DNA of 64,000 nt from Sacculina carcini. Its lineage: Eukaryota; Arthropoda; Thecostraca; Sacculinidae. The stretch covers positions 10,690,587 to 10,754,586 of the forward strand of contig OU696574.1 in NCBI GenBank assembly GCA_916048095.2, given 5' to 3'. The translations under genes and the position numbers were made by a program. The notes under the pieces are model-generated. The model had not been told where the DNA came from. It searched no databases and saw only the letters and a program-made list of their open reading frames with translations. Below, piece by piece: positions 1 to 64,000 of the stretch. Each line of letters opens with the position of its first letter. Within the stretch, counting starts at the first letter, position 1.

Positions 1-28
1 CGCACTCACAAGTATGTGGTATGCTCAC

Positions 29-184
29 TGGAAGCGGTAGGCAGATTTGTTGTCAATATTTGCCGGATAAGTGGAAGTTTCATGGATCTTCTTGGCTTGT
101 TCGGCAGCGATCAGCACATCCACCATGTGTACAGGACGTAGAAGACGAAGAGCTGTCAACATTCGTCTCCGAGACGCGTCACGC
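29..184 (-). CDS. Unidentified internal exon (partial gene)
   Basis: A 156-bp open stretch on the minus strand lies between an acceptor ending GTAGCAG (just above 184) and a donor GTGAGC (just below 29). Both junctions are phase 2, so the exon is symmetric. It encodes about 52 residues including LRLLRPVHMVDVLIAAEQAK. I do not recognise the family. It lies downstream of POLR1C on the same strand but is not part of it, because POLR1C ends at a clear stop at 1338. The rest of the gene would lie outside the window. An overlapping plus-strand ORF in the same stretch lacks such splice signals. Confidence 0.35.
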
Positions 185-248
185 CTGCTACCGTGAGTTT
201 TTCTACTCACATTAACCCACTTTGATGAAGGACTCTGCAATAATACCA

Positions 249-392
249 CAGTGAACCCCGGATATAAGATAAGCCCGGTTATAAGAGAGTATTTCTTCCG
301 GGCCCGTCTTCAATACTTTACATGTAATTTTCCCCGGATATAAGAGAGACTTTTTCTCCACTGCCGACAGCTCTTATATCCGGGCTAAACTG
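249..392. mobile_element. Small Tigger/pogo-like MITE, copy 1
   Basis: A 144-bp element starts CAGTGAACCCCGGATATAAG and ends with an imperfect complement, CTTATATCCGGGCTAAACTG. CAGT...ACTG ends are typical of the Tigger/pogo branch of Tc1-mariner elements. A second copy lies at 13375-13511. There is no coding capacity. The flanking TA duplication is only clear for the second copy. Confidence 0.6.
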
Positions 393-437
393 TAGTATGA
401 ATTGAACGTCTGAAGTAATTTACTGACAATATTCAAC

Positions 438-806
438 GTGCAATTGCCTGTAGCTCGCAGTCACCGCTTCTTGTCTTATACCTTCCACAGGAACCTGACA
501 GACGTGGATAACCTGCTGGCGCCATCAACTAAATCGCCTAATGTTTTTGTACACGCAAAGAACCCCACGCCAACCCATACTAGCGGATTCACGGCTCGAG
601 TGAGTTCTATGGGTTCTATGGAACAGCCTCGCGAGAACGCCCTGTCCGGAGCACTGACTCGGCAGCGCCTCGGCTTCCTCACGGTCACCAGTTTCACGAG
701 CACCACCTACACCATATCCACCACCACCACCGACACGGCCACTACCGTCTCACTATCTATACAGTGCACGTTGAGCGGTGGCAGCTCCGTGTTCCCCGCG
801 TGCTAG
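438..806 (+). CDS. Uncertain Ser/Thr-rich ORF
   Basis: An ORF of up to 122 codons ends at TAG 804-806. A possible acceptor (TTGCCTGTAG) precedes it, so it could be a terminal exon. The C-terminal third is rich in Thr and Ser (for example YTISTTTTDTATTVSLSIQC) with two cysteines near the end. Similar Thr-rich tails occur in small uncharacterised arthropod proteins, but that resemblance is an impression only. No conserved domain is visible and the antisense frame is also open for 76 codons. Treat as hypothetical. Confidence 0.22.
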   Translation: MQLPVARSHRFLSYTFHRNLTDVDNLLAPSTKSPNVFVHAKNPTPTHTSGFTARVSSMGSMEQPRENALSGALTRQRLGFLTVTSFTSTTYTISTTTTDTATTVSLSIQCTLSGGSSVFPAC

Positions 807-1337
807 CGCTGCTACCGACCGGTGAATCATCAGTTGTGGGCGCAAAGATCAATATTACTGCTTCCTATGTTGTTGGCGGACCATTCTTTTGTTTCACGTA
901 TTCGTCACTCGGTGTATTAAATTGTGACGCGAGATATTTTTGAACTTCTTTCGAGTCTACATTCAGCTATAACTTTTCGGATAAGTCTAGATTAGAACAC
1001 GTTACAGATGGTAAAACATGATTGAGGACGTCACACGGGTTTTATACTACGTTGGGGGTGGTAGACATCAAGGCTGATTATCCCGGGTATAGCTGTATCA
1101 ATGTCATAGCGTGGCAAGTCTTATTACGAAACGAGGATGCGTTCAAGGATGGCCAGTGGTAGAGAGGAAAATTCAGAATCAGAAACCGCTGGCATACAGC
1201 TGAGCAAAAACCGAACCTGGGTGTCCTGGTTGGAAGGCATTTCTGTCCCTTCCAGACCAAATTACAGAAAAATGATTACAAACCAAGAAAGACAATATAT
1301 TGAATTCCTCATGAGCAAACTATTTAATGTATACACC
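807..1337. other. Intergenic, nothing recognised
   Basis: No supported gene or repeat. This is the 3' flank of POLR1C. Short ORFs here have no recognisable features. Confidence 0.5.
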
Positions 1338-2881
1338 TCAGCGATTCCTCTGGTGAGGATGCGTTTCTGGATCGACTTCATCGAGCGACGCCAACAATTT
1401 CCGGCACTTGCGCGCCAAAATGTTGGCCGCTTCTACAAACAATACTTCCGGTTGTCGAGCACCTACAGATTCCACTGTGAAAATGAAATGATCCTTGACA
1501 CGACCGAGTTGCACGGCTCCGCGCAGATCCTCGTGACGAAACACGTTGCGACTGCAGTTATCATAGCGAGCGTCGGCCACCACTGCCTCGACCGCATCAC
1601 TGGTAGCTACGTCTTGTGCGTCACCAGCGCAGTCGATGGGACGCAACTCAATGACGCCGGGACTGAAGCTGTCACGTAGTCGCCGGGCCTGCTCGCCACA
1701 CACGCGCCGCGTCAGCCTCACCGTGGGCAGCAGCCGGTACCAGGCGGTGGCCACTGGCGAGAACTTGGCGTGGTCGCGACCCACGCTCTTGACGGCCTCC
1801 ACGCGCAGGTCGATCTCGTGTCCGGGACGCAGTTTGGCCAGCAGGATGTCAGCGTGCACGGGACCGACGGTCTCGTCTACACGCGTCACACAGCAGCGGC
1901 AACAAACAGACCAGCATAAACACACACTCGACTTGCCCCTTCATCATTCATATTGATGAAACAACAAGTGCATTCAACCCCGCCACACGCAAACAGAGGA
2001 AGTATTTCGTTGCTTGTGGCAACTGAAAATTAACGAACTCAAATTGACTGAGAATTGAACGCCAGATAAATCACAAAACTCCAATTAATATAACTCGCAT
2101 TGCTGCAGAAATTATCAGACGTCACGATCGAATCGTGACTATGGCAAGACGTAATTATCGGTGTTTATTTAATCACACTTTATAATACTGTTAAATTGTA
2201 TGCTAGAAAAATACACGAATGAATGCATCTCGAGATAACTGAAAATTAAGAACATTTTGACTATGAATCGAAACATTTGAGACTTAGATCTCAGTCACGT
2301 GAGATCCAATTGGATTTCACCGCCAATAATTCCAAGCGTGCAAGTCCGGCGAAATTCCCAGCGACAACATCACACCCACCTGTGTAGATCGACTGCGTTG
2401 GCAGCGGCTGAAAATGAAGACTGCGTGAGTAAACGCTGCTATCCGTCACGTTTCCCGCCGCGTCGCGCGTGCAGCGAACTTTCAGCTCAAACTGCAGCGT
2501 GTTGGTGGCGCCGGCCGGCTCGTCGGCGGCGCGACGTTCAAACAGACTCGGGTCGGCACGCAACGGCACCAAACCCAGCCGATGAGCCAACACTTCGTCC
2601 TGAACAATGCTCGTGTTGTTGGACACCATCACCTTCTCGATGGCCATGCTCGGAACGTCGGACAGCAGCAGACGTCGCAGCGCGTTCACCAGCGGAGCCT
2701 CGATTCCGCCGACCAAGTCGAACTCGGTGTCGGTATCGGTCAGCGAGAAAAAACGCACGCTGAAATTGGCTGTGAAATGTCGCAGCCATTCCTTCCACAA
2801 CATTGACACGCCAGCGCCATCATGTGTCTCGTGTTCAAGCAACGAGATCTCTCCCAACTTGTGACAATCACTCAACGACAT
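1338..2881 (-). CDS. POLR1C: DNA-directed RNA polymerases I and III subunit RPAC1
   Basis: RPAC1 is the alpha-like assembly subunit shared by RNA polymerases I and III; it pairs with RPAC2 in the nucleus. Two coding exons, 2881-2380 and 1876-1338, join in phase 1 and give 346 residues, the length of human RPAC1 as I recall it. Exon 1 carries the dimerisation region (EFDLVGGIEAPLVNALRRLL, then NNTSIVQDEVLAHRLGLVPL and LQFELKVRCTRD). Exon 2 carries DILLAKLRPGHEIDL, DHAKFSPVATAWYRLLP, FSPGVIEL and the closing DHFIFTVESVGARQPEVLF segment. The start is the ATG at 2881, because an in-frame stop lies a short way upstream and the only earlier candidate is TTG. The gene is head-to-head with the zinc-finger gene starting at 3678. 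No missing key segment is seen. Confidence 0.95.
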
Positions 2882-3677
2882 TGCTCCACACAAACTGTAC
2901 AGGACCTAAGAAACAATCACGCACATTTGACCCATACACCAATGAAAACCGGGCAAAAAACTCGCAAGATCACACAGACTGAGAAACTTCATACGACCTA
3001 AATAATTTACCGGAAAATCAAATATACCTTGTTTATTTACTAGAATACAAATAACTTACAAAACCGCCCACAAACACAACACACGTGCTCCCTGGCAGCC
3101 ACTAATGAGATGTCAACAAATCTGGAAGCCTTGGTTTGGTCAAGACAATTGATGCGCTAGATTGCAATAAACTGGTTGTTTTGATGAACTGTTTCTATTG
3201 AACTGTTCCGTGTTTTATAACTGGAAAACGTATATTTGAATGTGTGTGTTCCAACAATATAGACCATAAACCATAAATTTGTATAACAAAAATGTATATA
3301 GGATGCGGACAGGTTTTATAATGTGCTGCTATGTGAATTTGGTGGACTTTGCATAAGTGGAGCAATATTTTTTCTGGAAGTTTTCGCAGCTCAATTTTTC
3401 CATGCGTAAATGAGAAAATGTAGGAAGAACAATATTCGTCTATGTATGGGAGGATGTGTAATATATTTGTGCGGAATTTGAACGTTTTTGTGCATTTTTA
3501 TAGCCATTAGTTTGTACTAATTGCTGATAACTTTGAACTGATTGTTTGTCTAAAAGTTCTGGTCTTTTCCAGATTTCGAACGGCGCATGAGAAGTGCTGT
3601 CAGTTCGTGTATCAGGCGGTAATTTTACGTCATTGTGGAAGTTAGTGTTTTTTGTCTATTCTCTCTGATCTCCCGAG
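2882..3677. promoter_or_regulatory. Shared 5' region of POLR1C (-) and zinc-finger gene (+)
   Basis: About 800 bp separate two divergent start codons (2881 minus, 3678 plus). The region is AT-rich and has no ORF of note. It must hold the promoters and 5' UTRs of both genes unless untranslated exons lie further away. No specific core promoter element is claimed. Confidence 0.45.
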
Positions 3678-5780
3678 ATGGACCCTTGTTCTGGCGTTGC
3701 CTCTGTGTCCGCCGCCTCTCACGAGCGCTTCCCCAAACCTCCATTTCTGCTGTGCTGCCTGTTGTGCAATTGTCCGCTGGACGTGGAGCAGCGCAGCGTG
3801 CAGCGCCACCTGGGCGGCACGGAATGTCGTCAGTATTTGGCCGAGCGTATCTGTGCCGAGGTGGTTGATGAGTTGCACACCGTCGACCACATATGTGACG
3901 AGTGCTTCAACCTGGTCGAACAGTGGCACTCGATGCGCCGCATTCTCGACAAACTCACGTGCTCAATATCGGACAAGTACCGCCGCGCACGACTGCGCCG
4001 TCGTAGCGAGAAAGTGTGCGTGTGTGTCGACAGTGTGCTGCTGCAGATCCCATATGCGGCGTTTCTGGCGCACTGCAAAGGCAAACATGTGGCGTGGACT
4101 GACGCAGTGGCGGCGGTGGCGGCAGCTGTCCTCCGTTCTGCCGGACTTTCATCATCACGCGCTGAAAATATCAATGACAGTGGTGTGAGCAGTGTAGGAG
4201 ACGCATCACGAGCTTCTGTCGCTGCCTCGCTTGTGTCGGCACGGTCGGCGCCCGGGGACTCTAGAAGCAGGGGCGGGCGCACCAGCAGCAGTGCGGCCGG
4301 CTCCAGTCGCCACAGCTCGCCACTTCCTCGCACTTATGCCAAACGTCCGCGTCAGTCGAGACAGGCGGCCGGGTGTTGTGTGAGCACAAGCTCGGCGGCA
4401 GAAGCGACCCCTGGCAGTTGCGCTAGCAGTCAGTTCCATCAGCAGCCAGCAGTGAGGCATTTGAGTGGCAGCAGTCAGAGCAGCGGCACCTCGCTCGCCT
4501 CCACCTCGGGCAATTACCGTGTGGTGCGCGTGCTGCCTGTGATGGCCAGCACTGCGTCCTCCTCGTCCCTCTCCCACCTCCAGCAGCAGCAGCAGACGGT
4601 GAGTCGTCGCGCCTCCAAGCGACACCAGCTCGTCGTGCGCTATCTGGCGTCCAACAACTCTGCCAACTCGGCTCGACCCCTGGCTCCTCCCGATCCGCCT
4701 GCATCCGTCGACTACGGACCGCCGGCCGCCGGCGCCGAGTTATCCGCACTGCCGGCCGGACGTCTGACAGTGTTGCACGGATGGCGAGGTATCGGGTGTG
4801 GCTCGCTGCCTGTGCCTGCCGCCTCGGCCGCCGTTGTGGGCGCGTGCAGACAGCTTGCGACGGCTCGTGAGCGCGAGGAGACGATGTCGGTGTTGTCGGT
4901 GGCTGACACAGCTAGTCTTCTCGACCGCACCGAGACGCTGTCTGTGTTCTCAGGTGGGACAATCAAGTGTGATATGCTGGCTCTGTTCTTCATAGAGTCC
5001 AACTAGCTAATAATTATCGCGATTTGTGGCAGAATTTCATAGTTTATTTGTCTAGTTTTATGTTCTGGTAGATTTTTGAGTAGATTATATTATGCACCAG
5101 GCAGCTAATATTCATGAAACTAATACGCGGCATTTTCTCTTGCTAGGCTCATCGTTGTTTTTCAGCCACTTCCAGTGTGTGAGTCAATGAGAGATTCAGG
5201 ATCTTGTGCAAGCATACTTCAGATAACTGAACATATGTTTGCTCAGCATACTGGAGTATCATTGTTCAATAATTTGTATTTATATTGTTTATCTATGTCT
5301 TGCATGATATTTCCCATTTTTTCTTCTTTTAAATGGCTTCGTAGTTTTGAATTTATAAAAATATAAAAATTTCAACTCTATAAAATATTTTAATTTGTTA
5401 ATGTACTATGTTTTTCATCCAAGTTTGTGTTATAAATTTTTGGTCGTGCTTTATTGTTCACACAAGGTGCAAGTACAATTTTGACTGTTATTTTCACGTT
5501 TTGACATTTCAATGAAATTTCCTTTTTATTGAGTTAACTAATATTGTTTATTGTAGAGTTTTCTCACAATCATCACATTTAACAGTTGCTCATTTGAATG
5601 TGTATCGCGACCTCATGTGACCTTAGTGTGACCCTAATCTGACCTTGTGTTGCTCCCGTGATATGACATTTGTGTACACAATGACTGTCATGTATTAATT
5701 TCTCTTGCTGGTTATTTTTCCATACTGTGACACGTAACACTGTGCATATATACTCTAGTCGGTACTGGCTGGTTCGTGTG

Positions 5781-5815
<35 letters not shown>

Positions 5816-8800
5816 GTGTACGGTGATTGTTTTACTGTTATTTCGTGGGGGATATGCGACTCAGCAGTCTCGTCATGTCGTCGTTTTGTTGTTGCACTTG
5901 TTTGAGCTGTTGGTTGGCTGTGAGTCGCTGCTGTAGTAGTTGGTAATATTGCTGCAGCACGTGCGACAGTGTGTTCCACACCTCCAGTTGCTCGTCGCAG
6001 TGTAGTTCAGTGTATTGCTGCCAGTAACGGCGCATCTCGTCTTGATCACGGCTGGGTTTTGTGTCTGAGTTCTCGTGATCTTGTGAACTATGCTCCTCCG
6101 GTTGCTCGTCAGTCGTGTTGGTATTGCCAGTTTGTGCGCGTATCTCGCCGTCCATTGCAGTCCATTGTTTGCGCTTCTGCAGGAAGTCGGATATTGCAGA
6201 TAGCACGTGTTCGTAACGGATTTCCTCTTTTAGACGATGTGCGTCGCTTTTGTCTGTGTCAGCGCTGTAGTCTGGGCCAGGTAGTTCTTGCGCAGCCTGT
6301 GAGTCTTGCTGTACGTTCAGGTCTTCATCCTGCAAATATCTGCAACATCAGTATTCGTATACTGTTAGGAAAGTGTCGCAAACATCTTTGTCATTCACAA
6401 GCTAAACAAAGCTGGAAGCAGGATGCGATTCCTCTTGCATTGTAATCTAGGTGTGTTGCCGTCGTGTTGTGTCACACCCCAGTCAATATCACCTGTCGAA
6501 ACAGCTGTACAGTTCATACAGCTGCTCTTCACTGGTCACGCCGAGCACGTCAAAAATGGCTCCCAGCGTGATCATGTCTCTACACGACTCTTCTCTGTCC
6601 TGACCCTGTTTCTCAGTGGCTGCAGGCCAAACATCAGTGGTCGCATCAGTAAATGATTGAGTTTGTATACAGTATACAGTATACATCTCGTTCGAGTTGC
6701 GTTTGTATATATATATCGTAAAAGCTCTATTTGAACGGTATGCCCTTCCATTTTCCAAACCTTTTCCCGAATGCCCTTCAATTAGAGGTGCCTATGAATC
6801 GGAGGGTGCCGCTATATTTCTCGACTAGCTGGTGAGAATTTTTAGAAGGTACGGTATATGTTATGGATAAAAAACAACTAAAGTATGCATATTTTTCACA
6901 AATGACACAAATACATGTTGGTTTCTGGTAATTAATCACAAATTCACTAATAATAATCAGTCAGTCATAGATATTGCCAAAAGAGAAGAATGCATCAAAG
7001 TGAGGTTTAATTAGAAGTACCGTTCTGTTTTTCAATTGTTCCCTCAAGGTGTCATCAAATAGAGGTGCCCTTCTAATAGAGGTTTTTCGTTGTATTACTT
7101 GCTCAGATATGCGAGGCTTGTTTGCAGTCAGCTGATAATGGGCTTGGGATGTTATGGAAAATGTAGCGATACGTTTTTAGGTAGTTTTAGAAGTGTGTGT
7201 GTGTGTGTGTGTTGTGGTGATGGTGGATGAATGATTGAGCATATTTAAACCTTGCTTCAGTAGACATTGAAGCTGCTCATCGACCAGAAACGCAGCATGT
7301 TTGCTGATGGCGTTGAGCAGGTGTTTGTGTCGAGTATGTTGTGTACTGGCTGGTGACTGGTCACTTAGGGTATCCATCAACAGCTGTCGACTGCTGGTCA
7401 CAGAACCGAGGTCTGGCGAGGTACTCTTCACTTCTCGGTTCAACTCCTCGTCAGTCAACTGTTGGTCATAGTTGATTAATTATCTCGCTGTGCTGTGCTG
7501 GTACAACTGTAACGAACTGTTATTCTTGACAACGGGACACCAATTACCTTAAACTTTCCTCAATATGTCGTTTACTCCAAATTGTGCATCGTCTTACCGC
7601 TCTGTCCGTTTACGATTTAACCTCTGGTCCAACGTGGAAAGTACGCAAGAACATACCGCATAGGCCCGTGGAGGGTCGAGTAGATGACTGATATCTGGCC
7701 GATGATAGTCGCAATTTTGCAGAATCTCGCGACTGATCACTTCATCCGCCTCCAGTATGGCTCGCAGATGTCCCAGAGCCGTGTCTTTCTGCATGTTGAA
7801 CACTTGTCGTTGTTTGGTGGCGTGCAGTTGTCGATAGTGAGCGTGTCGTTCTGCCGTGTCGTGCAATGTTGCATTGAGACGTCTGGGTGACATAGTTCAG
7901 TCATTCAATCATGATTCATGTCAACTGTGTTACTATACCGACTTCTACATGAATTCTCTCATAATTACTGCATTATACCACAATTACTACAATTCAGTTT
8001 TATTTTCATCTCCTGTTTGTTATTTACATGCGCCTGCACGGAGCTTAGTTTGTTGAGCTGAACAAGTGGATATTTTTCCCAGTGATAGACCATAAGAATA
8101 CTTTAGGACTGCTGTTTACCGTAGAAGGCCAGTTGAGGCAAAATCCTTCTCTGTCCTATTTTCCTCCTTACTTCTGGTGTCAATCACTACACAGTTAGAT
8201 ATTTGGCACACATCCAGACAATGGCACCAGAAACACACCTACCTGATATCTCTGTTGAGGTTCCTGATCTCCTGCTGCTGCTTGGCTCGTTGCTCGTGCA
8301 TCTGGCTGGTCAGTGACCTGCACGTGGTCTCCATGCGAGTGTGCATGTGGCGCTGCTTGTTGATGGTGGCCTGAGACTCCTGTACTTGTCGCTTCAACAC
8401 CTGGTCCCATCGGAACCGAGCACATATTAGACTGCATATATGTCTGTGTGTTTCTTGTTCTTATGTCTACCTGATTCTCAGGTCAGATTATGCACCTTGT
8501 TTCTAGTTTTGTTTCTCTTGTTTGCTTGCACGTTTCTATTGGAGAAAAGTATTGTAAATTTTACCCTCAATTTAGGCGTCCACTTATCTGAAGCTGGGTA
8601 ACTGCGTCTCACTTGAGAATCATCTTAATTTCAGGAAAATTTGTGGACCTGTAGTAATGCTTCCAATCATCCGAAATTCCTAATTATGAATAAATATTCC
8701 ATCTAACAGTCTATATTGATGATAGCATATTTGATGGAAATATATTGGATCAGTGTTCCAGTCTGGTGGAACATCAGTGCGATAATGATAAACTCGCCTG

Positions 8801-11800
8801 GTAGTTGTAGTCCAGTTTTTCTGTATTCAGCAAGCACGTTGCCTTCAACTGTTCAACGTTCTGCTCCAACGCTTCCACGTCACTTTCCAGCGTGCTACGA
8901 ATCTTACATACGCATTTCCATGTACATATGCATCAAGACACACACACACACACACACAGACGTGCACAAGGGTCAAATTGTGTGTGCTTGAATTTGGCAT
9001 CACTCGTTGGTCTTCAGTGCGGATTTCTTCAGTCAGTATGTTCACGGTGGGTCAGCTATATGATCGGGCGTTAAATCAACCACAATTCATTTGGCTGACC
9101 TATTTAAAGACTATCGTTTTTGTGGCGGATCTGCATTGTGGTTGTACAGCACGACAGTTTCAATGAGAATATTGGTAGACGGGTTTCGTGGCATTTTGAG
9201 ACACCATTACTCATATTCATCCTGAAGCAAATATTACAACATCCAGTGAGTTATTGCTGGCGTATTATGTCTCACGGAGTCTTTTCTTTTCATAAGACGT
9301 CTGTAAAACATTCATACTTTTCCCTCTTCGTTCATACCTTTCCACTTTGTTGTGTGTGCGTGTACGTTGAGGGTACCTGTCTGAATTGTTCTGCGTCGTG
9401 TCTGTGTGCCTCCTCGACCTGTTCGTACTGTTCGTCAGTCATTTGCAGGTAGCTGCGCAGTCGGTTCTCCTCGTCCTGTGCATCACAATCAACAACAGAC
9501 GAGCCACAATTGAACGTACAAGAGCGGATGTGGCCATCATTGATCAAACATTCCGCTTCATGTACGTAAATACGTGAATAGAATCGTGCGGTACTGGGTG
9601 TTTTTGCATCATGTAGAGAACGCACACATACGATCAACTTGGCTCCGTATCTTTATGCTTCAGCCAGCTCTTACTATTTTTGTTCTTATGATTCTCTCGA
9701 GTGACATACAGTGTGTGTGTGTGTGTGCGTGTGTGTGTGTGTGTGTTATCCAATTGCACCACCTAGCATGCACCTAGCTAAGATTAAAGATACCATCAGT
9801 AATTAAAGAACTTGGCTGAATTATCAAGTTCCAGTTGATCAACTACCATTGTATCCTATATGTTATCTCCTGCCCGCCTCTGCTTCCTCGTATGTTCTGA
9901 TGTTGGGAACGATGCTGTTGCTCCCCGACTACGTTTGATCTCGCTTCAGTTCCGTTATGTTAAATTAGGTTAGTTCTGCTGGGAGGTTGATTGGCCTTCA
10001 TCTCCTGACGTCGTCACCTGAACGATCTTGTCGAGTCGCTGGTGCCATATCTTGCTGTCGACCTCCAGACAGTCGGCTTCGTGTCCACACATGGCGTTCT
10101 CTATGGCCTGTAGCTCGGTATCGTACGCTCGTCTCATAGTGTCCAGCTGTTGCTTCATGCGACTCACCACCGTCGTGGTCTCCTGTGCCAATAGTCAATG
10201 ATGTCGTCACAGTGTCACACACATGCGTCTTCCTAGCATTATATTAAGCAGAACTAGAACGAAACTGTACTGTCTAGAGGGGCTCGTATTGTGTGATATC
10301 TGCGCAACATACACAACTCAGGGGCTCTGTCGTCTGTCATAGACGATCAAATGAACTGTGTAAATGGATGAATGGATTAGACAGAGCGTGTTTATGGGGT
10401 TAATTTGAGTTTATATCTTATCGATGATAGTCTGCTGATATTATCCTGTTTCGCTTCTGTTTTTCCTCAATATCGCGTTTAATAAATTTTCCTTCATGTT
10501 TTCCTGATCGCTCTTACCTGTGCCTGCATGTTCAAGTCAATATTGTACTGTTTCTCGCGCCTCTGCAACTCGGTCTCCAATTGTCCGATCAGCTCGTCTT
10601 TGTAGAGCAACACTTCATCGCACAATTGTTGCTGGTTCTTCATGTGAGCATGCAGTTCTTGAGGCACTTTCGACTGCACGCTTGTCACACCCGCACATAC
10701 ACATACACATGAATTCTACTGTTAAGTATTGAAGTTATTCAGATACAGCTCATTACATTCAACAACCAGCGGGAATTATTTTCAATTCATCCTCAGTGTA
10801 CATTAAATACAATGGTGGAAGGTGTGATAACGAGGTATCCTTAGTTAGCATTGAAATTTCCCATAATTATGAAAATTGTTCGAGTAATCATGTGAGGGTT
10901 CATTTTCAATATATTTAGATAAGCGCGAGTGTATTATAACATAAATTTTCAAACTTTTTTCAATCAAGGACCACTTTTATTAGAGAAAATAAGCTGAGGA
11001 CCCCCTCACATGCGTTCGACTATGTACATATACATATATATAGTACGCATTGCTTCATAATATCAACAGTCATGGAAAGCTTTAAATAAATACATTAACT
11101 GAGAAGTGTAGTGCTTCCAAACTCACCAATTCTGGCGGTCTTTGTGGACCCTTTGTCAAAGTTCCACGGACCCCACTTTGAGAACCCCTGCATTATAACT
11201 TCGATATCCCGGCGTGGGTAGCAGTGGCATGCACGCGCATTCAGTGATCACCTGTCCCAGAGAGCTGTCAGTCGATGCACGTCTTGATCGACAAGCTGGT
11301 CGTATTGTTCGCGCAGTTGTTGTCTCTGTTGCTCAGCTGTGTCATGGTCGAGCTGCTGCTGACTGCAGCGACTCTCAGCTACCAGCTTGACCCCGCTGAC
11401 CAGCTGCCAGCCGTCGTGTTGTAGCTCGTGCAGTCGCCGGCAACTGCGATCCTCTTGTCTCCGCACCGGCTCCTCACTGTCACGCCACACACAGCAGGGA
11501 TGAGGTTGCCAGCGACACGGACATAGCACATGGAAAATAAGAGAAAAAACAAGAAAACTGAAGGAAGAAGAAGACAAATACAGAAAAAATGGAGAAGAAA
11601 AAAGGACATGATCCAGTTGAACAAGACAATGCCGATATGAAGGCAATACTCCCCCGATATGGAACTGAACCTTAACAGACTATGTCATGCAGCGAGCACA
11701 AATGTATCAGATCATGTGTCGAATTGCTCGATTTGCTTTCATTTGCTTTGCTTGTGAATTTGCTCACCTATTTTTATCGTTGTCATCTTCTTGTGGACTT

Positions 11801-12487
11801 GAGCGTGTTGTTTCCTCATTCTCTTGTTGTTTGTCGGTTGTGCTTTCGTCTGACTCGTCATGACGTTGCTCCATATTGCTCAATTTTACCATTTACGTTA
11901 AATGACTTTATGAAATTCAATAAATAATTCTTTTTTATGGTATCTTTTATGTGCTGGTACAGCGCTCAATACACACTGTTTTTGCTACCGAATTTTTCGT
12001 TCTACTAACTTGTTTGAGCTATTCATTGTCAGCGTGTGTTTGCTGGTGAATTTGGCCAGTGGTTGTCATGGCAACCCGCATTGTTCACGTTGTTTTATCA
12101 ATATTGCCGGCTGGCATATTTTGTGTGTCCTATTGATTTTGTTTTTTTGCTAATGCTCACCAGCTGATAATCTGGTAAATTCAATAAATATCTTATTAAT
12201 ATAGTGTTATATAAAATTATATTGGTCTGGATTATATGTGTGTCATGAGCGTGTGTATGTGTTTGTGTGTGTGTGTGTGTTTTTTTATGTGTTTTCATCC
12301 TCAGTAGGTATGTGTGTGCGTGTGCTTTTGTCTTTTATGTATGGAAGTGTGATTTTCAGCGTATGTGCACTCGTCTGTCTTCTTTTTGTCTGTGTGTGTG
12401 TGTGTTGGTCTGTGTGATTGTGAATGTGTATGTCCTTTGCTTGAGTGTGTGTGTGCAGCGCCGTAGAGACCCTCTAGGTGTAGGGCG

Positions 12488-12575
<88 letters not shown>

Positions 12576-13599
12576 TAATGTAATGTAATGTGTTTATATG
12601 TATATGTGTGTGTTTATATGTATATGTGTGTGTTTATATGTATATGTGTGTGTGTATATGTGTGTGTGTTTGTATGTGTGTGGGTGTGTGTGCAGACAAC
12701 ACTGACATGACTGTTGCTGCTGACGAGCTGGGTGGTTTGTGTGTGGAGCGAGGAAGTTGTGTGTTGAACGACAGTGGGGGTGCTGGTGTTAGTGGGGGAA
12801 GTATGACTGCCGGTAGTGGGGCGGGGGTTGGTCTCAGTGGGGGAGTCGGCACTGACTGTCTCTCAACTGACTCCCGACTGATGATGCCTGATTCCGGCCT
12901 GCACGCCATTGATGACCAGGATGCTGACAATGAACGTGATCTGCATCACACGGTCAGTGATTTCAACCGCCACAATCTCACTCACTCTCACTAGAGGAGT
13001 TTAATGTTGACGCTATGGAGTGTGACTTAGCGGAACTTTGTTCCAAGAAAGAGGAGCCTCTGACGAGCGTTTCATTGTGCTCAGACAGTTTGAGACGTCT
13101 ATTTTTCATATGGACTCATGGATCCTTCCATAGACTTTCTGTTCATGTTTCCTCTTCAGTATGTTGTTCGCTTCTAACGTTCTTCTATATTGCTGTGTAT
13201 CTGTTGATGATCAAGGTTCATTGGGATTGCTATCATGTAATTGATAACGTTTGCGCTCTTCTCTTTTCGCCTTGTTCATTGGTTTCAATAATAATGATAA
13301 TAATAATTAATAGTAATAATAATAAATTGGTAGGTTGATGGGTGGACTGATGGGGGTGTAGTCAAAAGCTAATACAGTGAACCCCGGTTATAAGAGATTA
13401 TTTCTTCCTGGTCCGTCTTCTATAATTTACGTGTAATTTTCCCCGGATATAAGAGATATAAGAGACTTTTTCTCACTCCCGACAACTCTTTCTTATATCC
13501 GGGCTACACTATAGCCGTAGCACAATGTGTTCACAAACTCTGCTCAAGGGAAATACTCCAGTTAGGTGTTTTTCACGTGTTCATGCACTCATCAACATA

Positions 13600-13641
<42 letters not shown>

Positions 13642-13776
13642 GCGCATTGAAGCGTGACACACACTCTTCTAGCGTGTCGTTTGCCGAACCATCGATGATG
13701 AAGCCAGAACGTCACAGTGTAGCAGGCAGTATTTGTGCTGATCCAGGTCAGGGCACCAAACACTCACACACACACG

Positions 13777-13812
<36 letters not shown>

Positions 13813-13846
13813 CATACACACACAACACACACACACAACACACATT

Positions 13847-13929
<83 letters not shown>

Positions 13930-15646
13930 TACACACACTACACACACACAACACAACACACACACACACACGACATACACACCCACAAAAAAAACACACA
14001 CACACACACGCACGACATACACACCCACAAAACATACACACGACACACACACACACGATACACACACGACACACACACACACACCATACACACACACACA
14101 CACACAACACACACACGACACAATGATTGTTGCTTCAACGTTCAAGTGTTGCCACTCACACGATAATAGACGGCATACTGTTACCATCGAGTATTATGTT
14201 GTGTGTGTGTGTGCAAGTAACTGTCGTTTCAAAAGCCAACTCTCTCCATACTTTTGTGCCACAAAGAATACGTGAATAGGCATCACTCAACAACATTTTT
14301 TGGCGTTGGCAATAACCACATATCAAGTTATCAAGTTAATTACCAAGTTCTGATTGTCTTGTCATCTAGTTCTGATTCATTTCTTGCATTGTTTTCTTAA
14401 GTTAGTCCACTGTCTTGTGTTATAAACGCCACATTGCCGCATAGTTTGCTAGTTTTGTGTTTGCGGGTGACTTGCTGGCTAATATCGGGCGTGGCTCATA
14501 TTTCACTGGCTGTCAGGGGAGGAGTTGTTGCGCGAGTTTGCTGAGACCATGTCCAACATCTCCGAGGGTGTGATTCTCGACGACCTGGAGGGCTACTTTG
14601 AAGAACTGCACTGCAGAAACGACAGTCAGCCCTCAACTAGCGCTGTGCCCGCCACAACATGCACCTCACAGGTACATCCGGCTCATCGGGTCTCCTCGAC
14701 GGCCGTGAACTCAGAGGTCGCGACACCAGAGGTCACGCCGTCACTGCAGTGTCCGCTGTGTCAGCGCCGTTTTCGTCGCCGGCGTCAGTTATGCGCTCAC
14801 ATGCGAGTGCACGGCGCCGCTCCGTTTCGCTGCGTGCACTGTCGCCGTCATTTCCGTCACTACTACAAGCTGCATATTCACGTGCGTCGCGATCACCGTC
14901 CGCCGGCTCGTGCTGCGTCCGTCCCCAGCCAGACGTCGACGGCTGCGAGGGATCATCAGGCCGCTTCCAACGCGATTGCTCCGAGAGCATTGTCGGCTAG
15001 TGCGGCGGTCGTCGGTGAAAGGGACGGTAGTGGCGGCATGCGGCGTGATACGGCGGGAAACTTGGCGGCGACGGCGGGACGCTGGTGTCAGCGTGACACC
15101 GACGGCCGGTTTGTGTGCAGCGAATGTGGCCGTTCATTCCGACAATTGTCCACACTGCGTCAACACAGACGTCTGCACACAGGACTGGCTTTTGTGTGTC
15201 GCGTGTGTGGTCGTGCTTTTGCGGCTGCCAACGATCTGCGACGTCACATGGACACGCACGGCGACCGCAAGCCGTACTCTTGCAAGGCATGTGGTCGACA
15301 CTTCAAGCTGGCCGCCTCGCTCGCCCTACACGCCAAACTTCACTCTGACAGCGCACTGGTGTGTGCGCTGTGTGAACGTCGCTTCGACCGTCGCGACTCG
15401 CTCGTCAAACACATGGACACGCACAAGGCCAGTGCCGATCTCGAGTGCTTGCATTGTGGCAAGCTGTTCAAACAGCAGCGCACGCTGGACAAACACGTGC
15501 GCCGCATGCACGTGGCTGCGTCGCACGTGTCCAGTTCCTCAGATGCGTCACGGGGCGGGGCGGCTCACTCGCGGCCTGCATCAGAGTCCCCGCTGTCCAC
15601 CTCAACCACGCTGGTCAAATCATCGCCGTATCGTGACGTGCAGTGA
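3678..15646 (+). CDS. ZAD-like / seven-finger C2H2 zinc-finger protein
   Basis: Probable nuclear DNA-binding protein. Exon 1 (3678-4953) starts with ATG in good context and encodes a ZAD-like module: C27-x2-C30 and C73-x2-C76 followed by ECFNLVEQWHSMRRIL, then a long Ser/Ala-rich linker with a polyQ run. It ends in a phase-1 donor. The exon starting at 12696 is phase-compatible (linker residues NTDMTVAADELGG). The terminal exon 14517-15646 has seven C2H2 fingers, among them LQCPLCQRRFRRRRQLCAHM, FVCSECGRSFRQLSTLRQHR and YSCKACGRHFKLAASLALHA, and stops at 15644-15646. ZAD plus fingers is the layout of many arthropod regulators and vertebrate ZNF276. Exons between 12950 and 14516 are unresolved; candidates lie near 12997-13090 and 13671-13745. 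Intron 1 contains DRC1 in antisense. That exon 1 and the finger exon are one gene is inferred from phase and domain logic. Confidence 0.72.
5767..5819 (+). repeat. (TG)n microsatellite
   Basis: Near-pure TG repeat just downstream of the DRC1 stop codon. Of the DRC1 strand it is (CA)n. Confidence 0.9.
5838..11874 (-). CDS. DRC1: Dynein regulatory complex subunit 1 (CCDC164)
   Basis: DRC1 is a coiled-coil scaffold of the nexin-dynein regulatory complex in motile axonemes. Eleven exons: 11874-11768, 11476-11252, 10680-10518, 10182-10018, 9475-9377, 8902-8798, 8400-8243, 7882-7657, 7458-7251, 6619-6493 and 6339-5838. All phases agree, giving 694 residues (human about 740). Matches to the family run in order: VPQELHAHMKNQQQLCDEVL and the following QLETELQRREKQY (exon 3), DVEALEQNVEQLKATCLLNT (exon 6), VLKRQVQESQATINKQ (exon 7), the LDPPRAYA end of exon 8, LGAIFDVLGVTSEEQLYELY (exon 10) and the C-terminal coiled coil QLEVWNTLSHVLQQYYQLL (exon 11). 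Intron 6 uses a GC donor (CAG|GCGAGT). The whole gene lies antisense inside intron 1 of the zinc-finger gene. Confidence 0.93.
8938..8959 (-). repeat. (TG)n on the DRC1 strand before exon 6
   Basis: (CA)n on the plus strand, therefore (TG)n on the sense strand of DRC1, a few dozen bases upstream of the exon 6 acceptor. Confidence 0.8.
9712..9747 (+). repeat. (TG)n microsatellite in DRC1 intron 4
   Basis: Near-pure TG on the plus strand, hence (CA)n on the DRC1 strand. A counter-example to the sense-strand TG trend. Confidence 0.85.
10945..11197. mobile_element. Degenerate hAT-like element in DRC1 intron
   Basis: The right end reads TTTGAGAACCCCTGC and the left half carries matching CAAGGACCAC and GAGGACCCCC motifs that recur in reverse as GTGGACCC and CACGGACCCC. 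This is the style of old hAT-family nonautonomous repeats. Ends and target duplication are not clear. Confidence 0.35.
12455..12592 (+). repeat. GCGC-core tail module with expanded (TA)n, copy 1
   Basis: The order is (TG)n, a core with paired GCGC blocks around GAGACCCTCTAGGTGTAG, a pure (TA)n of about 85 bp (12488-12573), then TTAATGTAATGTAATG. The same order occurs at 56715-56777 (+), 57425-57490 (-) and 58119-58190 (-). The paired GCGC blocks could form a hairpin. It resembles the 3' tails of some LINE/SINE families, which is an impression. Confidence 0.6.
13375..13511. mobile_element. Small Tigger/pogo-like MITE, copy 2
   Basis: Same family as 249-392: starts CAGTGAACCCCGGTTATAAG and ends CTTATATCCGGGCTACACTA. 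It is flanked by TA on both sides (13373-13374 and 13512-13513), the expected target duplication. It sits in an intron of the zinc-finger gene. Confidence 0.7.
13760..14125 (+). repeat. Large (CA)n compound microsatellite
   Basis: About 365 bp of CA repeat with interspersed GACA, GATA and CCCACAAAA variants in an intron of the zinc-finger gene. It produces long but meaningless His/Thr and Val/Cys ORFs on both strands. Confidence 0.95.
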
Positions 15647-16335
15647 TGATATTGTAGTGAGCCGGTGAGGTGGCTATTACGACGTATCTCGCGTTCAAGG
15701 GTGTGGATACGGTGCTGTGAGAAACAATATGTCCTCGTTGGTGTGATAAAGGCCTGGATAACCTTGGATAAAGGCCTTTGTTGTCTTGTGCATCAGAGAA
15801 CATGTTATTCGTTGTGTTGTGCCGTATCCGTTAAACCTCATCTGTGAATGAAGTGACTTCACTTGAGCATACATTATCATACTACTAACTTCTCATTGCT
15901 TCTTCACATGTTTTCCTCCTCAACTGATATCGATATATTCATCTGCAAACATGTACATAAACATGAACAAACGCTTGTAAAAGCATGATTGTGTTTAACG
16001 AGAGACAAAAATGTTTGGATCTTTGAATCTTGTTTTGATGAGGTTGTTTTATCGGTGTTTTGTTCAAGTTTCACATGACGTATATTCTATGTCCAACTCG
16101 ACATCAATACAAGACAAATTCAGCCAGCAATTTATCACTATTCTCTAGCTAGATTAAGCGTGATTAATACGAAGATGTCATGAAGTATTGTCTCGTTTTG
16201 TTTATTTTATCACAACTCAGTCGCTTCCTAGACAAAATCTACTCAGATGCTTGGAATAAAAAATTGTAGCGTAGAAGAGTAGTGATTATGAGCGAATGTG
16301 AATGACCTTTTGACCCTCGATTTCATTTAATAAAT
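15647..16335. other. Intergenic, zinc-finger gene to SPAG6
   Basis: Contains the 3' UTR of the zinc-finger gene and the promoter/5' UTR of SPAG6, both on the plus strand. No repeat or extra gene is seen. Confidence 0.5.
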
Positions 16336-18587
16336 ATGGCATCGCGACTAATAGAGCAGACATTTGAAGAGTACAGCAAGACTCGGCACCGATTCGCTCA
16401 AACCATACTAGATCTGTCTGCGCGACCACAGAACGTCAAGTTCCTGCTCAACCACCAGGTGCTGGCCCAGTTGAGGCCGTTGTTGATCGACCCGCGCGCC
16501 AACATCCAGCAAATAGCAGCACTGTCGCTGTCCAACCTAGCTAGCAACAGTCCGCAGCTCGCCAAACAACTCACCGACGACGGCACTCTGCAGCAACTAG
16601 TGGCTCAGACCAGCCAGCACAGTCGCCAGTATAAAAGAGCCTCGTGTTGCGTGGTGCGCGCCGTAGCTAGACACAGCGCTGTTCTTGCTGGCCGTGTGGT
16701 TGACTCGACAGACGCGCTGACTGCCGTGGTCGCGTGCCTCGAGCAGTTTGAGCCGTGTGTCAAGGAGGCGGCCGCATGGGCCACTGGAGCCATAGCGCAG
16801 CACAGTGCCCGACTTGCCGAGCGATGTGTCGACGCAGGTTGTGTTCCGTTGCTGGCTGTGGCGGTACGCGAGCCTGAACTGCGTGCCAAGTGGGCGGCCG
16901 TGTCGGCACTGGGCGACATCTGCCGACACTCGGAGCAGCTGGCGTTGGTCGTGGTGGAGAGCGGGGCCGTGCGAGCCCTCTGTTCTCTGCTGACAGCGGC
17001 TGATGTGAAGCTGAGGCGTGTGGTGGTGGGCACGTTGGGTGAGGTGGCCCAACACTCTGCCACCACCGCCGAGCTAGTGGTCGAGGCCGACGTACTGCCG
17101 GACGCGTTCGCCGGACTGCAGTCGAGTGACATGCAGCTCGGCGTGCACACGGCCACGCTCGTTAAGCACCTGGTGAGACACAGTCGCGAGCTGTCGCAGC
17201 TAGTGGTGAACGCCGGCGGGGCGGCGGCGCTGGTCGACTTTCTGGGGCGAGGTGGCGGGGTACAGCCACTGCCAGGCGTGCTGGCACTCGGCTTCATGGC
17301 GGCTCATTCAGCACAGCTGGCCATGGCGGTGATCGTGTCGCGCGGGGTAGCGCAACTGGCCGTGTGTCTGCAGCAGGGTGACTGCGAGCAGCATGTGCAG
17401 GCCGCATGTGTGTGGGCGCTCGGCCAGCTGGGAAGACACACGCCGGAGCACGCGCGAGCCGTTGCCGAGGCTCAGCTGTTGCCCACGCTGCTGCACAAGT
17501 ACACGGACGCCAAGAGCAGTGAGGACTTGCGTGACAAGGCGCGCCAGACACTGCAGTCGGTGTTGCAGATGTGTGTGCACGTGCCCGCCCTCGATCCCCT
17601 GCTGCACGAGGCCCCGGCCGTCATTGTCGAGTACGTGGTGGCGCAGTACAGCAAGATTCTGCCGCATGACCCGCAGGTGAGTGTGTTGTGTCGACTGTGA
17701 TCACGTGTGTGAAGGGGTAGCAGGGATCTTGTCCTACATCAACTGATTCGTGCCTCTTCGTGTTTGCTCTTCTGTGTCATTTCGTCTTTTTACTGTTGAT
17801 ATTATACTCTTTGTCAACTTCGATTTAATTCAACAACCTATTTACTCTCATTTCCTGTTACTAATTCCTACTGTACATGGTTTACTAAGCAGTGCCGGCG
17901 TCAGGATTTATCCGAGGGGGGATAAGTAAAAAGATGCAAGGGCTTGGTGGACGTGGGAAACTACACTCGAATGTTCATTGTCACGATTTTTGAGGAGGCA
18001 AAATGGCTTCAGTCCCTCCAAGTCCCCTTTTGTACCGCCACTGGAGTGAGGGGTGTTATATTTAGGAGCTAACGATATTACGCTTACGGACCAATACATC
18101 TACACTTCAGTCCCAGGTCTCTTTCTCTTTCCTAACTAACCAAACCTAACCCAACCTTACCTACCCTAACAAGAAACAGAAATAGATCAGGGACTGAATC
18201 GTGTGCGTGACGTTCCGTAGGCGCAATACCCTACTTCTCTTAATGACGGCGCCTAGTGAGTTAGGAGAGGCAGATATATTGATCGTTCACTTGTGACAGG
18301 CGCGTCGGCAGTTTGTGACGTCGGGATGTCTGCGTCGCGTGCAGACCATAGTATCTGATGCCGACTCATCGCTGCGTGACAACATCAACACAATCAACCA
18401 GTGTTTCCCCGATGAAATCGTGCGTTTCTACAGTCCCGAGTACACTGAGCAACTGCTCGAGAAACTGGACCATTTCCAGCCGCGTGTCTCTGTGGCGGGA
18501 GGTGCGGTGGTCTCCGGCGATGATCACGCGACAAGACCATCCAATACCGTCGCCGCATCACGCACCAACTCCGGCAAGAATGCCTAG
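16336..18587 (+). CDS. SPAG6: Sperm-associated antigen 6 (PF16), ARM-repeat central-pair protein
   Basis: SPAG6/PF16 is an armadillo-repeat protein of the C1 central-pair microtubule, needed for flagellar motility. Exon 1 (16336-17676) encodes 447 residues without a break; exon 2 (18300-18587) adds 95, total 542 (human about 509). The N-terminus MASRLIEQTFEEYSKTRHRF is diagnostic. Successive ARM repeats follow from LRPLLIDPRANIQQIAALSL to about residue 430. Exon 2 carries the conserved tail ARRQFVTSGCLRRVQTI and DEIVRFYSPEYTEQLLEKLD. Donor CAG|GTGAGT and acceptor GACAG|GCG join in phase 0. The last ~30 residues after HFQP are a Ser/Ala-rich extension beyond the usual end. Coding most of the protein in one exon is unusual beside the exon-rich neighbours. 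Confidence 0.95.
17891..18043. mobile_element. CAGTG-type MITE in SPAG6 intron
   Basis: Starts CAGTGCCGGCGTCAGGA and ends GTACCGCCACTG; related to the elements at 24651-24813 and 28775-29056. No ORF. Confidence 0.5.
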
Positions 18588-18866
18588 CTCGTGTGCTGCC
18601 AGATATGGCACCATCTACCTGTTTTGCCTCGGCAGACGGGATTAGTGTAGCTTGCCACAGTGCTAGTGTGTGTATGTAAATTGGCGAGTTGATTGTGTGC
18701 TTTCATCGTAGTATATGCGGTCAAAATCAGCAATGCATTGTAGTGTATTATGAGCGGATGTTTCCGATAACCAATCGTGTATAATCATTGCCGTGAATTC
18801 AAACTGGCAAACTCTAAAAGATTTAACAAAATTTCACGATGTACACGATGTAATGTCGGTGTATGT

Positions 18867-18905
<39 letters not shown>

Positions 18906-19152
18906 AGCGTGTGTGCTAGCGTGTTATGAACAACACACAGGCACTGATGGTACATGCCAGTATGCTAGGCGGTGTATGCCTTGTTATAGTAGGCCTCTTG
19001 TTTCTCGATTCTTGGTTTCTCGTCGAAATACCTGCGAAGTGGTTGCACACATACACTCCAATCAACTGCGAATGAATACATGAATAAACGCGCAATAAAT
19101 ACAGCGATACGAGAATTCGTGAAAATGCACGAAATTTGTATATATAGACGTT
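18588..19152. other. Tail-to-tail intergenic gap with (GT)n
   Basis: Lies between the SPAG6 stop (+) and the transporter stop (-). Holds a (GT)n array at about 18869-18902. No gene is seen. Confidence 0.6.
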
Positions 19153-22100
19153 TTAACTGAGGGGGATTTGAACTGACTTGTGCTGAATTTCCTCCAGGGT
19201 GAGTCCTTTGGTTTCTGGCAGCATTGAGTGGGCGAACAATATTTGTATGAAGTTCACGAGCGACAGTGTCCAGAACACCACCGATGTTCCAAACGTTTCC
19301 TCCGCGTATGTGTACATGTGCACAAAACTGTTGGCATAACATGACCATTTCTTCAGTTAAAAGAACAAGTGACAGCTGCTACACGGGAAGAAACCGAAGC
19401 TTATGAACACACAGGTGTGTCCCGTGCAGCTCGCTGCCACCGCAGAACCGACCCTATTGGCTATGGCGCCACAAGGACGGAATACGTATTAGAGAGGTCC
19501 ACCTCCCCAGAATGCATGACACAACACATGACTGATATCTGGTAAAATCATTTACTGCTGGGTGAACAGGGGCTGTTGGATTATAGAATTCGCCCAAAGA
19601 AATTATCCGGGTTTCCAAGCACATTCGTACAAAAAGGGCTTGTGATGCGGTCGTACTACAACTACACCACGGAGTCCTACAACTAGATATTGGTCATTTA
19701 AGCTGTTTTATGTGCGCTTATGAGATACAGCGGTTTCAAAGATCATATGACAACAGGCTCTCCAATATATGTGTATATATATATATGGCAACGTCACCAG
19801 CTGTTCGCTACCAACCGCATTGAGCTATGCTGAGTTGGATGTCCACGTCTTATCGTCCACATTCTGTCATTGTTGACACGGATGTGACGGCTTATTATTG
19901 TTGATGCGTATTATAGGTTTTTCACACGACAATCGGTCAGCAATGTCACGCAGTTAAACGTGTCGTCTCATATAATCTGTGACCGGCTTTGATCCGACTC
20001 TGACCCAATTTTGTAACCATGTATAACATGTGAACGACGTGTACAAATGACGTGCACTCATTTGTGGCTTATCCTGGCTTCTGTTGGTATAATTTATGCA
20101 CACAAACCACCCGCACCCACATGCATATGCGTGGGTTATTCGCATGTGTGGGAGGTTGATCTGATGTGATCCGCACAAAGGCGTATTCAGAACCGTAGCA
20201 ACCGCCCCCCGTAGCCCCCGCCCTGGGGGTCCCGAATGTTGAGGGGCCCCGTTGCTTCACGTATGATGTTAAAATTTATCATATTTATTATGTATATAGC
20301 CTATTGTTATGATATTGAGCCTATTGTTGTTGCTATGGCCTATAACCTATGTTAAAATTTATCATATTTATTATGTATATAGCCATATTTATTATGTATA
20401 TAGCCTTTGCCTTTTTGCTCAGATGTTTTCACCTGAGCTTGTATTATGTGATTATGTATAATAAATATATTAATTATTTGGTGATTTATTGATAATGGGG
20501 GCCCTAGTGTTGCCTTCGGGGGGTGCCCCATAAGTCCTCGCAACGGCTCTGGGTGTATTATGAATGAATCATCAAAGCAGAAGAAACACCCCCAACTCCG
20601 CGATGTCTCGAAGTTCTGTTTTAGGTTGATTAGCGTGTTAGACTGTGCATCTTCTTATGAGCGGAAACTTGGTGCACTATAAACGGCGTCATGAGCTTCA
20701 CCTGAACATGATCAATCCAAACAATGTGAGAAGGATGTTGACACTGACGGCTCGAACAATGTTCGGCAACAGTTCAGAGAACAACACCCAGGTGACCGGC
20801 ACGATGCCTACTCCATACGCGAAGTAGATCAGGCCACAGCCGCATAGTACAAGCCAAGCGCCTAGAGGCTTCTCCGGATGCACTTTCTGCTGATAAAAGA
20901 ACCATCCCACCAGAACTCCGCCAATCATCTGTACAGACAATATTTTGGCCGGGCGATAATTGACTCCCACGAAAACATGTCATTATACGTATTTCCATAG
21001 TAAAACACAACCAGGCTCAATTATGTACTTGGCAGTCTAAATATATACTTCCTATAATGTCCGTTCCGCGGCTAGGTAAACAAAGATGATGATGAATCAC
21101 CTGAAGGGCCGATGCCGCTTGCAAGAGGCGGATTCTTCCGAGACGCTCAATCAGCCAGGCGGACATGATGAATCCAACGATACGAACGCCGCCGACGCAC
21201 ACTGATGCGTAGTAAGGACTCACGGCCATGTCTACCCGCGAGAATATCAGCGTGGAGAAGTTGGAGATGGCTTCACCGGGATTATACACGGACAACGCCA
21301 GTTGGACGACAAGCAAGAGAAAGGGGCGTCGTTTTGAGCTGTGGGATATGAGCATTTTGATTCTACCGATGGTTGAGATGTTGGTAGCGTCTTGGTCGCT
21401 GGCAGATGATTGTAAGGACAGACTCACCTGCCGTAACTCCATGTCTAGATCTGCATCGTCTCCATTACTGCAACATATCGTAGTCCAATTATCTACCCCA
21501 TTTGGATTGCTTGTTTATGCTGAGTACGATTTCACGTAATGTGTTTGCCTACTTTCCTGCTTAATTGCCAATGGGTATGTTCACCGTGAATTTTATTGTA
21601 AATGAATTTGTGTCTTATTTGTCGTTTTTGGTGCATTTGTTTGCGGAAAAACATCTGAGCTGTGAATAACACTTGTCTATGAACTGGTATAACCAAGTGA
21701 TCAGACTGGTGAATTTAGTGCTGGTTTATGTGGTAGGGTTTGACACCTTCATCAACTTGACTGAAACGTTGTGAGCGTGTGTGTGTTTCCTCTTTTAACG
21801 CTGTGTTTACATTACCGGAAGTAGGACAGCGACTTTTTCGCTTCTTCCACTCGGTTTCCGTGCGCGAGCAGCCACTTGGATGCCTCTGGTAGCGCTAGCG
21901 TAGCGAAAAACTGCAGTAAATATGGTGGAATGGCGAGGATGAATACTGCGATGCGCCAGTTCATCTGTGACCATCATCAAGCTGAGTTTCAACCACGCCA
22001 ATTCGATACTCTTTATAAGAATGGATAGTCTGTTATTCAAAGTTTGTTAAGATGACATCCTTGATCCGTCATAAAGTGCCTTTACCTCTACTAGAACAGC

Positions 22101-22901
22101 AACAGGTATATATGGGTGCCTGCGGAGTTATTGAGAAGGCATTCATAAATTTCCTTTCGGCACATCCTTAAACGTGTGTGTGTGTGTATATGTGTATGTG
22201 CAAGCTCACGTGCGCGCTCAAGGCAAAGAAGCACATCATGTTGGCAGCAATCATCAGGTTGGGCAGCATACCCAGGGCACCTCTCAAATCTCGGTCGGCG
22301 GTCTCGCTGATGTAGGCCCTCGCTGCTCCGTCACTGGCTCCCAGAAACACTCCACTTCCTACCTACTTCACACACAGACACCCACACACACTCTGTCACT
22401 AGAGCAGTGGTTCCTAAGCTGTGGTACGCGAGGATCTTCCAGGTGTTATGCGAACACTTTTGGGATTGTGGCTCTAGAGCATGATTTCCGATGTGCTGTG
22501 AACAAAGTCATGCCCCTCAAGTGGTGTTCGATTACAGAAAGGTTGGGAACCACTGCACTCGAGAAGCAAGCACGTTGAATGACTAGGTAATTGTATTCAG
22601 CAAGATGTGTAAAGATGGTGACTGAAGGTTGTCATTCCACTGGAAGAAGAGGAGAAACCTTCAATGAAGTGTTCCTATGTGAGGGACCTCTACCCTAATG
22701 TCCGATTATTCCACACCTCATTATCTCCCCAGGATGGTTGGTCTGTGTGGAGGCAAGATCATCCATGATCAGTAAGAACCCACTAACTGCTGGACGCACG
22801 GGAACCTGATCGTGCTGGAATATTGCCAGAACATGTCAACTCTTTCTCTGTTCATCAACGGCCCTAACTTCCTGCATACAGTCCTGTGTATTCGAAGAAC
22901 A

Positions 22902-22947
<46 letters not shown>

Positions 22948-25900
22948 TGACAAACCCGAGAAGCGAGTAGAAGGTAGAAGTTATGTGCTAGGGCAACTCC
23001 AAGCCAGCTCAATGAGCTGCCGACCGCTGACATCAGCGCCATCTTCTTGTAGCCGAGATGAGGTGTGAGACTGATAGATAACAAGTTGCCCAGCACCATG
23101 CCAACTGGGAACGAGGAAACCACCCACGTGCGCTCATCTGCTCGAGTTAGACAGACACACACACACACACACACACGCGCTAACACACAGCTTGTCCATA
23201 TGGCAGTAGTTCTCAACTTGTTTGTGAACGAGTACCATTTGAAGGTTCTATACAGTCGCCGCGTACCACCTGGTTCCAGGCAAACTCAGTTTGATCAGAT
23301 ATCACTTTATTCACATATAATTGTAAAAGTAGAACACACAAATCAAATGAAAAAACAACTCAATGCAAGGACTCTATCTGCTTCTTCACCAGCAGCTGGT
23401 CAATGAGGGACATTACTTTGCTCACAACACATGAGCATCATCATGTCCTGATACCATTTTCCATGACCCCCGAAAGTGTTTGTCTACGACTTGGAGGGGT
23501 CTCGCGTATCACTAGTGTTAAACGTGCATACAGGCTGGGAACCACTGCCATAGGTGTTGATACGGGTCCAGGCTAAATGTGTAAAGATTCAAGAACATTA
23601 AAAACGCTACTTCATAAAAAAACGCTTGAAAACGAACAAAATGTTCCTATATTTTTCATAGATTTTAGGTTAGGTTAGGTTTAGCGTTCTAATGTAATGT
23701 GCTGCTTTCGCAGGAGGCGATGGACTGGAAGAAATTCGTTAAATCAGATTTTATCAATCAAATGTTCTTGAATCACACATTTAGCGTCAACCGGTTGAAT
23801 ACGTATGAAAACAGTTGAGACGATTGGGAGCGATAGCTCGTGAGACCACCAGTAGAGGATCCAGAATGCAATTGAGAGGGGGGCTGAGCTATGTATGAGT
23901 GACTAGGTATCGTGTGAAGGTCATGAACATTGGGACATTTTTCAATAATATATACACAGACAATAATGTGCCAATATGTTTTGCGATAATGCTTATATAT
24001 ACAAATTCCACAGAAATATATTTCTTTTTTATCTCTTTTAGTGAACTTCTTGGTTATGAGGAGTTGATGGAAACATTTTGGGGGCTTCATCCCCCCGAGA
24101 ACCCCTGGATCCACCAGTGCCAGAAACCACTCACTGGCTGTTATGTCAACGCTGTTTTGCTGAGATTCTTGGTAGATGAACACGCTGATAAATGCCATCG
24201 CTGCTCCGGCGGCAAAATGGCCTTGACAGAAAACGACCGCCGACCATACCTGCACAACATGAACACGCCGTTATCATAGACCAGTGGTTCCCAACCTTTT
24301 TTCAGCTTGTTACCCAATTTAGCATCCCATATTAAGCATGTTACCTCTTTGTTACTGTACATGTTACTGTAAGCATTCACACACACACGCACGCGTGCAC
24401 ACACAACTATATATAACACGCCATATGAGCAATACAATATCCACACATTGCAAACAATAAACATAATATGCTAAGTTAACATTAATCCCAATACAAGGTA
24501 CCGCAATGTTTTCTTGAATTTCAGAATTCTTAACATTCTCCTGTCACCCCTACATTACCCCCGAACAATTGCTAAATTACCCCCAGGGGGTAATTACCCC
24601 CAGGGGGTAATTTACACCCAGGTTGGGAACCACTGTCATAGACACTCAACCAGTGGCGGCGCGAGGACTTCTCCGGTGGAGGGCTAAGGAAAAAATGTGG
24701 GGTTTGGCGAAACATTAGGAACTACACTCAAAATGTCCATGGTCAGAATTTTTTTCTGATGGATGTGGAAAATTTTTGGGTGGGCCTCAGCCTCCTTCCT
24801 GGCACCGCCACTGCACTCATATCTGCCGCCGCTCGAGAATTTTCCAATCAGTCATTCAACGTGTTTGTCTTGCTCTTTCAGCGTTGCATTGTGCATTGCG
24901 TGATGAAAATGATATTTGTCCACGATATCCGTACCTATTGAGGATATGTGTTGTGCTGCATAAAGCTAACAAAAGCTGACTACCAGAATTTTTCCGTTGG
25001 GGGGGGGCAAGGAAAAAGTTGAGGGTCTTGGCCAAGCATGAAGAGCTACACTCAAACGCTGACTACATAATATTATAATAAGGGACTGGGGCACACTGAT
25101 TCAGTCCTTTAATTTGAAGCAGAATTACAGGACTTCATTTACAGTGGTAAGAAATGTGTGTGTCAATGATTATGATTTGGGGGGCTTAGGGGGGCTTGGC
25201 ATATTTTTGGGGGAACTTTAGCCCCCCCCCCCCAAGCCCGCCCTTAGCACCGCCACTGCTGACTACGTTTTGTTTTTGGAATGAAATGGTGACAGTGAAA
25301 GGAATGTGTTCTGTGTTCACCTACTCGGCTATTTCTGGTCTCGCAGAGCTGTTGCGAGGTTTAATGGGGCCTCTCCAGAAGGCAATAATTGTACCTCCAA
25401 TATAAATAAAACACCATTATAATTGAAGTACGACTTTGGAAAAATGCAGTTACAAACATCTGCTCGGTCTCCTGGGGACTTAGTGTACTTTTATGCGCTA
25501 CTTTATGATATATTTCAATATCATGCGTTAGGCAACGGACTTCTCAACACTCGCACTCCTCGACCCCGAGGGTGCGGGGAGCGGTTTCTACGGTTCTGCA
25601 CATTCGTGACTGATTTTCACCGTGTCATAGGTGACAATGTACCTGCACTAGAAGCTTGAACAACACGAAAACTTCGGTGCTTACGTATTATCGGGAGGAC
25701 CGGTTAGGTTAGGTTAGGTTACCTAACCTAACCTAACCTAGGTTAGGTTACCATTATTTTGGAATGTGTTTATTACTAATCAGAATTTTACCTAACCTAA
25801 CCTAACCTAACCTAACCTAACCTAACCTAACCTAACCTAACCTAACCGGTCCTCCCGATAATACCTAAGGACCAAAACTTCACCATCATCAGTTACGCGA

Positions 25901-26389
25901 TGCTCAACCCCTGCTTTCATACTTTTCTATAGACAGGTTTTTACATAAAATTGGTTTCAAAAGCCGATTCATGCAGAGTAATGATAAAATGAAATTCTGA
26001 AATAAAATAAAATAAATTATTAATTAATTAAAATTTATTAAGATCCATATTAATTAATTTATAAATTTATTAATAAATATATTATCATTAAATATTTATG
26101 ATGATACGTTAAAAATAATAATTGATTGATTTATTGATTAATATTTATAAATTACTTATACAAAATGTAATGAATAAATTATTAAATATAATGAAATGAA
26201 AAATTAATGTATTGTATTGTAAATTATTTGGTGAAAAATATATTAATTTAGATGATATGGTAAAAAATGGTCATGCTGAATTAATTTTAATTAATTGAAT
26301 TTTTATTAATCCAATTTCACTTAATTCAATACCTGTCTGACACGATGTCTTCCTATGGAAATTCTCGCGCAAATCTCTGGCTCCAGCAT
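19153..26389 (-). CDS. MFS sugar transporter (SLC2/Tret1-like)
   Basis: A facilitative sugar porter of the plasma membrane with 12 predicted transmembrane helices. Eight exons: 26389-26333, 24249-24135, 23137-22956, 22362-22210, 21964-21816, 21467-21101, 20928-20702 and 19327-19153. All phases agree, giving 474 residues. Exon 1 ends RVRQ and exon 2 opens VWSAVVFCQGHFAAG, the usual entry into TM1. Later motifs are LGYKKMALM (loop 2-3), GVFLGASDGAARAYISETAD with LRGALGMLPNL (TM4-5), NWRIAVFILAIPPYLLQFF with LPEASKWLL (TM6 and loop), SWLIERLGR-like AWLIERLGRIRLL (loop 8-9), FAYGVGIVPVTWVLFSELLP (TM10) and the signature PETKGLTLEEI at the C-terminus. The layout fits trehalose/class III glucose transporters, but substrate cannot be assigned. 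A strong donor-like CGGCAG|GTGAGT inside exon 6 is read through. Introns are full of MITEs. Confidence 0.92.
19375..19676 (-). mobile_element. tRNA-derived SINE, copy 1
   Basis: On the minus strand it begins GGACTCCGTGGTGTAGTTGT (A-box-like) and runs through CAGATATCAGTCATGTGTTG-like and CTGTGTGTTCATAAGCTTCG-like body blocks that match 40465-40768. It lies in intron 7 of the sugar transporter. The B-box region is more decayed than in the plus-strand copy. Confidence 0.75.
20185..20552. mobile_element. Probable MITE with CAGAACCGT/CAGAGCCGT ends
   Basis: Left end CAGAACCGTAGCAACCGCCC and right end complementing CAGAGCCGTTGCGAGGACTT. The interior holds duplicated blocks of TTATTATGTATATAGCC. 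No ORF. A related end fragment occurs near 25346-25390. Confidence 0.45.
22405..22555. mobile_element. hAT-like MITE with 8-bp target duplication
   Basis: Starts CAGTGGTTCCTAAGCTG and ends GGTTGGGAACCACTG. Flanks CACTAGAG (22397-22404) and CACTCGAG (22556-22563) differ by one base, as expected for an 8-bp hAT duplication. Confidence 0.75.
23204..23547. mobile_element. hAT-like nonautonomous element
   Basis: Starts CAGTAGTTCTCAACTTG and ends GGCTGGGAACCACTG, with flanks CCATATGG and CCATAGGT that look like a decayed 8-bp duplication. It lies in an intron of the sugar transporter. Confidence 0.6.
23565..23792 (+). mobile_element. AAATGTGTAAGGATTC MITE family, copy A
   Basis: Terminal inverted repeats AAATGTGTAAAGATTCAAGA and its near-complement TTCTTGAATCACACATTT surround a body with GGTTAGGTTAGG and a TTCGCAG|GAGGCGATGGACTGG segment. 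Other copies: 27844-28075 (-), 42111-42338 (-) and 50637-50830 (+). Confidence 0.75.
24282..24635. mobile_element. hAT-like nonautonomous element with perfect 8-bp duplication
   Basis: Starts CAGTGGTTCCCAACC and ends GGTTGGGAACCACTG. It is flanked by identical TCATAGAC copies (24274-24281 and 24636-24643). About 354 bp, no transposase. Situated between exons 1 and 2 of the sugar transporter. Confidence 0.85.
24651..24813. mobile_element. CAGTGGCGGCGC MITE
   Basis: Starts CAGTGGCGGCGCGAGGA and ends GGCACCGCCACTG. A 5'-truncated relative ends at about 25258 with GCACCGCCACTG after a run of C residues, and a longer relative is at 28775-29056. Confidence 0.65.
25673..25877. mobile_element. Inverted-repeat element containing (TTAGG)n
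   Basis: Long imperfect inverted repeat ends with the shared block GTATTATCGGGAGGACCGGT, followed inward on the left by TTAGG units and on the right by about a dozen CCTAA units. The middle has a second, smaller TTAGG/CCTAA inversion. The whole could fold back on itself. It lies in intron 1 of the sugar transporter. Terminal TTAGG is the arthropod-type telomere unit; here it is interstitial. Confidence 0.75.
25960..26325. other. AT-rich intronic stretch
   Basis: Simple AT-rich DNA (TTAATTAATT-like words) within intron 1 of the sugar transporter. No gene. Confidence 0.6.
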
Positions 26390-26730
26390 TGCAATGCACT
26401 CAAATTCACACACACTGACACACACTGACACTGACACACACTGACACACACTGACACTGACACACACACTGACACACACACACACTCACTGACACACACA
26501 CACACACACACACTGACTGACACACTTGGGCACTTGGATTCAAGTAGGCTTTGTTTGGCTGGTCTGCAGCAAACAGACGAGCTGCCAATTGCCAACACTT
26601 CACTGGGGGATAGCAGAGCAGAAACTGTCAGTTTCTCACACACACACTGACACTGACACACTGACACTGACACGCATACATACGTACCTGCCGTGTTGCA
26701 AGCTGCATGCATGTATTTGTATGTGCGGCT

Positions 26731-26898
26731 GCGTGTGTGTGTATGTGTGTGTATGTGTGTATGTATTCATCTGTGTGTATGTGTGTATGTGTATGTATTC
26801 ATCTGTGGGTGGGTGTGTATGTGTGTATGTATTCATCTGTGTGTATGTGTGTGTGTATGTATTCATCTGTGGGTGGGTGTGTATGTGTGTATGTATTC

Positions 26899-26949
<51 letters not shown>

Positions 26950-27135
26950 ATGTTTGTCTGTGTGTGTATATATTTTTATCTCTGTATGTACGCTTGTGTG
27001 TATATTGGTCTATATGTGTATGGGTATGCTCGTTTGCACGCGTGTGTATGTTTGTCTGTTTGTGTGTATGTGTGTGTTTGTATGTGTGTTTGTTTATGTT
27101 TGTTTGTATATGTGTGTTTGTTTGTGTATGTATGT
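26731..27135 (+). repeat. (GT)n/(GTAT)n compound array
   Basis: GT-rich array with repeated TGTATGTATTCATCTGTGTG blocks, giving a minisatellite-like substructure with about 60-bp periods. Confidence 0.85.
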
Positions 27136-27197
27136 GTGAGAGCAGAGATACGCTTGTATATTCATATTTGCTGGTGGTTTTCGCCTGGCCAATGGTC

Positions 27198-27199
27198 AG

Positions 27200-27260
<61 letters not shown>

Positions 27261-27269
27261 CTCATCTCA

Positions 27270-27307
<38 letters not shown>

Positions 27308-27316
27308 CTCATCTCA

Positions 27317-27412
<96 letters not shown>
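27198..27412 (+). repeat. (CA)n array with CATCTCATCT interruptions
   Basis: Long CA repeat broken by two ATCTCATCTCATC insertions, so a roughly 55-bp unit has been copied. A shorter CA array follows at 27509-27563. Confidence 0.9.
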
Positions 27413-27414
<2 letters not shown>

Positions 27415-27511
27415 AAACCCATTCACCTGTTTCAGGATTTGTGATACGATTACTGGTGTTAATTAGACCGGAGATAAAGTACACAATTTATTTACACTTT
27501 CACTGTCACAA

Positions 27512-27552
<41 letters not shown>

Positions 27553-27843
27553 CACACACACACATGTCTATTTACCGAGTAGCAACCTGTATGTGTGTGT
27601 GTTTTTTCATATTTAAGAGCAGCTTTCTTAAATCTGTTCAAATCATGTTTTCTCTCGTTATTTCTTGTTCGTTTGTGACCTTTTTCTTTATATATTCGTT
27701 TTGCCTTTCTGTTGTGGCGTTTTAAATCTTATTTTTACGCGTCTGTGTTGTTATATTTGATAAGAAAGAGGGCCCATATTCTACTCTGGAGATATCCTTT
27801 AAAATTGTGTCCCTAAGTATTCTAATTGTAACATACATATATA

Positions 27844-28075
27844 GGTTGACGCTAAATGTGTAAAGATTCAAGAACATTATATTTTGAAAAATTGATTTAA
27901 CGAATTTCTTCCAGTCCTTTGCCTCCTGCAAAGGCGGCACATTACATTAGAACGCTAAACCTAACCTAACCTAAAATCTATGAAAAATATAGAAACGTTT
28001 TTGTTCGTTTTTTTAGCGTTTTATAAAGATTAGCGTTTTTAATGTTCTTGAATCCTTACACATTTAGCCTAGACC
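27844..28075 (-). mobile_element. AAATGTGTAAGGATTC MITE family, copy B
   Basis: Same ends as copy A, in opposite orientation. The interior has CCTAACCTAACC and a segment that reads CAG|GAGGCAAAGGACTGGAAG on the minus strand. Confidence 0.75.
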
Positions 28076-28774
28076 ACAGATATATTGCAATTTGGCATGC
28101 GTTCAACGGGGTTCGACTTGCAAGCGTCTTAACAATCAAGGTTACTCAGTGTGACAACTCTAATCAGTGCTGCCAAATTTGTGAGCGATTGCGTGTTTCT
28201 AGGCGCGGTTGCAAAATATTGACGTCTGCAGACGCAACATTCCGTTTGAACGATTATATTTGTCGCTCTTTTGTTTGTTTGATCAGAGGAACGCTGAATA
28301 TATTGACAGTTAAAAACACGGAAAATCGATACACAATAATATGTGATCTAACGCAAATATTATCACTCTTTTTTGCCTTTTTTTCTCAAGTACTTACGAA
28401 TCCAATTTCAACAGCCATAACTGTAGATATCGCTTTGTTTACGCATATTTTCCATTTGATATGCAGAGCGGTACATATAGCGTACAGTCAGTTCATTGTG
28501 GTCATATGTTGTGGGCTGGATATTGGCCGGTGTGTGTTCATTTCTGATTGAATCTGTTGTTTGGCTTTGCGGTCACTTTTCGTCGCACAAATCTGTTTGT
28601 GTTGTTATTTTCCTGTACTGCGTATCTCATCAATCTCCAGCGTCGGTTTTTCCCGACACACACAAACACACACACACACACATATTATATTGTTGTTTGT
28701 GAGAGAGCAATTTATCACTCATTTGATGATGAGATAATTGTGAAAACACTTGTGTTTTTCTGCTTACAGTAGGA

Positions 28775-29056
28775 CAGTGGCGGCGCCAGGATTCGTACGA
28801 TGGGGGGTTGAAGGGGGGCTAAGGAAAAAGTTGAGGGGGCTTGGCGAATCATGAAGAGCTACACTCGAACGCTGACTACGTGATATTATAATAAGGAACT
28901 GGGGCACACTGATTTAGTCCTCGAACTGGAACCAAAATTACAGAGCTTCATTTAGAGTGGTAAGAAATTTTAATGTCCATGATTATGATTTTTGCGGGGG
29001 CTTAGGGGAGGCTTGGCACATTGGGGGTCTCCAGCCCCCCCTTGGCGCCGCCATTG
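28775..29056. mobile_element. CAGTGGCGGCGC element, longer copy
   Basis: Starts CAGTGGCGGCGCCAGGA and ends TTGGCGCCGCCATTG. The interior (GGGGCTTGG, CATGAAGAGCTACACTC, GGGGCACACTGATT) matches the truncated relative at about 24990-25258. Confidence 0.7.
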
Positions 29057-29337
29057 CATTACGACAAAATCAGGCATCATTTAGTGTTATTCACGGTCGA
29101 CTAGTTTGTCGATCAGAACTTTTTCTCGCTCTTATCTGCCTTTTCCAGTGCTAAGTTTAATGAAGCATAACTGAACGAGTTGTACTGTAGTTGAAATTAC
29201 ATTGCAGGGTCGGCATTTGTATAATAGAAAACATTACGATATATGGTATGTGTGCTTGAGTGCTCATGCAAGTTTTAGTATTTTTTCAGACAACAGAGAA
29301 TATTTGAAACAAGTCAAATGATTCAAGATTAAATATA

Positions 29338-30136
29338 CAGTGGAACCTCGACATACGAGCTGCTCTACTTACGAGAAACTCGAGATACGAGCGGTCTTTC
29401 GAGCAAAAATCGTGCTCTACATACGAGTGAAAATTCGAGTTACGAGCATTTCAGATGCTCCCGCTAGGTGGCCGAGCGATCGAGGCCACCTAGCGCCAGG
29501 ACTGCCATGTTTGTTGTAAAAAATTTTCAATGACAGTCTTTCCTGACTTGCAAAATATTGTTTGTCCTTTTTGTCTTTTCTTAGCTGCAAGTTTGTCATT
29601 TTTTCGGTCGTGACACCTGGCAACCCTGCCCAGCGCTCGTCCCAGCAGTAAGCACGTGTGTTTCCCCGCCGTACAGGTCTGATCCCGCGCTCTTGTGTTG
29701 TGTTGGTTTTATCACATTTATCTCCTTTTTGTGGCTTTTTATGTGACATTAATCATGAGTTCTAAAGAAGGAGATGGAAAGGCGTCCTCTGAGAAGAAAA
29801 AGAGGATGATGTCAATCGAAATGAAGCAAGAGGTAATAGACAAACATGAGCGTGGTGTTCGTGTGAGTGATCTCGTAAAGCAGTACAATCGGTCATCATC
29901 CACGATCTGTACAATATTGAAACAGAAAGATGCCATAAAAGCTATGAAACCGAGCAAGGGAGTGACTATTCTTTCCAAAATGAGGAAAAATTTTGAGAGA
30001 AAAATTTTGGGAGGCCAGGAACGGATTAATTGGTTTTCAGTTATTTCTTATGGGATAACTTCGCTCGAGATACGAGCAATTCGAGATACGAGCACGATCC
30101 GGGAACGAATTAATCTCGTATGTCGAGGTTCCACTG
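29338..30136 (+). mobile_element. Internally deleted Tigger/pogo transposon
   Basis: An 799-bp element with terminal inverted repeats CAGTGGAACCTCGACATACG / CGTATGTCGAGGTTCCACTG-like, flanked by TA (29336-29337 and 30137-30138). Subterminal CGAGATACGAGC repeats occur at both ends. The interior ORF from ATG 29756 (29695 if upstream codons are included) encodes about 85 residues with KKRMMSIEMKQEVIDKHERG and VSDLVKQYNRSSSTICTILK, the N-terminal helix-turn-helix of pogo/CENP-B type transposases. The DDE catalytic domain is absent: after about residue 85 the frame runs into the right end. Nonautonomous relic. Confidence 0.88.
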
Positions 30137-31955
30137 TATTTCATAAAACTAAGAAGTAAACTGGGTATATTTGTTTGACAAAATGAAAAATTGAGGGAAT
30201 TCAAGTTCATATTTCACGGTATTTTTTGTTTTTCTCTCTTTTCTCTGTTTTTCTCTTCAATTTCACTTGTATTTCACTTTGATCTTAATTTTAACCTATT
30301 TGTTGTACACTGGATTTTACACACACTAACAAAACCGGCGAATACACAGTTCCTAAAGTGAATTTGCATCTGGAAACAATTAATTTTCATTTAAAAAAAT
30401 CGCTGTTAAACACTGTGAAAAACAGCATGTGATTCATGCAATTTTGCGATTTTTGAATTAACACTGGCAACACTGATATTTGTTTTTCGATTCAAGATTG
30501 TTTCATACAATGTTTGTCAGTTTGTATTGCGCTCTGGATTTGTTGGCTCTTCTGTTGGTAGATAAATACATTTGAACTTGGATCCGCTTTAATTATGTTT
30601 GTGTTTAATTTTCTTATTATGTATGTGCATTGTTCTTGTTGGTTATATGTTGGTTAGCGGCTTTAAAATACTAGTTTCCAGTCTTGGGTGCTATTTGTGA
30701 GGTTTCAACGCGTTATATTTACTTTGAATTTGCTTTTGTGGGTGTGATTCTCTAGTATACACACACTAGGCTAGGTAGAGGTTATGACAAATTTGTTCTT
30801 TTGAGGATTTAATGCAATACTACTGGGCCTAATATGGTTATCATATACTTATTATCATAGACTTTCACCAGTTCATGTTTCATCATTCATCATGTTTTCA
30901 CCAGTGCAGTGCTTTACGATCTGTGCTACTAAATTTTTGTGTAATATCCTTCTATCATGGCGTTCTTAGCGCTCGGGAATCAGTGACTGGTAGTGTTAGA
31001 TGTTCGTGAATGTAGTCACAGCTGAGGCTAGGCTGAGTAATGTATATTTAGGAATAGGATAATATTGAGTATCAGGCTACAGTTATTAGATAAAAATGTG
31101 ACATTTTTTGGATAAAATTCCTCAATTTTTATTTCTGTTTTGGTCAATATGGATTGTGCTCTAGTCTTACCAGGATTGGCATGATATAGTAAAATTGCAA
31201 GGCTTCGATTTTGAGTAATTGTAGTTGCTAAGCGAGTTGGCAATTGATGTTAAGTTGTGAATGACAAATAGTGATTTCTCGGCTCATTACAAAGGTGGAC
31301 GCTGATGTTGTGCTTGTGTAATGTATTTTGTAATCTGTATGTGTTTGTGCTATTTGCCACTGACGTGAAATTGTCTCTTGTCCTGCCTTCTATATCGTCT
31401 TGTGTCAAAATTTGGCCTGTAATACTTGCATGAAGCTGTAGACGACTCCATTTTTCAATTAACCGGAATTCTCGTGCAAATTGTGAATGCCAACTTGTCA
31501 TTTTCGTGATATTTGCGACATCGTTGTACTGTTTATCCTGACCGAATTATTTAAATTATTTGAATTATAATATAATTAAATATGATATAAATATAATTAT
31601 ATAATTAATTATAATATAATTATAATTATATATTAATTTTATTTGTTATTTGGGTTATTTGTTATTTATTTGATATTTGAATTGTTATTTGATGTTATCC
31701 CTGCCAGAGCGGGTCTTCCATTATTTTGTCTTTCATTAAATGTTTTTTTCTCGATTTTTTCATTCAATCTTTAATTTAATTGTAATCCATAGAGATGATT
31801 TATTAAGTAATTCCTCAATTATGTGATATATTAAATGCGTGACTTTCATTCTGGATTTATGTGAGATGTTTGTGAGATATATTGTATTTTAGTTTGTTTT
31901 TTCTCTGAGGATATTTCGACTTGTATTTATATAGTCGTACACAATTTGAGCCAAG

Positions 31956-32014
<59 letters not shown>

Positions 32015-32139
32015 TTGTGCGTGACGGCTAGTGTCACGTGCTTGTTTTGCTTGGGCGCCTCTGTGCAGCACCATGTCACGTGGTGTCAATCAAGAAGGCG
32101 GGCGCATGACTGCTGCTTGCGCCTGCCTCTCACGACTCT

Positions 32140-32177
<38 letters not shown>

Positions 32178-32388
32178 TACACGTGCACATACACACACAT
32201 ACACTTATGTGTGTCTCGTGCTATTCGTGACATGTGTCGTCGTTTTTGTCGTTGATTTTGGATTTATTCCAACACACTGTGTTTCTTCGTGTTTATGTGT
32301 GTGTGTGTGTGTGCTAGGTGTCATTGCTTTATTCTGTGGAGTTTTGTGTGTTTGTTGTTTGCTGGTGTTGTTAACACGTGAGTCAAGT

Positions 32389-32423
<35 letters not shown>

Positions 32424-33551
32424 CTGAGAAGTTCACTATAGTGTGGAGTGGTGATAGGTGGCAGGTTGTGTGTGTGTGTATTTGTGTGTGTGTGTGTGTG
32501 TGTTTATGTGTGTGTGTGTGGTGGAACAGTAAGTTGCAAGAGAGAATTAGTTGATGTTTCCTGACAGCCATGTTGCTGTCGGCTGTCATTTCGGCCGTTT
32601 TGTCGGTGATAAAACGAGATTTAGTGGACCAAGTGCCATCGTCTGCACGAGAATATAATATTGCTGTGTAATTTAGCAGATTTCAGTTCCAAGTTGAGCT
32701 ATTTTCTTTTCTACCGCAATCACCCGAGTATAAAATGTTTACCCAAATACAGGGTTTGTTTGGTTTAAACCAAGTATTTTAAACCAAGTGTTTTTTTATA
32801 AAAAACATGTTTTTTTGAAAATTGTTTTTTTGACAGAAATGATTTTCCTCATATAGGAATGATCAAATATTTTCAGAATTATTAAATGAGCTCATTAATA
32901 CAGTTTTAAATCTTCATAAATATTACTTTTTGGCATGATTTGAGGGGTTTGCACGATATGGGAAACATTTTTATGTACATTTTTGGTTTTTGCTTTGAAA
33001 CATTGAAGTTGGTATTTACCCAACCCTGCCCAAATATAATGCTCACTCCACATTTGACTCGAAAAACTGGTCTTTTTTTGACATACCCTAGTATAACACT
33101 CCCCTAAGTTTTCAGATTTTTAATGTCATATTGATTGATTTAATTATCTATTTTCTCTATTATATTGATTGATAAAATACTACAAACGTACCAATAACAT
33201 TAATTACATAATTTGATCTCTCCTTACACACAATTTGACTTTGCGAACTGGTATTTCTCACATACTCAAGTATTATGCCGCTGTATAAGTTTTGATGTTG
33301 AAATTTGGCACGAAAATGGGAGCTGATTATACTTGGGCGATTACGGTAATTCATTTGCAGAATTGAAGTGCCTCAATGTGTGAATGGCGTGTGGTTTTTT
33401 GTTCAGGCTTGTACAGTAGTGTTTGTTCTACTGTTTTGTGAGCAGCTGACTATCAGGCTCCATTATCTTGTGCGCGTTTATCAGCTGCTGCTAGCCCTTC
33501 CTCAGTGTGTGATGTGGTGATGTGTGCTTCGTGCTGTCATCACCACTGCTG

Positions 33552-36500
33552 ATGGCCAAGGGCTTCCAGGACGCGTCCTCCGGTGCTGCAGTGCTTGGCG
33601 GCAGTCAGGGAGGTCTCCCGGCCGCTAACACGACGGTGCCTGACGCCAGCTGTCACGAGCTGTCTGGCGCAGCCTCTACCTCCACCACCAGCTCAGAACA
33701 CGCGGCCGAGGAGTTTCTACGGCAGGCAGACTCGTTGTCGCACGTGCCAGCGACCGCCGATTGTGATGAACCTGACTTGATGATCAAGGAGCTGTCGTCG
33801 CACGCCGCCGACGACGACGAGCTGGGGTTTGTGTCGGAGTCGTGGTCGCACGTTGCTAGGCAACACGACAAAACAGCGTCCTTGTCCGGCAGCGAGATGA
33901 CGTCATCGTCATCTTTTTCATCATTACCGGTGTCACACAGCAGAAATCAGCAGAGACAGGAGTCTCGTGACTCGCGCCAGTACCCCGTGTTTGCCGAGAC
34001 TAACCCGTTCCGTTTGTCTGCCGAACAAACGCCTGTTGTGCGTGTGAACGGTTCCAGGCTGCGCCACAATGCGCCAAGTACTGCCAGATCGCGTCTCGAT
34101 CACACCTCCTCATCATCTTGTGATTCTCAACAAGAACGGCGACTACAGCAAGATTCTGATGATGATGAAGAATGTCAGTATGGAGAGAGTGAAGGAGCGA
34201 CGGCCTCCAATCCCTCCACTTTTTCCGGGTGAGTGATGTCACTGCACGAACGTGTGTGTGTGTGTGAAGGACTCCTTCATTGCGGTGGAAAATATATGAA
34301 TAACTCAAATTTAGATTATGTTTACTGCACGTGACTTGTATCATTCAGTTCTACGGCGATTTTCCATCGTTCTGGATGTGTTTATGTTGAATACTTGCCT
34401 TTTTGTCAGCACACTCGAGGGTAAGTTGCTGATATATGCACGTGCCATTATGAGTTATCCACAATTATTTCGTGGCTCAATGAAGCCATTTTATATCCTA
34501 GCTTTGACTCATTGCTGTATTGTAATATGAGCTGTATAATTTGAACTACACGCTTCAAGCTGCATTTCATTAATTCATTTTATTATCATTATAATTATAA
34601 AAAAATTGCACTTGAATGATTCAATTAATCAACGTTATAGGATTGTATAAAGCAATATGGATAAGATGACAAAGTGTTTGTGTGTTTTTGTGTGTGCATT
34701 TTGTGGCGTGTACAGCGAGGTTGCGGTGTTGAACTCAAGTGAACATTACTCGACACAATCTGATTCACTCACTACCAGTTCTTCACTGATGTGGTGGGCG
34801 TGTTTTATATATCTCCATTCATTCAGTATATCTGTGTGTTCTTTCCTCTTCTCATTTGCTTCTTCCATTTTTCTCATATTCTTTTGTGTGCTGGATATTT
34901 GTTATTTGAATCACTTCAATAGACACGCTCTATGTATTATTGTTCTACTGGTTTTGTTTGTTATGTTTGTGTTTTCGTGTTGTGTTTTTTTTTAATAATC
35001 CGCATATGTTTTTCCAATTTAACCTTGTTCCTTAATAATAATAATGATGATGATGTGATTGTGGATCAGTCGATCGCCATTTTCGCTGTCGCGAGCTAGT
35101 CCCACACCGGACCAGACCAGGCTGGAGGGAGAACAGTTGTTTCTCGGCTTCGTGCACGAGCGAATCCAGCAGGATTTGCCCGATGATGTACTACCACTGG
35201 CGGTTCAGCAGAATGATGAGTATATTGACAGGTGGGGGTCTCGTCCCCTCCCCTCTCCAACCCCACCATGTGTGTGTGGGGTTACAGGGATACGCTCAAC
35301 ATATGATCAAAAATAAGTTATGGAGGTTTAAAAGATTAAATACAATTGAAGAATGAGTGAATGAGTGAAAGGTCGGACAGAACAGGACAACTATGTGTGT
35401 GTTATCATCAATTCTAATTCGTTTATTTATGTTTCTAATGACATTTACTTTTATGTAACAACTGAATTTATTGAATTTATCAGCGCTGTTGTTTGGAAAA
35501 TGAAGAGATGGTTCATTAAGAAGTGGAGAATCAGTGAGAAAAAAGGTTAAGAACCGCGGAACTAGACAAGTCTTTTCTAAGTTTGCCTTTTGTTGTAAGA
35601 CAATGAGTTGTATGTGAAAATGCATTGTTAATTGAATAACGTTACGGTTGAGTCGCACAATTAAACCTCAGTCTGCATATAAAATCTCGATATCTCGTGA
35701 TCAATATGCGGTGCCACTTCCAGTTGTGTAATTGTCAATACTGCATTTGTCGCCAGAATTCTCTCGTTCCCTGGCGTGAGAAACCCGCTGTGGTCGCAAA
35801 CTGGCAGTGAGCTGCGCTGTATGGCCGATGCGTTCGCCAACTCGCACCAACGCAAGGAGCTGCGTGCCAAGGCCGAACAGACCAGCTTCACTGAGATCTC
35901 CTGGGAGAGATTCAGGAACCTGCTGGAGGAATTATTCGCCGTGAGTGCTGTATGGTGTTTGTATGCGTGTGTGTTCGTATGCGTGTGTGTGTGTGTGCCA
36001 GTGTTAGTGGCTCTCAACCTTTTGGCTCCAGACAACGAGCCAAAAAATGTCTGCAAATATAAGCATTCAAGAGACTCAAGCCTGAATATATATCCGAATT
36101 TGATCTATATGAAATCGACTTGCTTTTGTGTAATGTTTGTATAATTTGTGATGTGTGTGTGCAATGTATAATGTGTGTATGTATGTGGATGTGTGTGTGT
36201 GTGTCGGTGTTTGAATGTGTGTGTGTGTGTGTGTGTCGGTGTGTGTTTGAATATGTGTGTGTGTGTGTGTGTCGGTGTGTGTGTTTGAATATGTGTGTGT
36301 GTGTGTGTGTGTCGGTGTGTGTTTGAATGTGTGTGTGTGTGTGTGTGTGTCGGTGTGTGTGTTTGAATATGTGTGTGTGTGTGTGTCGGTGTGTGTTTCA
36401 ATATGTGTGTATGTGTATGTGTGGCAGTCATACATACACATACATACATAGCACGCACACATTAATATGTGTGCGTTATGTGTGTACAGTGTAATGTGTG

Positions 36501-36980
36501 TGCTATGTGTGTACAGTGTAATGTGTGTGCTATGTGTGTGTGTGTGTGTGTGTGTGTTGGTGTGTATGTTTTAATTTGTGTGTGTGCTATATGTGTGTGT
36601 GTGTGTGTTTGTGTTTGAATATGTGTATGTCGGTGTGTGTGTTTGAATTTGTGTGTGCTATGTGTGTGTGTATGACGGTGTGTATGTTTGAGTAGGGCGA
36701 GGCTGGAGTGACGCAGGAGCGTATTTTGGTGTTATTCTTCTTCCTTGCCGACTGTGTGATAGCCACACTGCGTCGTCACGCGTGGCATCATATCCGTCGT
36801 CTGTTACAATGGTCACTCGACTACATCGTGCAGCGCGTGTGTGCCCTGGTTCAGGCGGCGGGTGGCTGGACTGTTGTGTTTCGCAGTTCACTAGAATATC
36901 TCGTGCTAGTGGCTCGTATCTCAGCGTTTGTGCTGCTCGGAGCCGCGGCCATCATTTATATTCGCAAGAACCTGCGCTAG
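33552..36980 (+). CDS. Bcl-2 family protein, BAK/BOK-like multidomain type
   Basis: Probable regulator or effector of mitochondrial outer-membrane permeabilisation. Four exons: 33552-34228, 35070-35231, 35757-35940 and 36696-36980. Phases agree, giving 435 residues. Residues 1 to about 230 form a Ser/Asp-rich low-complexity extension. Then comes [19 protein letters not shown] (helix alpha1 region), a BH3 core [13 protein letters not shown] at about 299-311, [20 protein letters not shown] (helix 4 to BH1), hydrophobic [12 protein letters not shown] (helix 5), BH2 QAAGGW at about 393-398 and a C-terminal membrane anchor [20 protein letters not shown] ending in basic IRKNLR. The usual NWGR of BH1 is replaced by TQER. 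Order and anchor fit BAK/BOK; which of the two is not resolved. The start is the ATG at 33552, as the upstream in-frame codon is GTG. Confidence 0.85.
35365..35570 (+). repeat. Dispersed repeat GGTCGGACAGAACAGGACAA, copy 1
   Basis: Blocks GGTCGGACAGAACAGGACAA, TTTATCAGCGCTGTTGTTTG and ATTAAGAAGTGGAGAATCAG recur at 50077-50240 (minus) and 52715-52925 (plus). The right end reads AAGAACCGCGG, like hAT CAGTGGTTCTT ends. It lies in intron 2 of the Bcl-2 gene. Confidence 0.65.
36150..36695 (+). repeat. (GT)n minisatellite-like array before Bcl-2 exon 4
   Basis: GT tracts with repeated GGTGTGTGTTTGAATATGTG units of about 35-40 bp and a duplicated GTACAGTGTAATGTGTGTGC unit. It directly precedes the acceptor of the terminal exon. 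Confidence 0.85.
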
Positions 36981-38717
36981 TCTACCAGCTGTCTCTCTCT
37001 CTCTCTCTCTCTCTTTCTGGCTTTCTCGCTCCAACCCTCTATCTTCAACAACCGCCGCAAGTTTTTTCAATTGTGTGGTTTTGTGCACGTAGGATTGTGT
37101 GTGTGTGTGTGTGTGTGCTTAGATTTGTGGGTGTGTATGTATGTGTTTGTGTGTTAGTGGGTGTGTATTTGTGTGTGAGTGTTTTTTTGTTTCTGTATGT
37201 GAATTTTCTTTTTCTGCTCATTCATGTGTACTGTTGGTGTTTTGTGGTTGTCTCACACGACAGCTATGGACAGACGGAGGCATTTGTATAATATGAGAGG
37301 CGACCGTGTCGATTGTGCACGTTTTTCATGCGTTTTTTGTGTGCGCAAGTTTTCTTCTCTCAGTCGATGCGAGCTTGAATGTTCGGTGTTTCCCAGCACT
37401 GTATGTGTGAGTGTCGGTGTGTATATTTACCTGTGATATGTGTCATTGTGCACTAATTATGTGTCAGTTTGTATGTGACATTTTCTTGCTCCATGCTTGT
37501 CATTTTTCTTGAAATTTTCAAATGTGTTATGCTCTCCTCGACTTGTTTTCTCTGATTTGTGTACAAATCCATCGACAAGTATGTTATGGAAGGCCTCACG
37601 CCCTCAGGCGATTTTATACAAACGTAATCTCAGGTGTTGTTACATCATGTATGTGCATGTTACCAGTGTTCATTGTGTGTGTGTGTGTGTGCTTCTGTGT
37701 GGCCGAATTTTTGGTGCTTCTCCGAGGAATAACTATAGTGGATTTTCTGACGTCATGGTTTGATATATTCTATGGTTTTCTCGGCATTCTTGGGTATTTC
37801 TCACTGGTGTTTCGGCGTAATCTGTAGGTGGTGCGCAGTTATTTTTCTATCTTAGCCAGTTTCAATGCGTTGTTCATGACGGCGAGGTCACGTTTATACG
37901 ATATTGGGTTACAGTTTTCTGCAAATTTACTGAATTTGTCGCTATGCTGACTTTTCGTGATTTTTTGTTCTTGCGAATAAACATTTAATGTTTGTCTTTA
38001 GGCTGGTGAATGCTGAATAAAATGCATGTGGATAAACTGATTATTCATTTTGTGAAAGCATCAATACAGACCCAACTGGAAATATACGTGTTAAGTGCTT
38101 ACAGCAGACATTTTGGATGATAGTGTTTTACGTACGGATTCGTATATGGGTACAGTTTACGGAAAATATTTAATGTAATTAGAAAGTGGCGCTAGTTTCG
38201 CGCTGCGATCGTATCATGTTTACTCATTCGGTCTGTTTTCTACTTCTGGTCGTTAGGCATGTGTGCTGTTGTTATTTGGGGTGTCTTTGTTTGAAATTTA
38301 TACATTCGTATTTGAAATACCTTAGATTCTCAAATAATTGATTGTGATTGGTGATGCTGTTCAATTAATCCTTCACGAGGTGTGTCGAGGTATTTGCCTG
38401 CTTGTCAATTTTAACGGGGTTTGTTAATATTAATGTTATTATTCGCGTTTTAAGCTCGCACCAGTCCATTGAGACTATATGGGGCGCTTCGCTGTGTGGA
38501 CTCATTTACAGTATTATCTCCTGGTAAACTTAAGCGGACGTATTGAACGAAGCCGGGTCAGGATTCGAACAGTGAACTTCTGATGCACGGGAATAATACA
38601 GTACAATATAATATATCATTAAATAAATAGAATTGTGACACTGCTAAATTGTTGCTCTACAGAAAGTTGGCTTGCTATCACGGATAAGTGATTGTTGTAT
38701 TTTTGGGCGGTGTGAAC
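36981..38717. other. Intergenic, Bcl-2 gene to ZMYND8
   Basis: Includes (CT)n at about 36990-37014, GT arrays, a hydrophobic ORF ending at 37827 and a candidate 5'-UTR acceptor (CTCTACAG at about 38654-38661) before the ZMYND8 start. No clear gene. Confidence 0.45.
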
Positions 38718-40833
38718 ATGGACTCATCTGAATCAGTCAGTAAACAGGCTGCATCAACAGAACACGGCTCGTCCAGTGATGTCGATTCGACGACAAATGC
38801 AAAGAGCGATAACGGTAATAATTTGCAGCACGCTGTAGCGGAGGAAGGTATTGTTATTAATGAGAAGTCTAATTCTCAGGCGACTGGCTCAGTGAACCTA
38901 ATATCGGCTAAAGTATCGACTCATAATTCTTCCAGTGCTGCTGCCGAGAGTAGCGAAGAATCGGCAAACAAGAAAGTGTCTTCTGGAGCTGCTTCGGAAA
39001 ATGGGTCATTCACCGAAGCAGCATCTACACGCCAGCACGTTACTGAGTCACCAGCGGCTGTTGTTGAACGGGATGCAAAGAAAGAGGGTGATGAGGCTAG
39101 TATTTTGACGGCGGCCCCTATGAACATTGTAGACACATCTTCAAGTTGTGCAGATGCTATTGCCGAGACTGGCAGTGCTGTAGTGCAGCTTTCTAGTGCA
39201 GCTGGCCAGAAAAATGGTTCCAGTAAACCCAATACCGCTGAGGCCTCGGATATTAATGCAAAACCCACTGAAACACACCAGCCGCAAGCGACAGACGACG
39301 TTGCAACGAGATCCAGTGAAATGCTGATATCAGAAGCGAGCAAGGCTGAAAGCGATACACTGAAGGTTGTCAACAATATCTCGACCAGTGAAGCTTCGCT
39401 GGCATCAAAAACGACAACCACTGTCTCTAATGTTGACCAGGAGTCACGAGTTGAGGTAGCTGTCACGCAGCAGGTCAGGAAAAATCGGACAACAAATGAT
39501 GAGAAGAGTAGTACCTCAGAAGCGACGAAGTTCAGTGAAGAAACTGGTGACTGCCAGGTATCGATGCAAGGTGACAAGTGCCCGACACAAAGCGAAGTAA
39601 TGGACGTTCCTGTTGAAGAGGAACGCACTGCTGCTCCCACATCTGCTACTACTGACGATACAACCAATGCAGGTGCTAAACTCGGCGACAAATCAGCTAC
39701 TGCTGGCAGCGGAGATGAACCTCAGTCACTGGTCCCCATTGAAGGTGCGACACATTCTAGCGAAGACGTAGAGATGACCGAGGTGAGTGGCTGTGTTCCG
39801 GTGGAGCAGAACGGAGTGGCGTGTGTTGCAGCTGCTGACAAGAGTCGACAGCCAGGGAGCTGTACTGTTCCATCGGTCGAGCCCAGTGTAGTCTGCTCCT
39901 CCACTGATTCTGTCAATAATCAAGTCCTGCAGACAAAAGGAGTCCGTTTGGAATCTGCCAGCAGTCCTTCGACTCCGACCAGGTCCAGTTCTCGACGGCC
40001 GCAGAATTGTTCGTCTAGTCGGGTGGTCTCGCCAGGCAGTGGTGGCGGTGAAAGTGGTCGACGCAGCAGAGTCACGCGCTCTCAAAATCCCGATTTTGCC
40101 GCCAAGCAGAAGAACTTTATGAAGGAATACCAGCGTAACCTAGGAAACGCGAGTCCGGCAGCATCCGCAGACACGACATCACCGTCTTCTTCTCGCTCCG
40201 AGCGTCATTGCTCTTCTGCAGCGTCTGGCGGCTCGGTGGAGGCGAGAACCAGCGAGACTGCGGCCAGTAGTGATGTTCTAGCAGGAAAGCGGCGTCGGTC
40301 TGACAGTGAAGAACGTTCTGTGGTTGTAGTGCAGGAAGAGGTGAGTCTCCCCTGTTCTCTTCTCGTTTGTGTGATGGACTCTTTATAAACCTCAATTTCT
40401 CTTTGTTGATATTTTTATTGTTTTATTCCTTTATCAAGTTGGCTCGTAAAGCAGTATAATACTGGACTCCGTGGTGTAGTGGTAGAACACCCGCTTAACA
40501 ACCGGGAAGTTCGTTGTTCGAAACCCGGCGGAGGGGAATTTATTTGGGCGAATTATATAATACAACAGCCCCTGTCCACCCAGCAGTAAATGATGGTACC
40601 AGATATCAGTCATGTGTTGTGTCATGCATTCTGGGGAGGTGGTCCTCTCTAATACGTCTTCCGTCCTTATGGCGCCATAGCGTGGAGAGGGTCGGTTCTG
40701 CGGTGGCAGCGAGCTGCACGGGACACACCTGTGTGTTCATAAGCTTCGACTTCTTCCAGTATAGCAGCCTTTAACCTCTGTCGTGGTAATCATGTATTCT
40801 ATTTTCTCGTGTATGGTAGTACAATTTTGAAGT

Positions 40834-40879
<46 letters not shown>

Positions 40880-43800
40880 TTTGTGTTGTATTTTGCACTT
40901 TTTACAGTTAAGTTTGTTGTCTCGATGTTGACATGATACGTGATTTCTAGTCACCTGAAATTGACTGTTTTTTTTTGGTTACTTGTTTTTATTTCAGTTG
41001 GCTGTGTAATTTTATGTTTGCTTGGTAATGTATTTGTTGTATGAATATGTAATATATTTCTTATTGTTAACTCCTAGTTCCACTAACCACTGAGGTTATT
41101 TGTATATCAGGATCATAGTGTCTTATTGGTCTCGACGAATCGATCAATTGTTCTAGATGCACAACATGCTAATTTCCATGTTTTTTTGTTTCAGATTGGT
41201 TAAATTTAATATGAGAATGCTTTGTTTGGATCGAAGGTTTTGCGTTATTTTTGTAATGTCAAATTAATTTTAAATTATCCATCGTTTATTTTGGGGTATT
41301 TTCTGGGTCGAGAATGTACTAAGTTGTATAATTTATGATGTTATATTTTGTTAAATTAATTTGGGCGATTAAATTATTTATAAAATAATTTTGTTTCTTT
41401 CATATTTGTAATCATGCTTGCGCTTGTATGTTTGGGTTGTGTTATGTTTGTTCTGCACTGATGTACGCACATCGTGTGTGTATGTGCGCCCGTGTATGTG
41501 TGTATGTGGGCCGGTTGTTCACACAATGGGATCTCTCTCCTATCGCCTCTCCGCTCTTATACTCTGACTTTTTTGCCTCTCACGTTCCTCCGAGCTCTGC
41601 CCTGCCACTCAGCGCTTGTCTCCCCCGGGTGTATGTGTGTGTGTGTTTGTGTATGTGCGTGTGTGCGCGTGCCATCGGCTGCTCGATGCTGATTGGTTCA
41701 CGCGCCGCTTGTTCGGTTCGTGCTGCCTGGTGCCGCGTCACTGCTGCCACCTAGTAGCGGATTTTTAAACTAGAAGTGTGCGTTAACGGTCGTGGTTGAT
41801 TTGAACGTTCACGTCCTTGGGTGGGCGGGGCTTAACTGGTGGACGGAGGGAGAGCGGTGCTGTGTGCGCGCGAGCGTGTTTGGTCGTGTGTGTCTGTTGT
41901 GTGCGTTGCGTGTGCGTGTAGATTTGTGGGCCGGTCTGTGTGTGTGTGTGTGTTATGGCTACTTACGAATGGCTTTCTGGAGCCGATGAGGTTTGTCAAT
42001 ATTGAAATTATTTTTGTTATATTTTCCATTTAGTACTGAGTATATATGTCATTATCTAACGAATGTTTTTTTTATCATGTTTGCGTGTTATTAGTCCGTC
42101 GGGGAAATATGGTTGATGCTAAATGTGTAAAGATTCAAGAACATTAGATTGAGAAAATTTGATTGAACGAATTTTTTCCAGTCCCTCGCCTCCTGCAAAG
42201 GCAGCACATTACATTAGAACGCTAAACCTAACCTAAAATCTATGAAAAATATAGAAATGTTTTAGTGCGTTTTTAAGCGTTTTTTTTATAAATTAGCGTT
42301 TTTAATGTTCTTGAATTCTTCCACATTCAGCCTAGACCGGGAAATACTGGTCAATTTAGTTTATTATTTATACGTTATATAGTATTTAGTTTACAAAATG
42401 GAAGATGCATGCTGACTATTTCACGTGGGTTCAATTTAATCCATAAGGTTTCGAATTGTTTCGTGATTTAGGCGCTGAAATCTCGTGTGATGGAGGTTTG
42501 CGGTTCGAATCTTGGCTCAGTTCGTTTTTTCAACACTTAATACTGTATGTGTTGACAATACTCCTAATCCGCCAGCGTTTGAGCTCGAGTTATGGGAATT
42601 CGCGTACTAGCAATTATCAATGACAAAATTACATTTCGGTCCGTAATTTTAAAGTTTAGATTACGTTATTTTACTATGCTAGATTTTAGTTGTTAGTTAA
42701 TTAGTAAGAATGCAAGACAGCGCTACTAAATCTTATGAGACAATAAAGAGCGGGAGACATTGAAACAACCAGCTGAAGCGCCTTGGAAAAACGGAATTCT
42801 CTGAAGGAATTAGAACAGAACATGAAAAATACTAATGGAGTAATCAATTATGAAATTAAAAGAGGTGTTTAATCGTGTTTTTTCACATTTATTCACCAGT
42901 TTACAGGAGTCGACCTTATACGAGCGGTTCTTTTTCTTCTGGCGTTCACCAACTTCTAATCTTCTCTTATTGACTGATAATTCTACACTGTTTGCTCGTG
43001 TGTATGTGTGTGTGTGTGTGTGTGTGTGTTAGACGGCGGGTGATGGTGATGGTGAAAGCGGGGGTACTGCTGCGCTCAACGATAATTTCTGCTGGATATG
43101 TCATCGTGAGGGGAAGGTGGTGTGTTGTGAAACTTGTCCCCGAGTATATCACCTGAAATGTGCCCAATTATCTGCCGATCCGCCCGGCGACTGGGTTTGT
43201 GTGGAATGTCGGCGTGTTGTACAGGCGGACACGGCAGCCAACCGCTCGCCTTCCATGCGCCAGCTCTCGCAACAACAATTCATCACGCTGCTTGGCTATG
43301 CCATCGGCAGACTCAAGGGACTGCCCGGTGTAAGTGCGACTAAAGATATGACTATTAACTACTAACTTGTTAACTACTAACTTATTAATAAATGTAGTAT
43401 AGACTAAAGATATAGGATCGTGACAACACACACACACACACACAAACACACACAATTTGTGCACAATATAGATATGAACAGTGTATGTCTGTCTGTGTGT
43501 GTGTGTCGGGTTTAAATTAGCGTGTCATATTGTTTCTCTGTACACTATATTCACTTTTATATTGGCTTAGACTTGTCTGTTGGCTTTTTATTTCATAATC
43601 TTACTGTTTTTTGTTTGGTATGAATTGTTGCTCACGACGGGTGGGTTTAAATGCCAGTTATTTATATTTATGCTACTATCGTTATTAAATTTTCTAAATA
43701 TTCTGATATTAATAACACGTGCTTAATCTTGTTTGACGCTTTTGTTAATCGCAGTAACAGTTGTGTTTTTGTCTGTGACATCTGGGTTTCTGAACGAAAT

Positions 43801-46800
43801 TGGCATATTCTATATAGTTCAAATATTAATATTATCTGATGAATGCGTGTGCTTTTTTATTCAATATTAAAGTTTCTCATAAAACAGTACACGTGATATT
43901 TTTCAATGGTTGCCATGACAACAAACTCATATTTTGCCGTGTTTTTCATATTTATTTCACGTGCCAATTTGACTCCGGTTCTTCCTGTCATACACAAATG
44001 CAATTTTTTCAATGTCCATGGAATATTTGATTCATCCAGTATTTGGTATATTGCTAAATTAAATCTATTTGTTTGAAATTTAATGTTCATGGTGTTTTAT
44101 CGTGAAAAATTCCCATATGCTTGAAATTACGCTTTGCTCACAGTTTTAATAGGAGTATTTCGACCAGTATTGTTAGCGCATGCAGTCTTTGATTGAATTC
44201 AGCTGCGTAATTATTAAATGTTATTCGTGAGTCATACTTGGAGATTGTTCGCGAAATAACAGCATTTATACATGTTGTATTATCCATAATACCGGAGATA
44301 TGGCGGTGTTTCACGGTTATATTCAACAACATTCGTGTCATATATTATGCGATGTTGACACGTGCTTATTTTAGCATGGCACTCCCGCTATTTGCTTTTC
44401 TCATTGACCTGCGTTGTGTGTTTATACTACACGTATGTATGTGTGTGTGTATGCACGTGTATTGGTAATGTCGGCCATTTTGTTTGGCGCATTTTAGAGA
44501 GAGTGTGAGAGTATATGAGTTTCACCCTCGTCTCTCGTCCTCTACCCGTCCGCTCCCGCTCTCCGCGCTCTTTCCCTGCCACGACATCGGTTGACGTCAG
44601 CGGCCACCCCTGCACTCGGACGAGTCCATTATTGTGTCGACGGCAGAGTGGTCGAGTCGATGCGCTCTCACGCTCTGTCTCGTCTAGTTAGTCGTATTGC
44701 CGCTAGATGTCGTTGTGACGGTGGTTTTTGTTGTCAGGCTGAGCCGTTCTCCAGTCCTGTCGACACGCAGAAGTTCCCGCATTATCGGGAGCTGGTCGCC
44801 TACCCCATGAACCTGCTCATCATGGAGCAGAACACCAACGACGGTCTCTACGGCTCCACCGAGGCCTTCATCTCAGATTGCAAGTGGATCGTGCATAATT
44901 GCGTGCTGTTCAACGGAGGTGCCCCATCTCACACACGCACGTGTTTACTCACAAATTATCATCGCTCAATTCATTTGTTTTACAGTCAAGTTTGATGTTC
45001 TTGGTTTATTTTGGAGCTAACTTATTTATTGCCTATTTTCATCCAACTTGTTCTTTATTATTTTTCTCTACCTATTTTATTTTTATGTCTAGATGATGTA
45101 GGAAGGACTAGAGAATTAACACTTTAATGAGGAAAACAACATAAATCTAGTGAAAATAGGAATATTCTTGTCTAACTTGAATTTGATTGGTTAATTTATT
45201 TGCCTTTTCAGAGTGCGATTACATGTGTGTGTTTTTATCAAGCCGAATGAAATATTATATTATCACACATTTACCTCAAGATCTGATCGTAAATCCCTCA
45301 TCAAGCGTGAAAAACATGACAATTTTGCTTAAAAAAATACATGTTAAAAACTGGTTACGTGTGCAAGCATACTTACACACTAACACACACACATTCTTAA
45401 TGTTTACATTAGTCATTTTACCATCTGCTAGTCGGGTTTAAATACATCGTGGGCGTATGTTTGTGTATGAAATGTATGTATATATGTGTGTGTTATGTAT
45501 GTATGTGTGTAATGTATGTGTGTGTGTGTAATGTATGTATGTGTGTAATGTATGTGTGTATGTATGTATGTGTATGTGTGTATGTATGTCTGTGTGTGTT
45601 ATGTCTGTATATGTGTATGTGTGTGTATGTATGTCTGTGTGTGTGTGTGTATGTATGTATGTCTGTGTGTGTAATGTATGTATATGTGTGTGTAATGTAT
45701 GTCTGTGTATGTATGTATGTGTATGTGTTTATGTATGTCTGTGTGTGTATGTATGTATGTCTGTGTGTGTATGTATGTATGTGTGTGTGTGTAATGTATG
45801 TGTGTGTATGTATGTGTGTGTAATGTATGTATGTCTGTGTGTTATGTATGTCTGTGTGTGTAATGTATGTCTGTGTGTGTGTAATGTATGTGTGTGTGTG
45901 TAATGTATGTATGTATGTATGTGTGTGTGTGTGACAGCGAATAACAAGTTGACAACATTGGCCAAGTCTTTGTTGCGCATGTGTAAATGGGAGATGGAGG
46001 AGATTGAGACCTGTCCTGACTGCTATGGCAACGCCTACAACGACGACAACTGGTTCACCAAGGCCTGTGTCAGTATATCTCTCTCTCTCTCTCTCTCTCT
46101 CTCTGATTAACACATTAACACACACACATATTACATTTATATTCTACACATTTTACATACATTACATTCTGCCATTTTTCACACATATTCTATTGTCAAA
46201 ACTTGTGTCCAGATTGCAATTCTGATATTTTTATATCACGTTTTTCGTGAGAAAATCTCAAGTGCGCTCACACTCAAATACACACACGCACACACACAAA
46301 TAGGTATATATACACTAGCTTCCACATTGAGACGAAAATGTATGTTTAGTGTATTTTAGTCAGTGTGTGTGTGTGTGTGTGTAACATGGTGCAAATACTT
46401 CATCAATTTCTCTCAGCTTTCTACTTACGCCTTTTTCTAGCTGAGAAATTGGTCATCCATTGAATTTGATCACATTCAAATCATACAGAATCAATTATAC
46501 TAGAATAGAGCCTATTGAGTCATGTGTGTATGTGTGTGTGTGTATGTGTGTTTGTGTGTGTGTGTCAGCCTCATCCTCATCTGTTGATCTGGGCTCGTCT
46601 CAAAGGATTTCCGTTCTGGCCGGCCAAGGCGATGAAATCTCGCGACGGAAACGTAGACTGTCGCTTCTTCGGTCGTCATGACAGGTGTGTGTATGTCTGT
46701 GTGTGTGTGTGTGTGTTTCTTCGGTCGTCATGACAGGTGTGTGTGTGTGTCTGTGTGTGTGTGTGTCTGTATTTGTGTGTGTTTATGTGTGTTTATGTGT

Positions 46801-47274
46801 GTTTGTCTGTGTGTGTGTGTGTGTGTTTATGTGTCTGTATGTATTTGTGTGTGTTTATGTGTGTTTGTATTTGTGTGTGTTTATGTGTGTTTGTCTGTGT
46901 GTGTGTTTGTCTGTGTGTGTGTGTGTTTTTGTGTCTGTATTTGTGTGTGTGTTTTTTTGTCTGTATTTGTGTGTGTGTGTGTGTATATATGTGTGTTTCT
47001 GTATGTGTGTGTGTGTGTGTGTTTGTCTGTATTTGTGTGTGTCTGTGTGTATGTGTGTGTGTATATATGTGTTTTTCTGTATTTGTGTGTATGTGTGTGT
47101 GTGTGTTTAGAATCACCGATTGTTTTTTTGTGTTATTATTGTCTTAGATGAATATTTCGTGTGTGTGTGTGTTAGGGCGTGGGTGCCAGTTAAGGAGTGT
47201 TTCTTGTACTCCAAGGAACCACCGTGTCCTCCGAAGAATCGCAGCAAAAGTCTGGACACTTGCATCGCGGTATG

Positions 47275-47343
<69 letters not shown>

Positions 47344-48498
47344 TACACACATACATACGTTTACTAGAAAAGCTGTGTGTTCACAGGGTGGTTTATATTT
47401 TATGTGTTGGGAAATTGCCCGACCTGGAGGTGTGTTTCTGATCAAATCACGTGAAATCATTATTTGCAGCCTAGTTTGACGTTTTCGTTGTTGTAATGTT
47501 GTAATTTGAATTAGCACTGATGAAAAATAATGTTTTGAAGATCTGCGTGAGGAAAGTGCTGTGAATTTCTTTCTATGCTTTAATTTGAATTGGGAGACTC
47601 ATCATTTGTGTGTGTGTTTGTGTGGTAGGAATTGGAGGATCACATCAGGAATCTGGCACTGCGGTTCGGTCAGTATGTGTACTCACGACCGCGAATTCAG
47701 TACGATCCCAAGAAAGTGTTTCAGCATTTGGCCGCCGCTCTGCCGGGACTGAGTGCCGCCGTCGCCAAACAAACTGCCGATGAAGGTTTGAAACTTATTT
47801 CTCGTGCAATAGTCGCTCTGGCACTCTCACTCATTTTCTTCCAAACAAACTGCCGATGAAGGTTTGAAACTTATTTCTCGTGCAATAATAGCTCTGGCAC
47901 TCTCACTCATTTTCTTCCAAACAAACTGCCGATGAAGGTTTGAAACTTATTTCTCGTGCAATAGTAGCTCTGGCACTCTCACTCACAAGCCACGTTGTGA
48001 GTGGATATATTGAGTCGTTTTTCTTCCAAACAGACGAGAGTGAAGTTGACAAGCTTCTTTCGCGTCGCCTCCATGTTTCTTGCGAGTTGTTGGTGGTTTG
48101 TAGCGAATCTTTTGGCCGATGTTGTGTTGGCGTAACTTCTCACTTTCTATACGAGTTCACACTTATCTCCATCCTCACATACTGCTAGACTATTTAATGC
48201 TAAATTTTGCGGATTGTTTATATAAGCCGGCGGTGAGTGGCACGAAGATGCTAACTAACGCACGCAGGTGCTAACTGCTAGCGGTGTGCTGCAGCAGGGA
48301 CACACCCAGTCGGTAAAATGCCGTTTTCTTCAACTTGCACGTTCATGGCTGGTCTCAAGTTGGTGATATTAATTGCCTCAAGCAGTACCAGACGCCGTAT
48401 GTCACGTTCTTGATCTCTGTTTTGCTCACTATTTCTATGTAATTTTTTTGTGCTTGTCGTGTAAGTTGTATGATGCTGTTGATGTTGAAATTGTTGTC

Positions 48499-48533
<35 letters not shown>

Positions 48534-51173
48534 GTTGCATAATGTGTGTGTCATAGTGTGTTGCTGAATTGCAATCTGGACACAGGTGTCACATTGATGG
48601 AATCATTCAACCGTTAAACTAATAGTGCAGTATGTTGTTTTGTTGTGTGTATATTTGAATATATCGTATTTCGTATCGTATTTTATATCGTACACTCATT
48701 TTATTTATTTAACACAACCAACAGGATGTATATGCATATCCCAATTACAGATTTGCACACAATACTCACTCTCTCACACACACACACACAGACACAAATG
48801 ATGAACATACAAAACACGAGATTTAGAGTGTGAGTAAATGGTAAAACCTAAATATACAGTAGAGGCATGAACATATTTACCCCCTCGAATCCTTCAAAAT
48901 TGATGTGAGAGTCTTCCCAGGCGCTTGGAGGAAGTAGTGAAGCGCAGAGGAGGTAATACCAAGTATTAAGTTGTTTATTAATACAAATACATGTTGATAA
49001 ATGATGTTTATTGTTGGATAAACTGTATCATTGGTGGCCGGCATAATGATTGCGGCGTGTGTGTGTGTGGACAGAATCTGCGAAACGCAAGCGTTCTTCT
49101 CCGCCTGGCTCGTCGAGCGGCAACTCGGAGGAGGTTCAATCAGACGAGTTGCCGGATGGCAAGAAAGCTCGCCGCTGTTCGTCGCAAAATGACCAGTCAT
49201 CGACGTGTGAGCAGCTTGTGTCTGAAGCCAGTCACAAGACAACTGACTCGGCACAGCCTCAACAAGCTGCCAATGAGCCACACAGCCAGTCTAGCCAGCC
49301 AGTTGGCGGTGATGTCAGTTCCTCGTCCTCGTCGTCAACCAGTGTCACCACAGATTCCCCCGCCACCATCACCACATCTGCTGTCAGTGCTGACAAACAG
49401 ACAGTGTCCAAGAACTCGACCATGACTGCTCAGTCAGCAGTCAAGACCTCCATCAAACAACAACAGCAGCAGAAGACATCAACTGCTGTCGTGGTGCCCA
49501 TCAAGTCGCCGTCGGCAGTGAAACCAGTGGCGGCGGGAGGTGTGTCCACGGCTCGTGTGGCGGCGGTGAGTGGTGTAACGGCGGGCATCAACGGTCGCTC
49601 CTCCTCCATCACACCAGCACGAGCCAACGGCATGGCGGTGGCGCGTGCCAGTTCCCAGCAGCATCGCCCGGCTGCCTCGCCGTCGCTGGCAGGAGCACGT
49701 GCGCTGGTTCCTCGCAGCTCACCGGCCACGTCCCTGCATCAGCAGCAACAGCAGGTGTTGCTGGCCACCTCGGCGACGGCGCATAACGCCGGCATGACGG
49801 GCAAGACACAACTGCTCGGCGACGGACAGTTCGCTATTGTGGGACCGCAGACACTCGGACCGATGATGGTGATCCCGGGTGTGGCAGGCGCCTCGTCCTC
49901 GCTACTGCACGCCACTGCCACATCAGGAGCAGGTCGGTCGCCTCTCTCTCTCTCTCACTCTCTCTCTCTCTCTCACTCTCGCACGTGCAGTCACGGATCA
50001 TTAGTGTTGACCATTGAGCAGGACAAACACACCGTGTAGTGTTGAACTGTGTTGTGTTCTACTCGCATTATCATCTTAATGAGCCATCTCTTCATTTTCC
50101 ACACAACACAGCGCTGATAAATTCAATAAATTCAGTTGTTACATCAAAGTAAATATCATTAGAGGTCATAAGAAACAAAAATAAACGAATTTGAATGGAT
50201 AAAAACACACATAGTTGTCCTGTTCTGTGCGACCTTTAGCTTCCCACTTTTAGCATCCACAAGAACCACTGGTCTGGTGGATAAGAAGAAAGTTCCCCCT
50301 TCCCCCTTACACATCTTAGTGAAGAGAAGAAGACGGCTGGAATATTGCAATAATTGCATCTGTTTGTATGTTGCAGGACTTTGTGCGGTTAACACTCTGG
50401 GAGCAGTATCAGGCGGTGCCGATATCAACTCATCATCAATAATGGCCGAGTCTGCCGGTCCCGTGTCAGCAGAACTCGACAAACAGGCCAAGAGCGTGAG
50501 TATACTTCCTCTCTCTCTCTGTCTCTCTCTGTCTACGGCCATGCATGCATTCAATACATCATTGTGTCATTTGGTGAGGCTGTTTTGCCTCCAGTTAAAA
50601 AGACGATATTTCGTTTGTGTACGTCCGCTCAATCTTGGTCTAGACTAAATGTGTAAGGATTCAAGAACATTAAATTGAGCTAATTTATAAAAAACGTTTC
50701 TATATTTTTCATAGATTTTAGGTTAGGTTTAGCGTTCTAATGTTCATTGTGCTGTCTTTGCAGGAGGCGAGGGACTGGAGGAAATTCGTTAAATCAAATG
50801 TTCTTGAATCCTTACACATTAGCGTCAACCCTCAATATTCACCTTGTCCATGTGTGTGTGTGTGTCTAGTTGACGGACATGATGCGATCGAGCTTGGAGA
50901 AAGTGTTGACCGACCTGGCGATGGCTGGCAGTCCGCAGGCCTCAGTGGCCAGTCTCAAACTACAACTGGAACGACTGCAGTGGAAACATCAAATGGAACT
51001 GGCCGAACAGAAGAAAGTCTCCGGTATGTGTCAGTGTGTATGTGTGTGTGTCAGTGTGTGTGTCAATGTTAGTGTGTGTCTGTGTGTGTGTGTGTGTCAA
51101 TGTTAGTGTGTGTCTGTGTGTGTGTGTGTGTCAATGTTAGTGTGTGTGTGTGTGTGTGTGTCTGTGTTTGTGT

Positions 51174-51207
<34 letters not shown>

Positions 51208-52279
51208 CAGTGTGTGTGTATGTGTGTTTGTTTGTTTAGGTTGATTGTCACTCATGCATATAAGCACACACATGTGAAGAAACAAATCTTATAGCACAGT
51301 GACAAAGTCCTCTATAAGCCGAAGCTTCTTTTAGGACTTATTTAAATCAAATATAATACAATCACAAGGCAATAAAATCGAATAACAATCAAACATGATA
51401 TATCATACAACACAAAACAATTTGCAAACGACAATTTGAAAACAATTCGCAAAACAACAGGAGTGTGAAAGAGAGAAATATATGTTACAACAACTCAAAC
51501 ATGAGTAATTTTAGAATTTTCAGTTCTTTGTTTCTCCAGCAAATGTTTCTTAAATTTGTTTTTGAAATGTGTGTGTGTCAGTGTGTGTGAGATTTAAAAG
51601 TAGTGAACGTGTGTGTATTCACTAGTTGTTGTGTACAGGAGATGAGCAAGACTGTCGTCAGGGTGTTTTATCAATGGTGGAATTATTTGAAATAACTGAG
51701 CTTCTCGTCTTCAAGTGTCATTCTCTCTTATGTTTTGTTTACCATTGAAAGAAAGAAAGAAAGAAATGTTAATTTTGCTCAGACTCAATAAGAGTATGGA
51801 GCACATCTCCGCATCAAATAACATTGATGTAAAAACAACAACAGCACAACATCAAAAACAATTCAATATGACATTATATATGAATCCAAATATGTAAATT
51901 CCCAATCATAATGCAACAAATCACAAATTGAGGTGTAAATTGTGTATGTGTGTGTGTGTTAGATGCGATGTTGGCTGAAGTTCGCAGCAGCATGGAAATG
52001 GACCAGAAACGTGCCCTGCAGCGATTAAGCGCCTCATTCTCGGTCGAGCGACGCGAACTGCAGCGCCAGACAGAGTTGCGTGTTGCCGAGACGAAGCGCA
52101 AGCAATGGTGCGCTCATTGCGGCAACGAGGCCATCTTCTATTGCTGTTGGAACACTTCGTACTGCGATTTCCCGTGTCAGGAGGCGCAGTGGCCCAAACA
52201 TATGGCCACCTGTGCCAACCAACAGGGACAACATGCGGCGGGCGGCGGCGATGGAACGGCCAGTGACTCGAGCAGGTGA
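38718..52279 (+). CDS. ZMYND8: ZMYND8 (PRKCBP1/RACK7) chromatin reader
   Basis: A nuclear reader of acetylated and methylated histone tails that recruits repressors. Eleven exons: 38718-40340, 43033-43329, 44738-44918, 45938-46068, 46569-46684, 47176-47269, 47629-47785, 49075-49932, 50377-50495, 50870-51023 and 51963-52279. All phases agree, giving 1348 residues (human about 1190). Exon 1 (541 residues) is low-complexity Ser/Thr/Glu with basic patches. Exon 2 holds the PHD finger ([20 protein letters not shown]). Exons 2-4 make the bromodomain ([25 protein letters not shown] with the acetyl-lysine Asn). Exons 5-6 hold the PWWP ([25 protein letters not shown]). Exon 8 is Ser/Gln/Ala-rich. Exons 10-11 form a coiled coil and the MYND finger ([20 protein letters not shown]). 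Tandem copies of the exon 5 and exon 7 ends lie in the following introns. Confidence 0.95.
40465..40768 (+). mobile_element. tRNA-derived SINE, copy 2
   Basis: The head resembles tRNA-Val: GTGGTGTAGTGGTAGAAC (A box) and GTTCGTTGTTCGAAACCC (B box), with an anticodon-loop-like TTAACAA between CCCG and CGGG. The body of about 230 bp matches the reverse complement of 19375-19676. The extended body and second copy argue for a SINE rather than a functional tRNA gene. It lies in ZMYND8 intron 1. Confidence 0.82.
40840..40876 (+). repeat. (TG)n microsatellite
   Basis: Pure TG array in ZMYND8 intron 1. Confidence 0.9.
41640..41990 (+). promoter_or_regulatory. Candidate alternative promoter and first exon of ZMYND8
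   Basis: A GC-richer island inside intron 1 contains ATTGG (CCAAT-type, 41691), GGTGGGCGGGGC (Sp/KLF-type, about 41821) and several CG dinucleotides. It ends in an ATG at 41955 with 12 open codons ([12 protein letters not shown]) up to a donor GAG|GTTTGT at 41990. That donor is phase 0 and would join the PHD exon at 43033 in frame, giving a protein without the 541-residue N-terminal extension. Inference from sequence only. Confidence 0.4.
42111..42338 (-). mobile_element. AAATGTGTAAGGATTC MITE family, copy C
   Basis: Ends and interior match copies at 23565, 27844 and 50637. It lies in ZMYND8 intron 1. Confidence 0.75.
45480..45936 (+). repeat. (GTAT)n/(GT)n array before ZMYND8 exon 4
   Basis: More than 450 bp of TGTATGTGTGTAATGTATG-type units that run straight into the acceptor GTGACAG of exon 4. 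Confidence 0.92.
46665..46736 (+). repeat. 52-bp tandem duplication of ZMYND8 exon 5 end and donor
   Basis: TTCTTCGGTCGTCATGACAG followed by GTGTGTGT occurs at 46665 and again at 46717. The first copy is the coding exon end (donor after 46684). The second reproduces the same 3' coding sequence and a second donor after 46736, inside the intron. Confidence 0.9.
46737..47108 (+). repeat. (GT)n compound array
   Basis: GT tracts with TGTTTGTCTGTATTTGTGTG units filling ZMYND8 intron 5. Confidence 0.9.
47278..47340 (+). repeat. (CA)n microsatellite after ZMYND8 exon 6
   Basis: Pure CA array starting a few bases past the exon 6 donor (GCG|GTATGA). Confidence 0.92.
47765..47986 (+). repeat. 76-bp tandem triplication spanning ZMYND8 exon 7 donor
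   Basis: Three near-identical units start at 47765, 47841 and 47917, each opening CCAAACAAACTGCCGATGAA and containing GAAG|GTTTGA. The first is the coding exon end (47785). The other two carry the same donor at 47861 and 47937. Units differ by single bases. Confidence 0.93.
50077..50240 (-). repeat. Dispersed repeat GGTCGGACAGAACAGGACAA, copy 2
   Basis: Reverse-strand copy of the repeat at 35365-35570, in ZMYND8 intron 8. Confidence 0.65.
50637..50830 (+). mobile_element. AAATGTGTAAGGATTC MITE family, copy D
   Basis: Shorter copy in ZMYND8 intron 9, immediately upstream of exon 10. It carries CTTTGCAG|GAGGCGAGGG, an acceptor-like site with an open frame ([14 protein letters not shown]). Confidence 0.75.
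51024..51230 (+). repeat. (GT)n array after ZMYND8 exon 10
   Basis: GT tracts with repeated TCAATGTTAGTGTGTGTCTG units of about 44 bp, starting at the donor. Confidence 0.9.
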
Positions 52280-52972
52280 AGCTCCGACGATAAGAATCAC
52301 GTGCCTCCTTGCCCCCCCCCCCTTCCCCAGTTTTTTGTTGATTTTTACATTTCACCATTTGCTACTGGTGTTTTGTTTGCTGCGTTCACAAAAATCACGG
52401 CTGATTTTATAACACATCATGGAGTATTGCAGTGCAGTTTGGTGCGTGCGTGAGCGCGCGCTCATTGAATACATACACTTCTATTTTGGTGCGTTTTTGT
52501 TTTTATTGCGCATCAATTATGATGAATCATAAGATGAATAGCGAATTGTAAAAATATATTTCATAAGCGGAATTTCTTCTATAAAAAGATGGAAGAAAAT
52601 CACGAGCGAGTGATTAACGAGCACTTCTACGCTAAAATCGCAACGGTGGCTTCAGGTTAATGCAATGCAATGTAACCTGTGTGGGTAAATCACCATTGGA
52701 GTTGAAAGATAATTAAAAGTCGGACAGAACAGGACAAATGTGTGTGTGTGTGTGTTTTTATCAATCTGAATTCGTGTATGTTCGTTGTTTCTGTTGGCTT
52801 GCTGGTGAACAATTTGCTGAAACAACTGAATGTATTTGGATTTTATCAGCGCTGTCGTGGAAAATCACGAATTGGCTTATTAAGAAGTGGGGAATCAGCG
52901 AGAAAAACAGACACGGACCACTGATGTAGGCGAAGTGAACACACACACACACACACACAGCAGAGGGTACAG
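52280..52972. other. Tail-to-tail gap ZMYND8 / CAPN7
   Basis: Holds both 3' UTRs and, at 52715-52925, a third copy of the GGTCGGACAGAACAGGACAA repeat, followed by (CA)n at 52938-52960. No gene. Confidence 0.6.
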
Positions 52973-53331
52973 TTAGCGCACGCGAGCCAGACTGCAGAAG
53001 TTGGTGGAGAGCACGGTGATGATGAAAGGCCCCTGTTGTGCCGGCATGAACGTGCTGGGCACGAGATGGACACGTGACCGAGCCACACCACTGCCCAGCG
53101 ACAACACGACGAAACCGCTCCTGTAAGAGCCCGAGTGTTGGCGACCCCCCTCCCGCCCCGCGTCCAACCACACCGCCTCAATTCCCAACTACCACACCAG
53201 TCGAGCAAGTTAACAAACACACACACACGCATAGAAATATATCAGTGTGCAACATTCATTGTGAGGTTCAGTGGTTGTCAAACCGTCGTATGTCAACATG
53301 TGTTTCAGTGTGTGTGTACGTGTGTGTTTCA

Positions 53332-53369
<38 letters not shown>

Positions 53370-53508
53370 CAGTGTGTGTGTACTCACTAGTTGTTGTGAC
53401 TCAAGACTCAAGACTGTTAGACCGTCCTGTCTCCAAACCCACTATTGATTATAATATACGCTTAAATTGTGCGTGTGTATGTCAGTGTGTATGCGTGTAT
53501 GCCTCAGT

Positions 53509-53550
<42 letters not shown>

Positions 53551-54034
53551 CAATCTCTGTGTGTATGTCTTGCCTGGAAGACCCGCGGTCCCTTGAGTTG
53601 GATAATGACTGGCGAAGGCACAGAGGGAAGTTGCAGTTCAAACAGCGGGTTATTGGCATGAGTGGCAGGGTGATTGGCACAACCGCCAGCACTTACACCT
53701 CTCCACTCTCCCGATATCTAACACACACACACACACATGTGATTGAGATGATTGTATAGTTCGGGATAATTCAGGCAAGAGGGGTCATGGAAAAAAACTG
53801 AAAAGGACTAGATGTTTGAGAGATGTTAAGAAGTATAGTTTGCCATATACAGGTGTGTCGATGTATGGAATAAGTTAGTGGAGAATATTGTAGGAGCTAA
53901 TAGCGTAGGAGCATTTAAAGAAAGACTGGATAGTGTGAAATACTGGGAATTTCAAGGAAGATAGGTTACTAGAGGGTGGGTTGGAGACAGGACAGCACGA
54001 GCACAGCTCATCTCCTGTGCTAAACAAATAGGTG

Positions 54035-54068
<34 letters not shown>

Positions 54069-55962
54069 ATATCAACATTACATGAATTCCCCATACACCT
54101 TTTTACCTTTATCGTTCAACGTTTGACGTTTTCCTTTCCAATGTCAATACATCTATTTTGAGCCGACGAAACGTTTGGATTTTATCTGTAATTTTGTGTC
54201 ATATTATTCTCCTTATTATGTGTTATTATTATATAGTATATTTATGTATGTTCTATGTACCATTATGTATGTATGTATGTATTCTTGGGCTGTAGGTTTG
54301 AATCGGACATTTTGGCTAATACAATCCGTTGACACAAACACACACAGACACACACACACACATATATTACAGCTTGGTTTGACATAGAACCACTGACCGA
54401 ACACTGCACGGGTAGAGTGGGTAGCGGGAGTAATTGCAGAGTGGAGGAGCCACAGTATGATCGCAGCGTGAAGTGAATAGTGGCAGTTTTCTCGTACTGT
54501 GCCACAACCACGGTGTATGTCTGTCTGCCAGCGGCCGACACAGGAAGTTTGCACAAATAATGCGGCGAATTGATGCGCACTCCGTCCACACACGGCGCAG
54601 GATCGTCTGACACAAACACACACACAAACACGCTAAAACATGACTTATTATTTGATATGACTGAATGAATGATGGAAAATAGCGATGCGTGGAGATTGAA
54701 TTATTGATTGGTCAAATAATTGACAAATTGAATGAATTATTGATTGGACAAACTATTGATTGGTGAAATTATTGTAGGATTAATTGGAAGATTGAACGAA
54801 TGATCAAATAATTTATTTATTGATGGATACAATTATTGATTGTTTGAATAATTGAATAACTGCATGATTGATTGATTGATCCAATCATTGATTGATTGAT
54901 TGAACAATTGATTCACTGGATGATTGATCAAATTGTTGATTAAAAAATTGATTACCTAAAAGATTGATCGAATTACTGTATGATTAATTTGATTATTGAT
55001 TGATTGATCAAATGATTGTATGAATAATTGGATGATTGATTAATTGATCAAATGATGCATTGCTCGAATCATTGACTAAATGATTGATTCATTGAAACAT
55101 TGGTTGATGGATCAAATGATTGATAGCTTGCTTGATAAAATGAATGATTGAGTGAATAATTGATTCACTGAATGATTGATCAAATGATTAATTGAATGAT
55201 TGATTGAATCATCTATTGATCGAATGAATGAATGATTAACTGAATAATTCATTGAATGTTTGATGGAAAACATGGTCGTGTGTGTCTTGTGTGTGTTTCA
55301 TATTTATAAAACTCGATTATGTCTTATGCCCCACATTTTAGTGACTACATTCATAAAAGCTACGGTTCATTGGAAGAGAGTTAGATACACTTCACTTTGA
55401 CTTAAAAAAAACTGGTGTATGTGTTTGTGTGTGTGAGTATGTGTGTGTGTGAGTGTGTGAGTGTGTGTGAGTGTGCGCAGTTGTCAGCTGACTGGGGTAG
55501 TACAGTCGCTGTCCGTCGCTGGTCTTGTACACTATCAGAGTGATGTACTCGCGGTTATTGCGAAAATCGGCAATATCGGTGATGTGTCGAGACAACAGCA
55601 GCCACACCACTGTGGGACCATGCACCTGCACACACCGTCGCCATGACAACACACACACACACGCGCGAGTTGCCATAGCAACAGCTCAGATTTCACACAA
55701 AATAGCTGATATACAAACAAATGCCAACTAGGACAAAATTAAACAAAATACTAATAGTATGTAGCATCGGTTGGACAGCTGTTGAAAATATAGAGCACAC
55801 AACAAAAATGCAATGAACGCTAGAGAACGCGTTTAGTCATGGCCAGAAGCGATATGAAAGCTACAGCCATCAAATACACAATTACAAACACACAACTCTT
55901 CTCATGAAATCTTTCTGAACTCAACAAAAGAATAACTTCCCTACTCCCAAATGTGTATGTGT

Positions 55963-56007
<45 letters not shown>

Positions 56008-56499
56008 AGTACCTCCAGTTTATACTGTGGGTTCTCGCCGATGTTGTACATGTCGCGCACCGGACCTGTTCCCGCATTCCATGTTCTTCTCAACACATAC
56101 ACACACAGATATAAACATACAATTAAAAAAAATATCACAATTTAGCAAAGTTAACACGGAGCAAAGACGCAACACACAGAAAGCGCGAGCGTTTATCCAG
56201 CCAGCAACATTCAACGAGGTAATGAAAACACACCGACACACACACACACAGACAATAACCTACACACACCTACATACATACACCTACACCGGCACACAAA
56301 CACGCACACACACAAAAAAAATTGCCTCAACGGTTCAACGGACATGTGCCACCTATGCAATGTTTAGAGTGTTATATGTTTATTGTGTTTATTTATGTTA
56401 TACGTGTTGAGAATGGCAAATAAATTTACTTTACTTTTTTACTTTACACACACACACAAACACATATACACTTAACTCAACTGCGCTGGGTTCAGTCAA

Positions 56500-56535
<36 letters not shown>

Positions 56536-57484
56536 TTGTTATCAATATGTATGTGTGTGCGTGTGTGTATTTGTGTTTCTGAGTATGTAAACGTGAGTGT
56601 ATGTTTGTGTTTGTGCGTATATGTACTTGTCTGTTTTGTGTGTGTGTGTGTGTGTGTATGTAGGTGAGTGTGTGTGTTCGTGATTGTTGTATGTGTATGA
56701 CTCTTGTGCTTGAGTGTGAGCGCTTTTGAGACCCTCGGGTGAAAAGCTCGATATAAATGTCTTAATGTAATGTAATTTGTGTGTGTGTATGCCAGTTCAC
56801 CTGTGATGGCAGTATGTGGCCGTGAAGAGGCGAGGGCTCCAGTTGAGATAGAAGACGTCGAAATATGCCAGCACACTGTCGTAGTCGATCCAGAAGACGC
56901 CGTTATCAAAGTTGGCCGCCGAGCGCGGATCATAGTGCAGCGCTTGTTGTAACTGCGGGGTCCAGCGTTGAGTGTCCAGCTCTGAGTAGCGGCCTTTCCA
57001 ACGCAAATGAGACCACGGGTTCTTCAGCAACAGCAGCCGCCGACCCTGCCAACACACAAACACACACACACATATTATTAACACTTATACCGCAACACGA
57101 CATACGTGTGTGTGTGTGTGTACTCAGCTATTTGTTTATCACAGGAGATGAGCTGTGCTCGTTCTGTCCTGTCTCCAACCAACCCTCTAGTAACCTATCT
57201 TCCCTGACAGTCCCAGTATTTCACACACACACACACGCACAAACACAATCCAGTCTCTCTTTTTCAGCATAAAACTTGTAGAAGCATGTAGATATGGTGA
57301 ATACCTGAACTTCTCTGATGTCGAGCAGAGCGTAAGCATGACACGGAACCAGACCGGCCTTCTCAGCCACTCGCTCATCCAGGTCTCCTGTGGCTACTGT
57401 AGCCAACACCTGTCCAACACACACACATTACATTTCATTACATTAGACATATATAACGCGTTTTTCACCCAAATGTCTCAAAAG

Positions 57485-57557
<73 letters not shown>

Positions 57558-59371
57558 GCAGAAGAGTCATACACACACACTCACATACACAAACACACAC
57601 ACATTATTATTATTAATTACAGGTGAATCCAGTAGCATGGGGGAAGAGTGCAAGTGCACTATTACCACCCTGCAGTGGCCCCATGTACCGGAGGCGCCCA
57701 ACAGATTCAGAGAGAAAGAGAGTTCGAAAAGAAAAAATTCTAGAAAGAGAGTTGGAAAACAAAATAATAAATAAATAACAATAAATAATAAACCATCATC
57801 CGATAACAATCCATGTACACACATTGCTGCCACCTTCAAAATATCATAGACCACATTATAATTGAAGGATTAACAAATGAAGACGTACGTTGCCTTTGTG
57901 ATGATTGTCTGTGAGGCGTTGGAAGAATGTGTTCTTATCGAAGCCGGCATCCTCGCCTCTTATTGCCTGTCGATCAGCGATCCAACCTGTCAGGGCGTAC
58001 AGGTCAATACCCTGCGACACACACACACACACAAGCAAACAACACACACACATAATACACACACACACACAACACACATAATACACACACACACACACAC
58101 ACAAACAACACACATAATACATTACATTACATTATGGAAACAATATATATAGCGCCCTACACCTAGAAGGTCTCTAAGGCGCTGTACACACACACACACA
58201 CACACACAAGCACACACACTAACACAAATACATGCATACACACACACACACACATACAAGCAAACAACACACATACTACACACATACTAGCAAAGGCAGT
58301 AGAAATACTGCTAACAGAGTAATAACCCAACGAGTATGTTAGTATAAACGACAATACCACCGAAAACCATGCATGAAACAAAAAAATAATTATTCAATGA
58401 AACACACATATTTCCATTGTAAAAACAAAATCAATAAAGAAAAATCAATAGAAAGGTAAGCCTAAACGCTTGAATTTACAAACACACACAAACATAGACT
58501 GGCAGATAGACAGACAGACAGACAAACAGACAGATAGATAGACAGACAGACAGATAGACAGATAATGAAGAAGAGAGAGACAGATAATGAAGAAGAGACA
58601 GACAGATAATGAAGAAGAGACAGACAGACAGACAGACAGATAGATAATGAAAAAGAGACAGACAGATAGACAGATAATGAAGAAGAGACAGTTCGAGTCT
58701 GACACTGTTGGAGCCGGGAAAGTCGTAGCCGCCCATCATTTTCATGTAGGCTTTCTCGAGCAGTTGCACCCACACTTCTCCGTGATGACGCGAGTGAGAA
58801 CACAACAAACGTCCGCCGGCGTCCACTGGGAAGCGGTCATCAATGATCACCTTGCGAGCCACCCCGTTCACGTGCAAACGCACCATGTACTTGCCGCACG
58901 GATTGTACACCTACACACACACACAGACACACACATACACAGTGACGCAGCGATATAAAAGCCAACTCCATGGAAACTGGAAAAAGGTCAAGCAAAGCGT
59001 GATAGACAGTAAAGAGAGGAAGAAATAGAGATTCAGGAAACAGAATATGATAGAATATGGTATGAGAAAATGATACAAAAAAGATAAGAATATTAGAATA
59101 AGGTGATATGAATATAAGAATATAACAATATGAACCTATGGTATATAAAAATACAAGGATATAGGAATATGACAGACAATACTGAGAGGAGACGAGATAT
59201 GAGATTAGCGAGACAATACTGACTGGCTGTTGTTGTTTGTCGCGCGGGTACAGGATGCTGGTGATGAGGGGCTGGCTGAAGCGTTTCTCGTGCAGCGCTG
59301 CCACGGCAAGCGACGCGACAAACGAACAATCAGACACACACGTCTGTCTGATACTGAAACAATCCACCGAC

Positions 59372-59403
<32 letters not shown>

Positions 59404-59536
59404 TGTATGGAAACATGTGCACACATTATGTACACACAATAACTCCATTCAAATCCGTCATAATAATTGACTGTTATAATACACACAGACACACACACGC
59501 ACACCGAGAGAAACACGATGAAACAGTACAAAAACA

Positions 59537-59573
<37 letters not shown>

Positions 59574-60084
59574 ATGCAAGAGTACACCAACACACCGTAA
59601 GTAAACACAGAAGGCACAGAGGCCGCATTTAACAGTGGAGGAGTTATATGAGTTAGTATGAGTTAGTAGAGTGTTGTATGAGTAGTTAGTATGAGTTAGT
59701 ATGAGTTAGTTAGTGAGTTAGTTAGTGAGTTAGGAGAGTTAGTATGAGTGAGTTAGTAGGAGTTATATGAGAACAGTGGAGGAGTTATATGAGCACGCTC
59801 ACACGACAGACACACGGAGATGGGGCCAATTCGGCAGGGCGAGCCCATCTGCTGAAACTGGCACGCTGTTTGGCCGACAGAGGAAGAGGATGAGAGGCAG
59901 AGTCGCAAAATGGCGCCGCATAAGCAAATCTCTCGCGCACATCAACCGCCATGAACGGCACGTACACGTGGCGGTTGACACGTGATGTCGCAGCCAACAC
60001 GTGGCGCTCGTCACGTGACAACTGCGATGAACCACTCACGTTCAGCTGACAACTGAGTCCACGGTGTAGTGACGCTGACACACA

Positions 60085-60128
<44 letters not shown>

Positions 60129-62244
60129 CAGCACGGAAGCCTTAACGATGACCTAGCCCACTGTGAGTTATACGCTGTGTGTCTGGCCTTTAAAAATTGT
60201 GTGTGAAAAAACCAAAAAAAAACACAAGCACAAACACACACACGCAAATAGACGATAAGTTTAAATTCAATTATCATAGGTGTGTGTTCTCACTGCATGT
60301 GATACAAACGCACACAAAGCATAACACACCGACACTCAACATTTACTACAATAAACACTGTACTTCATATATTTGCCAGAACACAGAGGTGATTAAGTTG
60401 AGATGAGTTGCTAATTTGTTGATTGTTGTTATTGTTGTTGTTGTTGATTGTTGTTATTGTTGATTGTGGTGATTGTTGTTATTGTTGATTGTTGTTATTG
60501 TTGTTATTGTTGTTTATTGTTGTTTATTGTTGTTATTGTTGTTATTGTTGATTGTTGTTGTTATTGTTGATTGTTGTTATTGTTGATTGTTGTTATTGTT
60601 GATTGTTGTTATTGTTGTTATTGTTGATTGTTGTTATTGTTGTTATTGTTGATTGTTGTTATTGTTGTTATTGTTGATTGTTGTTATTGCTGTTATTGTT
60701 ATTGTTGTTATTGTTGTTATTGTTTATTGTTGTTATTGTTTATTGTTCTTATTGCTGTTATTGTTGTTATTGTTGATTGTTGTTATAGTTGTTATTGTTG
60801 TTATTGTTGTTATTGTTGATTGTTGTTATTGTTGATTGTTGTTATTGTTGATTGTTGTTATTGTTGTTATTGTTGTTATTGTTGTTATTGTTGTTATTGT
60901 TTGTATTGTTGATTGTTGATATTGTTGATTGTTATTATTGTTGATTGTTATTATTGTTGATTGTTATTATTGTTGTTATTGTTGTTATAGGTGCGACGTC
61001 TACCTGGCGCCGAGGTTGATGCGACCACGGGAGTTGTAGCGGATGATCCTGTCTCAACGTCTCGACGAGTCTCAAAACTGACATCATCGGCACCTGGCTG
61101 TGTCGGTGCTCGGTCAATATCAGGCAGTTCTTGTTGCTGCGGGGGATGGCAGGACGGTGGAGCCGAGGCTTGAGACAAACTCAGCTCTGCTTTCAGCTGT
61201 TCAGCTCGTGATAACGCTCGATCAGCAGTCTCGCTGAATTTCACGCTGGGAAAACTCTTGTTCTACACGGGCACAGGTTAGGTTAGGTCAGTTTATTGAC
61301 CGCAGCATAGCATAACACATGAAAATAGTACACACACGGAATGGTTCATAATAAATATAAAGTAAACGAGAACATAATGACAAAATACCACACTGTCATT
61401 ATCACACAACAATCACTTCGTTTTAACGCCACAATATATAATGCGAGCGATTAACCATGTTCGCTCTTAACATATACGCTCTTCGCGATACACACACAAA
61501 CACATGTATCTGCGTGTTTATTTTACAGATTGTGTGCGGCAGGTGGGCCCCGAGACACTGGGGCAAAAGCTATGCATGAGACGATATGGCGATTATTATG
61601 TGAGATAACTGATTGTGCTGTTAGCAATGGCAGTGAGAAAATGGGGAGTACAATGCAGCATCGCACTGACCGCTGAAAGACAGAGCTCAACAGCCTGGCC
61701 GTAGAGATCGACAGCGTCTGAAGAGTGGCCGGCTTCGTCAAGATCCAGTGCCTGTGACATAAGGAAGAAGACGCGCTCCAGCTCGGCATGCCCGTCATTC
61801 TGCTGCATGGCCTCACAACTCGCAGCATCGACTGGCGAAACAAGCAAGCTGTATCAACTAGCTGATACTTAACAGCAACAGATTCAACGCGCATCACATA
61901 TATTGCACAAAGCGGGACAAATACGCCCATATTGAGGAAGACATTGCAAGTATTCATGGTCGAGATCCAGCTTGAAACAAAGCGGATCAATTGTGGACAA
62001 TCACTTCAGAAAACCTGCCTTCATTTTTCAGCTGTTCAGCACGAGATAAATAATCGGCCGCCTTCTTGTTGAGTTGCTGCAGCGAGCTATCAGAGGCGGC
62101 GGCAGTCAGCAGAGCCCCAGCCGCTTCTGTGTAGTGATAGAGCGCCGCCTGCTTGCATCCGCCATTGTCAAACTGCACTGCGCGGTCGGCGAGCGTCGTG
62201 GCACGTTCCAGCAATGACTGAGGGTCGTTGCAGTCATCGTCCAT
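52973..62244 (-). CDS. CAPN7: Calpain-7 (PalB-type calpain with MIT domains)
   Basis: An atypical calpain recruited by ESCRT-III through two N-terminal MIT domains. Fourteen exons: 62244-62019, 61831-61671, 61256-61004, 60074-59803, 59370-59224, 58910-58704, 58011-57889, 57409-57305, 57045-56801, 56088-56013, 55625-55493, 54606-54410, 53717-53574 and 53188-52973. All phases agree, giving 834 residues (human 813). MIT1 is exon 1 ([16 protein letters not shown]); MIT2 spans exons 2-3. The protease core keeps the triad: Cys about 319 in [13 protein letters not shown], His about 487 in [14 protein letters not shown] and Asn about 507 in [12 protein letters not shown]. The C-terminal C2-like domains include [37 protein letters not shown] and [13 protein letters not shown]. 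Introns 1 and 13 use GC donors. Tail-to-tail with ZMYND8 and head-to-head with HINFP. Confidence 0.95.
54663..55262. repeat. Degenerate (ATTGATTGA) tandem array
   Basis: Six hundred bases of loosely repeated ATTGATTGAATGATTGATCA words within a CAPN7 intron, between exons 11 and 12. Period near 4 bp with longer higher-order units. Confidence 0.8.
56715..56777 (+). repeat. GCGC-core tail module, copy 2
   Basis: GCGCTTTTGAGACCCTCGGG, then GTGAAAAGCTCGATATAAAT and TTAATGTAATGTAAT, preceded by a (TG)n-rich tract. Confidence 0.6.
57425..57490 (-). repeat. GCGC-core tail module, copy 3
   Basis: On the minus strand: GCGCTTTTGAGACATTTGGG, GTGAAAAACGCGTTATATAT, then TAATGTAATG. The adjoining 57490-57556 array is (CA)n on the plus strand, which is (TG)n upstream of the module. 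Confidence 0.6.
58119..58190 (-). repeat. GCGC-core tail module, copy 4
   Basis: On the minus strand: (TG)n, then GCGCCTTAGAGACCTTCTAG, GTGTAGGGCGCTATATATAT and AATGTAATGTAATG. It is closest to copy 1 at 12455. Confidence 0.65.
58497..58690 (+). repeat. (GACA)n/(GATA)n array
   Basis: GACAGACAGACAGATA units with interspersed GATAATGAAGAAGAGA repeats, in the CAPN7 intron directly after the exon 6 donor. Confidence 0.9.
59636..59790 (+). repeat. GAGTTAGTAT tandem array
   Basis: Irregular GAGTTAGTATGAGTTAGT units and a duplicated AACAGTGGAGGAGTTATATG block next to CAPN7 exon 4. Confidence 0.85.
60412..60992. repeat. (TTGTTATTG)n tandem array
   Basis: Nearly 600 bp of TTGTTATTG/TTGATTGTTG units filling a CAPN7 intron and ending a few bases from the exon 3 donor (61004). 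It reads as repetitive ORFs in several frames. Confidence 0.93.
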
Positions 62245-63112
62245 CTGTATTATTCACCATTCATAAACCGTTATGCTAAAAGACGCAAGACCGAGCATCC
62301 TTACACAACTGGAATATGTGTGCATACTAATATAAATTTAGCCGAATATATACACCAATGCAAATCAAATCGATATACACTAAGTTGACATTCAAATCCT
62401 AGGCACCGATAGACAGCATTTACGCCAGTTGTTATGAACTTCCTCAATGAAATTACAATTACCTGTTTTCAGATGAATTTACCGCTATTTAAGTCATCAC
62501 AGAACCCAAACGCCGAGCGCCATCATCATTTCAATCAAATAAGCGACATGAAGAGCAAAAACAACCGCAAAAATACTCAGCTAATCCAATATATCGGTTG
62601 TCGTTGTTAATTAATATTACACCAAACATTGAGTTCGAATGCATGACTAATACTAAATTCAGGTAGCGAAGCACTGTAAACAAATCAAAAGCTTCATAAA
62701 CGTCTTGTCAAATAATAACAATATAATTACCAAACATGACAACAGACATTATTGGAGCTGTCACAATTTTCCAACATTCCTAAATCTACGAGAGAGCAAT
62801 TGATCACGATGATTATTATTAATAGATAACCTTGTGATACGTACGTGAAATGTAAACTACAAATACGGTTGTGTATGCTCTGTACGAATTACTGTGCTGC
62901 GCAAAGTTGTCGAGGTAGGCTGAAGCGCTCTACCAATCAACAACAACAGCGTGTATGTTTTCAAACAAAGCAAAGATGGGAATTATTGGGCTACTACTTT
63001 GTCAAAGCGTGACATTTTAAACAATGTGGGAGTGTGGCTAAAGGCTTCAATTATCTCCTCAAAATCGTCTGTGGCCTGCATTTGACAGTGGTGGAGGCGC
63101 CAATAGTACATA
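62245..63112. promoter_or_regulatory. Divergent 5' region of CAPN7 (-) and HINFP (+)
   Basis: About 870 bp between two start codons facing apart. A CCAATAG-like word sits next to the HINFP start (about 63100). No other gene or repeat is seen; it should hold both promoters. Confidence 0.45.
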
Positions 63113-63916
63113 ATGAGACCTGACAAGTGAGTGGGAATTTCCACACAACCGTGCATATTTTATCAATACTGTTTGTGCATCAGAGACGTTAAGCGTGTAT
63201 CTGAAGTGTATGACGTTGCTAATGGTTCGAATGATAAAGCTTGCTTGAGTATAGACGTGTTCGAACTTTAAATTGGCCTAAATTTCTGTAATTTCTTCAA
63301 ATACTTTGTTTTCTGTTTCTGCTGCACTGTGTTACATATATGTATTTGCGTTTACTGTTTTGTGTTGTAGGCTTTCGAAAATTCGCTTCCGTCTTTGTTG
63401 TCGATGGCACGAGTGCGAATATTTGTCTGAAAGTGTGAAAGACTTCAGAGAGCATGTCGGTGGTCATCTGGAGGAATTCGGTAGATTGATTTTAATTATG
63501 CGGCTCCTTGATACTGCCTGTGTGTTCTTATACATATTTTGAATTGTACTTATGAATATAGTTTTCTTTGGTGTAGTGTTTTATTGAATTGAGCGTGGGT
63601 TAGATATGTGAGTCTTGTGATTCCTGTTTTATGCTCACTGTTAAAGTAACAGTTTTGCTAGCAAATATAATATTGGTGCATCAAATAAGATTTTAATATT
63701 TGTGTTTTTAGATATGAGGGGCGGCCAGTGTTGTTGGCGTGATTGTGAATTCAGCACGGAAGATGCTCGGCATTTTCGTCGTCACGTGCTCTTGCATTGT
63801 CAGCACCTGCGACTGAGTAGTGTCGGCGACTGGCTGGCACGTCGCCAGCAGTTGACTGCGTGCTTGTTGAGTCGCGCTGAACACTGGCTGCTGCCTGATG
63901 TATCGCAGCCTTTCAG
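63113..63916 (+). CDS. HINFP: Histone H4 transcription factor HINFP (MIZF), 5' part
   Basis: HINFP is a C2H2 protein that activates histone H4 genes at the G1/S transition. Three exons are in the window: 63113-63126 (ATG and 14 nt), 63371-63480 and 63712-63916; phases 2, 1 and 2 agree. The first finger is CCRWHECEYLSESVKDFREH with the C-x4-C form, and the second is CCWRDCEFSTEDARHFRRHV followed by LLHCQHLRLSSVGDW, a pairing and spacing typical of HINFP. The visible part ends at donor AG|GTGCCA after DVSQPF, where the family continues into its third finger. The remaining fingers lie beyond the window. CAPN7 is the divergent neighbour. Intron 1 (63127-63370) and the stretch after 63917 hold nothing else. 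Confidence 0.85.
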
Positions 63917-64000
63917 GTGCCAGCCATCTCCAGCGAACTAACTGATAATTTGACCGTTACGTATTGGAACACAGCAGTGGAGAAGGCTATGTTGGTGTTT

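Follow-up and report, generated by a model that had tools for sequence, protein, structure and literature searches.

To our knowledge, polypyrimidine tracts are regarded as a signal shared by nearly all metazoans. In human, a UG tract precedes the regulated exon 9 of CFTR, and AC-GT introns of fish and lamprey were reportedly described by Lin and colleagues (in Genome Res, 2016). In the passages of two reviews that deal with such introns (PMC7404189, PMC9198270), GT repeats lie before the acceptor and AC repeats after the donor. For eight eukaryotes, the acceptor-related sections of PMC10946897 give pyrimidines as over-represented before the acceptor, with C as well as T contributing in human and sea urchin and T alone elsewhere, and the part of PMC7969005 on UG-rich motifs associates such motifs, where they precede certain mutually exclusive human exons, with opposite responses to depletion of U2AF65 and of PUF60.

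In Sacculina carcini, many intron ends at which other animals have U/C look to be preceded by a U/G-rich stretch, often plain (UG)n, and the splicing signal looks shifted; splice sites here were inferred from open frames rather than transcripts. With ordinary U2-type acceptors, which rely on a polypyrimidine tract and U2AF2, the acceptors studied here share a YAG end, an AG-free zone, T-richness and a U2AF2 gene in the genome, but T is accompanied by G, not C, and runs of pyrimidines show no excess over intron interiors. A UG-rich stretch adjoining the 3' splice site is likewise common to these acceptors and to regulated human exons (CFTR exon 9 and PUF60-dependent mutually exclusive exons); in the human cases covered by the source, however, UG tracts are a feature of particular regulated exons, whereas here they occur at about half of the sampled acceptors, and most exons behind a TG acceptor appear to be constitutive. 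GT repeats at the acceptor are shared with the AC-GT introns of fish and lamprey as the two reviews present them, and some donors, chiefly those of the window, are followed by AC repeats, but here the acceptor TG needs no donor AC, and the two ends of one intron show no better pairing than mismatched ends.

The intron sample comprised 76 introns in 20 gene groups: 37 from the window (the whole 64-kb stretch of DNA that was analyzed) and 39 from motor-protein genes (myosin, dynein and kinesin) elsewhere in the genome. No COX1 was found in the assembly; a muscle-myosin fragment had its best scores with chains taken to be those of arthropods and squid, ahead of vertebrate chains, which points to a protostome. 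Acceptors of the motor genes were chosen by scoring without any TG term; acceptor C36:4870376 was picked by hand though another scored higher. A TG (or CA) run was counted as near a site when an exact run of at least 8 lay within 60 nt of the intron end, and the null expectation was calculated by within-intron rotation (5000 simulations). Ambiguous junctions (one kinesin pair, C15, and one myosin pair, C30), pairs with a missing exon in between and the C21 pair 4484947/4486519, which fell beyond the retrieved sequence, were dropped before counting. Eight acceptors without a usable donor enter only the total of 84 acceptors, and some tallies comprise 75 introns, the CAPN7 exon 4 to 5 intron having been added later to give 76. 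Two of the 39 outside introns (C23 and C36b) join neighboring mutually exclusive exons and may never be spliced in this way.

Of the ZMYND8 and CAPN7 acceptors that lie within positions 43000-60110, 18/21 had a TG run of at least 8 in the last 60 nt and one had CA (Table 1). The original prediction had named ZMYND8 exons 2, 4, 5, 6, 7, 8, 10 and 11 and CAPN7 exons 4, 6-10, 12 and 13 as having TG acceptors, and each of these carried such a run; so did CAPN7 exons 11 and 14, which were absent from its list. No TG run of at least 8 was found in the last 60 nt before the acceptors of ZMYND8 exons 3 and 9 or of CAPN7 exons 2 and 3. The (CA)n claimed before CAPN7 exon 5 was recovered with the acceptor set at 59370 rather than 59297, based on the catalytic-Cys context of calpain-7. 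Spliced models kept a single open frame over ZMYND8 exons 2-11 and CAPN7 exons 2-14; Pfam domains were PHD, Bromodomain, PWWP, ZMYND8_CC and MYND in the former and Peptidase_C2 and Calpain_III in the latter, with MIT slightly below the cut-off. TG tracts that had been claimed in other genes of the window were present before the zinc-finger exon (Table 1), at two acceptors of transporter exons (runs of 21 and 9) and before the last Bcl-2 exon (run of 11), and DRC1 was mixed as described, with TG at 2/6 introns and one further acceptor with a run of 8.

Table 1. Dinucleotide tracts at intron ends in the window (positions are those of the window; runs refer to TG unless marked CA)
Feature	Positions	Strand	Detail
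TG tract, zinc-finger exon acceptor (12696)	12633..12695	+	run 11
TG tract, ZMYND8 exon 2 acceptor (43033)	42970..43032	+	run 25
Exception, ZMYND8 exon 3 acceptor (44738)	44675..44737	+	no TG run of at least 8
TG tract, ZMYND8 exon 4 acceptor (45938)	45875..45937	+	run 14
TG tract, ZMYND8 exon 5 acceptor (46569)	46506..46568	+	run 13
TG tract, ZMYND8 exon 6 acceptor (47176)	47113..47175	+	run 13
(AC)n directly after ZMYND8 exon 6 donor	47270..47360	+	CA run 59
TG tract, ZMYND8 exon 7 acceptor (47629)	47566..47628	+	run 11
TG tract, ZMYND8 exon 8 acceptor (49075)	49012..49074	+	run 13
Exception, ZMYND8 exon 9 acceptor (50377)	50314..50376	+	no TG run of at least 8
TG tract, ZMYND8 exon 10 acceptor (50870)	50807..50869	+	run 15
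TG tract, ZMYND8 exon 11 acceptor (51963)	51900..51962	+	run 13
TG tract, CAPN7 exon 4 acceptor (60074)	60075..60137	-	run 40
(CA)n tract, CAPN7 exon 5 acceptor (59370)	59371..59433	-	sole exception of opposite sense
TG tract, CAPN7 exon 6 acceptor (58910)	58911..58973	-	run 12
TG tract, CAPN7 exon 7 acceptor (58011)	58012..58074	-	run 17
TG tract, CAPN7 exon 8 acceptor (57409)	57410..57472	-	run 11
TG tract, CAPN7 exon 9 acceptor (57045)	57046..57108	-	run 13
TG tract, CAPN7 exon 10 acceptor (56085)	56086..56148	-	run 9
(AC)n directly after CAPN7 exon 10 donor	55950..56012	-	CA run 39
TG tract, CAPN7 exon 11 acceptor (55625)	55626..55688	-	run 13; newly found
AC-rich stretch after CAPN7 exon 11 donor	55426..55492	-	CA run 12
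TG tract, CAPN7 exon 12 acceptor (54606)	54607..54669	-	run 11
TG tract, CAPN7 exon 13 acceptor (53717)	53718..53780	-	run 17
(AC)n after CAPN7 exon 13 GC donor	53500..53573	-	CA run 35
TG tract, CAPN7 exon 14 acceptor (53188)	53189..53251	-	run 11; newly found

Over the whole sample, TG runs were near the acceptor in 37/76 introns versus 11.0 expected by rotation (reached in 0/5000 simulations; maximum, 20) and CA runs in 1/76 versus 5.6 expected (P = 0.0086); among all 84 acceptors the numbers were 43 for TG and 1 for CA. TG runs also exceeded the rotation expectation outside the window (15/39 introns versus 3.6) and in the sample without ZMYND8 and CAPN7 (20/55 versus 5.3), and their frequency varied much among genes, from 0/5 in one dynein gene to 10/12 in CAPN7. 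The claim that these tracts approach most 3' splice sites holds for ZMYND8 and CAPN7 and is too strong for the whole sample, in which the share is about half. The original prediction was to be refuted by a lack of sense-strand bias with TG/CA density controlled; run on the 76 introns, this check did not refute it, giving a 3-4 fold increase of TG near acceptors and a depletion of CA. Introns with and without a TG run were not separated by length (medians 593 versus 484.5; P = 0.32).

The density of TG runs, calculated for the 61/75 introns of at least 320 nt, rose from 4.6% in interiors to 9.1% in the second-last 60 nt and 21.0% in the last 60 nt; the corresponding density of CA runs was 0.3% in the last 60 nt versus 3.2% in interiors, and the first 60 nt of these introns had 8.4% CA and 4.1% TG. 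A transcription-coupled strand bias, under which entire introns would be TG-rich on the sense strand, agrees with the slightly higher interior density of TG over CA, but the TG excess is confined to the final 60-120 nt and turns to CA in the first 60 nt, and we find this explanation scarcely credible. Tracts could also have been brought in as the (TG)n/(CA)n tails of SINE-like elements landing in introns near acceptors, and two SINE-like units with (TG)n or (CA)n were read by eye in the window. Such insertions would prefer neither place nor strand, whereas the tracts are one-sided and abut the AG (median of 9 nt from tract 3' end to intron end in the 39 introns whose last 100 nt contain a run), and a repeat-borne origin is very improbable.

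Base composition before the AG was enriched in G and T, depleted in A, and depleted or not enriched in C across the intron sample. A 12-mer with at least 10 G/T was present at 52/76 acceptors versus 24% of interior windows, and one with at least 10 C/T at 7/76 acceptors versus 13% of interior windows. The proposed lack or shortness of classic polypyrimidine tracts was borne out by pyrimidine runs of at least 8, which were found at 2/75 acceptors versus 7-8% of interior stretches. For the 39/76 introns without a TG run, the frequency of G at positions -20 to -5 was 0.244 versus 0.167 in interiors (P = 1.7e-6), and that of C was 0.165 versus 0.177, i.e., not enriched. The AG-free zone had a median of 44 nt versus 13 nt between interior AGs. 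Intron ends were YAG in 72/75 cases (position -3: C, 54; T, 18; A, 3; G, 0), a share that is partly built in because junction scoring favored C or T at -3.

We lean towards the reading, drawn from these sequence patterns, that a keto (U/G) tract may do the job of the polypyrimidine tract in the last 20-60 nt, with (TG)n as its slippage-expanded form. Such a tract would keep the interval from branch point to AG free of AG and would be bound by U2AF2, by a UG-binding protein (CELF, TDP-43 or PUF60), or by both. The (TG)n may lengthen by replication slippage where U and G are already abundant, and would be retained as compatible with acceptor function, (CA)n presumably being removed there.

Avoidance of AG and A plus slippage, with no reader protein, would yield part of this pattern. 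Taken as the whole explanation, removal of AG and adenine would clear (CA)n while TG microsatellites persist and grow by slippage without a binding function, consistent with the long AG-free zone and the depletion of CA near acceptors; according to the relevant sections of PMC10946897, the composition of acceptors is influenced by AG avoidance in Drosophila and other organisms. Also consistent with it, interior sense-strand TG tracts with a YAG within 12 nt were not depleted (27/114 versus 21/76 antisense; Fisher P = 0.61), nor were those with a YAG within 20 nt (sense 30/82, antisense 31/62). Tolerance and avoidance alone, however, should neither give the 4.6-fold density of TG runs over interiors nor raise G where no TG run exists, and we think it rather unlikely that they suffice.

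Since such interior decoys are common, the TG tract is not a sufficient acceptor signal. Genome-wide pattern counts gave 722+639 matches to (TG)10TTAG versus 290+271 for its reversed control (2.4 times) and 442+438 matches to (TG)10TTGA versus 139+178 (2.8 times). The excess of (TG)10TTAG as evidence of acceptors was ruled out by that of (TG)10TTGA, which matches it; the excess is therefore not acceptor-specific and the count is uninformative. The counts for (CA)10TTAG, which are not phase-comparable, were 45+36 versus 24+23, and those for (TG)6YAGGTRAG were 44+59 versus 3+3, a difference that a substitution within a repeat may explain.

The original prediction had missed (CA)n just past donors. 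A CA run of at least 8 was present in the first 60 nt of 10/37 window introns versus 3.7 expected (P = 0.0008) and of 12/76 introns in the whole sample versus 5.6 expected (P = 0.0024), with examples after ZMYND8 exon 6 and CAPN7 exons 9, 10, 11 and 13. These numbers would fit AC-GT bridging introns as in zebrafish, in which post-donor (AC)n pairs with pre-acceptor (GU)n, draws the splice sites close to each other and replaces U2AF2, as would the TG acceptors in 9/12 introns with donor CA versus 28/63 others and the few introns whose cognate ends pair far above expectation. The co-occurrence of donor CA and acceptor TG was, however, not significant (Fisher P = 0.065), 28/37 introns with a TG acceptor had no CA run at the donor, and donor CA outside the window was found in 2/39 introns versus 2.0 expected. 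Pairing of cognate ends had a mean of -33.76 versus -33.70 kcal/mol for non-cognate ends (permutation P = 0.48; 69 introns of at least 220 nt). CAGGTAAGT followed by AC within 30 nt gave 34 matches at 5 places versus 35 (28+7) for the reversed control, i.e., no excess, the 34 matches being only 5 places because a variable gap counts one repeat many times. Bridging was demoted because of the pairing test and the missing enrichment of donor CA outside the window; the presence of U2AF2 in the genome also speaks against it, and we regard it as improbable.

U2AF2 was found as two head-to-head single-frame copies, whose identity to human RRM1-2 is 64% and 68%, and no intron-bearing copy was among the genome matches at E ≤ 0.001. 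In the one readable copy, RRM2 departs from the human sequence at G265A, N268P, N271T, N289H, Y302F and S336L, and those RRM1 residues that were checked are the same as in human. Because of the two single-frame copies and the RRM2 differences, we also considered that U/G may have replaced U/C in the 3' splice-site code of a whole lineage, to which U2AF2 would have adapted, which seems unlikely to us. An animal with a U/G tract in place of the usual one would serve as a natural experiment that shows what recognition by U2AF2 and its helpers requires; it would mean that gene-prediction models trained on U/C tracts are misled, and would help to tell whether intron ends are governed by AG avoidance or by pyrimidine preference. 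As for UG-binding proteins, the TDP-43_N domain had matches at 3 places in the genome, and CELF-like RRMs were present, the best of them 63% identical.

Introns were collected from the Sacculina carcini assembly (264 Mb, 43 contigs, eukaryotic) with splice sites predicted from the genome sequence alone. Spliced models of ZMYND8 and CAPN7 were built from the reading frame; each holds a single open frame, with Pfam matches to the expected families. Further introns of the window came from DRC1, a transporter, a Bcl-2-like gene, SPAG6 and a zinc-finger gene (presumed names, some of them those of the original prediction), and introns outside the window came from myosin, dynein and kinesin genes found by family searches. 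Motor-gene junctions were scored by frame, profile spacing, a generic donor matrix and a C/T preference at -3, with no TG term. One set of myosin pairs was scored also by how closely it matched a single-exon myosin from this genome, and one myosin acceptor was hand-picked despite a higher-scoring alternative because the resulting protein reads better. The sample comprised 76 introns (37 in the window, 39 outside) and 8 acceptors without a usable donor. Expected counts were obtained by rotating each intron at random within itself; a TG or CA run is an exact alternating repeat.

Of the 76 introns, 37 carried a TG run of at least 8 within their last 60 nt, against 11.0 expected (maximum 20 in 5000 simulations), and CA runs were present there in one (5.6 expected, P = 0.0086), namely at the acceptor of CAPN7 exon 5, which the original prediction had correctly singled out as an exception. 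With the 8 extra acceptors the counts became 43/84 for TG and 1/84 for CA. TG-run density rose from 4.6% in intron interiors to 9.1% and 21.0% across the last two 60-nt zones, and CA-run density fell from 3.2% to 0.9% and 0.3% (61 of 75 introns, at least 320 nt long). The tract usually adjoins the AG: among the 39 introns whose last 100 nt hold a run, a median of 9 nt separates its 3' end from the end of the intron. The original prediction had placed (TG)n before most acceptors of ZMYND8 and CAPN7 (window 43000..60110), where we found it at 18 of 21. The pattern extends beyond the window (15/39 introns, 3.6 expected), but there its strong form, most acceptors, did not hold; the proportion of TG acceptors differs strongly between genes.

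The U/G signal before acceptors is wider than TG repeats. At positions -20 to -5 of the 39 introns without a TG run of 8, G was raised (0.244 vs 0.167 in interiors, P = 1.7e-6) as was T (0.418 vs 0.337), A was strongly lower (0.173 vs 0.315) and C was not raised (0.165 vs 0.177); G exceeded C in 98.8% of bootstrap draws over introns. The pattern was the same in the 34 introns whose TG runs all fell short of 6 (G 0.233 vs 0.172). The rise of pyrimidines in introns without a TG run was modest (0.583 vs 0.514) and came from T only. At least one keto-rich 12-mer preceded 52 of 76 acceptors and a pyrimidine-rich one preceded 7, and pyrimidine runs of at least 8 occurred at 2 of 75 acceptors. The AG-free zone before the acceptor measured a median of 44 nt overall, 64 nt where a TG run was present and 35 nt where it was absent, against 13 nt between interior AGs. 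In a comparison of eight eukaryotes pyrimidines are in excess before the acceptor, both C and T in human and sea urchin and T alone in the others; excerpts of it describe no G rise (PMC10946897). Searches of titles and abstract openings, with most subscription papers outside their reach, returned no report of a U/G acceptor tract as a rule in an animal, which is weak evidence of absence.

The position, strand and composition of the tract and its long AG-free zone can be read directly from these introns, and the likeliest account gives the U/G tract the polypyrimidine tract's role. It would take that tract's place as the site where U2AF2 or a partner lands, and TG repeats would arise within it by slippage. 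Branch-like words lay farther from the AG in TG introns for YTNAY (median 67 nt vs 28.5, P = 0.0004) and TAAY (118.5 vs 55.5, P = 0.012), and not significantly so for CTRA (136.5 vs 101.5, P = 0.20). The greater distances fit a branch point upstream of the TG repeat, and are also expected from the tract's low A content. Avoidance plus slippage as the source of TG at acceptors explains part of the data. Also against the U/G reading, TG followed by YAG was common in intron interiors and showed no sense-strand depletion, either within 12 nt (sense 27/114 vs antisense 21/76) or within 20 nt (30/82 vs 31/62), and genome-wide pattern counts gave no added support after a second suffix was tried.

The original prediction had overlooked (CA)n after the donor, present in 12 of 76 introns (5.6 expected, P = 0.0024), 10 of them within the window. 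This arrangement of donor (CA)n and acceptor TG is similar to that of AC-GT introns in fish and lamprey, whose ends reportedly pair and whose splicing is reported to proceed without U2AF2 (PMC7404189, PMC9198270). Such bridging may act in single introns, but three tests fail to support it as a general mechanism here: donor (CA)n was not enriched outside the window (2/39, 2.0 expected), its association with acceptor TG was not significant (TG in 9/12 vs 28/63, P = 0.065), and cognate ends paired without preference (69 introns, P = 0.48). Omitting ZMYND8 and CAPN7 left donor (CA)n in 6 of 55 introns (3.2 expected, P = 0.056).

For a U/G tract acting as the polypyrimidine tract, genes for U2AF2, TDP-43 and CELF-like proteins are candidate readers. 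U2AF2 occurs as two head-to-head, single-frame copies, whose RRM1-2 regions share 64% and 68% identity with the human protein; the exon-wise search can overlook an intron-bearing copy with short exons. TDP-43 N-terminal domains were found at three places, including a head-to-head pair on the same contig (C26) as the U2AF2 pair, and of the CELF-like RRMs one is single-frame and others were found exon by exon. In the one U2AF2 copy read, all 12 RRM1 and linker-side residues checked are kept relative to human, and changes among 18 RRM2 residues include G265A, N268P, N271T, N289H, Y302F and S336L, positions that we assume to lie at the RNA surface, by a numbering likewise assumed. Term searches of PMC4786784 and PMC7408900 found no passage on these RRM2 residues. 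Since this genome has many other single-frame copies, among them kinesins, dyneins and a myosin, the single-frame U2AF2 may reflect general retroposition.

Many motor-gene copies appear to be intron-free. Seven dynein heavy-chain loci, apparently intronless, each consist of one open frame (4025 to 4695 codons) and stand alongside intron-bearing dynein genes, and the full-length kinesin motor domains that lie in one open frame each number more than 20. Neighbouring alternative forms of a single myosin exon are similar to the mutually exclusive exons known in protostome muscle myosin. Both tandem duplications in ZMYND8 cover an exon end and its donor, giving duplicated candidate donors.

Coordinates of features in the window and in contigs (C) of the assembly (G000)
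Feature	Location	Detail
U2AF2 RRM1-2 pair	C26:1032598-1036283	head-to-head
TDP-43 N-terminal domain pair	C26:5886003-5886991	head-to-head
Dynein heavy chains	C23:2820823, C25:7198573, C31:1332530, C25:592221, C8:9764239, C1:2638184, C6:517909	single-frame
Kinesin motor domains	C11:1881371-2062534	cluster; others on other contigs
Myosin head	C7:1241414	full-length, single frame
Alternative myosin exons	C23:545260/547195, C36:4878646/4879577	adjacent, same profile range
ZMYND8 tandem duplication	window 46665-46766	52-bp unit, 2.0 copies
ZMYND8 tandem duplication	window 47765-47985	76-bp unit, 2.9 copies
GC-AG introns (donors)	window 53573 (-), DRC1 intron of 397 nt, C26:606361, C15:754586	4/75 introns
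Two SINE-like repeat units	window ~12455 (+), 58185 (-), 57170 (-), 54010 (-)	one end carries (TG)n or (CA)n; by eye
SPAG6-like gene (name presumed)	window 16306-18587	nearly all coding sequence in one exon; one modelled intron
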